Notes under the pieces: model-generated
Told to the model about the DNA's origin: nothing
The model's input: only the letters and a program-made list of their open reading frames with translations
The model's database searches: none
Source: Microbacteriaceae bacterium PS02070
GTDB lineage: Bacteria > Actinomycetota > Actinomycetes > Actinomycetales > Microbacteriaceae
Length of the DNA stretch: 64,000 bases
Direction: 5' to 3'
Assembly (NCBI GenBank): GCA_029959865.1
Contig: JASCPE010000002.1
Coordinates: 1 to 64,000 of the forward strand
In this document: positions 1-64,000 of the stretch, in pieces
How the letters are laid out: every line of letters begins with the position of its first letter
Numbering within the stretch: position 1 is the first letter of the stretch
Translations under genes and position numbers: made by a program

Positions 1-1
1 G

Positions 2-238
2 GCGCGCGGCGTCGTCGTGATCGATCCGCCGCGCGCCGGCGCAGGTCGAGAGGTCGTGACGTCGTTGTCCCGCCTGAGTCCCGACCGGATCGTGTACGTT
101 GCGTGCGATCCCGCACCACTCGCGCGTGACCTCGCAACGTTCCGTCGAGAGGGGTATACGCCGGACAGGGTGCGCGGGTTCGATCTCTTTCCGCTCACCC
201 ACCACGTGGAGGCCGTCACGGTTCTTACTCGGACGTGA
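2..238 (+). CDS. TrmA/RlmD-family RNA (uracil-5-)-methyltransferase, C-terminal fragment
   Basis: Only the last 78 codons are present; the frame is open at the left edge. The fragment holds two hallmarks of class I SAM-dependent uracil-5 RNA methyltransferases: IDPPRAG, and VACDPAPLARDL, which carries the catalytic cysteine in the family position. The end, HHVEAVTVLTR, is the usual family C-terminus (HVE). The family methylates C5 of uridine in tRNA or 23S rRNA; which RNA cannot be told from the tail. It ends 20 bp before a response regulator that has its own promoter-like motif, so the two are probably separate transcripts. Confidence 0.85.
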   Translation, partial: ARGVVVIDPPRAGAGREVVTSLSRLSPDRIVYVACDPAPLARDLATFRREGYTPDRVRGFDLFPLTHHVEAVTVLTRT

Positions 239-246
239 CGGCGCGA

Positions 247-252
247 TAGCCT
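247..252 (+). promoter_or_regulatory. leaderless-type -10 element (TAGCCT) of the response regulator gene
   Basis: TAGCCT fits the actinobacterial TANNNT -10 and is followed by exactly 6 nt and then the ATG at 259, so the first transcribed base would be at or near the start codon. No Shine-Dalgarno sequence precedes the ATG. The same arrangement recurs at many genes in this window. Confidence 0.6.
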
Positions 253-258
253 GAGCGC

Positions 259-912
259 ATGATCCGCGTGGCCCTCATCGACGATCACGAGTCTGTCCGG
301 CTCGGGCTCGAGGCGGCGTGCGATCGTGCCGGCGATATCGCCGTTGCCACGTCGACCGTTTCCGTCGCCGCCTACTTAGAGTCGCGGACGGCGCAGGACG
401 CTCCCGTGGATGTCGTCGTGCTGGACCTCACGCTCGGCGATGGGTCGACTGTGACCGAGAACGTCACCCGGCTTGTCCGCGATGGCTCCCCGGTCGTGAT
501 CCACAGCGTCGCCGACCGACCCGCGGCCGTCCGTGAGGCGCTGCTGGCGGGAGCAACCGGTGTCGTGAGCAAATCCGCTCGCACGACGGACGTCCTCGCC
601 GCCATCCGCACGGTCGCGCGCGGCGAGGCGCTGGACAATGTGGAGTGGGCAAGCGCAGTAGAAGGAGACCGTGCGTTCGCCGACGCGCAACTGTCCGCAC
701 GTGAACTGGACGTGCTTCGCTTGTATGCGGCCGGGTTGCCGTTGAAGATGGTCGCCGAGCGGCTGGGCATCGCGTATTCCACGGCCAAGGAGAACATCAC
801 CCGCGTCCGCACCAAGTACGTCGACGTGGGACGGCCCGCACCGACGAAGGTCGATCTTCTCCGCCGCGCGATGGAAGACGGCCTCGTCGCCGAGGGTGCT
901 GGTGACCGCTGA
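259..912 (+). CDS. NarL/FixJ-type response regulator
   Basis: A 217-aa two-component regulator. The N-terminal receiver (about 1-125) has the acidic pair in LIDDH, the phosphoacceptor aspartate in VVVLDLTLGDGS (about residue 56) and the conserved lysine in VSKSA. The C-terminal LuxR-type helix-turn-helix starts at LSARELDVLRLYAAG (about 147) with recognition helix AYSTAKENITRVR. Its end overlaps the start of the histidine kinase by up to 17 bp, and a third membrane protein follows in ATGA overlap, so the three form one operon. The kinase is the likely cognate partner; the signal and targets are not visible. The leaderless -10 fixes the start. Confidence 0.9.
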   Translation: MIRVALIDDHESVRLGLEAACDRAGDIAVATSTVSVAAYLESRTAQDAPVDVVVLDLTLGDGSTVTENVTRLVRDGSPVVIHSVADRPAAVREALLAGATGVVSKSARTTDVLAAIRTVARGEALDNVEWASAVEGDRAFADAQLSARELDVLRLYAAGLPLKMVAERLGIAYSTAKENITRVRTKYVDVGRPAPTKVDLLRRAMEDGLVAEGAGDR

Positions 913-2116
913 TATCAGCGACGCCACCCTCGCCCGTGACGTCGCGCCGGAGCGCACCGATACCTACACGCAGGCGCGGATCGAGCGGATCGTATGGATC
1001 GCCGTGGGCGTGGGTGCTGCGATCCTCGGCGCGCAGGCCTTCCTGAATGCGCTCGCCGTGCCCCAGCTGCAGCCAGGGTGGCAGGTGCCCGTCCTGTCCG
1101 CCGTCTTCGCGCCGCTGATCCTCATGATCGTGTCGTGCTTCGTGGGGTACCGCGTCCGGCTGTTCGCCGGGGTCTTCGCGATCATTTTTCCGCTGTGCCT
1201 GCTGATGTGGCCGTTCGTCTCGGACGCGGACTACGTTCCGGTGGATCCGTGGCTGTGGTACCTCGTCAACATCGCGACCGTGGCCGCCGTGGTCGCCTTC
1301 CCGCTGGGCATCCAGGTCATCTGGGCGGGTTTCGTCCCGCTGCTCTATGGCACGGTGCGGTTGGCCCAGCTGGCGGAGGAGTCGAGCGCGCTTCGCGTCG
1401 TGGGGCTCAACGTCGTTTTCGCTGTCATCCTCGCGGCTGTCGTCGTGATTCTGGGGTGGATGCTGCGCACGGCCGCCGTCGGGATCGACCGTGCGCGCGC
1501 CGATGCTGTCGCGTCGCACGCGCTCGCGGCGGCGGTGGAGGCGGCTGAGACCGAGAGGGTGGCGGTCGCGGCTCTCATGCACGACAGCGTGCTGGCGGCT
1601 CTGATCGCCGCGGAGCGTGCCGACTCCGACCGTGAGCGCACCCTGGCCGTCGCGATGGCGCGTGAAGCACTGACCCGCCTGGCCAACGCGGAACGCGATG
1701 CGGGGGAGGGCTCCGATGAACCGATCAGCGCCTGGGCGCTGGCCGAGGAGATCGCCGTGGCCGCGGAGGACTACGGCATCGATCTCACCGTCGCGCGGGA
1801 CATCCGCTCCGATGATCGGATGATTCCCGGGCGCGTGGCTCGTGCGCTCGTCCTGGCCGCCGCGCAGGCCGTAGCCAACTCCGTGCAGCACGCCGGCGGA
1901 GCCGGGCTGAGCGCCGAGGTTATCGCCGACAGGCGAAGCGTGGCGGTCCGGGTAGTGGATACGGGTGCCGGGTTCAGCTTCGCGGATGTGTACGAGGATC
2001 GGCTGGGTATTCGGGGATCGATCATCGCCCGGATCGCGGCGGTCGCCGGCCACGCCGATATCTCAACGAGCGAGCGCGGCACGGTCGTGTCTCTCGAGTG
2101 GGAGCACGCGCGATGA
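896..2116 (+). CDS. membrane sensor histidine kinase (HisKA_3/HATPase type)
   Basis: A 406-aa protein with about six hydrophobic segments in residues 25-200, then a short cytoplasmic kinase. The dimerisation helix carries ALMHDSVLAAL, with His229 as the likely phosphorylation site. The ATPase domain has an N-box (AAAQAVANSVQHAGG) and a G-box (VRVVDTGAGF) followed by RLGIRGSI. This matches the NarX/DesK-like kinase class that pairs with LuxR-type regulators such as the gene before it. A GTG at 902 is an equally possible start. There is no large extracellular domain, so the stimulus is probably membrane or envelope state; that is inference. Confidence 0.85.
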   Translation: MLVTADISDATLARDVAPERTDTYTQARIERIVWIAVGVGAAILGAQAFLNALAVPQLQPGWQVPVLSAVFAPLILMIVSCFVGYRVRLFAGVFAIIFPLCLLMWPFVSDADYVPVDPWLWYLVNIATVAAVVAFPLGIQVIWAGFVPLLYGTVRLAQLAEESSALRVVGLNVVFAVILAAVVVILGWMLRTAAVGIDRARADAVASHALAAAVEAAETERVAVAALMHDSVLAALIAAERADSDRERTLAVAMAREALTRLANAERDAGEGSDEPISAWALAEEIAVAAEDYGIDLTVARDIRSDDRMIPGRVARALVLAAAQAVANSVQHAGGAGLSAEVIADRRSVAVRVVDTGAGFSFADVYEDRLGIRGSIIARIAAVAGHADISTSERGTVVSLEWEHAR

Positions 2117-3183
2117 AATCACGATCGATCTGGAACGTCCGTCGCTCCCTCTCCGCGCTCGGCCTCGCCTTCACCACCTACCTCGCGATCGGCGCGCTGA
2201 TCTGGACGGAACCGGTTGTCAACGCGCCGCTGATGCTCATCAGCGTCGCGCTCTACCTCGTCGTGTCCGGCCTCTGCATCTACTGGAACGGGTTGCCACC
2301 GTCGCAGCGCGATGCGAGCACGGAGTCCGGCGGGTTCGGCCCGGGTATTGCCCTGCCGTTCCCTGCCGTGGTGCTGGTCATCGCGACGGCGGTCGTCGTA
2401 CCCAACGCGACGTGGATCGGCGCGGGCCCCGTCGCGCGCTACGAACCGTTCGCGACGTGGAGCCTCGGTGGCATCGGCGCGCTCATGGCCATCGTGATGA
2501 TCCGCCACCGCCCGTGGGTGGCGTGGATCGGCATCGTGCTGCTGGCCGTCCAGTCGATCTTCTGGATAGGCGTGGAATCCTCGCTCGCGTTGGGACTGGT
2601 CGGAGCGGTGCTATGGGTGATGATCGCGCAGATCATGACCCGCCTCATCGGCCGCGCCGCGCAGGACACCGCGACGCTGACGCGCGTACAGCGGGCCGCG
2701 AGCGAGCGATTGGCGGCCCAGGAAGCGGGCAGACGAGAACGCCGCGTCCGCGTGCAGCACGCGCTGGCAACGGCGGGCCCTGTTCTCAGCCGCGTGATCG
2801 AGACCGGCGGCGCCCTCACCGAGGAGGAGCGTCTTTCCGCCCGAATCGCCGAGGGTCGCCTTCGCGATGAGCTGCGCGGCGGTCGCCTTGTCGACGCAGA
2901 CGTGCGCGACAAGATCGATCAGGCACGCGAACGGGGTGCTGCCGTCACAGTGCTGGATGAGGGCGGCCTCGAGGATCTTGATGAACAGTCGCTGAGGGGG
3001 TTGCGCACCCAGATCGCGGATGCCCTCGAGGGCGCCGGGTCGGACCGCATCTACATCCGCTCGTCGGCGCATCCGGACGTCGCGGCGACGATCGTCGGCA
3101 GGTCTGGCGAGAGCGAAGATGCTGACGAAGTCGTCGATCTCTGGCACGAGATCGCCCGGCCGGATCCCGATCACGAAGACTGA
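2113..3183 (+). CDS. polytopic membrane protein with cytoplasmic coiled-coil tail; possible pseudokinase
   Basis: A 356-aa protein starting at an ATG that overlaps the kinase stop (ATGA). Residues 10-185 hold about six hydrophobic segments; residues 190-356 are a charged, helical tail with a long Arg/Ala/Glu stretch and then RIAEGRLRDELRGG and AAVTVLDEGG. Layout (membrane bundle, helical linker, small alpha/beta tail) copies that of the kinase before it, but I find no phosphoacceptor HD/HE motif, N-box or DxGxG. It is translationally coupled to the two-component pair, so a role in modulating that system is likely. I do not recognise a named family. Confidence 0.7.
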   Translation: MKSRSIWNVRRSLSALGLAFTTYLAIGALIWTEPVVNAPLMLISVALYLVVSGLCIYWNGLPPSQRDASTESGGFGPGIALPFPAVVLVIATAVVVPNATWIGAGPVARYEPFATWSLGGIGALMAIVMIRHRPWVAWIGIVLLAVQSIFWIGVESSLALGLVGAVLWVMIAQIMTRLIGRAAQDTATLTRVQRAASERLAAQEAGRRERRVRVQHALATAGPVLSRVIETGGALTEEERLSARIAEGRLRDELRGGRLVDADVRDKIDQARERGAAVTVLDEGGLEDLDEQSLRGLRTQIADALEGAGSDRIYIRSSAHPDVAATIVGRSGESEDADEVVDLWHEIARPDPDHED

Positions 3184-3275
3184 AACCCGGATCCGATCAG
3201 AAGGCGTGTGAACTCCCGCCTCCCGATCCGGCGCATGCGACCAGGAGTGGTGAGGCCCGCGGAGGGGCTGATGGG

Positions 3276-3308
3276 GGCGAGGGGCGGCGAAGCCGCCCGC
3301 CCCTCGCC
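3276..3308. terminator. strong GC-rich hairpin, probable bidirectional terminator
   Basis: The outer arms GGCGAGGGGC (3276-3285) and GCCCCTCGCC (3299-3308) are perfectly complementary, and an alternative inner stem GGGCGGC-gaa-GCCGCCC (3282-3298) is also perfect. It lies between the 3' ends of two convergent units (membrane protein and accE). No clear U-tract follows on either side. Confidence 0.6.
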
Positions 3309-3475
3309 TGCGAGTGGTTACCCGAAAACCGACTCGCGGGGCCGCGTCGCGCTGAGAAGGCAACGCGACCGAACGCAAAGGCGTTCCAGCAAGACCAGTC
3401 TCTCGGTCCGCAAGGGGCTTGTCTGTAGGTATTTTGGGGGACAAACCTTTACGACTTTTGGTGGAGCCGCGCCCG
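3309..3475. other. unassigned intergenic stretch
   Basis: The remainder of the 292-bp gap between two convergent genes. It is richer in A/T than its surroundings near 3419-3465. I see no credible coding frame, tRNA fold or terminal inverted repeat. It could be untranslated 3' sequence of accE or decayed DNA. Confidence 0.4.
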
Positions 3476-3702
3476 TCAGCCGCTGAATCGGCCCCATCCG
3501 ATGTGCCGGCGCAAGGGTCGACGGACAGCCCGGGCGCTCGTGAGCCAGGCGGACCGCCGCGTCGAATCGACCGCGGTCGCGGATGCCGCCTCCTGCTGAT
3601 ACGCCTCGGTCACCACGGCCACGACCGCGGCGAGCTCTTCCGGCGTCGGGTTGCCGCGGATGAGATCGATGCGCAGCGGTGCGTCGTCGTCGGCGGCAAG
3701 GG

Positions 3703-3706
<4 letters not shown>
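3476..3706 (-). CDS. accE: acyl-CoA carboxylase epsilon subunit
   Basis: A 76-aa protein with the actinobacterial epsilon-subunit signature: [22 protein letters not shown] followed by a Trp-containing basic tail ([21 protein letters not shown]). In this family the small subunit binds and stimulates the beta carboxyltransferase in multi-subunit acyl-CoA carboxylases. Its ATG overlaps the accD stop by 4 bp, so the two are translationally coupled. The poorly conserved middle is normal for the family. Confidence 0.85.
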
Positions 3707-5292
<1,586 letters not shown>

Positions 5293-5299
5293 GCGTTCC

Positions 5300-5305
5300 A
5301 CACTA
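5300..5305 (-). promoter_or_regulatory. leaderless-type -10 element (TAGTGT) of accD5
   Basis: On the minus strand TAGTGT is followed by 7 nt and the GTG at 5292. It supports the shorter start for accD5 and lies in the 121-bp region shared with birA. Confidence 0.5.
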
Positions 5306-5401
5306 GCGAGCGACCTTCCGCCAGCGTTGGAGGCCACGGACAACCAATCAGAGGATGCTCTGTGGGATGTGCTCACCGTGGAGGTCGGCGCGCCGCGAGA
5401 C

Positions 5402-5407
5402 TAGCCT
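5402..5407 (+). promoter_or_regulatory. leaderless-type -10 element (TAGCCT) of birA
   Basis: TAGCCT followed by exactly 6 nt and the ATG at 5414; no ribosome-binding site is visible. Confidence 0.6.
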
Positions 5408-5413
5408 GGTCGC

Positions 5414-6190
5414 ATGCCAGTTCCCTCGAGCGGATATCCGCGCACCGCAGCAGTGAGCCCCCGCGTCCACGTCGTCGATCAGACCGACTCCACCAACGCT
5501 CTGCTTCTGCGTGATTCGGCGGACAGCCCTGACACCCATCCGCACCTGTCTGTCGTGCTCACGCGCAATCAGACCAACGGGCGTGGGCGTCTGGATCGCA
5601 CGTGGATCACGCCGCCCGATACCGCCGTCGCTGTCTCGGTGCTTCTTCGTGTCGGCGCGTTGGAAGTACCGTGGCGAGGCTGGATCCCGCTGGTCGCCGG
5701 ACTTGCGCTCACGCGGGCTGTCGCCGCGCAGATCCTGAAGCACCAGGTGACGCTCAAATGGCCGAACGATGTTCTCGTCGATGGGCGAAAGATCGCGGGG
5801 ATCCTCACCGAGGTCTCCTCCTCCGATCCCACGGTGGTTGTCGTCGGGGCCGGAATCAACACCACGATGCTGCCCGTGGATCTGCCGGTGCCGACCGCGA
5901 CCTCCTTCGGTGCGCTCGATCTGAAGGTCGATGAGGACAAGCTCGTCGAGGACTTCGTTGCGGGTCTGCGCGACGGAATCGCCGCGCTTGCTGTCGGCGG
6001 GCCCGACGCCGTGCGTGACGACGTCGTCGGCGTGTGCCAGACCATCGATCACGTGGTCGCGGTCACGCTGCCCGACGGCGGTGGGCTCGATGGCACCGCG
6101 ACGGGTCTCGATGAGGCCGGTCGTCTCATCGTCGATACCGGCTCAGGAACCTCGATCGTCAGCGCCGGAGACGTCGTACACGTGCGCTGA
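5414..6190 (+). CDS. birA: biotin--[acetyl-CoA-carboxylase] ligase
   Basis: A 258-aa monofunctional (class I) biotin protein ligase that activates biotin as biotinyl-AMP and attaches it to the lysine of biotin carboxyl carrier domains. It shows DQTDSTN near residue 23, the biotinyl-AMP loop GRGRLDRTW (BirA GRGRxxR motif) and the catalytic LKWPNDVLVDGRKIAGIL. There is no N-terminal winged-helix domain, so it should not act as a biotin repressor. It diverges from accD5, whose partner subunit it would biotinylate. Confidence 0.95.
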   Translation: MPVPSSGYPRTAAVSPRVHVVDQTDSTNALLLRDSADSPDTHPHLSVVLTRNQTNGRGRLDRTWITPPDTAVAVSVLLRVGALEVPWRGWIPLVAGLALTRAVAAQILKHQVTLKWPNDVLVDGRKIAGILTEVSSSDPTVVVVGAGINTTMLPVDLPVPTATSFGALDLKVDEDKLVEDFVAGLRDGIAALAVGGPDAVRDDVVGVCQTIDHVVAVTLPDGGGLDGTATGLDEAGRLIVDTGSGTSIVSAGDVVHVR

Positions 6191-6239
6191 TGCGGGCGCG
6201 CCTGCGCCCGGCACAGGTAGGTGAGCGCACAATGGTGGG

Positions 6240-6800
6240 GTGACCCAGCCCCTCGCGTTCCCCGGTCGGCCGCCGGCTCCGGTGCCGGGCGCGACAAGCC
6301 CCGAGTTGCGCATCGCGCGTGTGCGCTCCCACGCGCGCACGCTGGTATGGCCCGTCATCGTTCTCGTGGCCGTGGCCGCCGCGGTCGGCTTCTTCACCGG
6401 CAATCTCCCGGCGCCACTGCGCGACTGGATGCTGTGGCTCGTCGCGGGCGTCGTCGTGGTCTTCCTGGTCCTCGTCCCGTGGCTGCGCTGGCTGGCGCGC
6501 ACATACACGATCACCACACGTCGCGTGATCGCCCAGGAGGGGCTCGTGCGTCGTGTCCGTCGAGAGCTGACCCACACGCGCGGGTACACGATCACCGAAC
6601 GTCGGGGGCCGGTCCAGCGGCTGTGGGGTGCGGGGACGCTGATCCTTGCCGGTGGGGTGGACCACCCGATGGAGGTGAAGAACATTCCGGGCGTCTCGCT
6701 CGTCCATGAGGTTCTCTCCGACCAGATCGAAGTCGGCCAGATCCTCGCGCACCGGGATTCTCACCAGATTCCTGTGGTCGGCCAGCCGCCGCAGGTCTGA
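6240..6800 (+). CDS. PH domain-containing membrane protein (bPH2/DUF304 type)
   Basis: A 186-aa protein with two adjacent hydrophobic segments (about 36-58 and 62-84), then a bacterial PH-like domain starting at YTITTRRVIAQEGLVRR and continuing through YTITERRGPVQRLWGAGTLIL. Mycobacteria keep a similar gene (Rv3278c) beside birA and purK. Function is not established; such proteins are usually envelope-associated. The GTG at 6240 follows CACAAT plus 6 nt, a possible leaderless arrangement. An ATG at 6232 is out of frame and closes after three codons. Confidence 0.8.
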   Translation: MTQPLAFPGRPPAPVPGATSPELRIARVRSHARTLVWPVIVLVAVAAAVGFFTGNLPAPLRDWMLWLVAGVVVVFLVLVPWLRWLARTYTITTRRVIAQEGLVRRVRRELTHTRGYTITERRGPVQRLWGAGTLILAGGVDHPMEVKNIPGVSLVHEVLSDQIEVGQILAHRDSHQIPVVGQPPQV

Positions 6801-6852
6801 CGCCTGCGGGCATGCGCCTGCCGCCGGGCTGCGCGAAGATGGGAAGCGATTC

Positions 6853-6860
6853 AGGGAGGT
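6853..6860 (+). promoter_or_regulatory. ribosome binding site of purK
   Basis: AGGGAGGT followed by 5 nt and GTG at 6866. It selects this start over an upstream in-frame codon at 6812 and is one of the clearer Shine-Dalgarno sites in the window. Confidence 0.7.
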
Positions 6861-6865
6861 CCACA

Positions 6866-8002
6866 GTGCGTGTTGGTGTGATCGGTGGCGGGCAGTTGGC
6901 CCGAATGATGATCGCTCCGGCGGTCGAGCTGGGCGTGGAGTTGCGTGTCCTCGCCGAGCAGCCGGAGATGTCTGCCTCGCTTGCTGCGACGGCGGTGGGC
7001 GACTACCGCGACGCCGCAATCGTCGCGGAGTTCGCGCGGGACGTCGATGTCATCACGTTCGACCACGAGCACGTGCCGCAGGACGTGCTGCGCGCGCTCG
7101 TCGATGCGGGGGTGCGTGTCCACCCGGGACCGGATGCGCTGCAGTTCGCGCAGGACAAGATCCGCATGCGCACGCGGCTTCACGAACTCGGCGTGCCGCA
7201 GCCGGAGTGGGCCGTTGCTGAATCGGCAGCCGACGTCGACGCGTTCGCCCGTGACAACGGTGGCCGCGCCGTCGTGAAGACGGCACGGGGCGGATACGAC
7301 GGCAAAGGCGTGCGGGTCGTCGAGTCCGGCGCGGAGGTCGCCGACTGGCTCGAGGCGCTCGGCGAGGGGGAGCAGCTTCTCCTGGAGGAGCTCGTGCCCT
7401 TTACGCGGGAGCTCGCCCAGCAGGTGGCGCGACGGCCGTCAGGCGAGCTCGGTGTCTATCCCATCGTCGAGACGGTGCAGAAGGACGGAGTGTGCGCGGA
7501 GGCGATCGCTCCCGCGCCGTCTGCGGGAGCGCGTGTCGAGCGCGTCGCTGCCGACATCGGAGTCGCCATCGCCGAAGGGCTCGGCGTTACCGGGATGCTC
7601 GCCGTCGAACTGTTCGAGACGGATGACGAACGCATCCTCGTCAACGAGCTCGCGATGCGGCCACACAACAGCGGCCACTGGACGCAGGACGGCGCCGTGA
7701 CAAGCCAGTTCGAGCAGCACCTCCGCGCGGTTCTTGATCTGCCCCTCGGGGATACGGCGTCGTTGCAGCCGTGGTCGGTGATGGTGAACATCCTGGGCGG
7801 GCCCGGCGAAGGATCCGTGGAGGGGCGCATTCCCGAGGCCCTGGAAGGCCACCCGAGTGCCAAGGTTCACACCTACGGCAAATCTCCGCGCCCGGGCCGC
7901 AAGGTCGGGCACGTCACCGCAGTCGGTGATGACTTGGACAGTGTCGCTTACGAGGCGCGCGCGGCCGCGGCGGCCTTCTCCGATGACATTCGGGTTGGCT
8001 GA
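6866..8002 (+). CDS. purK: 5-(carboxyamino)imidazole ribonucleotide synthase
   Basis: A 378-aa ATP-grasp enzyme that makes N5-CAIR from AIR, bicarbonate and ATP in purine synthesis. The N-terminus VGVIGGGQLARMM is the family dinucleotide-fold signature; FDHEHVP, ARGGYDGKGVR and NELAMRPHNSGHWTQDG are typical PurK motifs, the last near the metal site. Length is normal. purE, the next enzyme, follows after 51 bp containing a small terminator-like hairpin and its own leaderless promoter, so the two may be transcribed separately. Confidence 0.95.
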   Translation: MRVGVIGGGQLARMMIAPAVELGVELRVLAEQPEMSASLAATAVGDYRDAAIVAEFARDVDVITFDHEHVPQDVLRALVDAGVRVHPGPDALQFAQDKIRMRTRLHELGVPQPEWAVAESAADVDAFARDNGGRAVVKTARGGYDGKGVRVVESGAEVADWLEALGEGEQLLLEELVPFTRELAQQVARRPSGELGVYPIVETVQKDGVCAEAIAPAPSAGARVERVAADIGVAIAEGLGVTGMLAVELFETDDERILVNELAMRPHNSGHWTQDGAVTSQFEQHLRAVLDLPLGDTASLQPWSVMVNILGGPGEGSVEGRIPEALEGHPSAKVHTYGKSPRPGRKVGHVTAVGDDLDSVAYEARAAAAAFSDDIRVG

Positions 8003-8003
8003 G

Positions 8004-8025
8004 AACCCGCGCCGTTGCGGGGTTT
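8004..8025 (+). terminator. hairpin with short T-run after purK
   Basis: AACCCGC (8004-8010), a 6-nt loop, GCGGG (8017-8021), then GTTT. A short intrinsic-terminator-like structure immediately downstream of purK. Confidence 0.45.
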
Positions 8026-8041
8026 GCATGGTGATCCGGCC

Positions 8042-8047
8042 TAGCCT
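8042..8047 (+). promoter_or_regulatory. leaderless-type -10 element (TAGCCT) of purE
   Basis: TAGCCT plus 6 nt and GTG at 8054. It shares the ten-base string CTAGCCTGGT with the birA promoter at 5401. Confidence 0.6.
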
Positions 8048-8053
8048 GGTCGG

Positions 8054-8569
8054 GTGAACCGCCCCTTCCACTCCTCGGAGAGTCCGCGCGTCGGCGTCGT
8101 CATGGGTTCCGACTCCGACTGGCGCATCCTCAGCGACGCTTCTCAGGTCCTCACTGACTTCGGGGTGGAGCACGAAGTCGAGGTTGTCTCCGCTCACCGC
8201 ACCCCCGGCAAGCTCATCCGTTACGGACGCGAGGCACGGGGCCGCGGGTTGCAGGTCATCATCGCCGGCGCCGGCGGCGCCGCGCATCTGCCGGGGATGC
8301 TCGCCTCGGTCACGACTCTCCCGGTGATCGGGGTACCCGTTCCCCTGGCCACCCTTGACGGCCTGGATTCATTGCTGAGCATCGTGCAGATGCCGGGCGG
8401 TATCCCCGTGGCAACCGTGTCGATCGGCGGTGCCAAGAACGCCGGACTTCTCGCCGTGCGCATCCTTGCGGCGAGCGACCCTGCGCTCGCCGACGCGCTC
8501 GCCGCCTACGCCGCGGACCTCGAGCGCCAGGTGGAGGAGAAGAACGCCCGGTTGAAGGACTCCCTGTGA
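8054..8569 (+). CDS. purE: N5-carboxyaminoimidazole ribonucleotide mutase
   Basis: A 171-aa class I PurE that converts N5-CAIR to CAIR. Family motifs are complete: [10 protein letters not shown] near the N-terminus, [10 protein letters not shown] with the catalytic histidine, and [11 protein letters not shown]. It pairs with purK just upstream. Its TGA overlaps the GTG of the LCP protein by 4 bp, an odd coupling of purine synthesis to wall-polymer attachment. Length and motifs are ordinary. Confidence 0.95.
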
Positions 8570-10008
8570 CCATGACCGTCCCACCGCGCGGAAGCGCGGA
8601 GGCCCGCGACGCCGTCACGAACCCGAGGCCGATCCGGTACCCGGAGGTGACGTCGCCCGAGGTCATGACACGGCGCGGCTGGTGGCTCATCGTCCTGAAC
8701 TTCCTGCTGCCCGGATCCGCGCAGATCCTGGCGGGGAACAAGCGGCTCGGACGCATCGGCCTCGCGGCGACTCTCGCGCTGTGGATCGTCGCGATCGTGG
8801 GAATCGTGCTCGTGCTCGTGTGGCGCGGGGCGGTGCTGTCGCTCGCCCCGAATTGGTTCTTCCTGCTCGCCGTCCAGATCATCCTGATCGCATACGTCCT
8901 CCTCTGGGTCGTGCTGACAATCGACACGCTGAGGCTCGCGAGGCTCGTCCGGGCTGGTCCCGCGGCGCGGTTCTTCATAGCCGGAGTGTCGGTGCTCTTA
9001 CTTCTCGTCGCCAGCCTGCCGTCGCTGTACGCTGCCCAGTTGGCCGCAACGACGCGGTCGACTATCACGAGCATCTTCGGCGGCGGCACCGTCGTGCCTC
9101 CGTCGGACGGCTACTACAACATCCTTCTGCTCGGTGCAGACAGTGGGGCGGGCCGTGACTCCATGCGGTTCGACAGCATCTCGGTCGTGTCGGTGAACGC
9201 ATCGACGGGTGCAACGACCATCACCGGTATTCCGCGTGACCTGCCGAATGCGCCGTTCTCCGAGGGGCCGATGCAGGAGTTGTACCCGAACGGGTTCGAA
9301 GGGCATATCTCCGACTCCTGCGGTTGGGGTTCCGGCATCAACCAACTTCGCAATGCCGCGGAAGTCTGCCGGGAGGATCGCGGTGAGGGGCTCTACCCCA
9401 ACGCGGTCGACGAAAGCTCTTCGCCCTCGATCGAGGCCACCAAGGACGCCGCGGAAGGCATGCTGGGCATCGAGATCCCGTACTACGTGTTCATCGACAT
9501 GGAGGGCTTCGCGCACCTGATCGATGCGCTCGGCGGGGTAGAGATCACGGTCACCGAGCGTCTGCCCGAGGGGCCTGGGCCCGACTACGACGGGCAGCCT
9601 GCCGAGGAGTGGGCGACGGGCTGGATCGAAGAGGGTACGCAGCTCATGGACGGTGAGACGGCGCAGTGGTATGCCCGCTCCCGATACACCACGAGTGACT
9701 GGGACCGCATGGAGCGACAGCGCATTCTGCAGCAGGCGATCCTCGCGCAGTTCACGCCATCCAACGTCCTCTCCCGTTTTTCGGAGATCATGTCGGCAGG
9801 CTCAGACCTCGTTCAGACCGACGTGCCCGACGGGTTACTTCCGACACTGCTGGATCTCGGGTTGAAGGCGCGCGAGCAGGCTGTATCGACTATCGAGCTC
9901 ACGCCAGAGAACGGCATCGACTCCGAGTATCCCGACTACACCCTCGTCCGTGAGCTTGTCGCGGACGCACTGCACCCGGCGAGTCCGACCGCCGCACCGG
10001 AGGAGTGA
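8566..10008 (+). CDS. LytR-CpsA-Psr (LCP) family wall-polymer ligase
   Basis: A 480-aa protein. Residues 35-170 hold about four hydrophobic segments; the extracytoplasmic LCP domain begins near [27 protein letters not shown] and contains GIPRDL, a Cys-containing loop, [22 protein letters not shown] and the arginine-rich [28 protein letters not shown] enzymes move lipid-linked glycopolymers onto peptidoglycan or arabinogalactan. The four-helix N-terminus is more elaborate than the usual single anchor. It is coupled to purE and followed 3 bp later by a GT4 gene. An ATG two codons in (8572) could be the real start. Confidence 0.9.
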
Positions 10009-10011
10009 CCG

Positions 10012-11130
10012 ATGACCGCTGTTCTCCGCGTCGTCCTCGACCAAATCGCCACCCCGCAGAACGAGATTCTGCGTTCCGCGTCGCTGGAATTGACCCGTGC
10101 GCTGGTGGAGGTGTCGCCGTCCGGGACCGCGGTCGAAGGCATCGTACCGTCGGTGCCGACAGGCCACACACCGACGGTCAGCGAGCTGATCCCGGGCCTT
10201 GCCGATGTGACCGCGCTCCATCTGCCACGCAAGCAGCTGGTCGCCGCATGGCAACTCGGTGTCACCGCAGGAGTGGGCGGGGGCCTGATTCACTCACCGA
10301 CCATGCTTGCGCCGCTCGTCAAGCATGACCGGGTACATGATCGCGACCAGACGGTCGTGACACTGTGGGACCTCGGTCCGTGGGAGCAGCCCGATCGACT
10401 GCCGCGTTCACGCGTGATCTGGTACCGGGGGATGCTGAAGCGCGCCGCGCGGTACGCCGACGCGATCGTCGTTCCGACGCATGCCGCAGCGCAGAAGGTC
10501 GCGTCTTTGGCGAGCGTGGGAGATCGGGTGCGGGTCATTCCCGGCGCCGCGCCCACGCGCTTCGGGATCCCCTCTGACGAGGTTGGACGGCGCCGGTCCT
10601 TGGGCGTACCCGAGGGGTATGTCATCGTCAGTGCGGCGGAATCGCTCGGGGACGACATCTCACTGACCCTCAAGGCGGTGCGTGCCGTCAGCGGCTCGCT
10701 GCCGGTCGTCGTGATCGACGCACCGGAAGACTCGGATGCCCGCTCCCGCGCCACGGAGCTCGAGTACGCCGAGAACGAGATCTTCGTGTTGCCGGTCCTC
10801 GATGACGCCGACCGAGGAGCGGTCTTTGCGGCAGCCGTCGCACACCTTGCTCCCTCATCGCGGACCGCGTTTCCCTGGCGTGTGCTCGAAGCGCTCCGAG
10901 TCGGTGTCCCGGTCGTCGCGGTGGATTCCCCGAGTCATCGAGAGATCCTCGTTGACGGTGCCGTGCTCGTCGAGGCCGACGATCCGGATGCGCTCGCGGC
11001 GGGACTCGCGGAGGCGCTCGGGTCAACCCGTGCGATCGACCGCCTGGCTGTGCTCGCCAGCGACCGCGGTCGCGCGTATTCGTGGGGGAGTTCGGCCGAG
11101 CGTGTGTGGCAACTTCACGCTGATTTATAG
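10012..11130 (+). CDS. GT4-family glycosyltransferase
   Basis: A 372-aa GT-B glycosyltransferase. The C-terminal half has the family fold: a nucleotide-binding stretch around GYVIVSAAESLGDD, then VAHLAPSSRTAFPWRVLEALRVGVPVVAVD with the conserved Glu before the Gly-x-Pro-Val loop. It starts 3 bp after the LCP gene with a good ribosome-binding sequence (GGAGGAGT), so they form an operon. It probably adds a sugar (often mannose or rhamnose in this family) to the wall glycopolymer; donor and acceptor cannot be read from sequence. Confidence 0.8.
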   Translation: MTAVLRVVLDQIATPQNEILRSASLELTRALVEVSPSGTAVEGIVPSVPTGHTPTVSELIPGLADVTALHLPRKQLVAAWQLGVTAGVGGGLIHSPTMLAPLVKHDRVHDRDQTVVTLWDLGPWEQPDRLPRSRVIWYRGMLKRAARYADAIVVPTHAAAQKVASLASVGDRVRVIPGAAPTRFGIPSDEVGRRRSLGVPEGYVIVSAAESLGDDISLTLKAVRAVSGSLPVVVIDAPEDSDARSRATELEYAENEIFVLPVLDDADRGAVFAAAVAHLAPSSRTAFPWRVLEALRVGVPVVAVDSPSHREILVDGAVLVEADDPDALAAGLAEALGSTRAIDRLAVLASDRGRAYSWGSSAERVWQLHADL

Positions 11131-11195
11131 AGCTAATTCTCGGCGTGTCGCACGTCGAGAATCAGTTCGAGGTGGTATCGAGAGATAACTTCAGT

Positions 11196-11201
11196 CACAA
11201 T
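11196..11201 (+). promoter_or_regulatory. leaderless-type -10 element (CACAAT) of the SH3-repeat protein
   Basis: CACAAT followed by 6 nt and ATG at 11208. It fits the looser NANNNT form and supports the start that places a signal peptide directly at the N-terminus. Confidence 0.4.
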
Positions 11202-11207
11202 GGGCTC

Positions 11208-13370
11208 ATGTTTCACAGCCCGAACACTCGTCGACGTGCGCACGAGCGCCCTCTCGCGCTGACCATCGCGGCCCTCCTCGTGGCCGCTCTCGCCGTGGTC
11301 ATGACGCCCCGCAGTGCCGATGCCGCGGCTCTGCCGCCGTCGATCACAGAGGGCGGATTCATCATCAGCGACGCCGAGTTCTTCGACTCGGATTCGATGA
11401 CGAGGACCCAGATCCAGAGCTTCCTTGAGGGCAAGGTCCCGACGTGCCGGGCTACGACGGGCCCGGACTGCCTCAAGGACTTCCGCTCAACGATGGTGGC
11501 CAAGAGCGCCGACAAGTACTGTGCTGCCATCCAGGGTGGCTCCAATGTGCGGGCGAGTGAGATCATCTGGCGCGTCAGTACGGCGTGCGGGATCAACCCC
11601 AAAGTCCTCTTGGTGATGCTCCAGAAGGAGCAAGGGCTGGTCACATCCAGTGCCCCATCCAACTGGAACATTCAGCAGGCGATGGGTCAGGCGTGCCCCG
11701 ACACCCCGACGGGCTGTGACCCCCGCTACTCGGGCTTCTTCAATCAGGTGTATTACGGAGCACGCCAGCTCCAGGTGTACACAAAGAACCCGAACTCCTT
11801 CAACTACCGCGCGGGCCAGGTGAACACCATCAAGTGGCACCCGAGCAGTTCGTGCGGCACATCGAAGGTCTACATCCAGAACCAGGCGACCGCGAACCTG
11901 TACATCTACACGCCGTACCGCGCGAACGTGGCTGCGCTCGCGGCCGGGTACGGGACCGGCGATAGCTGCTCGGCATACGGCAACCGGAACTTCTACAACT
12001 ACTACGTCGACTGGTTCTCACCTGGCTCGTCGGCATCCACGGGGGCGCCGGCTCAAGTCGCGGCGTGCACGACCCCCGCGTCGAACGACATCGCCTCCGG
12101 GTCCGGGACGGCGACGGTGAACACTGCGTCACTGAATGCGCGCACCGCCCCGACGATGAAGTGCGCTACAGGGATGACCTCTCTCTCCAAGGGAACGAGT
12201 CTCACTGTGACCGGTGCGTACGGCATGTGGACGCGCGGGACCACCGGTGGCAAGACCGTGTGGGTGGCGACGCAATACCTCACCAAGAAGGCCACGCCCG
12301 CACCGGGCGGCAGCGCCGACTCATGCGCCACTCCGAGTGGCATCACCGCGGCAAAGGGTGACGTCACGGTCACCTCGGCGACACTCAACGCGCGCAAGGC
12401 TCCTTCGACGGAGTGTGCGACGGGCCGAGTAAGCCTGAAGCTGGGGGACAAGGCCACTCGCACCGGCGTCTACGGAGCATGGTGGCGGGTCACGCTCGCC
12501 AGCGGCGGCACGTACTGGATCCACAGCGACTACGCGAGTGTGGCAAACGCCTCGACACCGACGCCCGCGCCGACCCCCACTCCGACCCCGACCGAGACGC
12601 TTCAGACCACCGCCTCGCTGAACTTGCGTAGCAAGGCATCGACCTCGAGTTCGATCATCGTGGTTCTGGCCAAGGGGACGAAGGTCCAGGTCATCGGCTC
12701 GGAGGGTGCCTGGCGCAAGGTCACGGTGGGCACTCGCACCGGCTGGGTGCACTCTGACTACTTGGCCAAGCCAGGGTCGAGCTCCGGGTCGGGAACGACG
12801 AGCACCGCCAAGACGACCGATTACCTGAATCTCCGCGAGGGTGCGTCGACGTCGTCGAAGGTCCTCGCGACCCTCGCCAAGGGAACGACCGTGACGATCA
12901 CCGAGTCCAGTGGCGCGTGGCGCAAGGTGAAGGCGGGCACCCGCACGGGCTGGGTGCACAGTCAGTATCTGACGAGCACGACCTCGGGAAGCACCACCGT
13001 CACCAAGACGACGACCGATTCGCTGAACCTCCGCCAGTCGGCGTCGACCTCAGCGAAGGTGATCACGGTCCTCGCCAAGGGCGCGAAGGTGACCGTCACG
13101 TCGACAAAGGGCGACTGGAGCGCCGTGAAGGTGGGTTCGCGTTCAGGGTGGGTGCACTCGTCCTACCTGACCTCCGCGAGCTCCTCGACGACGGTCACCA
13201 AGACGACCCGTACGCCGTTGAACCTGCGGCAGTCGGCGTCGACCAGTGCGAAGATCTTGACCGAGCTGGCGGTCGGCACAAAGGTCACGGTGACCTCGAC
13301 CAAGGGCACGTGGAGCGCTGTCAAGGTGGGGTCGCGCACGGGATGGGTGGCCTCCGCCTACCTCAAGTGA
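11208..13370 (+). CDS. secreted protein with lysozyme-like N-terminal domain and six SH3b repeats
   Basis: A 720-aa exported protein. Residues 1-43 are a signal peptide (Arg-rich start, hydrophobic core, ADAAA). Residues 45-285 form a domain starting GGFIISDAEFFDSDSMT; VLLVMLQKEQGLVT has a glutamate near residue 141 placed like the catalytic Glu of lysozyme-like muramidases. Six SH3b modules follow: two with Cys (near 307 and 392), a Pro/Thr linker (about 449-465), and four closely similar ones (near 470, 539, 604, 668) with LNLR and GWVHS/YL signatures. Likely wall-bound and possibly peptidoglycan-cleaving; activity is inferred. The leaderless motif and signal peptide set the start over an upstream GTG at 11145. 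Confidence 0.8.
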   Translation: MFHSPNTRRRAHERPLALTIAALLVAALAVVMTPRSADAAALPPSITEGGFIISDAEFFDSDSMTRTQIQSFLEGKVPTCRATTGPDCLKDFRSTMVAKSADKYCAAIQGGSNVRASEIIWRVSTACGINPKVLLVMLQKEQGLVTSSAPSNWNIQQAMGQACPDTPTGCDPRYSGFFNQVYYGARQLQVYTKNPNSFNYRAGQVNTIKWHPSSSCGTSKVYIQNQATANLYIYTPYRANVAALAAGYGTGDSCSAYGNRNFYNYYVDWFSPGSSASTGAPAQVAACTTPASNDIASGSGTATVNTASLNARTAPTMKCATGMTSLSKGTSLTVTGAYGMWTRGTTGGKTVWVATQYLTKKATPAPGGSADSCATPSGITAAKGDVTVTSATLNARKAPSTECATGRVSLKLGDKATRTGVYGAWWRVTLASGGTYWIHSDYASVANASTPTPAPTPTPTPTETLQTTASLNLRSKASTSSSIIVVLAKGTKVQVIGSEGAWRKVTVGTRTGWVHSDYLAKPGSSSGSGTTSTAKTTDYLNLREGASTSSKVLATLAKGTTVTITESSGAWRKVKAGTRTGWVHSQYLTSTTSGSTTVTKTTTDSLNLRQSASTSAKVITVLAKGAKVTVTSTKGDWSAVKVGSRSGWVHSSYLTSASSSTTVTKTTRTPLNLRQSASTSAKILTELAVGTKVTVTSTKGTWSAVKVGSRTGWVASAYLK
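12601..13365 (+). repeat. four tandem SH3b-coding repeats
   Basis: Four successive units of about 195-210 bp inside the SH3-repeat gene, each starting with codons for LNLR and ending with GWVHS or GWVAS plus YL. The last two are the most alike at the nucleotide level, which suggests recent duplication and makes copy-number change by recombination plausible. Confidence 0.75.
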
Positions 13371-13490
13371 TTCGCCTCGCGCAGGACCTCGAATGACCAC
13401 GGCCGTGCTCGGCGTTTGTGCAGGACTCTCCCGTTAGGATGATCGGTGGCCTCACCGGGGGTGGGGTACCCGAAACTTCATTGGATTTCT

Positions 13491-14363
13491 GTGACGACTA
13501 TCGACACCAGCGCGTTCGACGTTCCCGGGCGAAGCCGTGGCCTGCTCGACCTTTTCCGCTATCGGTATCTGTTGCGTCTTCTCATTGGGAAGAGCACATC
13601 CCTGCGGTACCGAAACTCGGTACTGGGGTGGTTCTGGTCGTACGTTCGTCCGACCGTTCAGTTCCTCGTCTACTACCTTGTGGTGGGTCAGATCCTTGGC
13701 ATCCACCGTCAGGTCGAGGCCTTCCCGCTGTATCTGTTCAGTGGGATCGTCGTGGTGAACCTCTTCAACGAAGCCTTTGGCGCTGCGACACGGTCGATCG
13801 TGGACAACAAGGCGCTGGTGCGCAAGATCTACCTGCCTCGTGAGTTGTTCCCCCTCGCGGCCATCATCGGGTCATTCATCCATTTCGTGCCTCAGCTGAT
13901 TGTGCTCGTCCTGGTCAGCCTTCTTTTCGGGTGGATCCCCTCCCTCAGCTCGCTCGGTCTGCTCCTTGCCGGGCTGGTGCTCGTGGTGCTCTTCATCTTC
14001 GGCATCGGCCTCTTCTGCTCGGCTGTGAATGTGCGCTATCGGGACGCGCAGAACTTCGTCGAGATCATCCGCCTGATTGCGACGTGGGCTTCGCCCATTC
14101 TCTACACCTGGGTGATGGTCGCCGACGTCACCGAGAACTTCCCATGGATCTTCCACCTCTACATGTCGAACCCCATCACCGTGGCGGTGGAGATGTTCCA
14201 CCAGGCGTTCTGGGGACACATGGTTGCTCCCGCAGACAACCACGGCTGGCCGCCCCATTTCGGGTGGTACGTGCTGGTCGCGTGGGTGCTCACCCTCGTC
14301 ACTCTCGTGGTGGGACAGTTGGTGTTCCGCCAATTCGAACGAACGTTTGCGCAGGACCTGTGA
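13491..14363 (+). CDS. ABC-2 type polysaccharide/teichoic acid export permease
   Basis: A 290-aa Wzm/TagG-type permease with six hydrophobic segments. The cytoplasmic N-terminus has YRYLLRLLIGKSTSLRYRNSVLGWFWSYVRP, the usual amphipathic stretch before the first helix. It is followed by its ATPase with a 1-bp TGATG overlap. Together they would flip a lipid-linked wall glycopolymer across the membrane. I chose the GTG at 13491, where family-like sequence begins; a GTG at 13446 is possible because TAGGAT sits 5 nt upstream of it (13435-13440), which could also act as the promoter for a 45-nt leader. Confidence 0.88.
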   Translation: MTTIDTSAFDVPGRSRGLLDLFRYRYLLRLLIGKSTSLRYRNSVLGWFWSYVRPTVQFLVYYLVVGQILGIHRQVEAFPLYLFSGIVVVNLFNEAFGAATRSIVDNKALVRKIYLPRELFPLAAIIGSFIHFVPQLIVLVLVSLLFGWIPSLSSLGLLLAGLVLVVLFIFGIGLFCSAVNVRYRDAQNFVEIIRLIATWASPILYTWVMVADVTENFPWIFHLYMSNPITVAVEMFHQAFWGHMVAPADNHGWPPHFGWYVLVAWVLTLVTLVVGQLVFRQFERTFAQDL

Positions 14364-15106
14364 TGACTACGGCCACCTCTGCCCCGCCTCGGATCGTCGT
14401 CGACCACGTTTCGAAGTGGTTCAACAAGCGCCACACACGGTCGCTGAAGGACGCACTGATTCACCTCGTTCGCCGTGAGCCGGTGCGTTCCGGCCAGTTC
14501 CAGGCGCTGGACGACGTCAGCTTCTCGATCGGAGAAGGCGAATCGGTTGCGGTCCTCGGCCTGAACGGATCGGGCAAGTCGACGACCCTGAAGCTCGTCT
14601 CCGGTGTCCTTCAGCCCGACGAGGGGCGTGTCCTGACTCGCGGGCGGGTGGCGGGCTTGATCGAAGTCGGCGCCGGTTTCCATCCGGACCTCACCGGGCG
14701 CGAGAACGTCTTTCTCAACGCGGCGATCCTCGGAATGAGCGAGAAGGAGACCAAGGAGCGTTTCGACGACATCGTCGCCTTCAGCGAGATCGGTGATTTC
14801 ATCGACCAAGAGGTGAAGCATTACTCCTCGGGAATGTTCATGCGTCTCGCGTTCAGCGTCGCGATCCACGTCGAGTTGGATGTTCTCCTGGTGGATGAAG
14901 TTCTCGGCGTCGGCGACGCGCCTTTCCGCGCGAAGTGCAATGCAAAGCTGCATGAGCTGTCCGAGAAGGGCGTGACGATGATGGTCGTCAGCCACTCAAA
15001 GGGGCAGGTCAAGACGTTGTGCTCCCGTGGCATCGTCATCCGCAAGGGCGTCGTCGTCTTCGACGGCCCCATTAACGATGCTCTCGCCGAACTCGAGAAG
15101 AAGTAG
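14363..15106 (+). CDS. ABC transporter ATPase for polysaccharide/teichoic acid export
   Basis: A 247-aa Wzt/TagH-type ATPase. It has Walker A GLNGSGKST, the exporter-type signature HYSSGMFMRLAFSVAI, and Walker B VLLVDEVLGVGD. There is no C-terminal carbohydrate-binding domain of the kind that recognises capped O-antigens, so chain-length control must lie elsewhere. Coupled to the permease. It ends just before a small GATCAG/CTGATC hairpin at 15116-15132 that separates it from the convergent rml operon. Confidence 0.92.
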   Translation: MTTATSAPPRIVVDHVSKWFNKRHTRSLKDALIHLVRREPVRSGQFQALDDVSFSIGEGESVAVLGLNGSGKSTTLKLVSGVLQPDEGRVLTRGRVAGLIEVGAGFHPDLTGRENVFLNAAILGMSEKETKERFDDIVAFSEIGDFIDQEVKHYSSGMFMRLAFSVAIHVELDVLLVDEVLGVGDAPFRAKCNAKLHELSEKGVTMMVVSHSKGQVKTLCSRGIVIRKGVVVFDGPINDALAELEKK

Positions 15107-15130
15107 GCCGCTCGCGATCAGACGCCCTGA

Positions 15131-16536
15131 TCAGGTGCGGAGGTACTCCTGCAGCGAGGCGCGCCAGTCCGGAGTCGAGTACCCTGCGTGCGCGAGCTTT
15201 CGCAGATCCAGGACGCTGTTCCTCGGGCGCGGAGCGATGGGCACCGAGGCTGATGCGAAGTACTCAGTGGTCGTCACGTCGCTGACGCGCGCGGGGTCGT
15301 GTCCGGTGAGTGTGAAGACTTCGCGAGCGGCGTCCGCCCACGACGATGGCTCTCCGGCACCGGTGAGGTTGTAGGTGCCGAACGGCGCCTTCGAATCGAG
15401 CAGATGCACGATTCCATCGGCGATGTCGGAGGTGAAGGTGAGGCGTCCGATCTGATCGGAGACGACCGCGGGATCGATGCCTCGATCGGCGAGGCTCGCC
15501 ATCGTCCGCACGAAGTTCTTGCCCTCGCCGATTACCCACGAGGTGCGCACGATGTAGTGCCGCGGGGTCGTCGCGGCTGCGAGGTCTCCCGCCGCCTTCG
15601 TCTGCCCGTAGACCCCGAGGGGCGAGAACGGGGCGTCCTCGCGGTACGGCTCGGACTGGCTCCCATCGAAGACGTAGTCGCTGGAGACGTGCACGAGTGT
15701 GATGCGATTCTGCGTGCACACCCGTGCGAGTGCCGCGACGGAGGTGGCGTTCGCTGACCAGGCCTCCGGCCGCCCCTCGGGAGTCTCAGCCGCGTCGACG
15801 GCTGTGTAGGCAGCCGCGTTGACGATCACGTCGTAGTCGCGCCACGTGCGAGCCTCGTCGAGGCCGCCTTCGATGTCGAGGTCATCGCGAGACGCGTACT
15901 CGATTCCCGAGCCATCTCCCAGGCGCGCGCGCAGTGCGCGACCGAGCTGCCCGCTCGCGCCAAGCACGAGGATCTTCTTCGCCGCAATGGGAGAGACATC
16001 CGCCAGGCGGGGGTGCGCACGGTCCTTCTCCGACAGCTCCACCTCTGCCAGGGGAATCGGCCAGTCGATCGCGGCCGTCTCATCGGCGAGGTTGAGGAAC
16101 GAGTAGCTCGCGTCGGGCGACCAATGATCGTTGACGAGGTAGGTGTAGGCGGTGTCCGGCTCTAGCGTCTGGTAGGAGTTGCCTACCCCGCGCGGGACGA
16201 AGATCGCGCGCGACGGATCCAGTTCGGTCGTGAAGACGGTGCCGAAGCCGGGGCCTTCGCGAAGATCCACCCATGCCCCGAAGATGCGTCCGGTTGCGAT
16301 GGAGACCCACTTGTCCCAGGGCTCGGCGTGGATTCCGCGAGTCGTGCCGACGGCATCGTTGAACGAGATGTTGTTCTGGATGGGACCGAAGTCAGGCAGG
16401 CCGAGCGCCAGCATCTTCTCGCGCTGCCAGTTCTCTTTGAACCAGCCACGGTTGTCGCCGTGAACCGGGAGGTCGTACACGACGAGCCCCTCGATGGGGG
16501 TTGCGGTGGCGCGGAGCTCTTTGCCGAACGTGGTCA

Positions 16537-16537
<1 letters not shown>
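15131..16537 (-). CDS. rmlCD: bifunctional dTDP-4-dehydrorhamnose 3,5-epimerase / reductase (RmlC-RmlD fusion)
   Basis: A 468-aa fusion. Residues 1-175 are a cupin epimerase with GDNRGWFKENW and RGIHAEPWDKWVS, the latter placing the catalytic histidine. Residues 190-468 are the NADPH reductase: Rossmann motif VLGASGQLGRALR, DYVFDGSQSEPY and the Y-x3-K pair in VYGQTKAAGDLA. Together they convert dTDP-4-keto-6-deoxyglucose to dTDP-L-rhamnose. The GTG overlaps the rmlB stop by 1 bp (TAGTG). An in-frame extension to 16666 lies wholly inside rmlB and is rejected. Such fusions occur in other Microbacteriaceae. Confidence 0.92.
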
Positions 16538-18404
<1,867 letters not shown>

Positions 18405-18472
18405 GATTGTCCATCCTCCCACACCGCGCTGCATATGCCGCGGGGCAACTCTCCGGCGGCGATCGTCGCGCG

Positions 18473-18478
18473 TAGGCT
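18473..18478 (+). promoter_or_regulatory. leaderless-type -10 element (TAGGCT) of the GT2 gene
   Basis: TAGGCT plus 6 nt and GTG at 18485. It lies in the 80-bp region shared with rmlA, which instead has a Shine-Dalgarno leader. Confidence 0.55.
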
Positions 18479-18484
18479 CGAAGC

Positions 18485-20347
18485 GTGATCAAGGTCAGTG
18501 TCATCGTGCCGACGTACCAACCCGGAGAGGGCCTGAACCGGCTTGTCGCGTCCCTGGACGCGCAGAGCCTGCCTCGTGACGAGTTCGAAGTCATCTTCGT
18601 CGACGACGGCTCTCCGGACGACACTGCCGAGCGGCTTCGTGAGATCGCATCTACGCGCCCGCACGTGCGGGTTGAGCAGATCCCGAACTCGGGGTGGCCC
18701 TCGCGTCCACGGAATGTGGGCATCGACCTCGCTCGGGGTGAGTATGTTCTCTTCCTCGATCACGACGACACGATCTACCCCGACGGTCTGCGTGCCGCCT
18801 ACAACTTCGCGGCGGCCAACGGCGCTGATGCGCTCAATGGCAAGGAAGTACGTACGCACATGGCCGGCTGGGGCGTGAGCAGTTTCACCGGCGACCTCCC
18901 CAACGTGCAAGGACGCGACGGAATGCCGCCTCTTCAGCCGATGACGCCGCACAAGCTGTACCGGCGGGAGTTCCTGGACACACACGGCATCCGCTTTCGG
19001 GAGGGTGGGAAGGTCTTCTGGGAAGACATCTTCTTCAACCTCAAAGTACAGCGACACGCATCTGTCATCTCGACGCTCTCCAGCGTCCCCGTGTACCACT
19101 GGCAAGCGACGGAGGGCAGTGGATCAACGGGGTTCCTTCGATCCTCACCTGACTTTTGGCGATGGCTCCGAGAGATCTTCGTTGCAACGAACGATGAACT
19201 GGGGGCACCGGAGCTTCGCGAGGCACGCGAGGGCATGCTGCTCCACCAGTATCGGGGGAGGCTCCTGGCGTCGTTCAACGGTGCGTTTGCCAAGCGGCCG
19301 GAATCGGAGCGCGCAATGATCTTCGCCGAGTGCCGTTCGATCCAGGCAGAGTTCATTCCAGAGGAGCTCGACGAACGGCTCAATTCGACGGATCGCATGC
19401 GCGCGCGTTTGCTGCGCGACGGCGATCTCAGTGGGCTCGTGCGCCTTCCGGCCGTGGACCCCGGCTTGCCGGGCGTCGCGTCGTTGATCGATGCCATGTG
19501 GGAGAACGGCGCGCTTCGCCTGAACGCGGAGGTGATCTGGCAGAGCAAGAGTGGGCGGCGGCATGACCTCGTCAGGAGCGAAGGTCGGATCTACAAGCGG
19601 ACCGCTGCTACGTCGGACATCGGCGGCTCCCGCCAGCTGGTGGATGTCACTGATGAGATCGAAGGGGCGAGTGCCGAGTACTCGGCGCGAGACCGCACGT
19701 CGCGCGCGTCCTGGAGTGTGCCTTCCCGAAGTGAGGTCGATGTATCCAGCGATGCCAAGCCGGAGTTCGTCGTCCGGGTGCAAGGAGACTTCGACCCTTC
19801 CGACGTGAGGGGCGGCGCTCCCGCTGAGAAGGGCGCCTACGACATCCACGTGCGCGCGATGCTCGCCGGGAGCGCGTCGCACCGTCGCCTTTCAAGCACG
19901 ATTCCGCCGCTCCTGACGACGGATGGCGTTCAGAGTGCTCTTGCGTACACGAACGCCGATGGCTTCCTCTCCGTGGACATCGATCAGGGAGTGCGCCGTC
20001 TGGGACACGCGCTCGAGCTGGACCTCGCGCTCGCGCAGACAGGCATCGAGGACGGCCGATTGTCCTTGTCCGTTCCGCTGCCCGGGACAGACGTGCGAGG
20101 CGACGGAGAGATCGAGACGACCGTGCGTGCTGCTCGTCCCGTTTCGCGTCCCGGGCTGATTGCGCGCCTGCGTGGGGCGAGAGCGCCGGAGGCAAAGATC
20201 TCAACCATTCCCGCCGCCATCGTGTGCGCAGACGGCGCGGCGACGCTCGTCGCCCGATTCCCCGAAGACTGGGTGGCGGCGGACCTCATCGTGGCGGGCC
20301 GGGAAGACGCGCCGCAGCGCATTACGGCAAAGGAGTCGCTCTCATGA
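18485..20347 (+). CDS. GT2-family glycosyltransferase, wall polymer type
   Basis: A 620-aa protein. Residues 1-250 are a GT-A domain: [26 protein letters not shown], the DxD-like [13 protein letters not shown] and the catalytic-base region FWEDIFFN. Residues 330-620 are beta-rich and hydrophilic with no transmembrane segments; long GT2 proteins with such tails are known for decorating teichoic acids (TarS/TarP class). It is coupled by ATGA overlap to a TagF-like enzyme, so it may build or glycosylate the same phosphodiester polymer. The sugar donor is unknown; dTDP-rhamnose made by the adjacent divergent operon is a candidate. Confidence 0.8.
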
Positions 20348-22089
20348 CGGACGAACTGGAGCACAGCGTTCCGCCGCGTACGAGGGTCGTGCGCGGCTGG
20401 TTCCGGCGCTTCCTCAAGCGGTCCACGAGCCACGAGACAATCGCCACCGCGGTGGCACTGGTCGGCATCGCCGTCCTTTGGCCGTGGCCGTGGGCGGTTG
20501 CGGCGCTGGGAGCCATCCTGATCGCGATTGGCGTCTATTGGGTGTCTCGAGAGTCCGCGCGCTCATATTGGACGGGTCGGTTCCTCGCCGTTCGTCTCGT
20601 ACTTGTGACCGCGGCCGTCATCGCGTTTGCGCAGGATCGCTTGCTCTGGGGAGTGGTAGGCACTCTGAGTGTCGGAGCGGGTGTCGTCACCGGTGGCATC
20701 ATTCGCAGTCGCATGATGCGTCTGTCTCGGCCGCCCGCGGTCAATGTCTCTTCAGTGCGTGGGTTCGACGACATGCTCGGGTGGAGCCGAGGAAGCCACG
20801 CGGCGGTCGGAGCGGCGGTCGTGGCAACGCTCGTTGGACAAGCGCTTCGCTCGGAGATTGTCGCCGTGGTTGCGGGAGCTGTCGCTCTCGCAGTGACAGC
20901 GGTCTTCGTTGCGCTTGCCATTCGAAACACGGCTGCGCGTCGCGGCGCGCTGCGCGAAGCACAGGCCGCCCTCGCGTCGTTGGAACCACAGTTTCTGCTC
21001 CACTGGGATGCCCCGTCCGAGGGAACGTATCAGGTGGCCATGTGGGTGCCCTATCTGAAACGTCTCGGCGTGCCGTTCGCGATCGTCGTCCGCACGTCGA
21101 ACCAGCTGCGGGCGCTCGACGGCCTGGTGGATGTGCCGGTCTTCTACAGGGTCACCGCGAAGGAGATTGAACGCACACTGGTGCCATCGGTTCACACGAT
21201 CTTCTATGTGAATACTGCGCTGCGCAACGCGCACTATCTTCGTTTCAATCACCTTCGGCACATCCAGCTCAACCACGGCGACAGCGACAAGCCCGCCAGT
21301 GCGAGCCGTCAGTTCCGGGCATACGACAAGAACTTCGTCGCCGGTCAGGCTGCCGTGGACCGCTTCGGTCTCTACGGAATCGACATGCCTGAGACGCTGG
21401 TGCGTATTGTCGGCCGTCCGCAGGTGGAGCCGATCGTCCCCGCAGCTCTGACCGCCGGGCCTGCGCAGACTGTCCTGTACGCGCCGACGTGGGGTGGGTA
21501 CTTCTCAGATTCGGATCTGAGCTCGCTGTCAAAGGGAGAGGCACTTGTGCAGTTCCTCCTTGACCGAGGGAACACCGTCATCTTCCGTCCCCACGCGTTC
21601 ACCGATCGCCACGCCCACCACGCGGAGATCGCCGACCGAATTCGGCAGAAGCTGGCTCAGGATGCACAGCGCACGGGCCGACGTCACCTCTGGGGGCCTG
21701 CGGCCGAGCAGGAACTCTCGGTGTTCGAGTGCTTCAACGTAAGTGACGCGATGATCTCCGATGTCTCCAGCATCGTCACCGACTACCTGTTCTCGGAGAA
21801 GCCCCTCGTCATGATGGCGGTCGGGATGGAACCGGACGAGTTCTCGCGAACCTACCCTGTGTCGCGTGCGGCGTACGTCATCCCCGCCGACTCCCATGAC
21901 TTCGAGTCGGTGCTCTCAGATGCGCTGGGAGCCGACTCACTGCGGCCGGTCCGGCGGAGTCTGCGCGACTACTATCTCGGTGACTTCCCCGCTGAAGGGT
22001 ACGCCGACGTTTTCGTCGCGGCGGCGCAGGAGGAACTCGATTTCGCCGCCCGAGGTCACCGTTTCGACGCCACCATCACCGAAGGCTAA
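20344..22089 (+). CDS. membrane-anchored CDP-glycerol/ribitol glycerophosphotransferase-type enzyme
   Basis: A 581-aa protein. Residues 35-200 contain about five or six hydrophobic segments, which is unusual for the family. Residues 215-580 form a GT-B TagB/TagF-like catalytic region: QLNHGDSDKPASASRQF, FVAGQAAVDRF, VLYAPTWGGYF, the histidine in FRPHAF and ISDVSSIVTDYLFSEKPLVM. The usual TDYSS loop reads SDVSS, with TDY seven residues later. The family transfers polyol-phosphate from a CDP-polyol to a lipid-linked acceptor. The ATG overlaps the GT2 stop (ATGA); in-frame sequence upstream to 20224 lies inside the GT2 gene. Priming versus chain extension cannot be decided. Confidence 0.82.
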   Translation: MTDELEHSVPPRTRVVRGWFRRFLKRSTSHETIATAVALVGIAVLWPWPWAVAALGAILIAIGVYWVSRESARSYWTGRFLAVRLVLVTAAVIAFAQDRLLWGVVGTLSVGAGVVTGGIIRSRMMRLSRPPAVNVSSVRGFDDMLGWSRGSHAAVGAAVVATLVGQALRSEIVAVVAGAVALAVTAVFVALAIRNTAARRGALREAQAALASLEPQFLLHWDAPSEGTYQVAMWVPYLKRLGVPFAIVVRTSNQLRALDGLVDVPVFYRVTAKEIERTLVPSVHTIFYVNTALRNAHYLRFNHLRHIQLNHGDSDKPASASRQFRAYDKNFVAGQAAVDRFGLYGIDMPETLVRIVGRPQVEPIVPAALTAGPAQTVLYAPTWGGYFSDSDLSSLSKGEALVQFLLDRGNTVIFRPHAFTDRHAHHAEIADRIRQKLAQDAQRTGRRHLWGPAAEQELSVFECFNVSDAMISDVSSIVTDYLFSEKPLVMMAVGMEPDEFSRTYPVSRAAYVIPADSHDFESVLSDALGADSLRPVRRSLRDYYLGDFPAEGYADVFVAAAQEELDFAARGHRFDATITEG

Positions 22090-22101
22090 GCCGCGGCGAG
22101 G

Positions 22102-23511
22102 TCACGCCTTCGCCTTGGCCATCTGCGCCACCTGGACGGTGACGATCTGGCCGGTGAGGTCCGACCCGACGACGTTCAGTGTCACCCGTGCGACGTCCTC
22201 CGGGTCGAGCAGCGTCTCCGGTGGCTCGTCGCCGAAGGCTCCCGTGCGCATCGGGGTCTTTGTGCGCTGCGGGTTCACGCAGTTGATACGGACGCCCGAT
22301 TCGCCCCACTCCTCGGCGAGCGCCTGCGTCAGGTTGACCACGCCCGCCTTGGTGGCCGAGTAGGTGCTGTAGCCGGCCCGCCCGCGAGTGTAGGAGCTGG
22401 AGGTGAAGAGGACCACCTGGCCCGCCGTCTTCTCCAGGTAGGGGAATGCCTCTCGCGCGACGATCGTGGGGGCGATGAGGTTGACCTGGATCGACTCCTT
22501 CAGGTCACGCTTCGGTGTGGCGACGAGAGGAGCGATGCGGAGGATTCCGGCGGTGACGATGACGGCGTCGATACGTCCCGTCTGCTCATGGACAGACGCA
22601 AGCGCACGCCGTACGGCTTTCGCGGATCGCACGTCGGTCCCCGTCGTGCTGCGGCTGAACTGGCGCACGTCCGCGCCAGCCGCCTGCGCCTGGTTGACGA
22701 TGCTCTCGCCGATCCCGTAACTGCCACCAAAGACGACAATGGTTTTGCCTGTGAGGTCGGGGACCTCTCGGATGTTCTCCCGGGACAGGGTCGCGGACTG
22801 CATCTGGAAGATCTTGTCTGCGATGTCCACGTCGATGGGCTCGGTGACCTTCATGTTCTCTGCCGTGCCATCTACGACGTAGATCGGCACGTCGGGGAGG
22901 TAAGCGAAAACCACGCCACAGTCGTCGGTGGCAGCGAAGTTCGGGTCGTTCGCGGCGATCTCGTATGCCTTGCGAATGGTCCCGAGACGGAAAGCCTGGG
23001 GTGTCTGTCCTCGGCGCAACCGCGCTCGGTGGGGGATGCCCGTGATGATCCGGTTCTCGTCCACCTCGATGATCGTGTCTGCCGAAGCGATCGCAGTATC
23101 GACAGCGTCGAACTCATCGAGGGCGTTGACGCAGTCGCTGATGATGCGATCGTCGATGAACGGACGCACCGCATCATGGAACAGCACCTTCGTGTCGTCG
23201 CCGGACAACGCCGCGATCGCGAGCTGCGTCGTGTCGTTGCGGGTCGCGCCTCCGGGAAGGATCCGGGTCAGCTTGGGGAACCGCTCCTTGTCCAGGAGGT
23301 GATCCAACTCGCCGATCGAGGCGGCGTTCATCATGATCAGGATCTCGTCGATGTGTTCGCTGGACTGCAGCGATTCCAGCGTGTGCTCGACGATCGCCTT
23401 GCCTGCGATCTTGATCAACTGCTTCGGGATACCGAGGCCCACACGGACGCCGATCCCTCCAGCCAGGACGACCGCGACGGTGCGGGGAGTGCGGGGTGGG
23501 TCTTGCGTCAT
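22102..23511 (-). CDS. bifunctional CDP-alditol synthase: cytidylyltransferase plus SDR reductase (Bcs1/TarIJ-like)
   Basis: A 469-aa fusion. Residues 1-235 are an IspD/TarI-type cytidylyltransferase with VVLAGGIGVRVGLGIPKQLIKIAGK and the HDAVRPFIDD loop. Residues 245-469 are a short-chain dehydrogenase: TIVVFGGSYGIGESI, a Ser in LFTSSSYT and YSTYSATKAG with the catalytic Tyr-x3-Lys. The same order is known in Haemophilus Bcs1/Acs1, which reduces ribulose-5-phosphate and makes CDP-ribitol. It would supply the CDP-polyol used by the TagF-type enzymes around it. CDP-ribitol is the best guess; other pentitols or glycerol are not excluded. GAGGAAAA about 12 nt upstream serves as ribosome-binding sequence. 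Confidence 0.88.
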   Translation of the reverse strand: MTQDPPRTPRTVAVVLAGGIGVRVGLGIPKQLIKIAGKAIVEHTLESLQSSEHIDEILIMMNAASIGELDHLLDKERFPKLTRILPGGATRNDTTQLAIAALSGDDTKVLFHDAVRPFIDDRIISDCVNALDEFDAVDTAIASADTIIEVDENRIITGIPHRARLRRGQTPQAFRLGTIRKAYEIAANDPNFAATDDCGVVFAYLPDVPIYVVDGTAENMKVTEPIDVDIADKIFQMQSATLSRENIREVPDLTGKTIVVFGGSYGIGESIVNQAQAAGADVRQFSRSTTGTDVRSAKAVRRALASVHEQTGRIDAVIVTAGILRIAPLVATPKRDLKESIQVNLIAPTIVAREAFPYLEKTAGQVVLFTSSSYTRGRAGYSTYSATKAGVVNLTQALAEEWGESGVRINCVNPQRTKTPMRTGAFGDEPPETLLDPEDVARVTLNVVGSDLTGQIVTVQVAQMAKAKA

Positions 23512-23787
23512 CAGTGCTGTCTTTTCCTCGCTGCTATAGGTTCGGTCATGAGGCGACCGACCTCACCTAGCCTACGTGCGCACCGGTCGATGATGGGCAC
23601 GTCCCGGACCGCCCACGGCCCCGACGACGTGAGCTGAGTGTGCGCACCGCACTCGGAGAACGCGTTCGCGACGACAGCATGCCCAGCCAGACGGTTCGCG
23701 CAACCGGCTCCGCATTACCGGCTACCATCGCGTCGCCAAGGCCCGGGAATGGGACCCAGGAAGGGTGAGCTGAAGTAAAGTCGCCTT
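23512..23787. other. 276-bp divergent intergenic region
   Basis: It separates the CDP-alditol synthase (minus) from the GT61 gene (plus) and should hold both promoters. The plus-strand promoter is clear (23776-23781). Another TAGCCT at 23569-23574 is not followed by a usable frame. I see no coding frame with family features, tRNA or repeat. It also marks the point where base composition drops. Confidence 0.4.
23776..23781 (+). promoter_or_regulatory. leaderless-type -10 element (TAAAGT) of the GT61 gene
   Basis: TAAAGT plus 6 nt and ATG at 23788. Confidence 0.5.
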
Positions 23788-25500
23788 ATGCTCCGAGCGA
23801 GGATTCGCGCGTTGGCCCGAAGGCTTCGAATGCCAGTTCGCGCGCTCCGCGACCAGTTCCAGTTAGTGAATCCGCTTGTGCAGCACAGGGACCGACTGGT
23901 CGTGGCAAAGCTCCTGGCCAATGAGTTGAGTTCGGTTCGGCGATCGTGTCGCCCTGTTGTGCTCGTCGGGTCATCGCGCGGAGCTGCTTTGGCATGGACC
24001 GCAGAGTTGGGTGAGAGGGTCCAAGTCGTCGACCTGACTCCGACGAACCTTGGGTATCTCGAAGATTCCGGGGAACAGCTGGAAGCTGTGCTCACACGTA
24101 CGGGGCCTGTCGCCGCGATCATTATCGATCGCGCAGCGGGAATACGCCCCACGCTGCAGATCTGGCGACGGGTCTTCATCCATCTCGAAGCTAACGGATT
24201 CTACGTCGCGCGGGCCGAGCCGGCGCGATTGCCGCTAGCCGAGGCGATCAGTGTCCTTGAGGAGAGCCGGGATGACGGAGATTCCCTCCCGTTCGTTTTG
24301 AGCGAGGTAGCCGAGGTCTCGATGGCACGGGGCCATGAGATCGTCCGCAAGAAGTCGACACAGCTTCTGCGTGTGACGGATGACCGGGCCGACGAGTTGC
24401 TCCCTGGAAGGCTCGGCGTCGCGAGCGTGTCCGTTCTCCTACGCCTGAATGGGGGTTCGCATGCGAGTCCGCTAAAAGTCCAGTCCCATAACGCGGCTCC
24501 TGGATTGCGCTTACCAGCGAATCCCATGCGATTCCCTTCGCTGGCGCTTAGGCATCTCCGGACGGACGTCCACATCAAGCCTCGCATGCTTACCGTCGCT
24601 GAGGGTACGGTCCTGCCGACGTCGTTCAAGCACCCGTGGCGGCCCTGGAACGAGACTCTCGTCAACGTCGACGATCGATTCGGAACTGTCCCTCCATTAG
24701 AGGTCGAGTCGACCCCTATCGCTGGTGACTTCTACGATCTCACCTGTGCCATTCCGGGCCATTTTGGTCATGTGATGACGGAGTCTCTCTCGAAACTATG
24801 GGGCTGGAACCATGCAAAAGCTCGCGTCCCCGGTCTACGCGCTTTGCACAGAATCCCGGATCCGGGGTACGAACCGACATTCGAGCGGACTCTATTCAAC
24901 GCATTCGGCATCACGGATGACGAAATTTTGTTTGAAGCGCGGAACGTCACGGTTGGCTCATTCATTGCGCCTTCGCAGGCATGGCAGAACGGGGGTCGAC
25001 ACTATGCGCACCCAGTGATGCTCGACGTTTGGGAGTCGCTCCGAACTGCGTTGGTGCAGGGCGATCAGGGATCGCCGGAGCGTGTCTTTGTCTCGAGAAA
25101 GCATGTCGCTGACAATCGAGTCTGCCGAAATTTAGCTGAAGTGGAAGAGTTTTTTACGGCGGCAGGCTTTGAGGTCGTCTACCCCGAGACGATGTCGACG
25201 ACGCAGCAGGCGGGGCTCTTCGGTAAGGCCCGTGTAGTCGCGGGGTTCGCCGGGTCTGCCATGTTTAACGTCCTGTTCGCAAGGAGACTTGAATGCCTGA
25301 TCGTGCTCTCTCACGACTCTTACACTGCGAGGAATGAGCACCTCTTCGCGAGCTTGCTCGCTGATGAGATTCACTACTTCTGGTCTCGCGCGGATCGCGC
25401 CCATCCGTCAGGCCGCTTTGATGAGCAGTCGTTTCACTCGGCGTGGGAGTTCGACTTTGAGAACAATCGTGAGGCATTGATGAAAACGCTCCACGGGTAA
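23788..25500 (+). CDS. GT61-family glycosyltransferase with an N-terminal Rossmann-like extension
   Basis: A 570-aa protein. Residues 260-570 resemble GT61/DUF563 enzymes: GHFGHVMTESLSKLWGWN, ERVFVSRKHVADNRVCRN, FEVVYPETMSTTQQAGLF and VAGFAGSAMFNVLF. Residues 40-190 are a separate alpha/beta region with PVVLVGSSRGAALAW, VQVVDLTPTNLGYLE and AAIIIDRAAG, which looks like a worn SAM-methyltransferase fold. Codon use is unlike neighbours: several TTA leucine codons (for example in FQLVNPL, LRLPANP, PPLEVE and RNLAEVE), a sign of acquisition from a lower-GC source. It converges with the next gene across 26 bp. The glycosyl substrate is unknown. Confidence 0.75.
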   Translation: MLRARIRALARRLRMPVRALRDQFQLVNPLVQHRDRLVVAKLLANELSSVRRSCRPVVLVGSSRGAALAWTAELGERVQVVDLTPTNLGYLEDSGEQLEAVLTRTGPVAAIIIDRAAGIRPTLQIWRRVFIHLEANGFYVARAEPARLPLAEAISVLEESRDDGDSLPFVLSEVAEVSMARGHEIVRKKSTQLLRVTDDRADELLPGRLGVASVSVLLRLNGGSHASPLKVQSHNAAPGLRLPANPMRFPSLALRHLRTDVHIKPRMLTVAEGTVLPTSFKHPWRPWNETLVNVDDRFGTVPPLEVESTPIAGDFYDLTCAIPGHFGHVMTESLSKLWGWNHAKARVPGLRALHRIPDPGYEPTFERTLFNAFGITDDEILFEARNVTVGSFIAPSQAWQNGGRHYAHPVMLDVWESLRTALVQGDQGSPERVFVSRKHVADNRVCRNLAEVEEFFTAAGFEVVYPETMSTTQQAGLFGKARVVAGFAGSAMFNVLFARRLECLIVLSHDSYTARNEHLFASLLADEIHYFWSRADRAHPSGRFDEQSFHSAWEFDFENNREALMKTLHG

Positions 25501-25526
25501 AGATGGCGGCAGTGCTCGTCGGAGCA

Positions 25527-28355
25527 TTAGCGATTGCCTCCGGCCCGGATGTCCTGGATCGCTTCGAAGGTTCTGGCGCAGCTCTGCCCATCGCGAGGTG
25601 GGAAAAACTCTTGAGCCCGGCGAAGATACTCGTGCCAACGATCGCTCTTGCCCTCAAGTAGCTCAATGGTGGCAGTAACCGCTTCATCAACCTCAAGAGT
25701 CACGGGTCCGAATCCGTCGTCGTAGTAGTCGAAGTAGCCCTCTCTGTGCGGGTGGCGCGCAAAGAAATCGTCGCGGTCAAACTGGAAGTAGACCACCAGT
25801 CTCGAAAGATACGCAGCCTCAAAGGCCAACGACGAGTAATCAGTGACCAGAACTACAGCGCTGGCCAGGATTTCCTGAACATCCGACTCCGCGTACGTGA
25901 GGACCTTTAGCTCAGGAGGCAGATTCATATCATCGATATGACCTTCAAGATTCGGATGCGGAACAAACACAATATCGAGGCCGTGCTTCGTGGCGTACTC
26001 GGCGAGTCTCGGTGAAGTGAGGAACGCGAGCCAGTTCCGTAGGTAGTCGGAATCCTCGAAATCCTCGAGCAGACTTCGGCTGTTGCCCCTGCCGGTGACG
26101 TTTCCCATGAGGTACTCGCGCCAAGTCGGCATCACAACGATCCGGGGCGGCAGAGCCCGAGCATCCTTCGTCTTCTCCACGAGCGCGTCATGCCGCGGGA
26201 AGCCCGTCAACTTCGCTTCACGGCCGGTCAACACGTATGGAGTACCGTCGTCAACGAACGCGTGTAGTTCGCGTTGCGCTGCGGTCGCTATCAAGGAGAT
26301 CGGCTTCCCGTTCAGCCAGCGCGAAATGTCGTCCTTGGTGACTCCGTGCTGTAGGAAGGTATAGCTCCACCGTGGTCTGCCGAGCAGCTGCTCGTCGAGG
26401 GGGTGGACGACGTAGTGATCGACGTGGGACGATACGAGATGGTCCGCGAGCAAGAGCAGGATTGTGTGCTCAATCGAGCCGAAATCGACGAGCTTGAATC
26501 CCTCGGATTTCAGTCTTTGCCAGTCTGGGCTAGTCCGGCGTAGAACGAACCATGCGTTGATTGTCGGCTGATTCCTACTAATCCACCGGAAGAGGTGCTC
26601 AGCATTATCCTGAGCTTGGGTGTCCCTGTCCATTAGTACCCAGGCATGCGCAAATCTGCTTCGCCAGTAGCTGGTCTTCGCGAGCCTCTTGATCAGCTTC
26701 GCACGTGGGACTCGAACAGCCTTGGACCGGCCGTTAAGAACGCGCTCAGCTTGGGCCTTGCGCTTAGCGAACTCACGCAGAAGTCGATTTCGTGCTCGCT
26801 GCAGCGCGCGGGGACGCCGATGTCCACCTCCACGAGCGACGCGAGATGCTCCTCGAGAGGGCCCGGGTCCATCGGCTTCTGGCGCTAGTGATGGTGGACT
26901 TTGGTGGTTAGCCGCGGCCGGGTCGACTGGTGCGTCGGCACCAGCGGGTGCATCGGCCTCCGAAGGTGCGGATAAGAGGCGAGCTGGCGGTTTACGCAGC
27001 GTGTGGCGGTATTGTCGCCGGATGTCCGCAGCTGTCACGCTCCAGTGCGGGGCATCCGGTTGGCCGAACTTGATACTGACCAGCCGACCGTTGAGACGTA
27101 GGCTGAGCCCATCGGCGGCTCGAATCCACAGTATTCTCTCGTACATTACGGTCTCGCCGAAGTAGATCACGGCGCGATCTTTCGCGTACTCGGGCAAAAC
27201 TTCGCGCCCAAGCGCATCAAAACGCTCCAGAGGGCGTTCGCCCGTGAAGTAGTACTTGAACTGCAACAGCTGACGACGCTTGTCCATCCGCCAGATGTGT
27301 ACCTCCGCAGGCGTGTCGAGCCCGTTCGTCGCCAACGCGACGAGCGCCATCCGAGTCTGGAAAGCGATCGACGTTATCTGGTAGGTCATGATCTGCGTGG
27401 GCGCGATGTAGGAGAGCACCTCGCGCGCGATTGCCATGAAGATGGGCCGGTCTTCAGCAGGTATCGCTCGCGTGGGACTGTGTATCTGCTGGTCATAGCG
27501 GAAGTACCAGCTCATGTCATAGAGAATGATGTGCTGCAACCACGGGGGGGTGGCACGCGGATCCGCCACCGTCTCGCGGAGCGTCTCTAGCCAGCCGAAG
27601 CGTGGAAGGTCGACGTACTTCTCTCGCTTGTCCCAACTCGAGGCGACAAGCGAGCTTCCGTCCAGTCGTTGCCGGTAGAGGTACCGAGCTCGAGCGGCCA
27701 CGCGCAGTGCCGGCGCTGAGCTGAGCGAGTGATACCGTGCGACGAATGCGCCATCTTCGAAATTCGGCCTAACACGTGAGTCGAACCGCACGTTTGCCGC
27801 ATTGATCACATCGGTACGGAAAAAGGTTGTGGCCGCCTGGAGTTTCACGGCCTGGGGATCTTCGTCGAGCCGGATCGTCCGACTTCCTCGCGAGAAGACC
27901 TTGCGCAGGGGATGCGCGTTACGAGCGACACCCGTCTCGTCGTCAAGCATGATTATGTTTGCGGCGATAGCACCAACATTGTCGGTGTTCGCGACCGGCA
28001 CTTGTTCAAGGATCGCTTTTAAGTACCCCGGCTCCAAAATATCGTCAGGGTCGGGAAAACTGACCCAGTAGCCTTTGGCGCAACTCAGCCCAGTGTTCCG
28101 TGCGGCGCTTAATCCCCGATTCTCGGTCCGAATGAGCCGCGCGTTAACTGATATGCGCGTGAGCCAAGCCTCGACCAGCGACGCGGAAGCGTCGGGCGAC
28201 CCGTCGTCGATGAAGACAATCTCGATCTGATCATCGAGAATCTCTGGTTGTTGCTCAAGGCTCGCAAGAAAGTCGCCGACGTACGCTTCCACTCCATACA
28301 TCGATACGACGAGCGAGATGCAAGGCCGAGTTGCGGTGTGATCAGCGCCGTTCAT
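25527..28355 (-). CDS. bifunctional GT2 glycosyltransferase / TagF-type polyol-phosphate transferase
   Basis: A 942-aa fusion. Residues 1-300 are a GT2 domain: ISLVVSMYGVEAYVGDF, IVFIDDGSPD and the DxD-like SFPDPDDILEPGY. Residues 300-470 are a linker shared with the GT2 at 32040. After a Pro/Ala/Arg-rich stretch (about 475-530), residues 560-942 form the phosphotransferase: FLQHGVTKDDISRWLNG, VMPTWREYLMGN, VFVPHPN and VLVTDYSSLAFEAAYLSR. It could alternate sugar and polyol-phosphate addition to build a mixed-backbone polymer. AAGGAG lies 5 nt before the ATG at 28355, which is preferred over a start at 28418. Base composition is lower in GC than the flanks. Confidence 0.87.
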   Translation of the reverse strand: MNGADHTATRPCISLVVSMYGVEAYVGDFLASLEQQPEILDDQIEIVFIDDGSPDASASLVEAWLTRISVNARLIRTENRGLSAARNTGLSCAKGYWVSFPDPDDILEPGYLKAILEQVPVANTDNVGAIAANIIMLDDETGVARNAHPLRKVFSRGSRTIRLDEDPQAVKLQAATTFFRTDVINAANVRFDSRVRPNFEDGAFVARYHSLSSAPALRVAARARYLYRQRLDGSSLVASSWDKREKYVDLPRFGWLETLRETVADPRATPPWLQHIILYDMSWYFRYDQQIHSPTRAIPAEDRPIFMAIAREVLSYIAPTQIMTYQITSIAFQTRMALVALATNGLDTPAEVHIWRMDKRRQLLQFKYYFTGERPLERFDALGREVLPEYAKDRAVIYFGETVMYERILWIRAADGLSLRLNGRLVSIKFGQPDAPHWSVTAADIRRQYRHTLRKPPARLLSAPSEADAPAGADAPVDPAAANHQSPPSLAPEADGPGPSRGASRVARGGGHRRPRALQRARNRLLREFAKRKAQAERVLNGRSKAVRVPRAKLIKRLAKTSYWRSRFAHAWVLMDRDTQAQDNAEHLFRWISRNQPTINAWFVLRRTSPDWQRLKSEGFKLVDFGSIEHTILLLLADHLVSSHVDHYVVHPLDEQLLGRPRWSYTFLQHGVTKDDISRWLNGKPISLIATAAQRELHAFVDDGTPYVLTGREAKLTGFPRHDALVEKTKDARALPPRIVVMPTWREYLMGNVTGRGNSRSLLEDFEDSDYLRNWLAFLTSPRLAEYATKHGLDIVFVPHPNLEGHIDDMNLPPELKVLTYAESDVQEILASAVVLVTDYSSLAFEAAYLSRLVVYFQFDRDDFFARHPHREGYFDYYDDGFGPVTLEVDEAVTATIELLEGKSDRWHEYLRRAQEFFPPRDGQSCARTFEAIQDIRAGGNR

Positions 28356-28460
28356 TGGACTCCTTCGGGTGTTCAGCGCAGGGTGCGGGGGCGCACTTGT
28401 GGGTTCGCCTGGTATCAAATGCCGGCTCGCGCGCCCGTTGGCGCTCGCCCTGCGCTTGGC

Positions 28461-29483
28461 TCAGGGCGCCTCGTAGGCATCGATGGTGCCATCTTTCAGC
28501 GCTTGTCGGATGACTTCGATTTGATCCCAGTCGGGGAGAACGACAGATTGGCCGGCGATCGTTCCGGTTCCTAGCGTTGGCATGGTGAAGAAATCGATGT
28601 CTCCGGAACGAACGTCCCTGAGCGACCACGCGAGACCAGCCAAGTAGCCCGCGTCCATGCCTTGGTCGACCTGCACGTAGGGTGTCAGCGAACCGACGAG
28701 TTCGTTGATCCGGACCGGGTTGGTCAAGGTATCCGCGCTGAGAACCTCGCCGATGAGGCTCTTGAGAAAGAGCTGCTGATTGGTGGCTCGTTCGTAATCC
28801 CCTGTCGCGAACGCCTTGCGCTCCCGGACGAAAGCCAGCGCGTCGGACCCTTCGAGTGTGATCTCTCCCTCTGCGAAGGTCTCTCCTGAGACCGCGGTGA
28901 AAGCCCGCGGGTTGTTGACGGTCACACCCCCGAGCGCAGATGTGATGCCTTCGAATCCTTCGAAGTCGATGATCGCGACATGATCGATGGGGATATCGAT
29001 GATGCTCTCCACGGTTTCCACGATGAGCGGAACCCCTCCCCATGCCATCGCGGCATTGATCTTTGCCTCGCCGTGTCCAGGAATCTCCACCCAGTTGTCC
29101 CGCATGATCGACATCACGCTGACCGTGCTCTGATCCGCCGGCACGTAAGCGACCATGATCGTATCGGCAAGTCCAGCGTTGTCATCAAGTCCTGATCGCG
29201 TGTCCGAACCCAAGAGGAGGATGGTCTGGGCGCCCTCGACTGCGGCCGGGCGCTCCCCAGTCGGGAATACCTCGTCAATTCGTTCCGCGCTGTTGAATGT
29301 GCTGGCGAGGTTCCAGAGGTACAGACCAACGGCGATCAGAATGACGAGCAGGAGCGTCAGCACGATGAAGAACGCACGCCGGACCCAGTCGGTCTTCTTC
29401 TTGCGCGAGGTCTGAGACTCCGCTGGGACGTCGAGCACGGCGGTCGGGCTAGGGTGCTCCGGCGATGATGACGTGGGGGACAT
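28461..29483 (-). CDS. LCP family protein (second copy)
   Basis: A 340-aa LytR-CpsA-Psr protein in classic form: a short cytoplasmic tail with RKKKTDWVRR, one transmembrane helix (about 37-58), and the LCP domain from TILLLGSDTRSGLDDNAGLADTIMVAYV through SIMRDNWVEIPG, DHVAIIDFEGFEGITSALGGVTV and the arginine-rich FVRERKAFATGDYERATNQQLFL. It would attach the polymer made here to peptidoglycan. It sits between two TagF-type genes transcribed the same way, 105 bp ahead of the GT2-TagF fusion. CACACT plus 6 nt before the ATG is a possible leaderless promoter. Confidence 0.92.
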   Translation of the reverse strand: MSPTSSSPEHPSPTAVLDVPAESQTSRKKKTDWVRRAFFIVLTLLLVILIAVGLYLWNLASTFNSAERIDEVFPTGERPAAVEGAQTILLLGSDTRSGLDDNAGLADTIMVAYVPADQSTVSVMSIMRDNWVEIPGHGEAKINAAMAWGGVPLIVETVESIIDIPIDHVAIIDFEGFEGITSALGGVTVNNPRAFTAVSGETFAEGEITLEGSDALAFVRERKAFATGDYERATNQQLFLKSLIGEVLSADTLTNPVRINELVGSLTPYVQVDQGMDAGYLAGLAWSLRDVRSGDIDFFTMPTLGTGTIAGQSVVLPDWDQIEVIRQALKDGTIDAYEAP

Positions 29484-29489
29484 TGTCTT

Positions 29490-29495
29490 AGTGTG
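29490..29495 (-). promoter_or_regulatory. possible leaderless-type -10 element (CACACT) of the second LCP gene
   Basis: Minus-strand CACACT followed by 6 nt and ATG at 29483. It matches only the loose NANNNT form. Confidence 0.3.
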
Positions 29496-29532
29496 GCAGT
29501 GCGCGGTCAGAATCTGTGATTTGACGCGCGTT

Positions 29533-31911
29533 CTAAGTCGCGGCCTCGATCACCAGACGCGCAAGCGCGTCGGTGCACACGGCCGTGCCCGGCTGAGGCT
29601 CCAGGTTTCCAGGGACCTCGACCCACCGACGGGCGAACGCTCGCGCTTCCCCAGCCGTTGCCGGTGCCGTCTCGAGTCTGTCAATCAAATCAGCGATCGA
29701 CATGACGAGGGGGCCGGGAAGATCGGTGCGGTAGTCGAGATAGAAATCACGTGCCGCGAGGTAGGTGGTCACGTCCGGGCTGAGAAAGTACGAAGGGACG
29801 CCGACAATGGCGGCTTCGAACATCACTGATGAGTAGTCCGTGATGAAGATATCGGCCACTGTGAGAAGGTCCTGCGTTCCGAATCCAGGAGCATCGTCCA
29901 CCCCCTCGAACTCCGCATGCATCAGCGGGTGCAGTTTAACGACGAGGTGGATCCCGTTCGCCTTCAACGCATCGTGGAGCGCCCGCACATCCACGCCGAT
30001 CTCTCCATCGAGCCGGAAGGTGGGCGCAAAGAGCGCCACTCGCTGGCCGCTGAGGTGTGGGTGAGCAGCGAGAACGCGGGTCCTTTGTGCCTCTCGCCGC
30101 GCGGGGTCGCGGAGTCGATCAACGCGGGGCAGCGGAAGAACGCGGATGCGAGATTCTGGCGTGCCAAATGCCTCCGCGTAGGCTGCCACTGCGGGGCGCC
30201 CGCTCGCGAGCACGATGTCGTATCCCTCATGCATTCGCATCGCATCCGCGAGTCTTTCATCGCGCCCTTCGGGCTTTCCCAGGATGCTGCGTCCGAATTT
30301 CTTGAAGGCACCGAGCGCATGCCACATCTGGATAATCGTGAGTTCTGGGCGGTGGGAGAGAACGCTTGCAACGATCGAGTACGTGTCCAGGAGCAACACT
30401 CGGGCGGTGGCGACGTGGTAGAGCTGGCGGAGCATGTGCAGGGAGTATCGCGCCTTGCCGAGGACGCCCGGGGGGACCATGCGCACGAGACTCACGACCG
30501 TCAGCGAAGGGTCGATGCGATGAATCGCTTCGCGAAGATCGGCGAAGTCTTCGGGCTCGGCTGGGTGCTCTCGGCTGAGCATGACGATTTTGCGCCGCAC
30601 CGGCAGTAGTTTGAGAGGGGCGTACACCGCGGTCAAACTCTTTCGAGCGACCCATGCGATCACGAGGCGAAGGGAAAGCGGACCGTCTGCCCGGGTCGGT
30701 TCCGGGCCGGAGGCCGGGGCGACAGCTGCTCGCTCGACCGACGCGGTTATTCGCGGCCGCAGCAACACCTCCCGTGCGATGCGCTCGCTGGAGTCCCCAT
30801 CGCACGCACTCATAAACATGTCGATGAAGCTGTCGAGCGCGGGGGTCGTACGTGCGTTGCGGATCGTTTCTGCGAGCTCCGCTCCGTCGTGGATTACCGG
30901 CCCGCACAAGTACTCGGAGAACGGGTGATAGAACGAGCGACTGGAAGTGTACTCCTCAAGGTCTGGGCAGTAGAAGACAATCGGCCGCCGCAGGAGCGCG
31001 TACTCGAAGATCGCCGACGAGTAGTCGGTCACGAGGACATCCGCGGCCATGAGAAGGTCCGTCATCTCGCGCTCGGCGCTCACGTCTATGAGTCCTGTTA
31101 CGTGTGGGCGTGCGCTCAGGAGGGGTGTGACAAAGGGATGCATCTTGACCATGAGTACCCAGTCATCACCGAGGTCTTGCACGACACGTTGCCACGGCAC
31201 GCTATCGAAATCGAACGTTGCCGACCGCTGGCCATTTCCGCGGAACGTCGGCGCAAACAGCACGATTTTTCGCTCAGCGGGAATGCCGTACTCACGTCGA
31301 ATCCGCTCCGAGGCGCGCTGCACTCCTTCCGGGTTGAAGAACGCGTCCGTGCGTGGCACCCCGAGCGCGTGCACCCGGCTCATATCAATCCGGAACGCTT
31401 CGGCATAGTCAGCCCGCACGGCTTCGCTGCTGACAGTCGCATCCGTATAGTTGCGGTGCGCGGCTGACCCGGGGAGGGGCCCACCGGGCAGGCCCGCTCG
31501 ACTCCAGCCGACGCGCTTGAATGCTCCCGCTGCGTGCCACACCTGGACGAGCCTGGCCTCCGGGCGGATCTTGAAGGAGTAGATCAATGGATAGAAGTCA
31601 TCCACCACGATCGTCTGAGCTGTCGCAATGAGCCACGGGAGGCGAACAATGTCTCGGAGAGGACGCGAACTGCTGAGGCTCGGCTTGAACACCCCGACAA
31701 CATCGGCGTTCGGATCCTGGCGAAGGATCGCGTCGTGGAGAAACTCAAAGTTCCCGGAATAGTCATCGCGCGAGTCCGAAAGGAACAGCACCCGCCCGGG
31801 ACGGACCCGTGCGGCGCGTGCGAATGCGATGTAGGGAACTATGTAGAACGCGAACCGGATGCGATGCAGAATGGCGGAGCCCCGCAGCTTACTTCGAAGC
31901 AAACCCCACAT
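29533..31911 (-). CDS. tandem double-domain CDP-polyol phosphotransferase (two TagF-type domains)
   Basis: A 792-aa protein made of two complete TagB/TagF-like catalytic domains. Domain 1 (about 35-380) has LVQVWHAAGAFKRVGW, IVLFAPTFRGNG, VKMHPF and VLVTDYSSAIFEYALLRRP. Domain 2 (about 430-790) has IIQMWHALGAFKKFGR, VALFAPTFRLDGE, VKLHPL and IFITDYSSVMFEAAIVGVP. Both keep the His and Asp/Ser loops expected for transfer from a CDP-polyol, so both look active. Single-domain family members are usual; a duplicate could place a primase and a polymerase, or two polyol specificities, on one chain. The TGAGGTTTC before the ATG acts as ribosome-binding site. It is followed by the second LCP gene after 49 bp. 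Confidence 0.88.
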   Translation of the reverse strand: MWGLLRSKLRGSAILHRIRFAFYIVPYIAFARAARVRPGRVLFLSDSRDDYSGNFEFLHDAILRQDPNADVVGVFKPSLSSSRPLRDIVRLPWLIATAQTIVVDDFYPLIYSFKIRPEARLVQVWHAAGAFKRVGWSRAGLPGGPLPGSAAHRNYTDATVSSEAVRADYAEAFRIDMSRVHALGVPRTDAFFNPEGVQRASERIRREYGIPAERKIVLFAPTFRGNGQRSATFDFDSVPWQRVVQDLGDDWVLMVKMHPFVTPLLSARPHVTGLIDVSAEREMTDLLMAADVLVTDYSSAIFEYALLRRPIVFYCPDLEEYTSSRSFYHPFSEYLCGPVIHDGAELAETIRNARTTPALDSFIDMFMSACDGDSSERIAREVLLRPRITASVERAAVAPASGPEPTRADGPLSLRLVIAWVARKSLTAVYAPLKLLPVRRKIVMLSREHPAEPEDFADLREAIHRIDPSLTVVSLVRMVPPGVLGKARYSLHMLRQLYHVATARVLLLDTYSIVASVLSHRPELTIIQMWHALGAFKKFGRSILGKPEGRDERLADAMRMHEGYDIVLASGRPAVAAYAEAFGTPESRIRVLPLPRVDRLRDPARREAQRTRVLAAHPHLSGQRVALFAPTFRLDGEIGVDVRALHDALKANGIHLVVKLHPLMHAEFEGVDDAPGFGTQDLLTVADIFITDYSSVMFEAAIVGVPSYFLSPDVTTYLAARDFYLDYRTDLPGPLVMSIADLIDRLETAPATAGEARAFARRWVEVPGNLEPQPGTAVCTDALARLVIEAAT

Positions 31912-32027
31912 GAAACCTCATTTCCGCGCTTCCGAAGGAATCGCGTACGTCCCGGACGATATTACCTGCGCGTAATATGGGCTGTCTGATAGCGAGCCGA
32001 GGGTCGGGGTGTGAATGAGCGTCCCCC

Positions 32028-32033
32028 TAGAAT
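32028..32033 (+). promoter_or_regulatory. leaderless-type -10 element (TAGAAT) of the GT2 gene at 32040
   Basis: TAGAAT plus 6 nt and GTG at 32040. An alternative GTG at 32034 directly abuts the -10 element, so the later GTG is the better start. Confidence 0.55.
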
Positions 32034-32039
32034 GTGGCC

Positions 32040-34010
32040 GTGAGCCCCCCCGATCACAGTCCGCTCTTCACAGCGGTGATACCTCTCCATAACGTAGAGC
32101 ACTACGTCGGTGACTTCCTTGCGTCGTTGCTACATGCGGGGGCAAAGGCTGATCGCGTCGAGTTGATCTTCATCGATGATGGGTCGACCGATCACACGTG
32201 GGCGATCGTTCACGAATGGGTAGCCGTGCATTATCCCGCAGCAACCCTGCTCCGCACCCCGAATGGTGGCGTGTCGGCTGCACGCAACCTGGGTCTGAGC
32301 CTCGCTACTGCACCTTGGGTGACATTTCCCGATCCCGACGACCTGCTCGGGCTCGGCTACTTTGACTGCTTCACCGCGCTCATCGAGAGGGAAGCAGACG
32401 ACCCGCCCGAGTTGCTGGCCGCGAATATCCAAAGGGTGTTCGACCCCGATCCCACGTGGCGCGATGTCCACGCGCTGAGGTCGAGGTTCTTGAGAGGTAC
32501 CCGGGTGGCGGACATCGACCGTGAGGCCGAAGTCTTTCAGATGTCCGTGGCAACGGCAGTCTTCCCCACAGATGCGCTTCGCGCGTCGGGCGCACGCTTC
32601 ATCGACCGCTTGCATGCATCAGAAGACGCGCTGTTCATTGCGCACTATCTTCTCGGGCGTCAAACGCGCCGCATTGGATTGGTGGCGGAGGCGCTCTACG
32701 GGTATCGGCGACGCGCTACCGGAGGATCAGCGGTCGACTCTTACCGAGGCGACCCGGCTAGCTACCTCGATCGGTTTCGCGACGGTTACCTACCCTTGCT
32801 GCAGGAGGCATCAAGTGTCGCCGAGGTTCCCGACTGGCTACAGACGATGCTCTTGTACGAATGTCAATGGCTGTTTCCCCAGCAGTTGGCGCCGCACAGC
32901 TTCGCGTCAGCGCTGGGAACCGAGCAGCGTCGAGAGGTTCGCGACACACTCGGGGCATGCCTCGCCCACGTGAGCGATCGTCGATTGCTGGCGTATGACG
33001 TGACCGCGTTGCCGTTGGAGACGCGGCTGGTGATCCTTGCGTTGACCGGACGGCCTCTGTGGCACTGGATATCTCCCTACGCATCCTCCCCCGATCGCGA
33101 CGGCATTGTCTCGACGCACCTGTATGGGAACTGGTCTGAAGTGCCCGCCGTCGGAACAGAGTTGGATGATGGTCTTCCGACGTCGCATGCAGTCACGATT
33201 CGGTTCCCCGACTACTTTGATCAAAAAGTGATGAGCGAGCTCATCGTCCGGACGAGAGGCGCCCCGCGCGCAGTGATCGTCGATGGCCAACGCCGGGAAG
33301 TGCGTGCAACACGTCACGGCGAGTCGATTGCCCAGTGCGGAGATCGACATCGACGCGAGCACACGGGTGCGCACGCTTGGGTGATCCCACCCGCACAGGG
33401 TGCTGTAAGGGTGTGGAAGTACATTCCCAAGCGGGAGTTTCCCGACGCGCGACCTTGGTGCAGAGAGACCGCGGCGATTCTGGGAGCTTGGCTACGCCGC
33501 TGCACTCACTCACTCGCACGCACGCTCATTGGGCTCGCGCCCCGCCCGCAGGGGTGGGCGATCGACGCAGCGATTGGTGAGACCGCGGCGCGGCTGAGGA
33601 TGCATCTAGCCCGTCATCTGGGTCGTCCCGCCCTTCTGGTGCACCAACGCGGGTTTTCGCTGGGTCGGGTAAGGGCCCGCTACTGGATCTTTCCGCCGCA
33701 GTGCTCCGCGCCGGTCGTTCGTGGCTATCGCGTTGCCGTCCACCATGGTGAGATCGAGCGCGTAGATGTGGTCGGTATCGATGCTTGTGGTGCAGACCTG
33801 GTGATCGCGGATTCATGGAACGCAGTTGAGCTCCTCCGCGAGCGCTCGCGGTTCTTCCCCGAGGACATCCTTTATCTGGAACCGGAACACATTGTCACAC
33901 GGATGCCAGCGGCTGTCACTCGATGGGAGCGCGAACGTCGGAGATCGGCGCGAGCGTCGTCATCCATCTGGCCGGCCGGGGCTACCCGCGAGGCCCGGGC
34001 GGGAGCGTGA
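32040..34010 (+). CDS. GT2-family glycosyltransferase with unassigned C-terminal domain
   Basis: A 656-aa protein, paralogous over its first 330 residues to the GT2 half of the fusion at 25527-28355. It shares HNVEHYVGDFLASL, LIFIDDGSTDHTW, TFPDPDDLLGLGYFD and the linker motif DWLQTMLLYECQWLFPQQL with a later LETRLVILALTG. It has no recognisable TagF motifs; instead residues 500-630 carry a region with LLVHQRGFSLGRVRARYWIFPPQ and GADLVIADSWNAVELLRERS that I cannot assign. The last 10 codons overlap the 3' end of the convergent ligase-like gene by 29 bp and look like read-through past an older stop. A glycopolymer role follows from context only. Confidence 0.75.
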   Translation: MSPPDHSPLFTAVIPLHNVEHYVGDFLASLLHAGAKADRVELIFIDDGSTDHTWAIVHEWVAVHYPAATLLRTPNGGVSAARNLGLSLATAPWVTFPDPDDLLGLGYFDCFTALIEREADDPPELLAANIQRVFDPDPTWRDVHALRSRFLRGTRVADIDREAEVFQMSVATAVFPTDALRASGARFIDRLHASEDALFIAHYLLGRQTRRIGLVAEALYGYRRRATGGSAVDSYRGDPASYLDRFRDGYLPLLQEASSVAEVPDWLQTMLLYECQWLFPQQLAPHSFASALGTEQRREVRDTLGACLAHVSDRRLLAYDVTALPLETRLVILALTGRPLWHWISPYASSPDRDGIVSTHLYGNWSEVPAVGTELDDGLPTSHAVTIRFPDYFDQKVMSELIVRTRGAPRAVIVDGQRREVRATRHGESIAQCGDRHRREHTGAHAWVIPPAQGAVRVWKYIPKREFPDARPWCRETAAILGAWLRRCTHSLARTLIGLAPRPQGWAIDAAIGETAARLRMHLARHLGRPALLVHQRGFSLGRVRARYWIFPPQCSAPVVRGYRVAVHHGEIERVDVVGIDACGADLVIADSWNAVELLRERSRFFPEDILYLEPEHIVTRMPAAVTRWERERRRSARASSSIWPAGATREARAGA

Positions 34011-35295
34011 CGATGCCCGTGGGTGTTGCACCCGGCGGGTCGGGGGAGTCCCATCTCATGAGCGAGGCGCGTGCGGCACAGACGACGAGCAGGAACCATT
34101 CGAAGCCGCCGAGCAGCGCGCTCGTCACGACACCGTCGGCGAGAACGACGAGGATCACGAGCGGCGCCCAGGTATAGACCGTAGAGCGTCGCTCTGAGGC
34201 GCTGACCCAGGAGCGGCCGAGCGCGAGCAGGCCGAAGAACGCGAACAGGGCCGCTCCCACGCCGCCCGTCTGCAGGAGAACGTCCATGTACGCGCCAAGC
34301 GCAGAGGTCTGGTCGCGCTCGTTGAGGATGTGGATCACGACATACGGCGCGCGATCGGACGGCCAGGTCCCGACCCACCCCCAGCCGGCGATGGGCTCTC
34401 GCTCCGCGAAGTCCAGGACGACGTTCCAGAGGCGTGAACGCTCGAGGAACCCCGGCTCGGCATTGAGCCAGTAGACGAGGGGGCGGCGGAACAGGTAGAT
34501 GGTCAGCAGGCCGACGCTGACGAGGCTCGCGACGATCGTATGGAAGGTGCGGCGGCGCGACGGAGCGATCCGCCTCGCGATGACCAGGATGCCGGCGCCC
34601 GTGGCCGACAGGAGGGCGAGGATCCACACGATGGGGGACGCGGTCAGCACAGCCAGGAGCGCACCGAGGGTGATGGAGAACACCGACAGCCCCGTCGCGA
34701 CCGACCGCGTGCGCCACTCCACGAGAAAGGTGACCAATGCGATGATCGTCACGACGCCGAGCTGGGTTCTACTGCCGAAGATTCCCTGAATCGGCCCGCC
34801 CGCGGTGATATCGCCCGCGATCCCGAGGAAGGGGATCGGGAGGTCGAGCAGGATCCCGCTGAGGATCTCCATCCCCAGCGACAACACGAGGAGCACTCGG
34901 AGCACGTCGCCGGTCGCCCGCACGATCTGCACCGTGTCGCGGATGTGCGCGACAGTCACGGCGACCAGCGCCGAGGCGGCCAGAGCGATCCAGCCCGAGA
35001 TCGTCGCCCCGCGAGCACTGGACCATAAGAAGCTCAGCAGGAACCAGGCCAGCACCAATACGAGGCTCCATGGCGCGAGGTGGCGCAGTTGCCACTCCTG
35101 GCGCCTCGCCGCGAGGATCGCGACGCCGAGGACGAGAAGGCCGGAGATGACCGCGCCGTACCCGGCGTCTCCCATGAGCTGGCGCAGGAGATAGGTCGTG
35201 AAGACGGCACCGATCGCAGCGAGGGTGTACGCCGATGCGACGGCGGGTGAGCGCAGCAGATCCCCGAGACGGCGCACATCCGGCGACGTGTTCAC
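33982..35295 (-). CDS. O-antigen ligase/Wzy-like polytopic membrane protein (1)
   Basis: A 437-aa membrane protein with about eleven hydrophobic segments and a larger extracytoplasmic loop (about 285-340) containing SRLWNVVLDFAEREPIAGWGWVGTWPSDRAP, the usual O-antigen ligase/polymerase (Wzy_C) region with its Arg and Gly-Trp-Gly. Family members link or polymerise lipid-carried glycans outside the membrane. The GTG overlaps the stop of the next upstream gene by 4 bp, so two paralogous ligase-like proteins are made together. The exact reaction is not predictable from sequence. Confidence 0.8.
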   Translation of the reverse strand: MNTSPDVRRLGDLLRSPAVASAYTLAAIGAVFTTYLLRQLMGDAGYGAVISGLLVLGVAILAARRQEWQLRHLAPWSLVLVLAWFLLSFLWSSARGATISGWIALAASALVAVTVAHIRDTVQIVRATGDVLRVLLVLSLGMEILSGILLDLPIPFLGIAGDITAGGPIQGIFGSRTQLGVVTIIALVTFLVEWRTRSVATGLSVFSITLGALLAVLTASPIVWILALLSATGAGILVIARRIAPSRRRTFHTIVASLVSVGLLTIYLFRRPLVYWLNAEPGFLERSRLWNVVLDFAEREPIAGWGWVGTWPSDRAPYVVIHILNERDQTSALGAYMDVLLQTGGVGAALFAFFGLLALGRSWVSASERRSTVYTWAPLVILVVLADGVVTSALLGGFEWFLLVVCAARASLMRWDSPDPPGATPTGIVTLPPGPRG

Positions 35296-36692
35296 GCCTC
35301 GACCGGGCCTTCACCCTGCTCGCTGAGCAGACGCTGCTCCGACGGCCCCCGCCCCAAAAGCGGCGCCTGCTTGATCTTGAATCCCAGCATGACCAGGAAC
35401 ATCCAGCCCCAGTTCAGGAGGGGAGCCGACTCGGCCACGCTCTGTACGAGGAGGATGGTCCCCACGAGCGTCGGGACGAGTGTGACGGCCGAATAGGGAC
35501 GATCATCTACCAGATCCCAACGGGGCCGGTCCACCGCGAAGAACCACGACCGCCAGATGAAGGCGAGGAAGGTGAGCCCGATCGCGACGAGCCCCACGAT
35601 GCCCAGCTGGAACAGGACGTCGAGCCACATGTTGTGCGCCTGCATCACGGTGACTCCGTGATCGACGATCCAGCCGTCAAAGCCCGGGTGAGTGGGGTCC
35701 CACGGCGTCGCGAACCCCCAGCCGATGACGGGGTGCTCTGCGACCCGCGCGCCGACGGCCTGCCAAATGGCCTCCCGTCCGGTCAGGTCCGACGATCGCC
35801 CGAGGAGCGCGAGGACCGGCTCGCGCAGCCACCACGCTGCGCCGAGCCCGACGACAGCGACGGCGGCGTACAGGGCGTAGTAGCGCGTACGCTCGCCAGC
35901 TCGGCGCGTCGTGCGCATGAGAAGCACGGTCGCGAGGACGACTCCGACCGCAGCGAGAGCGACGGTCGCGGTGGCGGATCCCGCGCGCACGAACAGATAG
36001 ACCGCGAGCGCCGTCCACACGTAGAGAAGCGGGCGACGGGGAGCCTTCGATGCGATCCGGATCGCGAACACCACGATTCCCAGCAGCGCCACATAGGCGA
36101 GGGCGTTGGCGTTGCCGAAGAGGCCCTGGAGTCGCCCACCGTCGATCAGATTGTCGCGCGACCACAACACGATCGGGTCGTCGACCGGCGCGTCCGGTCG
36201 GACGAAACCGGGCAGGATGTCACCGCGCCACACGAGCGAGACCCAGAGTTCGAACAGCAGACAGAGTCCGAGGATCCACTTCAGAGCCGCCGCGATCGAG
36301 CGGACCAGCTCCCGCCATGTCAACACCGACCCGACGAACAGCGCCTGCACGGTCGTGGCGACGAGCAGGAACAGCGTGAGAGCGGTCACGTCGCGCCAGT
36401 TCGACCAGATGAGTGAGGCGACCGCCCAGAGGACGTACCCCGCAGCGAACCAGGGGAGGCGCCGCCACTGCACTGCGGGGCGCAAGAAGAGCCACAGGAT
36501 GACGGAAACGCTCGTCGTCACCACCAGCATGACGAAGGTGCCGGTAACCCCGAAGGCCATGAGCCAGGAGGTCCCGGCCAGCGCAGCCGCAAGCACGAAC
36601 ACGGCCCACCCGCGCAGCAGGATATGCCCCGTCGTCTCGCGGACGGGTGCGGCCGGCGGCGGAGCGATCGGGTGTTTTGTGTGGACGGCCAT
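35292..36692 (-). CDS. O-antigen ligase/Wzy-like polytopic membrane protein (2)
   Basis: A 466-aa paralogue of the following gene, with about twelve hydrophobic segments and the same loop type: GREAIWQAVGARVAEHPVIGWGFATPWDPTHPGF, then AHNMWLDVLFQLGIVGL, which is characteristic of the family (the HNxxLxxLxxxGxxG element). First gene of a two-gene operon. TAGCCT lies 9 nt upstream of the ATG with AAGGAA between them. It diverges from manA; the two starts are 40 bp apart and share promoter DNA. Confidence 0.85.
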   Translation of the reverse strand: MAVHTKHPIAPPPAAPVRETTGHILLRGWAVFVLAAALAGTSWLMAFGVTGTFVMLVVTTSVSVILWLFLRPAVQWRRLPWFAAGYVLWAVASLIWSNWRDVTALTLFLLVATTVQALFVGSVLTWRELVRSIAAALKWILGLCLLFELWVSLVWRGDILPGFVRPDAPVDDPIVLWSRDNLIDGGRLQGLFGNANALAYVALLGIVVFAIRIASKAPRRPLLYVWTALAVYLFVRAGSATATVALAAVGVVLATVLLMRTTRRAGERTRYYALYAAVAVVGLGAAWWLREPVLALLGRSSDLTGREAIWQAVGARVAEHPVIGWGFATPWDPTHPGFDGWIVDHGVTVMQAHNMWLDVLFQLGIVGLVAIGLTFLAFIWRSWFFAVDRPRWDLVDDRPYSAVTLVPTLVGTILLVQSVAESAPLLNWGWMFLVMLGFKIKQAPLLGRGPSEQRLLSEQGEGPVEA

Positions 36693-36701
36693 CGTTCCTT
36701 C

Positions 36702-36707
36702 AGGCTA
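36702..36707 (-). promoter_or_regulatory. -10-like element (TAGCCT) of the Wzy-like operon
   Basis: Minus-strand TAGCCT 9 nt before ATG 36692, back to back with the manA element at 36721-36726. Transcripts would have a 5' leader of only a few bases. Confidence 0.4.
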
Positions 36708-36720
36708 CCGTCCGCGGCTC

Positions 36721-36726
36721 TAGGCT
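36721..36726 (+). promoter_or_regulatory. leaderless-type -10 element (TAGGCT) of manA
   Basis: TAGGCT plus 6 nt and GTG at 36733. Confidence 0.6.
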
Positions 36727-36732
36727 GGAGAT

Positions 36733-37860
36733 GTGCTGGTACCCATCTCGAACACCGCTCGCGACTACCTCTGGGGGTCGACGACCCTGCTCGCAGCACT
36801 GGAGGGTCGAGAGCCCTCCGGCGCGCCCGAGGCGGAAATCTGGTACGGCGACCACGCCGGCTGCCCTGCCGTCGTCGCGGACGGTTCGGGTCAGACCCTC
36901 GACGTCTATCGCGGTCGGAGCGAGGCGCCGCCACTCTCATTCCTCCTCAAGTTGCTCGCTGCCGACTCCGTCCTCTCTATTCAGGTGCACCCGTCGCTCG
37001 CTCAGGCGCGTGCGGGATTCGACGCCGAAGACGCGGCGGGGGTCGCTCGAGATGCCGCCGACCGCAATTACAAGGACCGCAACCACAAGCCGGAGCTCAT
37101 CATCGCGCTCAGTGACGAGTTCCTCGCCCTCGTCGGCGTGCGCCCGCTCGCGGTCACCCGATCGGTGGTGGCCTCGTTGGGTGACGGTCCCGGTCTTCGG
37201 GCGCTCGCCGCCCATCTAGCGGGGGAGGACGAGAGACGTGCCGTCCGAGCGACGCTCGAGTGGGTGCTCTCACCCGCCGCGGCTGACGACGTGCGCGAGA
37301 TCACGGCGGCCCTCCGCAGTGCGGTGAGCGCGGAGACCGCCGAGATCGCGGCCATCGCGCAGGAGTATCCGGAGGATCCCGGGGTCGTGGTCGCGCTGAT
37401 GATGAACCTCGTCCGCTTGCGCGCGGGAGAAGCGGTGTTCGTCGCCGCCGGAATCCTGCACGCCTACGTGCGCGGACTCGGTGTGGAGATCATGGCCGCG
37501 AGCGACAACGTGCTCCGCGGGGGGCTCACCGGGAAGCACATCGACGTGGTCGAGTTGCTCCGCATCGCCGACACCACCCCCGCGCCCGCCTCGCTCTACG
37601 AGGGCTCCGCCGTCGGTCCCGTGACGACGTGGGCTCCTGTGGGGGACTTCACCCTCGCGCGCGTGGAGGCACGGTCGGCACCGATCACGCTCACCCCGCC
37701 CGGGGACGCCATCGTCATCGCGACCCGCGGCGAGGTGACCGTCTCCGACGGCGATCAGGCCCGGTTGCTCACGCCGACTGAGGGGCTCTACATCCCCGGC
37801 GAGACGGGGAGTATCGACATCTCCGGCGAGGGTGAGGCGTTCGTCGCCTCCGGCCGCTGA
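36733..37860 (+). CDS. manA: mannose-6-phosphate isomerase, class I
   Basis: A 375-aa type I phosphomannose isomerase interconverting fructose-6-phosphate and mannose-6-phosphate and feeding GDP-mannose or other mannosyl donors. Zinc and active-site motifs are present: IQVHPSLAQA, YKDRNHKPELIIALS, VAAGILHAYVRGLGVEIMAASDNVLRGGLTGKHID. It precedes whiB as in the mycobacterial Rv3255c-Rv3260c area, but no phosphomannomutase (manB) gene follows in this window. Confidence 0.95.
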   Translation: MLVPISNTARDYLWGSTTLLAALEGREPSGAPEAEIWYGDHAGCPAVVADGSGQTLDVYRGRSEAPPLSFLLKLLAADSVLSIQVHPSLAQARAGFDAEDAAGVARDAADRNYKDRNHKPELIIALSDEFLALVGVRPLAVTRSVVASLGDGPGLRALAAHLAGEDERRAVRATLEWVLSPAAADDVREITAALRSAVSAETAEIAAIAQEYPEDPGVVVALMMNLVRLRAGEAVFVAAGILHAYVRGLGVEIMAASDNVLRGGLTGKHIDVVELLRIADTTPAPASLYEGSAVGPVTTWAPVGDFTLARVEARSAPITLTPPGDAIVIATRGEVTVSDGDQARLLTPTEGLYIPGETGSIDISGEGEAFVASGR

Positions 37861-37905
37861 TACCGCCGATTCACCTCGTCACCGTTTCGTCGGCATGTCG
37901 TGAAG

Positions 37906-37931
37906 GTTCAATCCCTCGTTGAGGGTTTAAC
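37906..37931. promoter_or_regulatory. imperfect palindrome upstream of whiB (possible operator, or manA terminator)
   Basis: The core CCCTC-gtt-GAGGG (37913-37925) is perfect; matching AA/TT and GTT/AAC arms extend it imperfectly to 37906 and 37931. It ends 10 bp before the -35 of the whiB promoter. The TTT after the stem also allows a weak terminator for manA. Confidence 0.4.
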
Positions 37932-37940
37932 ATTTGCGAC

Positions 37941-37969
37941 TTGACCGGAGCGAATGACACCTGTGTAAT
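37941..37969 (+). promoter_or_regulatory. whiB promoter (TTGACC, 17 bp, TGTAAT)
   Basis: TTGACC at 37941-37946 and TGTAAT at 37964-37969 with a 17-bp spacer, one of the best sigma-70-type pairs in the window. The spacer contains GACAC (37956-37960), which is the core of WhiA binding sites in Streptomyces; a 5-mer alone is weak evidence. The leader is about 40 nt with GGGAGAACG before the ATG. Confidence 0.6.
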
Positions 37970-38017
37970 TATGCGTACGCACGCTGACCGCGTGGGGCAA
38001 ACAGGTGGGAGAACGAT

Positions 38018-38332
38018 ATGGCCGGTTACCGTTCCGGAGTTCCTGACAACTGGTTCGTCGATCCCGTCAATCTCGGCGTCCCCGGCGTCCGTCGCACCAC
38101 CGACGAGGACAACGCTCTCGCGTGGCAGACCGACGCATTGTGCTCTCAGACCGACCCTGAGGCGTTCTTCCCCGAGAAGGGCGGGTCCACTCGTGACGCA
38201 AAGCGCATCTGCTCCACGTGCGACGTCCGCGGCGAGTGCCTTGAGTACGCCCTTCAAAACGACGAGCGCTTCGGGATCTGGGGCGGCCTCAGTGAGCGCG
38301 AGCGGCGCAAGCTGAAGCGTCGCGCCGGTTAG
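38018..38332 (+). CDS. whiB2: WhiB-family iron-sulfur transcriptional regulator (WhiB2/WhmD type)
   Basis: A 104-aa Wbl protein. Four cysteines (42, 65, 68, 74) in the C-x22-C-x2-C-x5-C pattern bind a [4Fe-4S] cluster; GIWGGLSERERRKLKRRAG is the sigma-contact turn plus basic DNA-binding tail. Its place next to manA and the GT2/DUF5719/DUF3499 genes matches mycobacterial whiB2 (Rv3260c), required for septation with WhiA-type partners. Expression is from the promoter at 37941, flanked by a palindrome. A strong hairpin follows the gene. Confidence 0.93.
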   Translation: MAGYRSGVPDNWFVDPVNLGVPGVRRTTDEDNALAWQTDALCSQTDPEAFFPEKGGSTRDAKRICSTCDVRGECLEYALQNDERFGIWGGLSERERRKLKRRAG

Positions 38333-38348
38333 CAAATCCGTGTGAAAC

Positions 38349-38380
38349 GCGTGGCCCAGCCCGGCGCCGCCGGGCCACGC
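38349..38380 (+). terminator. strong hairpin terminator after whiB
   Basis: GCGTGGCCC (38349-38357) pairs perfectly with GGGCCACGC (38372-38380); the loop has additional CCGGC/GCCGG pairing. It ends 3 bp before the -10 element of the next gene. No U-tract. Confidence 0.6.
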
Positions 38381-38383
38381 CCC

Positions 38384-38389
38384 TAGGCT
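38384..38389 (+). promoter_or_regulatory. -10-like element (TAGGCT) of the giant GT2 gene
   Basis: TAGGCT followed by 9 nt and ATG 38399; near-leaderless. Confidence 0.45.
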
Positions 38390-38398
38390 GACTGCGTC

Positions 38399-41206
38399 AT
38401 GCCCGCCCGTGTCCACGCTTTCCTGGTCGTGCGCCCCGAACCTGGCGCTCCCTCCGACCTGCACCTTGAGCGCACCCTCGCTGCCCTCAAGACCCAATCG
38501 CGACCCGTGGATTTGCTCACGATCGTGCTGGTCGGCCGCGACGATCGCCTCCGCGACCTCGCCGCACAGTCCGGCGCGAATGAGGTCATCTCTGTCTCTG
38601 GCGCTCCGCGCCTTTCCGAGGTGCTGCATACCCACACCCGCAATGTCTCCGCGGATGCCGTCTGGGTGCTAACTCAGGGCTCGGCGCCTGCCCCTCAGGC
38701 TCTTTCGCGGCTCGTCGCTGCGCTGGACACCTCGACCTCGACGACGGTCGCGGTCCCGAAGCTGGTCCGCTGGGATGACCCGGCGCGGATCGTTTCGCTC
38801 GGGACGACCATGACCCGCTTCGGGCGCTCCGTCCCGCTCGCGCGCGGGGAGTTTGATCAGGGCCAGCATGATGGGGGAGAGGACGCGCTTGCCGGTGAGC
38901 TGATCGGGGCGCTCGTGCGCACCGATACGTGGCGGAGTTTGGAGGGTCCCGACCCGGGGCTGCGCGGGATCGACGATGGTCTGGATCTCGGCGTGCGCGC
39001 ACGGTTGGCCGCCGGCCGCGTCGCGCCCGTTTCCCGTGCGCATGTCGCGGTGACGACACCCCCCGATGCGACCACCGTGCCTGGCCGGATGCGTCGCGCG
39101 CACCGCTCACGTGCGGATCAGCTGCACCGCAGGCTCGTCTACGCGAACCCTGTGGTCGCCGTCATTCACTGGCTCGCGATTCTTCCGCTCGCCCTCGTCC
39201 GCTCGGTGGTCGAGCTCGTCTCCAAGCGCCCCGTCACGGTTCTCCCGGAGTGGTCTGCAGCGTTCGCCATCATGACGCGGCCGGCCGCTGTCGTCCGCGC
39301 GCGGCGGATCATCGCTCGGGTGCGCCGGGTGCCGTGGTCGCAGTTGGCTTCCCTGCGCCTGACACGTCGGCAGCTTCGTCATCGACTGGACGTCCCCGGG
39401 ACGTCGGGAGCTGACCCCGTCCGGCGCGAGCTGCACTTCTTCGGCGGGGGCGGCGCCTGGGTCGTGCTGGCCATGCTCGTCGTGTCGATCGCGGCGTTCC
39501 CCGCGTTGCTTGCGTGGCCCGTCATGGGCGGCGGAGCGCTCGCACCGTTGCGCGACACGGTCGCCCAGCTCTGGGCGGACGCGGCCTATGGCCAACGCGC
39601 TGTCGGCTGGGATCTGGTCGGACCTGCAGACCCGTTCAGCGCACTCGTCGCACTCATCGGCACCCTGTCACCGATGGCGCCGTCGCGCGCACTCGTCGTG
39701 CTCTGGCTCCTGGCCCTTCCCCTTGCCGCTCTCGGCGGGTGGTTCGCCGCGACGCGCCTGACCGATCGCAGCGGGTTGCGGGCCTTTGCCGCTCTCGCCT
39801 GGGCGCTGGCCCCTACCTTCCTCATCGCCCTCGTGGATGGTCGTCCGGCGGCGGTGATCGTCCACCTCCTATTGCCCTGGTTGTGCCTTTCCGGCGCGGC
39901 TGCACACCGCTCCTGGGCGTCCGCCGGGGTGGCCTCACTCGTCCTCGTCGGCGTCCTCGCAGCCTCTCCCTCGGCGATCATCCCGCTCGGCGCCGCCTGG
40001 GCCCTCGTCATGATCCTGACCGCTGCGATGCGGCCCGTGGGACTGGCCCGAGTGGCGTGGGTCATCGTGCCGAGCCTGGTCGTCTTCGCCCCCCTCATCT
40101 GGAATCGTGTGCATGCCGGGGATCCGCTCTCGCTGCTGGCCGATCCCGGTGTCCTCGCTCCGCTGTCCGGTCAGGCGGCCGGTCCGGCAGGCTGGTTCTT
40201 CTTCGGCTTCCCCGGTGCGGACCGGGGCTGGGCGGACCTGCTCGGTCTCACCAGCGCACCCGTCTGGGTGGGTGCCCTCACGGTGCCGATCCTCCTCTTC
40301 GCTCTCGCCTCCCTGTTCACCCGCCGGTGGTTTGCAGGCATCCTCCTTCTCGTGATCGCTTTCGCGGCAACCGTGAGCGCAGTGGCGATCGCCGGCATCG
40401 CGGTCGGCGTCAGCGGTTCGGAGTCCGTTCCGCTGTGGCCCGGCGCGGCCGTGAGTATCGCGTGGATGGCGCTCGTGGCCGCCGCGACGATCACCCTCGA
40501 CGCCGCACCACTCACGTCTGTGGCGCGCACCGCCGGCGGAGTGATCGCGGTCTGCTGTCTCGCGGTGCTCGCGATTCCGTCTGTGACAGCGACAGCGCGC
40601 GGCGAGGCGGCTCTCCAGAACGGGCCGGAGAGCACGCTTCCGGCGTACGTCGCGGCGGAGGGGATCACCGGTGCCAGCACGGCCACCATCGTTCTTGATC
40701 CCCTCGCCGACGGGGGCGTGAGCACGCGCATCGTCTGGGGCGGCAGTGAGACCTTGGGGGGTCAGTCCACCCTCCTGTCCGCGCGTCACACCCGAACGGA
40801 GTCAGACGCGATCACCGCGAATGTAACCGTTGACCTCATCAACGGCGGTGGCTCGGATGTCGTGACCGACGCCGCAGCCCACGGCGTCGCCTTCGTGCTC
40901 CTGTCCGCCCCCGACGAAGAGCAGACTGAGCAAGAGCGGCTCGTTCGTGCGCAGGGGGAGTCCGCGCTCGATGTCCGCGATGACCTCGAGCGCGTCGGTG
41001 ATACCGGACGCGGCATCCTCTGGCGGGTCATCACCGAGGTGACTCCGCGCACTGCGTCGGCGAATGTGGCCCCGGTGGCGACGGGGATCGCGCTCACGCA
41101 ACTCCTTGCGGTCGCCGCCGCCGTCGTGCTGGCGATCCCCACGCGCGCCGATCGCGCCCGGGCGCGGGCCCGCTCCCGCGTCATCGGACGGAGGGAGACC
41201 CTGTGA
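38399..41206 (+). CDS. large membrane-embedded GT2-type glycosyltransferase
   Basis: A 935-aa protein. Residues 1-240 are a GT2-like domain (VHAFLVVRPEPG, VDLLTIVLVGRDD, the region GLRGIDDGLDLGVRARLAAG), but the usual DxD is not obvious. Residues 250-300 and 360-780 contain about twelve hydrophobic segments; 780-900 is an extracytoplasmic domain before a final helix and a basic tail. Similar proteins sit between whiB2-type and DUF5719 genes in many actinobacteria and are thought to act in envelope glycan assembly. It is coupled by GTGA overlap to DUF5719. Donor and product are unknown. Confidence 0.78.
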   Translation: MPARVHAFLVVRPEPGAPSDLHLERTLAALKTQSRPVDLLTIVLVGRDDRLRDLAAQSGANEVISVSGAPRLSEVLHTHTRNVSADAVWVLTQGSAPAPQALSRLVAALDTSTSTTVAVPKLVRWDDPARIVSLGTTMTRFGRSVPLARGEFDQGQHDGGEDALAGELIGALVRTDTWRSLEGPDPGLRGIDDGLDLGVRARLAAGRVAPVSRAHVAVTTPPDATTVPGRMRRAHRSRADQLHRRLVYANPVVAVIHWLAILPLALVRSVVELVSKRPVTVLPEWSAAFAIMTRPAAVVRARRIIARVRRVPWSQLASLRLTRRQLRHRLDVPGTSGADPVRRELHFFGGGGAWVVLAMLVVSIAAFPALLAWPVMGGGALAPLRDTVAQLWADAAYGQRAVGWDLVGPADPFSALVALIGTLSPMAPSRALVVLWLLALPLAALGGWFAATRLTDRSGLRAFAALAWALAPTFLIALVDGRPAAVIVHLLLPWLCLSGAAAHRSWASAGVASLVLVGVLAASPSAIIPLGAAWALVMILTAAMRPVGLARVAWVIVPSLVVFAPLIWNRVHAGDPLSLLADPGVLAPLSGQAAGPAGWFFFGFPGADRGWADLLGLTSAPVWVGALTVPILLFALASLFTRRWFAGILLLVIAFAATVSAVAIAGIAVGVSGSESVPLWPGAAVSIAWMALVAAATITLDAAPLTSVARTAGGVIAVCCLAVLAIPSVTATARGEAALQNGPESTLPAYVAAEGITGASTATIVLDPLADGGVSTRIVWGGSETLGGQSTLLSARHTRTESDAITANVTVDLINGGGSDVVTDAAAHGVAFVLLSAPDEEQTEQERLVRAQGESALDVRDDLERVGDTGRGILWRVITEVTPRTASANVAPVATGIALTQLLAVAAAVVLAIPTRADRARARARSRVIGRRETL

Positions 41207-42615
41207 CCACGCGTAGACGCATCCTCCGCACCGCCGCTGCCACCGTGATCGCGGCGGGGCTGGTTGCAGGCTCCGTCGCGATCGCGGCGACGGGCACTCC
41301 TCGCATCGACATCGAACCGCTGGCTCTCACAACCAATCCCGAGCCCTCGGCGGTGGTCACGGCGTGCTCCGGACCGCTCCTTGCACTCGGGCGCGACCAA
41401 TCCGACGCCTCCCTCCTCACCGATGCGGAGGCTCCGGACACGGTCGCGGGGACCCTTCGCGCCGCGGGTGAGGTGACCCAATCACAGCTGGCCGCACCCG
41501 ATGTGACCGACGGTGCGGGGCCCACGGTGTTCGAGGTCGCTCCCGTCGGCCGCTCACGCATCGATGCCGCCGCGGCGCAGAGCCGGACGGTCAACGCAGA
41601 CGACCTGCGCGGCTTCGCGGCGTCCGGATGCGCGGCGCCCCGCATGGAATCGTGGGTCGCAGCCGGATCAGCAGCCACCGGGGCCGCAGACCTTCTCCTG
41701 ATCTCCAACCCCGGCGACGTCGCGGCCACAGCCGACATCACGGTGTACACCGTGGAGGGGGAGACCTCTCCCGTCGCCGGCCGCGCGATCGTGATTCCAC
41801 CGCGAACCCAGCGGGTGGTTCCCGTGGCGGCGCTCGCGATCGGTGAAGAGAGCCCCGTGCTCAAAGTGACCGCGACGTCGGCGCCCCTGCTCGTGTCGGT
41901 GCAGGCAAGCATCACCCGCACGCTGGTCCCCGGTGGCCTGGATGTCGCCTCGGTGACCGCGACTCCGCACGAGACTCTGACGATCCCCGGCGTCGTCGTT
42001 GGTCGCTCCTCCTCCACCGAGGCAGGGGACGCGCCGACGGTCCTGCGGCTTCTCTCCCCCGACAGTGAGGCAGACGTCTTGGTGGACGTGCAGCGCGTCG
42101 GAGGCGGGAGCACGGACGGATCGGTCTCGAGCGCAGCGGAGGTTCACCTCGCCCCGGGCCAGCCCCTCGAACTCGAACTCGGCGCACTCGATCCAGGGAC
42201 CTACGTGGTTCGGCTCGTCTCGACGGTGCCGGTCACCGGTGCGGTGCGCACCTCCACCGGCAGCACGGACAGTGACGACTTCGGGTGGGTATCCGCCGCG
42301 GACGCGTTGGGCGACTCAACGATGGTGGCCGTGGCACGGGGGCCGGGCGCGATGCTGACCCTCACCGCCGACGAGGGCGCGGATGCCACCGTGCAGCTGA
42401 TCGCCGACGAGGGCGCGGGTGCGACGGAGGAGCTTGTCATCCCCGCGTCCGGCGCAGTCCAGGTCGATGTCGCGGGCGGCGAGGTCTACGAGATCGTCAC
42501 CGTCTCCGGAAATGTCCGGGGTGCCGTGAGCTATTACGGCGAGGGCGCGCTCGCGTCGTATCCGGTCACGCCCGGAGCGGCGACGTCGGAGGCGATGACG
42601 GTCTACCCGCAATGA
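41203..42615 (+). CDS. DUF5719 family secreted protein
   Basis: A 470-aa protein with a signal-like N-terminus (RRRILRTAAATVIAAGLVAGSVAIAA), then an extracytoplasmic beta-rich body with SWVAAGSAATGAADLLLISNPGDVAATADITVY, the typical DUF5719 core describing a bell-like beta domain. It ends with repeated Ala/Glu/Asp strands. Translationally coupled to the GT2 gene, so they probably work together at the outer face of the membrane. Function is undetermined in the family. Confidence 0.82.
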   Translation: MTTRRRILRTAAATVIAAGLVAGSVAIAATGTPRIDIEPLALTTNPEPSAVVTACSGPLLALGRDQSDASLLTDAEAPDTVAGTLRAAGEVTQSQLAAPDVTDGAGPTVFEVAPVGRSRIDAAAAQSRTVNADDLRGFAASGCAAPRMESWVAAGSAATGAADLLLISNPGDVAATADITVYTVEGETSPVAGRAIVIPPRTQRVVPVAALAIGEESPVLKVTATSAPLLVSVQASITRTLVPGGLDVASVTATPHETLTIPGVVVGRSSSTEAGDAPTVLRLLSPDSEADVLVDVQRVGGGSTDGSVSSAAEVHLAPGQPLELELGALDPGTYVVRLVSTVPVTGAVRTSTGSTDSDDFGWVSAADALGDSTMVAVARGPGAMLTLTADEGADATVQLIADEGAGATEELVIPASGAVQVDVAGGEVYEIVTVSGNVRGAVSYYGEGALASYPVTPGAATSEAMTVYPQ

Positions 42616-42640
42616 CTGCGGCGGCGCGGGTATGGCGCTC

Positions 42641-43069
42641 TCAGCGGAAGCGCCCCGGACCGAGGTCCCAGGGGTCGCGGTCCAGGTACTCTGCCGCGGC
42701 GGAAACGACCGCCGTCTCCACGAGGGCACGGCGGTAGAGCGGGTCGTTGCGGGGCACGAGGCCGAGCCGCTCGATCGGGACGCGGTAGAGCACGATGCGC
42801 TGTTCCTGAGTTGACACCGCCCATTTGGGGAGGCGGTCCCGGACCGGACCACCGGGCATCGGCGCCACCTCGAAGCGCACGTCGCGCAGCTCCGGCCACG
42901 CTCCGCGGAGAAACTCCGCCGTCGATGCCACGGTGAGGTCGAACGCGTCGAGTCGGCTCTCCAGCGGAGGAAGCGGAGGGCGGACGACGGCGCTGCGCCC
43001 GAGGCGGCCGTGGCGGCCATGCCGCGCGGGACGCCCGTGGGAAGCGGCAGGACGGCGGCGCCTCATCAT
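42641..43069 (-). CDS. zincin-fold metallopeptidase-family protein lacking HExxH
   Basis: A 142-aa protein with a basic N-terminus (RRRRPAASHGRPARHGRHGRLG), then FDLTVASTAEFLRGAWPELRDVRFEVAPMP and IVLYRVPIERLGLVPRNDPLYRRALVETAVVSAAAEYLDRDPWDLGPGRF. Sequence and place beside DUF3499 match the actinobacterial metallopeptidase-family gene next to whiB2 (Rv3259-like). Where zincins have HExxH this one reads ETAVVSAAAEY, so no zinc site is visible and it may be non-catalytic. The ATG at 43069 has TAGGAT 7 nt upstream on the minus strand; the ATG at 43078 overlaps that element and is less likely. Confidence 0.75.
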   Translation of the reverse strand: MMRRRRPAASHGRPARHGRHGRLGRSAVVRPPLPPLESRLDAFDLTVASTAEFLRGAWPELRDVRFEVAPMPGGPVRDRLPKWAVSTQEQRIVLYRVPIERLGLVPRNDPLYRRALVETAVVSAAAEYLDRDPWDLGPGRFR

Positions 43070-43076
43070 GCCCACC

Positions 43077-43082
43077 ATCCTA
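43077..43082 (-). promoter_or_regulatory. leaderless-type -10 element (TAGGAT) of the zincin-family gene
   Basis: Minus-strand TAGGAT plus 7 nt and ATG 43069. Confidence 0.5.
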
Positions 43083-43139
43083 AGGCGACGGGGAAGGCAC
43101 GGTTCGGCGCGGCAGCGGATGCGCGGAGCGAAGACTGGG

Positions 43140-43145
43140 TAGCCT
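43140..43145 (+). promoter_or_regulatory. leaderless-type -10 element (TAGCCT) of the DUF3499 gene
   Basis: TAGCCT plus 7 nt and ATG 43153. Confidence 0.55.
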
Positions 43146-43152
43146 GGCGACG

Positions 43153-43359
43153 ATGAACGACAGACTGTGCTCCAAGGTGGGCTGTGCGCGTGAGGCCGTG
43201 GCGACACTGACCCACGACTACGGGGATCAGATGGCCGTCCTCGGGCCTCTCTCGATCACACACGACCCGCACGCCCACGACCTCTGCGCGATCCACACCG
43301 ACCGGATGTCCGTGCCCAAGGGATGGGTGGTCGTGCGCCACGAGACACTTCGCGCCTGA
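43153..43359 (+). CDS. DUF3499 family protein
   Basis: A 68-aa protein matching the conserved actinobacterial DUF3499 pattern: RLCSKVGCAREAVATLTHDY, LGPL, HDLCAIHTDRMSVPKGWVVVRHE. The cysteines (6, 11 and one in DLC) and histidines suggest a small metal-binding fold. Neighbour of the zincin-family gene as in mycobacteria. Function unknown. It abuts the convergent RDD gene with one base between stops. Confidence 0.9.
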   Translation: MNDRLCSKVGCAREAVATLTHDYGDQMAVLGPLSITHDPHAHDLCAIHTDRMSVPKGWVVVRHETLRA

Positions 43360-43360
43360 C

Positions 43361-44200
43361 TCAGCGCTGTGGGAACCCCGCCGGGGGCGCATCGGTGCCG
43401 GCGGTGAGGCTGGCGACTCGTTCACTCTGGCCAGCGAGCGACGCCGCATCTCGCTCGCGTCGGATCGCGACGACTCCCCGGAGGAAGACTTCGGGGTGAA
43501 CGTCAGGGACCGGAGACACGTAGGCGCGCACCTCGGTGCAGATCGCTTCCGCATTGCGCAGCCGTGACGTGGGGTCCAACTGCGGCGCAATCCGGACGAA
43601 GTGGAGGGCGCGCCGCGCGAGCCGGTCGGGCAGTCGGCCGACGTCGGCGATCTCTGCCCAGCCGGTCAGCTCCGGCGGCAGCGGGGCGGCAGGCAGGGGC
43701 AACGGCTGCGCGCGCGTGCGTTCGGCATAGGTGCCGGCGAGGAGATCGCCGAGGCGCTGTGCGCGCGGAGTGAACATGGCGACCATCGCCGCAACGGCGC
43801 CGAGAGTCATCCAGAGCTCGAATACGCCCGTGAGGGAGCGGATGAACGCGTGCCGAAACCCTGCCGCACCGCCGTCGAGACGCACAATGCGGCTGCCCAC
43901 AGCGAGCTTTCCCAGGCTGCGCCCGCGACTGAAGGTCTCCACGGCCGTGGGGAGGACGACCCACACCAGAACGATCGTGGAGATGAGCACGATCGGTGCG
44001 AGCGACGAGTCCCACAGGTTGCCCCCTACGCGGTCCAGGAACCAGACCACTCCGAGGAGCAGGAGGACGCTGGCGACCATGTCGATGAGCACACCGACAG
44101 CGCGCAGGAAGAACCCCACCGGCTGTACGTCGAGTGCGACGGCCTCACCGGTGAGGATCTCGTCCTGCGCGATCGTGACGAGGGATCCGGGCGCGGCCAT
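43361..44200 (-). CDS. RDD family membrane protein
   Basis: A 279-aa protein. The RDD domain (about 28-165) has FFLRAVGVLIDMVAS with the Arg and first Asp, three to four hydrophobic segments, GRSLGKLAVGSRIVRLDGG and RLGDLLAGTYAERTRAQ. The last 110 residues are cytoplasmic and helical. It diverges from the SpoIIM gene across only 16 bp, the same pair found next to moxR2 in mycobacteria (Rv3695/Rv3694c). Role unknown; RDD proteins have been linked to ion or osmotic tolerance. Confidence 0.88.
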   Translation of the reverse strand: MAAPGSLVTIAQDEILTGEAVALDVQPVGFFLRAVGVLIDMVASVLLLLGVVWFLDRVGGNLWDSSLAPIVLISTIVLVWVVLPTAVETFSRGRSLGKLAVGSRIVRLDGGAAGFRHAFIRSLTGVFELWMTLGAVAAMVAMFTPRAQRLGDLLAGTYAERTRAQPLPLPAAPLPPELTGWAEIADVGRLPDRLARRALHFVRIAPQLDPTSRLRNAEAICTEVRAYVSPVPDVHPEVFLRGVVAIRRERDAASLAGQSERVASLTAGTDAPPAGFPQR

Positions 44201-44216
44201 GGGTACAGTTAATCAA
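44201..44216. promoter_or_regulatory. 16-bp divergent leaderless promoter overlap
   Basis: The whole gap between two divergent start codons. On the plus strand TACAGT (44204-44209) lies 7 nt before ATG 44217; on the minus strand TTAACT (44212-44207) lies 6 nt before ATG 44200. The two hexamers overlap, so RNA polymerase could not occupy both starts at once. Confidence 0.5.
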
Positions 44217-45212
44217 ATGGACCTCGATGCCCTCACGTCCGCGCGGGGGCAGGAGTGGGCACGTTTGGATGAGCTGGCCGCGGCCCGTCGTCTGGGTGGC
44301 GCGGAAGTCGATGAGCTCGTGACCCGCTACCGGGCCGCATCGGCCGATCTGGCTGAGATGAAGACGAGCGCGGGACGCTCCGTCCACGCCGACCACGTGT
44401 CCCTCATCCTCTCTCGGGCACGGCTGAAGCTCACCGGACGCCCTGACAACGTGCTGCGGCAATTGCCGCGGTTCTTTCTCTTGCAGCTGCCGGCCGCCCT
44501 GTATCGACTGCGCTGGACAACCCTCGTGATCGCCGTGCTGTTCGCGATCGTCGCCTTCCTCGCTGGTTCGTGGGTGGCTCGCGATCCGGCAGCGCTCGCC
44601 GCACTCGGCAGTGAGGCGATGCTCGAGCAGTACGCGACCGAAGAGTTCCAGCAGTACTACTCGGAAAATCCGGCGGCGGTCTTCGCGGGCACCGTGTGGA
44701 CCAACAACGCCTGGATCGCCGCGCAGTGCATCATGTTCGGAGTGACGGGCTTCTGGCCCATCATGGTCCTGATGCAGAACGCGGTCGGGATCGGAACCGC
44801 GGGTGGCGTTCTCTTCGCGTTCGACCGCGGGGACGTGTTCTTCCTTTACATCGCCCCGCACGGTCTGCTCGAGCTCACCTCGATCTTCGTGGCCGGCGCC
44901 GCGGGCCTGCACATCTTCTGGGCATGGGTCGCTCCCGGTCCGCGGACGAGGACAGACTCCCTCGCCCGCGCCGGTCGATCGCTCGCGACGGTCGTCGTCG
45001 GCCTGATCCTTGCCCTCGCCCTCTCGGGAGTCGTCGAAGGTTTCGTGACGCCTCAGCCGTGGCCCTGGACGCTCAAGATCGGGTTGGGTGCCCTCGCTCT
45101 CGGCGTGTTTCTGTTCTACATGCTGGTGATCGGCCGCCGTGCCACTCGCGCGGGTGAGACGGGAGACCTCACCGAGTATGAGGCAGGAACCCCGCGACTG
45201 GTGGCGGGTTAG
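44217..45212 (+). CDS. SpoIIM (stage II sporulation protein M) family membrane protein
   Basis: A 331-aa protein. The cytoplasmic N-terminal 100 residues (WARLDELAAARRLGGAEVDELVTRYRAASADLA) match the actinobacterial family; then five or six hydrophobic segments with NNAWIAAQCIMFGVTGFWP and YIAPHGLLELTSIFVAGAAGL, the conserved histidine/glutamate helix. Despite the name, these are widespread in non-sporulating actinobacteria next to moxR operons. ATG 44217 has a -10-like TACAGT 7 nt upstream; ATG 44199 would overlap the divergent gene. It converges with DUF58 and their stop codons overlap (TTAG). Confidence 0.88.
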   Translation: MDLDALTSARGQEWARLDELAAARRLGGAEVDELVTRYRAASADLAEMKTSAGRSVHADHVSLILSRARLKLTGRPDNVLRQLPRFFLLQLPAALYRLRWTTLVIAVLFAIVAFLAGSWVARDPAALAALGSEAMLEQYATEEFQQYYSENPAAVFAGTVWTNNAWIAAQCIMFGVTGFWPIMVLMQNAVGIGTAGGVLFAFDRGDVFFLYIAPHGLLELTSIFVAGAAGLHIFWAWVAPGPRTRTDSLARAGRSLATVVVGLILALALSGVVEGFVTPQPWPWTLKIGLGALALGVFLFYMLVIGRRATRAGETGDLTEYEAGTPRLVAG

Positions 45213-46510
45213 AGCTTGCCCGCGGCCTTGAGCGCGAGATAGCGGTCCGCCACCAGGGGTGGAAGCCCGTCGGCATCCGCGCTCACTGCGTCACCGCCCG
45301 CGCGCCGTACGGCGGCAGAGACCTCCGCGGCCTCGCGCGCTGCGCGAGCGCTCGCCGCGTCGCGGAAGACGTCCTCCGCGGTGCGTTGCTCAACCCGTTC
45401 GGACGGCAGGTCGGTGGCCGTGCCCACCAGCAGTTGCGCGCCGCGGGGGAGCAATGCGAGTGAGCCGAGGAAACCCCGCGCTGCCGCCACCGAATCCTGC
45501 GCTGTGAGGGCGACCACCAGCGAAGGACGTACCCCCAGAGCGCGGACCTGAGCGAACGCGCCCTCCCAATCGGTGTCGATCAGGGTCGGCTCGATGGGGG
45601 CCATGGCATTGACAAACGCGGGAAGGAGGGCGGGTCCCTCGGCGCGGGTCACCCGCGCGCGCAGCGCGCGGTCGAACATGATGAGGTGGACGTGGTCGCC
45701 GGCCCGGGAGGCCAGCGCGGCGAGCAGCAGGGTCGCTTCCATCGCGGCATCCAACCGAACGCCGTCGCCGACCCGCGTGGCGCTCGTGCGGCCGGTGTCG
45801 ATGATGATGACGACATGCCGATCGCGCTCCGGCCGCCAGGTGCGCAGCATCGTGGTGCCCGCTCGTGCAGTGGCGCGCCAGTCGATCGAACGGACGTCGT
45901 CTCCGCGCACGTACTCGCGGAGCGAATCGAACTCGGTTCCCTGTCCGCGCACGAGGACCGCGGTGTTGCCGTCGAGTTCACGCAGGCGTGCAAGTCGTGA
46001 GGGGAGGTGACGGCGGGAGGTGAACGGCGGGAGGACTCGGATCACGCCGGGGACATCGAAGCGTGCCTGACGTCCGGCCAGGGACAACGGTCCTCGCGCG
46101 CGCAACGCGACGAAACCGGAGCGCAATTCGCCCCGTCGGCGCGGCCGAAGGGCGATCACGTGCGCTCGGCGCTCTCCCGCGGGCACGTCGACCTCTGCGC
46201 GCGCCGTCCCTGCCCCGGCCGTCGGCTGCCACCCGTCGCGGAGCGTGCCGCGCAACCGCCGGGAACCCGTGTTGTGGAGGAGAACCTCTGTCTGCACGTG
46301 TTCATCTCGCAACGCGCGTTCGGGGCCGCGGCGCGTCACCGTGATCTCCCGGGACGTGGCTGCCAGAGCGAAATCCAGGGCGGCCAGCAGGAGACAGAGC
46401 AGCATCCAGCAGCCGAGGGTCAGCCACGGGTCCACGCCCAGCACACTGAGACCGATCACCGGCACGATGCCGATGCCGATCAGGAGCGCGAAGAGGCCGG
46501 TGAGGAACAT
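45209..46510 (-). CDS. DUF58 domain-containing protein
   Basis: A 433-aa protein with two N-terminal hydrophobic segments (about 1-50), a beta-rich middle, and the DUF58 signature FDSLREYVRGDDVRSIDWRATAR near residue 225, followed by a von Willebrand A-like region (VVIIIDTGRTS, acting as a partial MIDAS). These proteins are partners of MoxR AAA+ ATPases, probably in assembly or metal loading of client proteins. It starts 4 bp after moxR. The ATG 46510 is chosen; the frame continues to 46807 inside moxR only as an overlap artefact. Confidence 0.88.
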   Translation of the reverse strand: MFLTGLFALLIGIGIVPVIGLSVLGVDPWLTLGCWMLLCLLLAALDFALAATSREITVTRRGPERALRDEHVQTEVLLHNTGSRRLRGTLRDGWQPTAGAGTARAEVDVPAGERRAHVIALRPRRRGELRSGFVALRARGPLSLAGRQARFDVPGVIRVLPPFTSRRHLPSRLARLRELDGNTAVLVRGQGTEFDSLREYVRGDDVRSIDWRATARAGTTMLRTWRPERDRHVVIIIDTGRTSATRVGDGVRLDAAMEATLLLAALASRAGDHVHLIMFDRALRARVTRAEGPALLPAFVNAMAPIEPTLIDTDWEGAFAQVRALGVRPSLVVALTAQDSVAAARGFLGSLALLPRGAQLLVGTATDLPSERVEQRTAEDVFRDAASARAAREAAEVSAAVRRAGGDAVSADADGLPPLVADRYLALKAAGKL

Positions 46511-46514
46511 GCGA

Positions 46515-47477
46515 TCAGAGCGGAACGCGCGTCTGCTGCAGCACGGACGAGAGGATGGACGCGGCCGAGACTCCCTCGATCTCCGCCTCGGGGCGCAGGG
46601 TGAGCCGGTGGCGCCAGACGGGGACGAGCATGGTCTGCACGTGGTCGGGTGTGATGGCGGGGTATCCGCCCAGCCACGCCCACACCTTCGCCGCGGCCAG
46701 GAGTGCGGTCGAGGCGCGGGGGCTGGCGCCCACCTGGACGGACGGAGCCTCACGCGTCGCTCGCGCGAGGTCGACCACATACGCCAGCACGTCGTCGGAT
46801 ACCTCAACGGCGGCGGCGGCCTTCTGAGCCCCGAGGATCTCGCCGGCCCCGACCACCGCTTCCAGCCCCGCGGCTTCGAGGTCGCCGGGACGGAAACCGG
46901 CCGCGTGGCGGCGGAGCACGGCGATCTCGTCGTCTCGCGGCGGCGCGTCGACGATCAGTTTGAGCAGGAAGCGGTCCAGCTGTGCTTCCGGCAGGGTGTA
47001 GGTCCCCTCCTGCTCGATGGGATTCTGTGTCGCCGCGACGAGGAAGGGGTCGGGGAGACCCCGTGAGACACCGTCCGCCGAGACCTGGCGTTCCTCCATC
47101 GCTTCCAGGAGCGCCGCCTGTGTCTTCGGCGGCGTGCGGTTGATCTCATCCGCGAGAAGGACGTGTGTGAACACGGGCCCTTCGCGGAACTCGAACTCGC
47201 CCGAGCGCGCGTCGTAGATGAGTGAGCCGGTCACGTCGCCGGGCATGAGGTCGGGGGTGAACTGCACGCGCGTCGTTTCCAGGCCGATGGCCGTGCTGAA
47301 CGCGCGCACGAGGAGCGTCTTGGCAACGCCCGGCACGCCCTCCAGGAGCACGTGGCCGCGTGCCAAGAGGGCGATCAGCAGGCCGGTCACCGCGCCGTCT
47401 TGACCGACGACAGCCTTTCCGACTTCGTCGCGGACGCGGTTCATGGCCGCGCGGAGCTCCTCGGAGGATTCGGTCAT
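46515..47477 (-). CDS. moxR: MoxR family AAA+ ATPase
   Basis: A 320-aa chaperone-like ATPase. It has QDGAVTGLLIALLARGHVLLEG, Walker A GVPGVAKT, Walker B VLLADEINRTPPKTQAALLEAMEE and sensor VAATQNPIEQEGTY, then the C-terminal lid. The ATG overlaps the stop of the DUF4350 gene (ATGA). With DUF58 downstream and DUF4350/DUF4129 upstream this is the standard moxR gene set, comparable to Rv3691-Rv3693. Confidence 0.95.
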   Translation of the reverse strand: MTESSEELRAAMNRVRDEVGKAVVGQDGAVTGLLIALLARGHVLLEGVPGVAKTLLVRAFSTAIGLETTRVQFTPDLMPGDVTGSLIYDARSGEFEFREGPVFTHVLLADEINRTPPKTQAALLEAMEERQVSADGVSRGLPDPFLVAATQNPIEQEGTYTLPEAQLDRFLLKLIVDAPPRDDEIAVLRRHAAGFRPGDLEAAGLEAVVGAGEILGAQKAAAAVEVSDDVLAYVVDLARATREAPSVQVGASPRASTALLAAAKVWAWLGGYPAITPDHVQTMLVPVWRHRLTLRPEAEIEGVSAASILSSVLQQTRVPL

Positions 47478-48664
47478 TGCGTGTTCCCTTCTGGACGCAC
47501 GGATCGTCCCAGTTGGTCTTCGAGCTCGCGAGTACGGTCGGCGAGCTCGACGAGTTCGCGGTGGTCGGTCGGTTCGGCGTCGATGAGGATGGCGCGGATG
47601 GCCGCGCGATCGCCACCGAGGCGCAACGCGACGGCGTCGGCGATCGCCGTGGCGGAGGTGCCCGGCCCGAGACCGAGCCTCCGCCCGAGGCGGGAGAGGG
47701 CTGAGATCCGCAACTGATCGAGTGCGTGTGTGAGATCTCCCGAGTCGGCGTAGAGCCGGGCGCGCCCTTCGGTGGTTTCCTGGGCGCGGACGGTGATCGG
47801 CAGGTTCTCGGCGACGAGAGGGCCGAACCGGCGGGCGCGCCAGATCGCTGCCGCGATGGCCGCAGCAATGAGGGTGAGGATGGCCGGCGTCACCCACGGC
47901 GGAGTGAGTTCCCCGATGGTGGGCGGCGGTCCGGCGAAGTCGCCATCGGCAGGGGACGGCAGATACCAGATGACCTCGGGCTGCGCGCCAAGAAGTCCCA
48001 GTGCCAGCGCCGCGTTACCGTTCTCGGTGATGCGTTCGTTGGACCACAGGTCGCGGGCATCCAGGGCACTGACGGTGCGCTCGGCGGACGAGGCGGAAAG
48101 GAGACCGAAACCGTCACCGCTCGGATAGCAGGCCACGGTGGCATCTCCTGCGGTGAAGAGGCGTCCCGGTGCGATGTCGCCCGATCGGTCCGCGACAGCG
48201 CTTTCGCACGTCGGCGACACGAGAGTGTTGCCCTGACCCGCAGACTCTGAGCCGGGGAAGAACACGCGCACGTCGCGCGCGCTCGGGGTCACCAGAACCA
48301 CGGCATCGCTTTCGGCGGTCGCCTCCTCGAGCAGCTGGTCGGAGAGGGGCGCCGTCGAATCGACGACGAGGGTATGTGGGCCCGCCTCAGCGATCGCCGC
48401 GTCACGATCCTGAGTGTTACGCACGACCGTCACGCCGACTCCTTGCTCCTCCAGCACGCGCACGAGCGCGCCCGAACCCTCGGGGGCCGTGGACGTCGGT
48501 TCCAGTTCGCCTCGCACGCCTCCGCTGACCGAGCTCTGGATCAGTGCGACAAGCGCGCCGCCGAGAAGCAGGACAAGAGCAAGGGAACCCCACAGCAGGA
48601 GGGAACGACGCCGGGACCCGGCAGAGCCGAGCGTGCGGACGGTCGTGCCGGCAGGATCGCTCAC
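47474..48664 (-). CDS. DUF4350 domain-containing membrane protein
   Basis: A 396-aa protein with a first helix at about 22-44 (LLLWGSLALVLLLGGALVALI), an extracytoplasmic DUF4350 domain (GSGALVRVLEEQGVGVTVVRN, LVVDSTAPLSDQLLEEA), a second helix at about 255-275 and a cytoplasmic helical tail. The fold resembles glutamine-amidotransferase-like domains without a catalytic Cys. GTG 48664 overlaps the DUF4129 stop by 4 bp. Part of the MoxR operon. Confidence 0.85.
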   Translation of the reverse strand: MSDPAGTTVRTLGSAGSRRRSLLLWGSLALVLLLGGALVALIQSSVSGGVRGELEPTSTAPEGSGALVRVLEEQGVGVTVVRNTQDRDAAIAEAGPHTLVVDSTAPLSDQLLEEATAESDAVVLVTPSARDVRVFFPGSESAGQGNTLVSPTCESAVADRSGDIAPGRLFTAGDATVACYPSGDGFGLLSASSAERTVSALDARDLWSNERITENGNAALALGLLGAQPEVIWYLPSPADGDFAGPPPTIGELTPPWVTPAILTLIAAAIAAAIWRARRFGPLVAENLPITVRAQETTEGRARLYADSGDLTHALDQLRISALSRLGRRLGLGPGTSATAIADAVALRLGGDRAAIRAILIDAEPTDHRELVELADRTRELEDQLGRSVRPEGNTQ

Positions 48665-49287
48665 ACGGTCACCAGCTGGGGGCGTGCGGCATCGAGCTCG
48701 GCATCGAGGCGCGCGACCCGGCGATAGATGGCCTCGGTTCCGGGCCGGTGCAGGTAGCGAACGTCGTCGAACGCGTCCGCGGCGACGTCGAGGTCGGCGG
48801 TGGCAGCAGGGAAGGCCACGGCGGCTTGGCGTGCGAAGCGGTGCACTGTTGCGCCGGGCTCGAGCTCCACGATCGTACGCTCCTGCAGGGCGCGGGCGAT
48901 CGCGCGAACCCGAAGGGCGATGGCCGCCTCCCAGTCTCCTTGTGCGGCGGCCGACTCGGCGTCCGCGCGCAGTTGCTCTGCCGTGCGGCCGTCGTCCTCG
49001 CCGAACAGTGCTCCGGGCCTGCGGGATCGAATCGTCACTCGTGGACGACCCCAGACGAGGATGGCGGCGATCAAGAGTCCGAAGAACACGACGAGCGCGA
49101 CGATCGCCAAGACCGCTCCGCCGTCGCCGTCGCCGGTGGAAGAGAACAGTCGGCCGATGAACTCCGCCACCGCCTGCGCCGCGCGGTCGAAGAAGGTCGG
49201 TTCGGCCGCGTCGTAGCGCGGGTCCGCCAATTCCTGCTTCAGCAGCTCCCTGGCTTCGTCGGCGTCGGGAGTCACGGAGCCGTCCAC
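48661..49287 (-). CDS. DUF4129 domain-containing protein
   Basis: A 208-aa protein: N-terminal amphipathic region (EARELLKQELADPRYDAAEPTFFDRAAQAV), one transmembrane helix (about 62-85), then the DUF4129 region with WEAAIALRVRAIARALQERTIVELEPGATVHRFAR and DDVRYLHRPGTEAIYRRV. Related domains occur at the C-terminus of some transglutaminase-like membrane proteins; here it stands alone. Coupled to DUF4350 downstream and overlapping the GPDP-type gene upstream by 16 bp. A GTG five codons later is also possible. Confidence 0.85.
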   Translation of the reverse strand: MDGSVTPDADEARELLKQELADPRYDAAEPTFFDRAAQAVAEFIGRLFSSTGDGDGGAVLAIVALVVFFGLLIAAILVWGRPRVTIRSRRPGALFGEDDGRTAEQLRADAESAAAQGDWEAAIALRVRAIARALQERTIVELEPGATVHRFARQAAVAFPAATADLDVAADAFDDVRYLHRPGTEAIYRRVARLDAELDAARPQLVTV

Positions 49288-50639
49288 GGGCGATGCCGCG
49301 ATGTCTCGGGGTCGTCACGGTCGGGTGCGTCCGGGCCAGGCTCGTCGGACGCCGGGGGCGGCGGATACTCGGGCGGTGGCCCGTAGACGGAGCCGCCGGT
49401 GGGCGGCGCCGCGCCGTATCCCGGCGGGGGTCCCGAGACGGGCGCGGTGGGGGGTGGGGCTGCCGAATATCCGGGGGGCGGCCCGTAGGCCGGTGTTGCC
49501 GGCCCGGGAGGGGCGGCTGCGTAGATGGGAGGCGGGTAGCCGTATTGCGCATTCGTCGGCGGTCCCTGGGGTGTGACAGGCGGGGCCCAGTCGATCGGGA
49601 CCACGCGGCCGATGCCGACCAGGTAGGGATCGGTGGTGGGTGTCGCGGAACTGTCCCGGCCGTCGATGTAGGAGAGCAGGTCGAGGTGGAGACCCTCATG
49701 TCGCATACGGCAATCGGCATACACGATCGCCGCGGCGCTGGACTGCACGATCATCGCGACCGCTTGGATCAGCAGGATGATGGCCTGTGCCGCGAGTGTG
49801 GAGACCAGGAGTGTGACGACTGCCTGCGCGTCCGGCTCGCCGGTGGGCGCGACGGTCGTGACGATTCCCATGCTCGCGAAGCCGAGCGGAATCGCCGCCA
49901 CCTGTGCGACCGCGCCGAAGATGAGCGAGATGAGGATGGCGACCCCGAACGTCGACCAGAAACGCCCCTTCGTCAGGCGCCACGACCTGGCGATCGCCGC
50001 GAAGATCCCGGTGCGCTCGATGACAATGACCGGAACGACGATGAACAGCTTCGTGCCGATCCACACCGACAACGGGATGGCGGCGAGAAGGAGGGCGACG
50101 ACGGCCCACACCGCGATCGTGTCATCGAGGGCGGCAAGCCCCGCGATGAGGAGGATGAGGATAAGGACGGCGAGCCCGATCGCCAAGGGGATGAGCACCG
50201 TGTAGCCCACGAGCCGCCAGAAGGAGGGCTTGAGGGTGCGCCAGACCTCTCCGAGCGTGGGTTTCTCGGCGAGGATCGCGCGGGAGACGTCCGCGACGAC
50301 GATGCCCTGGACGATCACTCCGATCGCGAGCGCGCCGATTCCGATCACGAACGCACCGACGGCCATCAGCGCGGCCGTTCCCGCAGCGAGTGCCTCCGCC
50401 TCGGAGGAGGTGGGGTCGACGTTCGCGAGGCGTTGGGTCAGCAGGAAGGTGAGCCCGACGACCGCCCCGGCCGCGATGAGCCCCGCGAGCGCTTGGATTC
50501 CGATGCCGAAGCCCAGGAGCACTTTCGGGTTGTGTCGAAGGGCGGAGAACGAGCGCCCCAGGATCGTGCCGAAGGTGAGTGGGTAGAGGGGAACAAGTCC
50601 CGGGCGGGCCGCGGGTGTCCACGCGGGGTAATTCGTCAC
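49272..50639 (-). CDS. membrane protein with GPDP-type (glycerophosphodiesterase membrane) domain and Pro/Gly-rich tail
   Basis: A 455-aa protein. Residues 15-310 have about six hydrophobic segments in the arrangement of glycerophosphoryl-diester-phosphodiesterase membrane domains (YPLTFGTILGRSFSALRHNPKVLLGFGIGIQ; IVADVSRAILAEKPTLGEVWR). Residues 350-455 are low-complexity repeats of YGPPPGYSAAPP type, facing the cytoplasm. No phosphodiesterase catalytic residues are visible. First gene of the moxR operon, GTG start with GGGGAGG ahead. Comparable in position to Rv3690. Function unknown. Confidence 0.78.
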   Translation of the reverse strand: MTNYPAWTPAARPGLVPLYPLTFGTILGRSFSALRHNPKVLLGFGIGIQALAGLIAAGAVVGLTFLLTQRLANVDPTSSEAEALAAGTAALMAVGAFVIGIGALAIGVIVQGIVVADVSRAILAEKPTLGEVWRTLKPSFWRLVGYTVLIPLAIGLAVLILILLIAGLAALDDTIAVWAVVALLLAAIPLSVWIGTKLFIVVPVIVIERTGIFAAIARSWRLTKGRFWSTFGVAILISLIFGAVAQVAAIPLGFASMGIVTTVAPTGEPDAQAVVTLLVSTLAAQAIILLIQAVAMIVQSSAAAIVYADCRMRHEGLHLDLLSYIDGRDSSATPTTDPYLVGIGRVVPIDWAPPVTPQGPPTNAQYGYPPPIYAAAPPGPATPAYGPPPGYSAAPPPTAPVSGPPPGYGAAPPTGGSVYGPPPEYPPPPASDEPGPDAPDRDDPETSRHRPWTAP

Positions 50640-50713
50640 GATCCCTCCCCGGAATCCTCGTCGCCCCCTATCGTGTCACACCGGCCGCGCGGCGCTCGGG
50701 GGCCGGGCGGCAA

Positions 50714-50733
50714 GTGTCAGGTACGGTGTCAGG
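50714..50733 (+). promoter_or_regulatory. direct repeats GTGTCAGG upstream of mtrA
   Basis: GTGTCAGG at 50714-50721 and 50726-50733, 12 bp apart; a further GTGTCA lies at 50673-50678. The second repeat overlaps a -10-like TACGGT (50722-50727). Candidate binding site for an mtrA regulator, possibly MtrA itself. Confidence 0.35.
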
Positions 50734-50767
50734 GAAGCCCCACCGTGACAGCGATCGTGAAGGACAG

Positions 50768-51457
50768 ATGGGCCCGATGACTTCCCGCATCCTGGTGGTC
50801 GACGACGACACCGCTCTCGCCGAGATGATCGGCATCGTGTTGCGCACGGAGGGATTCGACACTGTCTTCTGCGCCGATGGCGCCGTGGCGGTCGACACCT
50901 TCCGAGCCGAACGACCCGACCTCATCCTTCTGGATCTCATGCTCCCGGGCATGGATGGCATCGAGATCTGCACCCGCATCCGCGCCGAATCGGGGGTGCC
51001 GATCATCATGCTGACGGCGCGCACCGACACCGCCGATGTCGTGCGGGGCCTCGAATCCGGAGCTGACGATTACATCGTCAAACCGTTCAACCCGAAAGAA
51101 CTCGTCGCGCGGATCCGGACCCGGCTGCGTCCGGCGGCCGCCCCAGGAGCCGATGACCTCCGCATCGGGGACCTCACCATCGACGTTCCCGCGCATGAGG
51201 TCCGTCGTGGCGACGAGATCATCGCCCTCACCCCGCTGGAGTTCGAGCTGCTGGTGGCTCTCGCGTCCAAGCCGCAGCAGGTGTTCTCTCGAGAGATGCT
51301 CTTGGATCAGGTGTGGGGCTATCACTACAAGGCGGACACGCGCCTGGTCAACGTCCATGTGCAGCGCCTGCGCGCGAAGGTCGAGCAGGACCCCGACAAT
51401 CCCAGGATCGTGATGACGGTACGCGGCGTCGGATATCGCGCTGGCGCGTCGGAGTGA
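50768..51457 (+). CDS. mtrA: response regulator MtrA
   Basis: A 229-aa OmpR/PhoB-type regulator that in actinobacteria controls cell-wall hydrolase, division and DNA-replication genes. The receiver has ILVVDDDTALAEM, the phosphoacceptor in LILLDLMLPGMDGIEIC, TARTD and VKPFNPKELVARIRTRLR; the winged helix includes LTPLEFELLVALASKPQQVFSREMLLDQVWGY and DTRLVNVHVQRLRAKVE. The N-terminus aligns with mycobacterial MtrA when ATG 50768 is used (AAGGACAG just upstream); ATG 50777 is also possible. mtrB follows after 6 bp and then lpqB. Confidence 0.95.
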   Translation: MGPMTSRILVVDDDTALAEMIGIVLRTEGFDTVFCADGAVAVDTFRAERPDLILLDLMLPGMDGIEICTRIRAESGVPIIMLTARTDTADVVRGLESGADDYIVKPFNPKELVARIRTRLRPAAAPGADDLRIGDLTIDVPAHEVRRGDEIIALTPLEFELLVALASKPQQVFSREMLLDQVWGYHYKADTRLVNVHVQRLRAKVEQDPDNPRIVMTVRGVGYRAGASE

Positions 51458-51463
51458 CCTGAG

Positions 51464-53176
51464 ATGGCGCCGGCGACGGCGGGGACGCGCACGGTCGTTG
51501 CTCCGTGGCGTGATTGGCGCGAGTGGCTCGCGAAGATCATCGGTGGGTGGCGCGGTTCGCTGCGCGTGCGCACGCTGGTGGCCACCCTCGGTCTCACCGC
51601 GTTGACCATCCTCATCGCGCTGGTGTGGATGGCCCTCGCGATCCAGAACGACCTCTACGAATCGCGCGTCGAGCAGGTCGAGTCGCTTGCCTTCCGTGCG
51701 ACACAGACCGCACAGACGACGCTGGACGCGGCCGAGGTAGAAGGCGATGCGATCGCGGTCCAGAACCTCATGGAAACCGTCCGTGGCACGATCACCCGCC
51801 AAGCCGCAACGGACATGATCGCCGCGTTCCGCGTCTCCGCCGCGCCATCGGTCACCGCCCCGCAGGACTTCGAGCAGGGCGGCCTCGTCGAGGAGATGGT
51901 CAGCGCGGGGCTCCGCGAGCGCGTCCGCTCCACGAGCGATCAGCAGTGGTGGCAGTCGATTGCCGTCAACACCGAGGACGGCTCCGTGCCCGGTGTCCTG
52001 ATCGGGCAGCAGATCGTGATCCCCGAAGCCGGGGCGTACGAGCTCTACTTCGCCTACGACCTCCAAGCAGAGGCCCAGACCCTGCAGTTCGTCCAGGTGA
52101 CGTTGTGGGGGGTGGGCATCACGCTCATCGTGCTGATCGCGGCCATCCTCTGGTTCGTTCTGCGCAGCGTCACCGTCCCCATCGCGCAAGCCGCCGACAC
52201 GAGCGCCAAGCTTGCCGCCGGGGATCTCGCGGTGCGCTTGCCGGTCGAAGGAGAGGACGAGTTCGCGACGTTGAGTCGCTCCTTCAACGCGATGGCCGAC
52301 AGTATCGAAGCACAGATCAAGGAGCTTGCCGACCTCTCGCTCGTCCAGCAGCGTTTCGTCTCCGACGTCTCGCATGAGCTGCGCACTCCGCTGACGACCA
52401 TCCGTCTCGCCACCGACATGCTCAATGACCAGCGCGAGACGTTCGCTCCCGCTGCGGCGCGCGCCGCCGAACTCCTGCACGCCCAGGTGGAGCGGTTCGA
52501 AGTGCTCCTGACCGACCTGCTGGAGATCAGCCGTTACGACGCCGGATCGGTGGAACTGGAGATGGAGCCGACGTCGCTGGCCGCGCTCGCCGAGGACGTC
52601 ATCGCGTCGATGCATCATCTCGCGGTTCAGCACGGAACGCAGGTCCGACTCGTCGCGCCCGGCGGATACTCTCCGGTAGAGATGGACCCGCGCCGCGTGC
52701 GCCGAATCCTGCGCAACCTCCTCGGGAACGCGATCGAGCACGGCGAAGGTCTGCCGATCGTGGTGAGTGTCGACAGTAACCAATACGCGGTCGCACTCGG
52801 TGTTCGTGACTACGGGCTCGGAATGCGCGAGGAAGACACCGAACGCGTCTTCGATCGGTTCTGGCGCGCCGATCCCTCGCGCAAGCGCACGATCGGTGGC
52901 ACGGGGCTCGGGCTGTCCATCGCGCTCGGTGACGCGCGGCTGCATCGCGGCACCCTCGAGGTGTGGTCCCAGCCGGGTCGGGGGACGAACTTCGTGCTCA
53001 CCCTGCCGCGCGCCGAGGGTCCGTTGCGCGGTCCCTCCCCGCTGCCCATCGAGCCCGCCGACGACGGCGACGCGCTTGATAACTTGGGTCTGACCCAGCC
53101 GATCGACATCGTCGACCTCGGTGACGCGGAGGAACCCGGCGGGCCTGCCGACACCGCGACCAAGGAGCAGCCGTGA
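51464..53176 (+). CDS. mtrB: sensor histidine kinase MtrB
   Basis: A 570-aa membrane kinase, partner of MtrA. Two transmembrane helices (about 40-62 and 210-235) flank an extracytoplasmic sensor of about 150 residues. A HAMP domain follows (RSVTVPIAQAADTSAKLAAGDLAVRLP), then the H-box DVSHELRTPLTTIRLATDM with His304, N-box RILRNLLGNAIEHGEG and G-boxes RDYGLGM, RTIGGTGLGLSIA. The acidic tail (510-570) is variable. GTG of lpqB overlaps the stop by 4 bp. Confidence 0.95.
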   Translation: MAPATAGTRTVVAPWRDWREWLAKIIGGWRGSLRVRTLVATLGLTALTILIALVWMALAIQNDLYESRVEQVESLAFRATQTAQTTLDAAEVEGDAIAVQNLMETVRGTITRQAATDMIAAFRVSAAPSVTAPQDFEQGGLVEEMVSAGLRERVRSTSDQQWWQSIAVNTEDGSVPGVLIGQQIVIPEAGAYELYFAYDLQAEAQTLQFVQVTLWGVGITLIVLIAAILWFVLRSVTVPIAQAADTSAKLAAGDLAVRLPVEGEDEFATLSRSFNAMADSIEAQIKELADLSLVQQRFVSDVSHELRTPLTTIRLATDMLNDQRETFAPAAARAAELLHAQVERFEVLLTDLLEISRYDAGSVELEMEPTSLAALAEDVIASMHHLAVQHGTQVRLVAPGGYSPVEMDPRRVRRILRNLLGNAIEHGEGLPIVVSVDSNQYAVALGVRDYGLGMREEDTERVFDRFWRADPSRKRTIGGTGLGLSIALGDARLHRGTLEVWSQPGRGTNFVLTLPRAEGPLRGPSPLPIEPADDGDALDNLGLTQPIDIVDLGDAEEPGGPADTATKEQP

Positions 53177-54864
53177 AAGCCGTGCGCACCGCCTTCGTTG
53201 CCGCAACGCTCGTCGTGACGCTGGTTCTGACCGCGTGTGCCGGATTGCCCACCTCCGGATCGGTCAACCCCGGCTATGCCGGCACGGTGGAGGAGAGTCC
53301 GCCCGACTTCGCATACCGGCCCGATGGTCCCATCACGGATGCGACACCGCAGCAGATCGTGGAAGGGTTCATCGCCGCCGGCTCCGGCCCGCGCGGCAAC
53401 TGGGAGGTCGCGCAGGAGTTCCTCGCGTCGGGGGCTTCCGAATGGCGACCCCAGGAGGGAGTCACCATCTACCGTCCTGCCGAGTTGCCCACGGTGTCGG
53501 TGGTCGAGGGGGAGAGCTCCGTGGAGGTGACGGTCACGGTCACCGCGGCTGCGACGGTGGATGCGAGTGGTGCGTACTCTCCGACCTCGAACGTTGAGGT
53601 CCCGCTGGTGTACACGCTCGAGGTCGTCGAGGGACAGTGGCGGATCACGGATGCTCCCGATGGGATCGTGCTCGACTCCAACCGGTTCCGCTCGGTCTTT
53701 CGCAATTACTCACTCATGTACTTCGACCCGACCTGGACCTATCTGGTTCCCGACGAGCGATGGTTCCCGGCGTCGAATCCGGCCACACGGATCGCGGAGG
53801 CTCTCGTGGAGGGCAGTCCGAGCGAGTGGCTCTCTGGTGCCGTCGCCACGGCATTCAGCGACGCGACGACCCTCGCTCAGCCGTCTGTCCCGGTGCGGGG
53901 CGGCGGTGTCGCGGAGGTCAGCCTCGAACGCGGCGCGGTCGATGTCGACCAGGTGGTGCGCGATCGGATGCTGACGCAACTGGAGGCCAGCCTGTCCGGC
54001 ACGGGCGTCTCGTCAGTGAGCCTGCTCGTGGACGGGCAACAGTTGGATGCCGAGCCCGTGCAGACACAGTCCACGCGGATCGACTCCCGTCCGCTCGTGC
54101 TGACGGAGGACGGCTTCGGATTCCTCTCCGGGGAGTCGCTCGCCGAGCCGGTAGAGGGACTGAGCGCTCTTCTGAGCGGGTTCACTGCCTCGGCGATCGA
54201 CGTCAATCCGGAGCTCGACGTCGCCGCAGTGGCGGATGGCGATGGTGCGATCCGGCGGGTGGCCGCCAGTGGAGAGACCTCCATCCTGGACGACCGCAGT
54301 AATCTCATCGACCCGGTCATCGACGTGCACGATGTGATCTGGGCTGTTCCGCGCACCTCGCCCAGCGCTCTCACGGCGTACACCGCCGGCGGCGCAGTCT
54401 TCCAGGTCGCCGATGCGTGGCCGACGGCAAGTCAGATCGAGCAGATGCGTATCTCCCGCGATGGAGCTCGGGTCGCCGCGATCCTGCGAGAGGGCAACAC
54501 TTACGTCGTCCGCGTGGCGGGCATCGTGCGCGACGCGGATTCCGTGCCCACCTCGCTCACCGATTCGGTCGTGGTCGCGACGCTTCCGGGGCGGGGAACC
54601 GATCTCGTCTGGGCGGATGCGACGACGCTCGGCATCCTCGCGGTCGTCGATGAGGCACCCGTCTACATCGAGCAGCTCGTCGGCGGAGCATCCACATCGA
54701 CGAGTGCGCCCGTCGGGGCGACGGCGCTCGCGGGCACGAACCAGGCCGACACCGTGCGTGTCCTCGATGCCGAAGGGAATCTGTTCTTCCGTCGGGGCTC
54801 GGCGTGGCTCCGCTCAGCGTCGGACATCCTCGTGCTCGCCTCACAGGAGGGGATGCCCGGCTGA
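53173..54864 (+). CDS. lpqB: lipoprotein LpqB, MtrB accessory
   Basis: A 563-aa lipoprotein with signal peptide and lipobox LTAC (Cys22). Residues 45-250 carry the GerMN-type portion (IVEGFIAAGSGPRGNWEVAQEFLA; VPLVYTLEVVEGQWRITDAPDGIVLD), and the C-terminal 300 residues form the beta-propeller-like LpqB domain (GFLSGESLAEPVEG; VAAVADGDGAIRRVA). LpqB interacts with the extracellular part of MtrB in mycobacteria and modulates signalling. Position after mtrB and length are typical. Confidence 0.93.
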   Translation: MKAVRTAFVAATLVVTLVLTACAGLPTSGSVNPGYAGTVEESPPDFAYRPDGPITDATPQQIVEGFIAAGSGPRGNWEVAQEFLASGASEWRPQEGVTIYRPAELPTVSVVEGESSVEVTVTVTAAATVDASGAYSPTSNVEVPLVYTLEVVEGQWRITDAPDGIVLDSNRFRSVFRNYSLMYFDPTWTYLVPDERWFPASNPATRIAEALVEGSPSEWLSGAVATAFSDATTLAQPSVPVRGGGVAEVSLERGAVDVDQVVRDRMLTQLEASLSGTGVSSVSLLVDGQQLDAEPVQTQSTRIDSRPLVLTEDGFGFLSGESLAEPVEGLSALLSGFTASAIDVNPELDVAAVADGDGAIRRVAASGETSILDDRSNLIDPVIDVHDVIWAVPRTSPSALTAYTAGGAVFQVADAWPTASQIEQMRISRDGARVAAILREGNTYVVRVAGIVRDADSVPTSLTDSVVVATLPGRGTDLVWADATTLGILAVVDEAPVYIEQLVGGASTSTSAPVGATALAGTNQADTVRVLDAEGNLFFRRGSAWLRSASDILVLASQEGMPG

Positions 54865-54877
54865 GGGCGTGCCAGCT

Positions 54878-54907
54878 CTCCCCAGGCGGCCGCGCGCGGG
54901 CGGGGAG
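54878..54907 (+). terminator. GC-rich hairpin after lpqB
   Basis: CTCCCC (54878-54883) pairs with GGGGAG (54902-54907), with further G/C pairing possible inside the loop. No U-tract. It would end the mtrAB-lpqB transcript. Confidence 0.4.
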
Positions 54908-54962
54908 CCACTGATCCGGAGTGGTCGGGCTGCATCACTGAACGCGCGGGCATGCTCGGGGA

Positions 54963-55574
54963 ATGAGCGATGCGTTACGTGACGCGGGGCAGCTGGTGGC
55001 GTCGATCCTGTTCCCGAGCCGGTGTGTCGCGTGCGGCGCCGCACACGCGGTGCTGTGCGCGGAGTGCTCCCACGCGCTGTCCGCACATCCCGCAGAGCGC
55101 GGCGTGGCGGGTGTGGTGGTCCGCAGCGCGGGGGCACTGGACGAGGTTTCCCGCGCGGCGGTGCGGGCGTACAAGGAGCGTGGATGGACGACACTTGCTC
55201 GCCCTCTCGGTCGAGCCCTCGCTGGTGTCGTCCCGGCGGGGTGCACGGTCGTCCCGGTGCCGGGTTCGCGTCGTGCGTTTCGGCATCGGGGCTTCGATGC
55301 GGTGCGCCTGCTGGCAGAGCGTGGAGGACTTCGTCCGGTGCCGCTGCTGCGTGCGGTCGGAACCCCGCTCGATCAGCGCACGTTGAACCGGGACCAGAGG
55401 CGGGAGAACGCGTCCGGGATGTTCCGCGCGCGTGCGTGTGAGGGGCTTCGCGTGGTCGTTGTCGATGATGTCATCACCACGGGGGCCACCCTCGCCGAAG
55501 CGATTCGCGCACTTCGTGCAGGTGGCGCGGACATTCACGCGGCCGCCACCGTCGCCGCAACGGCCTTCGGGTGA
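54963..55574 (+). CDS. ComF family phosphoribosyltransferase-like protein
   Basis: A 203-aa protein. An N-terminal zinc ribbon (Cys21, 24, 32, 35 in RCVACGAAHAVLCAECSH) precedes a type I phosphoribosyltransferase fold with the PRPP loop LRVVVVDDVITTGATLAEAI and VPVPGSRRAFRHRGFDAVRLLA. ComF proteins act in DNA uptake in competent bacteria; here the gene sits in the conserved lpqB-comF-hpf-secA order and its role is uncertain. CATGCT lies 6 nt before the ATG, a weak leaderless candidate. Confidence 0.9.
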   Translation: MSDALRDAGQLVASILFPSRCVACGAAHAVLCAECSHALSAHPAERGVAGVVVRSAGALDEVSRAAVRAYKERGWTTLARPLGRALAGVVPAGCTVVPVPGSRRAFRHRGFDAVRLLAERGGLRPVPLLRAVGTPLDQRTLNRDQRRENASGMFRARACEGLRVVVVDDVITTGATLAEAIRALRAGGADIHAAATVAATAFG

Positions 55575-55605
55575 GGCGCTGATTCAACTCATAGTGAAAT
55601 CACCC

Positions 55606-55634
55606 GTGACAGGACTCACGCGCGCCGATAGCGT
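55606..55634 (+). promoter_or_regulatory. hpf promoter candidate (GTGACA, 17 bp, TAGCGT)
   Basis: GTGACA at 55606-55611 and TAGCGT at 55629-55634. The leader would be about 55 nt and includes the hairpin at 55655-55678. Confidence 0.45.
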
Positions 55635-55654
55635 GGGAGCGAAGGCGACAACGA

Positions 55655-55678
55655 GGTCCGCCCTTGCCCGGGCGGACC
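55655..55678 (+). promoter_or_regulatory. 9-bp perfect hairpin in the hpf leader
   Basis: GGTCCGCCC (55655-55663), loop TTGCCC, GGGCGGACC (55670-55678). It ends 5 nt before the Shine-Dalgarno AAGGAGG (55684-55690), close enough to affect ribosome access or mRNA stability. Confidence 0.55.
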
Positions 55679-55696
55679 GGAACAAGGAGGTCAGGG

Positions 55697-56359
55697 ATGG
55701 AAACCAACATCGCAGGCGTCGGAGTGAGCATCACAGATCGATTCCGAACGGTGGCCGAGGAGAAATCCGCCCGCATCGAGAACCTTGCGCCACGCGCGCA
55801 GCGCCTGGATATCAAGGTCACGCATCAAGCCACGCATCGCGGCCGTGTCGAGGACGAGAAGGTCGAGCTCACGCTCACCGGAACCGGCCCCGTCGTTCGC
55901 GCGGAGGCCACGGGCGCCGACAAGTTCGTGGCGCTCGACCTCGCGGTCACCAAGCTGGCCGAGCAGGTGCGCCGCGCCAAGCAGAAGCGCGAAGACGCTC
56001 GCCATCACCCCCGAGGAGCCAAGTTCGAGAAGGGCAGCGGCGCTCTCACCGGCATCGACGTCGAACCCGCGTCGCTCGACGTCATCCGCGCCGTTGCGAC
56101 CGGGAGCGTCCCCGTCCAGCAGGAAGAGGTCGAGGAGGGTGAGTACACCCCGGTGGTCATCCGCACCAAGGAGTTCGGTGCCGAATGGATGACGGTGGAG
56201 GAGGCGGTGGACCGGATGGAGCTGGTCGGCCACGACTTCTTCCTCTTCATCGACGCGCGCACCGACCACCCCAGCGTCGTCTACCGCCGCAAGGGCTGGG
56301 ACTACGGCGTCATCTCTCTCACCACAACGGCCCTGCCGGAGCAAGAGCTCGCATCGTGA
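55697..56359 (+). CDS. hpf: ribosome hibernation promoting factor, long form
   Basis: A 220-aa long HPF. The N-terminal domain (about 1-105) has the S30AE fold (ITDRFRTVAEEKSARIENLAPRAQRLDIKVTHQ; AEATGADKFVALDLAVTKLAEQVRRAKQKRED); after a linker, the C-terminal dimerisation domain (160-220) has VVIRTKEFGAEWMTVEEAVDRMELVGHDFFLFID. Long HPFs dimerise 70S ribosomes into inactive 100S particles in stationary phase or stress. The start follows the best Shine-Dalgarno in the window. It ends 16 bp before a convergent gene. Confidence 0.94.
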   Translation: METNIAGVGVSITDRFRTVAEEKSARIENLAPRAQRLDIKVTHQATHRGRVEDEKVELTLTGTGPVVRAEATGADKFVALDLAVTKLAEQVRRAKQKREDARHHPRGAKFEKGSGALTGIDVEPASLDVIRAVATGSVPVQQEEVEEGEYTPVVIRTKEFGAEWMTVEEAVDRMELVGHDFFLFIDARTDHPSVVYRRKGWDYGVISLTTTALPEQELAS

Positions 56360-56375
56360 CGCGAATCCTCGGCGG

Positions 56376-57692
56376 TCAGTCGAGGAAGCCGTCCAGAAGG
56401 CTTCCGATGACCAGGCCGCCGAGGATTCCGCCCATCACGTTGTTCCCGCCCCCGCGCTGACCGCCCATGGGGCCGTCCCAGCCGGACGAGGGGCGTGAGG
56501 AGTCGATGTCTCGTTGCGCGAGCTGCAGTGCTTCGCCGGCGAGCTGGCCGCACCGGCGCGCATCGGCCATCGCTTTCTCGCGGTCATCCTCGTCGATCGG
56601 CGCGCCGACGAATCGTTCCAGGTCGAGACGAATGCGCTCGGATTCGGCCAGTCGAGTGCGGGCGTCCGCGCCGATCCAGCCACGATGGCCGGCGATGACA
56701 CTGCGCGCGACGCCGAGCTGGCGGTCCGAATCCTCGATCGCGTGACGCACGTGCGACTCCGCGGGAACGGGGCGTGCCGCCCGTTCGCGGGCTTTGTCCA
56801 CGGCGACATCCAGGGCCGCGTTGGCCTCCCGGAGGTGCGTGAGGTCGGCGAAAGGGTCGGTCTTCGTCCCCGCCGCAGGAAGAGCGTGAAGGGCGGATTG
56901 CAGGTTGGCCATGGCGGTGGAGACGGCCGGGACGTGCGCGAACTCCCGAGCGGCGGCGAGATCCTCGCGTGAATCGGTCACCACGTCGTCCAGCGTGGAC
57001 TCGGCGCGAAGGGCCTCCACTTCGAAGGTGTCCACGGCTTCGATCAGTGTCGTTGCTCGCCGGACGGCCTCGATCGCGGTCTCCAAGGCCAGGTTGGCTT
57101 GCTCGCGCTGCCCGGCATCACGGCGGCGCTCGGAGACATCCGCTCCGTGGGTCGCGAAGGACAATAGCTGACGTGCCTCTTCGGCGTTCTTGCTGACCTT
57201 GGCGGCTCCGCCTTCGCTGTACCGCTCAGACAGGCGGGCGATGGTGTCGGCCGTGTGGGGGATGCGCGCCGAAAGTCGTTCTACGTCGGAGCGGATGCCC
57301 GCGATGATCTCCGGGGCACGTCGCGCCCGTTCGATCGGACCCTCCAGCGCCGAGGTGCGGTCATCGAGCAGGTCCTCGGCCCAGTCGCACAGCTGCACGA
57401 TGCGGGCGTTTCGGGTGCGGAGCTCCTCGTCGGTGTCGGGGATCTCATCGTGATTGAGCTGATTGAGCTGGAACGCCTCCCGCATATGGGTGCGCACCGC
57501 GGTCAACGCCTCGCGGAGGTTCTTGGTCGCGTCGACGCCGAGTTCGGCCTCGGCGTAGGCGAGCTCATCGGTCGTGGTGCGGATGCGCTCGTCGGTCGCG
57601 ACCAGTGCGGCACTGGCGCGGCGGCCGAGCTCATCATCTTGCGCGCGCAGTTCCTCGCGCTCCTGCTTGCGTCTGCCCCAGAAACCGGCCAT
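56376..57692 (-). CDS. coiled-coil protein resembling the C-terminal half of actinobacterial TPM-domain proteins
   Basis: A 438-aa protein with no signal peptide. It starts MAGFWGRRKQEREELRAQDDEL, then runs as long helices (about 10-390) with DLLDDRTSALEGPIERARRAPE, RIPHTADTIARLSERYSEGGAAKVSKN and DPFADLTHLREANAALDVAV, and ends in a glycine-rich membrane-like tail (GGQRGGGNNVMGGILGGLVIGSLLDGFLD). This layout matches the part that follows the TPM phosphatase-like domain in larger secreted actinobacterial proteins; the TPM domain itself is missing. TAGGAT plus 6 nt before the ATG suggests a leaderless transcript. Function unknown. Confidence 0.7.
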   Translation of the reverse strand: MAGFWGRRKQEREELRAQDDELGRRASAALVATDERIRTTTDELAYAEAELGVDATKNLREALTAVRTHMREAFQLNQLNHDEIPDTDEELRTRNARIVQLCDWAEDLLDDRTSALEGPIERARRAPEIIAGIRSDVERLSARIPHTADTIARLSERYSEGGAAKVSKNAEEARQLLSFATHGADVSERRRDAGQREQANLALETAIEAVRRATTLIEAVDTFEVEALRAESTLDDVVTDSREDLAAAREFAHVPAVSTAMANLQSALHALPAAGTKTDPFADLTHLREANAALDVAVDKARERAARPVPAESHVRHAIEDSDRQLGVARSVIAGHRGWIGADARTRLAESERIRLDLERFVGAPIDEDDREKAMADARRCGQLAGEALQLAQRDIDSSRPSSGWDGPMGGQRGGGNNVMGGILGGLVIGSLLDGFLD

Positions 57693-57698
57693 GGCACG

Positions 57699-57704
57699 AT
57701 CCTA
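57699..57704 (-). promoter_or_regulatory. leaderless-type -10 element (TAGGAT) of the TPM-tail-like gene
   Basis: Minus-strand TAGGAT followed by 6 nt and ATG 57692. Confidence 0.55.
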
Positions 57705-57807
57705 CGTTCCTCCCGTGGGAGCAGCCGGGGTTTTCGCGCAGGGCGAGCGGGTCAGTGCGGGTTCGCAGAACACTCAAAGGTCACGGCCGGATAACATGGC
57801 TGAATGT

Positions 57808-57824
57808 GCCCGCCGCAAGCGGGC
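57808..57824 (+). promoter_or_regulatory. hairpin in the secA leader
   Basis: GCCCGC (57808-57813), 5-nt loop, GCGGGC (57819-57824), about 48 nt upstream of the secA GTG. The GGAGAA ribosome site lies further downstream. Confidence 0.35.
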
Positions 57825-57871
57825 GGCGGTGGTGTCTGGGCTCACCGCTCGAATAAGTATGGAGAACCTTC

Positions 57872-60661
57872 GTGGCCAACCCACTCGAAAAACTTCTTCG
57901 CGCCGGAGAAGGGCGCGTGCTGCGACGCCTCCGGCACGTCGTGACCGCTGTCGGAGCACTTGAAGAGGACTACGAGCACCTCACCGATGAGGAGCTGCGC
58001 GGCGAAACCGCGGAGTTGCGCGAACGCTACGAGGCGGGCGCAACACTCGACCAGCTCATGCCAGAGGCCTTCGCTGCCGTGCGAGAGGCGGCCAAGCGCA
58101 CGCTGGGTCAGCGTCCGTATGACGTGCAGATCATGGGCGGAGCGGCGTTGCACCTCGGCAACATCGCGGAGATGAAGACCGGTGAGGGAAAGACGCTGAC
58201 CGCCACCTTCGCCGCCTACCTCAACGCGATCGCCAGCAAGGGCGTTCACGTCGTGACGGTCAACGACTACCTCGCGTCCTACCAGTCCGAACTCATGGGA
58301 CGCGTCTTCCGCACGCTCGGCATGACCACCGGAACGATCGTCTCGGGACAGACTCCCGATGTGCGCCGCGAGCAGTATGCCGCCGACATCACCTACGGCA
58401 CGAACAACGAGTTCGGCTTCGATTACCTCCGCGACAACATGGCGTGGCGGCAAGAAGACCTCGTTCAGCGGGAGCACTTCTTCGCGATCGTGGATGAGGT
58501 GGACTCGATCCTGATCGACGAGGCGCGTACACCGCTGATCATCTCCGGACCCGCATCCGGCGAAGCCAACCGCTGGTTCGCGGAGTTCGCGAAGATCGCT
58601 CGCACTCTCGAGCCCGGAGTCGACTTCGAAGTAGACGAGAAGAAGCGCACCGTCGGTGTCCTTGAGCCCGGCATCGAGAAGGTCGAGGACTATCTCGGCA
58701 TCGACAACCTGTACGAGTCGGCCAATACTCCGCTCATCTCGTTCCTGAACAACTCCATCAAGGCCATTGCGCTCTTCAAGCGCGACACCGACTACGTCGT
58801 CATGAACGACGAGGTCATGATCGTTGACGAGCACACCGGCCGTATTCTCGTCGGGCGTCGCTACAACGAGGGCATTCACCAGGCGATCGAGGCAAAGGAA
58901 GGCGTCCCGGTCAAGGCTGAGAACCAAACCCTGGCCACGGTCACGCTGCAGAACTACTTCCGCATGTACGAGAAGCTCGCCGGCATGACCGGTACCGCCG
59001 AGACCGAGGCCGCGGAGTTCATGTCCACGTACAAGCTGGGCGTTGTTCCGATCCCGACGAACAAGCCGATGATCCGCAAGGATCAGCCCGACCTCGTCTA
59101 CAAGAACGAGAAGGCGAAGTTCGACCAGGTCGTCGAAGACATCGCGCGCCGACACGAGGCCGGTCAGCCGGTTCTGGTGGGTACCGTCAGCGTCGAGAAG
59201 AGCGAGTACCTCTCGCGTCTGCTCGCCAAGCGCGGTATCCGGCACGAGGTCCTCAACGCGAAGAACCACGCACGCGAGGCGGAGATCGTCGCACGAGCGG
59301 GCCGGTACGGCGCCGTCACGGTTGCCACGAACATGGCCGGTCGCGGAACGGACGTCATGCTCGGTGGGAACGCCGAGTTCCTGGCCGTCCAGGAGATGAA
59401 GTCCCGCGGTCTCGACCCCCTCGAGACGCCCGAGGAATACGAAGCAGCGTGGGATGAGGTCTACACGCAGACCCAGTCCGATGTTGCGGAGGAGGCGGAA
59501 AAGGTCGTCGCCGCCGGGGGCCTCTACGTCCTCGGGACCGAGCGCCACGAATCACGTCGGATCGACAATCAGCTCCGCGGTCGTTCCGGTCGCCAGGGCG
59601 ACCCGGGGGAGAGCCGCTTCTATCTGTCGCTGACCGACGATCTCATGCGTCTGTTCCAGTCCGGAGCCGCGGAGGCGATCCTCGCGCGTACCAACTTCCC
59701 GGACGATGTCGCGATCGAATCCGGCATGGTCAGCCGCGCCATCAAGAGTGCGCAGGGGCAGGTCGAAGCGCGCAACGCAGAGACGCGCAAGAACGTCCTC
59801 AAATACGACGACGTGCTCAACCGTCAGCGCGAGGCGATCTACGCCGACCGGCGCCAGATGCTCTTCGGTGAGGACCTCAGCGATCGCGTCCAGCAGTTCG
59901 TCGGCGATGCGATCTCGAGCGTCATCGATGATCACACCGCGGGGGGCAGCACCGAGGACTGGGACTTCGATGCGCTGTGGACGGAGCTGAAGACCCTCTA
60001 CCCGGTGTCGGTCACGATCGATGAGGTCGTCGCGGAAAGCGGCGACAAGGGGCGCATCACACCGGAGGTGCTCAAGCGCGAGCTTCTCTCGGACGCGAAG
60101 ATCGCTTACGAGAATCGTGAGCAGACGCTCGGATCTCCCGCCATGCGCGAACTCGAGCGCCGCGTGGTGCTGCAGGTCGTCGACCGCCGCTGGCGTGAGC
60201 ACCTCTACGAGATGGACTACCTCAAGGACGGCATCGGCCTCCGAGCGATGGCCCAGCGCGATCCGCTGATCGAGTACCAGCGCGAGGGCTACCAGATGTT
60301 CCAGTCCATGATGGGACAGATCAAGGAAGAGGCGACCGGCTTCTTGTACAACCTTGACGTCGAGGTCCGCTCGGGCGCAGATGGTGCTGTTGAGGCGAAG
60401 GGTCTGGAGGCTCCCGCCGTCGAGGCTCAGCGCCTTCAGTACACCGCTTCCAACGACGCCGGTGAGGTCGAGGTCCGAAATGACCGTGGTCAGGTGCAGA
60501 AGGCGGCGACGTCCAAGGCGCGTCAGGCAGCGACCCCTTCGGAGCAGTCGGCCGAGAGCGTAGAGGATGCCCCGCGCGGCGCGTTCGGACAGCGCACGGG
60601 TGATCAGGGCGGCGCTGCGCCGCAGAACCGAGCTCAGCGACGCGCCCAGAAGAAGAAGTGA
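57872..60661 (+). CDS. secA: preprotein translocase ATPase SecA
   Basis: A 929-aa SecA1 that drives Sec-dependent export through SecYEG. Walker A is [11 protein letters not shown] (about 100-110); [19 protein letters not shown] is the DEAD-type Walker [40 protein letters not shown] and [25 protein letters not shown] are the helicase motifs; the scaffold and wing domains follow. The tail is Gln/Arg/Lys-rich and lacks the C-terminal zinc motif, as is common in actinobacterial SecA1. GTG start with GGAGAA ahead. Conserved position after hpf. Confidence 0.97.
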
Positions 60662-60667
60662 GCGGGC

Positions 60668-60693
60668 CACCCCGTGTCGATTGGCACGGGGTG
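60668..60693 (+). terminator. 9-bp inverted repeat after secA
   Basis: CACCCCGTG (60668-60676), 8-nt loop, CACGGGGTG (60685-60693), perfect. It starts 6 bp after the secA stop and ends 8 bp before the -10 of the next gene. No U-tract follows. Confidence 0.55.
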
Positions 60694-60701
60694 CACCCGG
60701 A

Positions 60702-60707
60702 TATCCT
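60702..60707 (+). promoter_or_regulatory. leaderless-type -10 element (TATCCT) of the aminotransferase gene
   Basis: TATCCT plus 6 nt and ATG 60714. Confidence 0.6.
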
Positions 60708-60713
60708 GATCGG

Positions 60714-61937
60714 ATGAGCCCGCGCCACCTCGATCAATCCGCCAAGCTGAAGGACGTCCTCTACGAGATCCGAGGACAGGCCCTGGTGGAGGCCGACCGG
60801 CTTGAGTCCGAGGGGCACCGCATCCTCAAGCTCAACACCGGAAATCCCGCGACCTTCGGGTTCAGCGCGCCGTATCAGATCGTGCGGGACATGATCGCCT
60901 CGATCCCGCAGTCGCACGGCTACAGCGACAGTCGCGGAATCATGTCCGCGCGGCGTGCCATCGTCTCCCGGTACGAGCAGGTCCCCGGCTTCCCGACGTT
61001 CGATCCGGACGATGTGTTCCTCGGAAACGGCGTTTCCGAGCTCATCACGATGACGATGCAAGCTCTCCTCGATGAGGGCGATGAGGTGTTGATCCCCTCG
61101 CCTGACTACCCGCTCTGGACCGCGATGACGAGCCTCGCGGGCGGCACCCCGGTGCACTACCTCTGCGACAACGTGGACGAGTGGCAGCCCGACCTGGAGG
61201 ACATCCGCTCCAAGATCACGGACCGGACCAAGGCGATCGTCGTCATCAATCCGAACAACCCGACCGGTGCGGTATACCGACGGGAGATCCTCGAGGGGAT
61301 CGTCGAAATCGCCCGAGAGCACTCGTTGCTGCTGCTCTCCGACGAGATCTACGACCGGATTCTGTATGACGACGCGGAGCACATTCCGCTCGCGACACTC
61401 GCACCCGATCTGTTGTGTCTCACCTTCAATGGGCTCTCGAAGACCTACCGGGTGGCGGGCTTCCGATCGGGGTGGGTCGTTATCACGGGGCCGAAGGGCC
61501 ACGCGCGCGGGTTCCTGGAGGGCATCCACCTGCTCGCCTCCACGCGTCTCTGCCCGAACGTACCGGCGCAGCACGCCGTTCAGGCGGCCCTGTCCGGGGT
61601 CCAGTCGATCGATGCGCTCATCGCTCCCACGGGGCGGCTGCATGAGCAGCGCGACGCCGCGTGGGAGGCGCTCGAGTCGATTCCCGGTGTGACGTGCTAT
61701 CGCCCCCAGGGCGCCCTCTATGCCTTCCCTCGGCTTGACCCGGACGTTCACGAGATCCGTGACGACGGCAAGCTCGTCTACGACTTCCTCGTCGCCGAGC
61801 ATGTGCTCCTGGTCCAGGGCACCGGCTTCAACTGGCCCACCCCTGACCACCTGCGCGTGGTCACGCTGCCGGAGGCCCGGGTGCTCACCGAGGCGATCGA
61901 ACGCCTCGGCAACTTCTTGGCCAGCTACCGCCAGTAG
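60714..61937 (+). CDS. AlaA-type PLP-dependent aminotransferase
   Basis: A 407-aa fold-type I aminotransferase, closest to alanine/pyruvate aminotransferases of the AlaA class. The N-terminus LKDVLYEIRGQALVEADRLESEGHRILKLNTGNPATFGF is typical; SHGYSDSRGIMSARRAI, VIPSPDYPLWTA-like loop, NPNNPTGAVY, LSDEIYDRILYD and FNGLSKTYRVAGFRSGW with PLP lysine 243 follow. Substrate preference (alanine, glutamate) is inferred from the subgroup. The frame extends to 60567 inside secA; the leaderless motif fixes ATG 60714. Confidence 0.92.
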   Translation: MSPRHLDQSAKLKDVLYEIRGQALVEADRLESEGHRILKLNTGNPATFGFSAPYQIVRDMIASIPQSHGYSDSRGIMSARRAIVSRYEQVPGFPTFDPDDVFLGNGVSELITMTMQALLDEGDEVLIPSPDYPLWTAMTSLAGGTPVHYLCDNVDEWQPDLEDIRSKITDRTKAIVVINPNNPTGAVYRREILEGIVEIAREHSLLLLSDEIYDRILYDDAEHIPLATLAPDLLCLTFNGLSKTYRVAGFRSGWVVITGPKGHARGFLEGIHLLASTRLCPNVPAQHAVQAALSGVQSIDALIAPTGRLHEQRDAAWEALESIPGVTCYRPQGALYAFPRLDPDVHEIRDDGKLVYDFLVAEHVLLVQGTGFNWPTPDHLRVVTLPEARVLTEAIERLGNFLASYRQ

Positions 61938-61965
61938 CCGTCGGGAATCCGTCGACCCCGCGCGG

Positions 61966-62400
61966 TCACAGCAGTGCGAGTGAGGTGGCTCGCCACCTTC
62001 CGTCCCACCCTTCGAGGCGGATGGCGACCGCTCGCGTCCGCGCCGGGCCGGCGACCACCACGACGGATTCGACGACTCCGTCGCTGGGCGGGCAACAGCG
62101 CAGGGAGAGGATTCGGTAGGTGGGTCGCGAGGCCGTGAGCCCGCGGGCGTTGCGGGCGCGTGCGGCCAGCGACGCGCGTTTCACGAGGGCGCGATATGCG
62201 TCTTCGCTGAGCCACCTGGCGAGCTGTTCGATCTCTCGCACCCCCGCGAGCACCTCGAGCACTCCGACGGTGAGATTGCGTAAGAGCGGTTCGGCCTCCG
62301 GCAACTCGGTGGCGGAACTGCGTTGCGGAGCAAAGAACTCCTGGACCTCTCGCGTCGAGCGGCCCGGCGTCGGTGCACTGTGCAACTGTGACGGAACCAT
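61966..62400 (-). CDS. Rv3235 family protein
   Basis: A 144-aa protein matching the Rv3235 pattern: a disordered N-terminus, LLRNLTVGVLEVLAGVREIEQLARWLSEDAYRALVKRASLAARAR, and PTYRILSLRCCPPSDGVVESVVVVAGPARTRAVAIRLEGWDGRWRATSLALL. Conserved downstream of secA in actinobacteria; function unknown. GGGAGG lies 6-8 nt before the ATG. The open frame runs on to 63057 but the extension lacks family sequence and is antisense to a real gene. Confidence 0.85.
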   Translation of the reverse strand: MVPSQLHSAPTPGRSTREVQEFFAPQRSSATELPEAEPLLRNLTVGVLEVLAGVREIEQLARWLSEDAYRALVKRASLAARARNARGLTASRPTYRILSLRCCPPSDGVVESVVVVAGPARTRAVAIRLEGWDGRWRATSLALL

Positions 62401-62540
62401 GTTGACCCTCCCCCCGGTGGGCGGCTGATGTGTGGCCACGAGTAGAGCACAGGGGCGTGGGGCTTCGCGTGAGAATTCTCCAACCTGTGGAAAACCAGAG
62501 GTCGTGTGGATAATCGCCTCGCCCGCCCCGCAGACCGGTC

Positions 62541-62546
62541 TACCCT
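62541..62546 (+). promoter_or_regulatory. leaderless-type -10 element (TACCCT) of the 197-aa hypothetical gene
   Basis: TACCCT plus 6 nt and GTG 62553. Confidence 0.5.
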
Positions 62547-62552
62547 CGGTGC

Positions 62553-63146
62553 GTGCGGTGGGATCGGTTCTTCGAGGACCTGGAAGACCAGCTCGACTCC
62601 GAATGGGAGGCCGAGCGGGCGGTGCTGGACACCGAGGCTGAGCGTCTGCGGCTTTCCCGGCTGAGTCTGCGCGAGCGGCTCGCCGCACTGGCTGCCGCGG
62701 GCGGGCCGCCGATCGTGGTGGACCTCCTCGGAGGCGCACGCGCGTCGGGAGGCGTGCATCAGGTCGGGGCGGATTGGTGCGCGCTGGATCCTGGCTCGCG
62801 GCGTGCCGGGCCGGTGATCGTTCCGCTGAGCGCCATCGGCGCGTTGCACCTTCGCGCCCCGGACTTGCTGAGCAGTGCGCGCGGCGAGCGACTCTCGCGG
62901 ATCGCGGAGCGAATGACCCTCGGGTTCGTCCTGCGAGACCTCGCCCGCAGGCGCCTGCCCGTGACGGTGGAGTCTGGAACGAGCGCCGTCTCCGGCACCA
63001 TCGATCGGGCGGCCGCCGATCATCTCGACCTGGCGGAGCACGAGCGCGGCGAGCCACGCAGCCCGGGTGAGGTGCGCTCCTATCGCATCATCCCGCTGGC
63101 AGCAGTGACCCTCGTGCGAGTGGATGCGCCGGCTGCCCTTTCCTGA
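62553..63146 (+). CDS. hypothetical cytoplasmic protein
   Basis: A 197-aa protein without signal or membrane segments. The N-terminal 50 residues form an acidic helix (FFEDLEDQLDSEWEAERAVLDTEAERLRLSRLSLRERLAAL); the rest is a beta-rich body with PIVVDLLGGARASGGVHQVGADWCALD and YRIIPLAAVTLVRVDAP. Similar proteins occur next to Rv3235-family genes in Microbacteriaceae, from memory. No enzymatic motif is seen. Confidence 0.75.
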   Translation: MRWDRFFEDLEDQLDSEWEAERAVLDTEAERLRLSRLSLRERLAALAAAGGPPIVVDLLGGARASGGVHQVGADWCALDPGSRRAGPVIVPLSAIGALHLRAPDLLSSARGERLSRIAERMTLGFVLRDLARRRLPVTVESGTSAVSGTIDRAAADHLDLAEHERGEPRSPGEVRSYRIIPLAAVTLVRVDAPAALS

Positions 63147-63149
63147 CCC

Positions 63150-63425
63150 TCAGCCGTGGGGCGTTCCGGATCCCCACACCTCGGGGAAACTCGCGGCGTT
63201 CGCCTCCCGCCACAGGGCCATCCGGCGCGCTTCCTCCACTCGGGAGTCCAAATACGCTTCCAAGCTCGCGGCGTCGATCCGCCAGCGTGCGGGGGACCCG
63301 ACCTTTGCGCCGCGAAGACTGCCGTCCAGGACGAGCGCGATGACTTCGTCGACCTCGATCTGGAGCATCTCGGACACCTGCGCGGGCGCGAGCATGCGGA
63401 CGTCACCACGGGGGTCTTCGGGCAT
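63150..63425 (-). CDS. helix-turn-helix (excisionase/MerR-type, BldC-like) DNA-binding protein
   Basis: A 91-aa protein: MLAPAQVSEMLQIEVDEVIALVLDGSLRGAKVGSPARWRIDAASLEAYLDSRVEEARRMAL is a complete HTH_17-type winged helix like BldC or phage excisionases, with the Trp-Arg-Ile strand and final helix. No phage genes are nearby, so a chromosomal regulator is more likely than an excisionase. Minus-strand GATAAT 6 nt before ATG 63425 suggests a leaderless transcript. A longer frame to 63512 is less likely. Confidence 0.8.
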   Translation of the reverse strand: MPEDPRGDVRMLAPAQVSEMLQIEVDEVIALVLDGSLRGAKVGSPARWRIDAASLEAYLDSRVEEARRMALWREANAASFPEVWGSGTPHG

Positions 63426-63431
63426 GCCCCC

Positions 63432-63437
63432 ATTATC
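63432..63437 (-). promoter_or_regulatory. leaderless-type -10 element (GATAAT) of the HTH gene
   Basis: Minus-strand GATAAT followed by 6 nt and ATG 63425. Confidence 0.45.
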
Positions 63438-63521
63438 GGGGTGCACGGGCCCGGGAACGCGCGCGCACGCCGCCTGTGGAAAACCCACACGGTGCCGTGC
63501 GGTCTGCGTCACGATGTCGGA

Positions 63522-64000
63522 ATGAACAGGCCTCGGCGCCCCGCTCCGCGCGCTTTCCGCACCGACCTGCGGTTCCTCATCGGTATCGCCCTCATCCTCG
63601 CGTCGATCGTCGGCGTGTGGCTCGTCGTCCAGTCAGCCCGGCACAGCGACCCGATTTTCGCGGCCGCCCGCACCCTGGTGGAGGGCCAGGAGGTCACCGC
63701 CGCAGATCTGCGCGTCGTCGAGGTTACGCTGGGGGCGGCGCACGAGTCCTACGTGGCACCGGGCCTCTTGGAGCCTGGGGCGGTGCTGCGCCGCACCGTC
63801 GCCGAGGGGGAGCTGCTCCCGAGGGATGCGGTGACCGATGCCGGCACGCCGACCACCGCGACGGTCGTTGTCGAGAGCTTCTCGGACGTGCCTGCGTCGG
63901 TTGCAGCGGGTTCCATCGTCGAGGTGTGGGTCGCTCCCGTGAGCGAGGGAGGATCCTTCGACACGCCCCGCATCCTGGTCCCGCGCGCGACCGTCGTCTC
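63522..64000 (+). CDS. SAF domain-containing protein (CpaB-like), partial
   Basis: The first 159 codons of a gene that runs off the right edge. A basic start (RPRRPAPRAFRTDLR) precedes one transmembrane helix (FLIGIALILASIVGVWLVV), then a SAF domain: ARTLVEGQEVTAADLRVVEVTLGAAHESYV and GAVLRRTVAEGELLPRDAV. SAF/CpaB proteins belong to Flp-pilus assembly or to antifreeze/NeuB-type folds; the membrane anchor favours a CpaB-like role. CACGAT 6 nt before the ATG is a weak leaderless match. Confidence 0.8.
   Translation, partial: MNRPRRPAPRAFRTDLRFLIGIALILASIVGVWLVVQSARHSDPIFAAARTLVEGQEVTAADLRVVEVTLGAAHESYVAPGLLEPGAVLRRTVAEGELLPRDAVTDAGTPTTATVVVESFSDVPASVAAGSIVEVWVAPVSEGGSFDTPRILVPRATVV

Follow-up and report, generated by a model that had tools for sequence, protein, structure and literature searches.

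Results

Gene Organization of the Locus

The window analysed here is a stretch of 64,000 nucleotides from Microbacteriaceae bacterium PS02070 (contig JASCPE010000002.1, positions 1 to 64,000), whose genome assembly comprises 2.7 Mb in 56 contigs. It contains a large open reading frame on the minus strand (the preliminary description had named no strand), whose predicted product consists of two domains of the same family, termed half 1 and half 2 in the following. Downstream of it, and in the same orientation, lie the genes for a LytR-CpsA-Psr (LCP) ligase, after 49 bases, and, 42 bases further, for a GT2-Glyphos_transf fusion protein. A divergently oriented GT2 gene is located on its other side at 32034. 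The features of the gene and its surroundings are:

29533..31911, minus strand: predicted two-domain CDP-polyol phosphotransferase gene (792 amino acids; ATG at 31911, stop at 29533)
30748..31911, minus strand: half 1, TarL-type domain with N-terminal helices (residues 1-388)
30685..30747, minus strand: linker (residues 389-409; pLDDT below 50; sequence differing among orthologs)
29536..30684, minus strand: half 2, second PF04464 domain, belonging to a separate clade (residues 410-792)
31534..31536, minus strand: first catalytic-type histidine of half 1, H126 (aligned to H444 of TagF; invariant in 34/34 orthologs)
31138..31140, minus strand: second catalytic-type histidine of half 1, H258 in KMHPF (aligned to H584 of TagF; invariant in 34/34)
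30319..30321, minus strand: first catalytic-type histidine of half 2, H531 (invariant in 34/34)
29929..29931, minus strand: second catalytic-type histidine of half 2, H661 in KLHPL (invariant in 34/34)
28461..29483, minus strand: LytR-CpsA-Psr glycopolymer ligase, next gene downstream (PF03816, E 4e-40; best NCBIfam match TagU, under the cut-off)
25527..28418, minus strand: GT2-Glyphos_transf fusion, third gene of the run (Pfam)
22102..23511, minus strand: IspD/TarI-SDR fusion, predicted CDP-ribitol supply (best solved relative TarI, 6xhp)
18485..20347, plus strand: GT2 glycosyltransferase with a TarS linker domain (domain search)
15131..18434, minus strand: RmlC-RmlD fusion, RmlB and RmlA, dTDP-rhamnose supply (domain search)
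13446..15106, plus strand: ABC exporter permease and TagH-type ATPase (NCBIfam matches under the cut-offs; ends of the reading frames as listed mechanically)

Two Intact Domains in a Single Polypeptide

PF04464 (Glyphos_transf) is the sole Pfam family in the 792-amino-acid protein and is present twice (E 1.5e-119; 399.7 bits in total against a cut-off of 22.1). The genome search gave 251.7 bits for the stretch at 30763-31821 and 152.2 bits for that at 29617-30603. The Pfam search did not reveal any glycosyltransferase family in the protein, unlike in the TagF-like capsule polymerases with their GT-A or GT-B domain. Either half contains its own set of motifs, namely QVWHAAGAFK (residues 123-132) and QMWHALGAFK (528-537), APTFR (220-224 and 629-633), HP (258-259 and 661-662), and TDYSS (295-299 and 691-695). 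The preliminary description of two complete TagF-type domains in one polypeptide is borne out in this respect, but the label "TagF-type" is imprecise, because either half has a histidine motif of the WHxxGA kind known from TarL and TarB, not the WHGTP motif of TarF and TagF. Moreover, glycine instead of proline is found at position H+3, and the halves score 124 and 62 bits with the TarF model, as compared to a cut-off of 550.

The two halves are 30% identical over 329 columns (BLASTP, E 5e-37), which argues against a likeness by chance. Their state of conservation was assessed from 26 intact fused orthologs and eight orthologs encoded by two reading frames, the latter including the frame-changed gene of genome G188; the broken gene of G132 was left out. 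Both histidines characteristic of PF04464 enzymes, the glycine at H+3, and the APT and DYSS residues are invariant in each half of all 34 orthologs, and the threonine of TDYSS is present in 33/34 cases in half 1 and in 34/34 in half 2. Among orthologs, half 1 has a mean pairwise identity of 0.61 and half 2 one of 0.59, with 93 of 395 and 73 of 397 columns being invariant, respectively. Neither half thus appears relaxed as judged from these alignments, consistent with the earlier view that neither is decayed; loss of the catalytic histidine from one half, named there as an outcome that would speak against it, did not come up in any of the orthologs. Both histidines (H444 and H584 in TagF) matter in TagF, Cps7D, and Bcs3 according to PMC5974469 and PMC10299916. 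Chance likeness and decay were ruled out by the E value between the halves and the retention of the histidines.

The model of the full protein (pLDDT 83.0) has a pTM of only 0.51, so the folds of the domains are usable, but not the way in which the halves are arranged to each other. Residues 1-385 of this model align best to TarL of Staphylococcus aureus (8va1; Z 40.0, rmsd 3.3, 378 residues aligned) and to TagF (Z 31.9). Half 2 folded alone (pLDDT 85.7, pTM 0.84) has the same two proteins as best matches, with Z 36.4, rmsd 3.6, and 367 aligned residues for 8va1 and Z 28.2 for TagF. Both halves are therefore predicted to adopt the TagF/TarL fold, and TarL, which was solved with CDP-ribitol, is closer than TagF to both model domains.

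Separate Ancestry of the Two Halves

A maximum-likelihood tree was calculated for 48 domains, with 40 frames chosen from those found by search. It was built without the first domain of the G051 protein and the domain of the GT2 fusion from the window (both short), without the first domains of four further proteins with two such domains, and without TagB, TagF, TarK, and TarL of Bacillus subtilis. Half 1 and half 2 constitute one clade each (10 rows with support values of 100/100, and 10 rows with 100/97, respectively), and the TarF/TagF type carrying WHGTP stands apart from both (100/99). Half 1 groups with the TarL references, an lmo1085-like domain from Listeria, and relatives from Streptomyces and Leuconostoc (92/87), and the two TarB references represent a clade of their own (98/97). 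Half 2 forms a deep branch beside the TarL group together with three stand-alone relatives, a position which is weakly supported (91/72, long branches). These stand-alone genes (L045-L047) code for altered motifs, and two of them (L045 and L047) are located near ATP-grasp genes; because of these motifs and neighbours, they were not used for inferring a function. A recent internal duplication is ruled out by the separate clades.

The profile scores give a similar picture. Half 1 reaches 313 bits with the NCBIfam model for TarL, 124 for TarF, and 97 (96.8) for TarB, as compared to 113 bits for TarL, 96 (95.5) for TarB, and 62 for TarF with half 2, all of them under the curated cut-offs. The TarL equivalog model (NF041713, 562 residues) has a cut-off of 1000 bits, which is exceeded by the TarL reference from S. 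epidermidis (1043.6 bits) but not by the whole protein studied here (421.9 bits), whose halves match positions 210-560 and 261-528 of the model. Likewise, both halves stay under the cut-off of 500 bits of the TarB model (NF041711), with which TarB of S. aureus scores 547.6 bits.

A pairwise alignment and a tree of the halves had been proposed in the preliminary description, with grouping of both in one clade as a result that would count against it. The comparison, carried out with the B. subtilis references absent, yielded 30% identity and two different clades, which supports the notion that the halves are diverged rather than a recent copy. Since they are intact and anciently diverged, they probably have different jobs, as had also been suggested.

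Fused and Split Versions of the Pair

The distribution of the pair was surveyed in 366 Microbacterium genomes (E <= 1e-60) and in samples of genomes from the family and the order; in these surveys and that of the TarI-TarJ fusion, the best two to four candidates per genome were scored, and misses are possible. Among the best candidates, the pair was recognized in 35/366 Microbacterium genomes, each of which contains both halves. The pair is encoded in one intact frame in 26 of these carriers and in two adjacent frames in seven, one carries a fused-type gene with a frame change (G188), and one a broken gene (G132, with frame breaks in a 68%-complete assembly, which was left out of the trees and motif counts). 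One-frame orthologs occur in 25 further Microbacterium genomes at 52-68% identity, and ten named loci contain a relative, nine of them from Microbacterium and one labelled Frigoribacterium. M. mangrovi and M. fluvii are among the carriers, and M. esteraromaticum has a two-gene version (L044). In the G188 gene, the frame change lies inside the linker and both halves group with the fused rows, indicating a fused-type gene, although it was counted as a two-frame row in the trees and motif counts.

In the seven Microbacterium genomes with split pairs, half 1 is located upstream of and adjacent to half 2, and all seven offer an in-frame ATG or GTG for half 2 which would generate a 4-nt overlap with the stop codon of half 1, several of them also having later possible starts. 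The survey of the order gave matches in 26/396 genomes (E <= 1e-50, best candidates per genome scored). Separate adjacent halves in the same order are present in six genomes of two other families, and a start codon is placed for the 4-nt overlap in 6/6 of them (ATG, GTG, and once TTG); in a seventh genome outside the family (G964), half 1 is located near the end of a contig. The occurrence of split pairs in other families suggests that the split version is the older state, and the fused gene is likely to have arisen from a pair of neighbouring genes whose ends overlapped.

A single fusion event was rejected with a tree uniting all fused rows (p 0.001), implying that fusion took place twice or more, or once with a split thereafter. 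The first trees had hinted that lineages (G118, G170, G171, and G311) exchanged half 1, but this found no support, the constrained trees remaining acceptable (p 0.78 and 0.062). In G425, which belongs to a different genus of the family, a half-1-like domain and a GT2 domain behind it share one frame.

Association with a Predicted CDP-Ribitol Synthase

The fusion protein of TarI and SDR type encoded at 22102-23511 has a ribitol-5-phosphate cytidylyltransferase as its best solved relative (6xhp) and is presumably similar to Bcs1 of Haemophilus influenzae. It scores just under the cut-off with the NCBIfam model for ribitol-5-phosphate cytidylyltransferase (162.8 of 166 bits) and is also under that for IspD (162.9 of 181.3 bits). 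A role as housekeeping IspD does not seem likely, since 329/366 Microbacterium genomes contain no match at E 1e-60. Scoring of the best candidates per genome indicated a TarI-TarJ-type fusion in 37/366 Microbacterium genomes, including all 35 carriers of the pair (Fisher's p 7e-47, a statistic which ignores relatedness). The two genomes with the synthase but without the pair (G120 and G332) contain just weaker relatives of the latter. The pair and the synthase are located on one contig in 35/35 carriers, within 500 bp of each other in 12 and within 10 kb in 32 cases, with a median distance of 1.8 kb and a largest one of 18.6 kb; the match on the contig of the pair is partial in G338. Outside the family, the synthase was found in 7/7 genomes that carry the pair or, at the end of a contig, half 1 (in two pieces in one of them), located some 50-60 kb from the pair (G845, G923, and G1058) or on another contig (G854, G932, G954, and G964), and in 4 of 16 other genomes tested, one of the matches being partial.

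TagD-like matches above the cut-off were found in 0/13 genomes and in 0/35 carriers. Matches below the cut-off, which are weak and sometimes short, occur in 25/35 carriers, leaving 10/35 without any. The genome of the window contains a TagD-like reading frame which reads much like a glycerol-3-phosphate cytidylyltransferase, and CDP-glycerol may therefore exist in the cell. TagA/TarA (PF03808) was found in 0/13 genomes, 10 of them carriers, with positive controls in 7/14. Within the genus, the pair is thus associated with CDP-ribitol rather than with the known linkage genes.

The residue at H+3 has been connected with the donor in PMC10299916, proline being associated with enzymes for glycerol phosphate and glycine with those for ribitol phosphate. 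Glycine is present in both halves, and proline in two PF04464 proteins examined on contig 44. Glycine is also found in TarB of S. aureus and Listeria, and since TarB is a glycerol-phosphate primase, the residue supports the assignment of half 1 but does not tell the two donors apart in half 2, where it was no longer used as a criterion.

Discussion

Starting a teichoic acid chain and extending it are separate steps. We propose that the gene codes for a ribitol-phosphate teichoic acid synthase with two heads, half 1 acting as the polymerase and half 2 most probably as the chain starter, both via CDP-ribitol, and assign a probability of about 0.5 to this reading as a whole. Its parts differ in strength. 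The two intact domains, their separate ancestry, the split versions, and the strict co-occurrence and linkage with the predicted synthase in the genus are results of the computation, whereas the catalytic activity of both halves, the substrate and starter role of half 2, and the transfer of the chain between them are deduced. Going by its affiliation, half 1 is very probably a ribitol-phosphate polymerase, and an active transferase is predicted for half 2 with equally high confidence from its conserved motifs. That half 2 also uses CDP-ribitol appears likely, and we see about even odds for its acting as chain starter, a role suggested by its separate branch, the constant pairing with half 1, and the missing linkage genes. 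In the proposed sequence of events, half 2 would add the first ribitol phosphate from CDP-ribitol onto a lipid-linked sugar other than the TagA product and would pass the started chain to half 1, which would then elongate it with ribitol phosphate from CDP-ribitol. As the two domains are encoded by separate neighbouring genes elsewhere, the fusion may join a chain starter to a chain extender.

Some caution regarding this mechanism comes mainly from TarL of S. aureus, which is reported in PMC10332168 to perform both priming and polymerisation. As the TarL reference has a single PF04464-type domain, priming can do without a second one. Among the pairs of functions envisaged previously, "primase plus polymerase" still fits best, for the same three reasons as given above for half 2, with the primase part being deduced rather than observed. 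"Two polyol specificities" is disfavoured, as the CDP-ribitol synthase is present in 35/35 carriers versus a sub-cut-off TagD-like match in 25/35. A broader and more tentative idea is that some Actinobacteria may make ribitol teichoic acid without the TagA-TarB-TarF steps, an enzyme of a new clade (half 2) starting the chain by placing ribitol phosphate directly onto another lipid-linked sugar; handing over the starter inside the fused molecule could then set the number or length of the chains.

Half 2 could instead be a TarB-like primase which adds glycerol phosphate from CDP-glycerol, followed by extension with ribitol phosphate by half 1. Half 2 retains a TarB-like WHALGAxKKFG stretch and scores 96 bits with the TarB model, and the TagD-like reading frame in the genome of the window and the matches in 25/35 carriers would be in line with such a donor. 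We nevertheless regard this as unlikely, because no TagD-like match at all is present in 10/35 carriers and none exceeds the curated cut-off, because TagA, the maker of the TarB acceptor, was found in 0/13 genomes (10 carriers), and because both TarB references cluster by themselves (98/97).

Both halves might also alternate in elongation, generating two different phosphodiester linkages or acting on sugar-bearing units, which would yield a repeating or branched ribitol polymer instead of a homopolymer on a starter. Several GT2 enzymes and the GT2-Glyphos_transf fusion at the locus, as well as the half-1-like domain joined to GT2 in G425, would suit such a product, and capsule polymerases with TagF-like domains are described in PMC5974469 and PMC10299916 as alternating activities within one chain. 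This option seems rather improbable, given that Pfam detects no glycosyltransferase family in the protein itself and that the literature matches listed contain no polymer structure from a carrier strain. A catalytically idle half 2, serving as membrane- or acceptor-binding module, has a parallel in the non-catalytic partner domains (TPR, SH3b) of TagF-like polymerases mentioned in PMC11666461 and PMC10299916, but is very improbable in view of the complete motifs, the histidines kept in 34/34 orthologs, a conservation near that of half 1 (0.59 versus 0.61), and the first domains of other two-domain proteins, which are not degenerate and have their own QHG..GTK motif.

Returning to the reading of half 1 as extender and half 2 as starter, the natural fused and split versions and the presence of one knock-out residue per half make coupling, donor choice, and chain length directly testable. 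In Microbacterium and its relatives, where the linkage gene TagA of Bacillota was found in 0/13 genomes, the pair together with the synthase could serve as a genomic marker of ribitol teichoic acid.

Comparison with Known Systems

Half 1 resembles TarL and TarK of S. aureus (8va1) in its fold, in the WHxxGAFK motif, in 36-38% identity over the catalytic part, and in the presence of CDP-ribitol genes nearby, and half 2 shares the fold of TarL (Z 36.4). However, TarL has one catalytic domain and, in addition, an N-terminal part some 200 residues long, whereas the protein described here has two domains and no such part. Half 2 has a WHxxGAxK..FG type motif in common with TarB/TagB and scores about equally with the TarB and TarL models, but differs from TarB/TagB by its separate clade and by its 96 bits, far below the TarB cut-off of 500; moreover, TagA was found in 0/13 genomes.

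In the wall teichoic acid locus of Listeria, too, TarI and TarJ lie together with rhamnose genes and with several polyol transferases, including three PF04464 genes which we take to be TarL-like, lmo1085-like, and TarB-like (lmo names by position). Within this record, half 1 matches best to the TarL-like gene and half 2 to the lmo1085-like gene. Yet these are separate genes, and the lmo1085-like domain falls with TarL and the half 1 rows in the tree, not with half 2. The capsule polymerases Bcs3, Cps3D, and Cps7D likewise contain a TagF-like domain inside a larger single polypeptide, but the partners described are GT-A, GT-B, phosphatase, ribose transferase, TPR, and SH3b domains and not a second TagF-like one (PMC5974469, PMC10299916, PMC11666461).

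Proteins with two PF04464 domains exist elsewhere as well and are not unique to this locus. Five other proteins with two such stretches were found, four of them from Actinobacteria (G038, G056, G043, and G051) and one encoded on an S. epidermidis plasmid (1062 amino acids). They also carry both stretches in one frame, and their first domains have a histidine motif of their own (QHG[VI][ML]GTK), which makes tandem PF04464 proteins less unusual. They differ from the present protein by this first motif and by the second one, which is WHGTP as in TarF/TagF; a TarS_C1 domain is present in 3/5 of them, as far as the parts considered go. The literature matches listed (titles and beginnings of abstracts, open access) contain no description of a two-domain enzyme of the present kind. 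What sets the present protein apart is that a TarL-type domain is paired with one from an uncharacterised clade, that both have a WHxxGA-type motif, that the pair is accompanied by a predicted CDP-ribitol synthase, and that it occurs in fused as well as split versions.

Variant arrangements of the two domains

Domains like half 1 (the TarL-like N-terminal domain of the 792-aa query) and half 2 (its second domain) also occur in other arrangements:

L098 (G425, another genus of the family), 277-2967, minus strand: half-1-like domain (55% identity), followed by a GT2 domain in the same frame
L099 (G664), 1300-3911: half-2-like gene, followed with an ATGA overlap by another PF04464-like gene

The GT2 domain in G425 represents an alternative partner for half 1. 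The genome containing the L099 gene pair comprises 1.4 Mb. The reading frame of the fused-type gene from Microbacterium genome G188 (L095) shifts within the linker joining the halves; the change is either genuine or due to a sequencing error. A different type of protein with two PF04464 domains is encoded elsewhere:

L050, 7880-11068; also in L013, L014, L015 and L017

All five loci show a QHG..GTK motif in the first domain and WHGTP in the second, and some of the proteins additionally contain TarS_C1; both domains may be active.

Additional genes in the window and genome

The following features were recorded in the window and on another contig of the same genome:

11145-13370, plus strand: 741-aa protein with four SH3_3 stretches
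15131-16666, minus strand: RmlC and RmlD (dTDP-rhamnose epimerase and reductase) in a single frame
20224-22089, plus strand: 621-aa ORF, weak PF04464 match at residues 415-534
25527-28418, minus strand: fusion of a GT2 glycosyltransferase with a divergent Glyphos_transf domain
Contig 44, 5753-11119: further set of three PF04464 matches (L001, L003, L007)

Two-part relatives of the GT2 fusion are also present in the related loci L040-L042 and L044. The 621-aa ORF, which gave no match in an NCBIfam search, is a remote or degenerate relative. The SH3_3 protein, possibly a wall-binding protein, adjoins exporter genes.

Both inspected members of the contig 44 set carry a WHG[TI]P motif. Because the query matched somewhere in 30 of the 34 other same-genus genomes, and the few matches with inspected motifs (G002, G023, G031) are of the same type, such a set may belong to the genus core.

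A Listeria locus

A whole wall teichoic acid locus is found on a Listeria record labelled plasmid 6 (L048, NZ_LR134403), which looks like a mislabelled piece of the chromosome.
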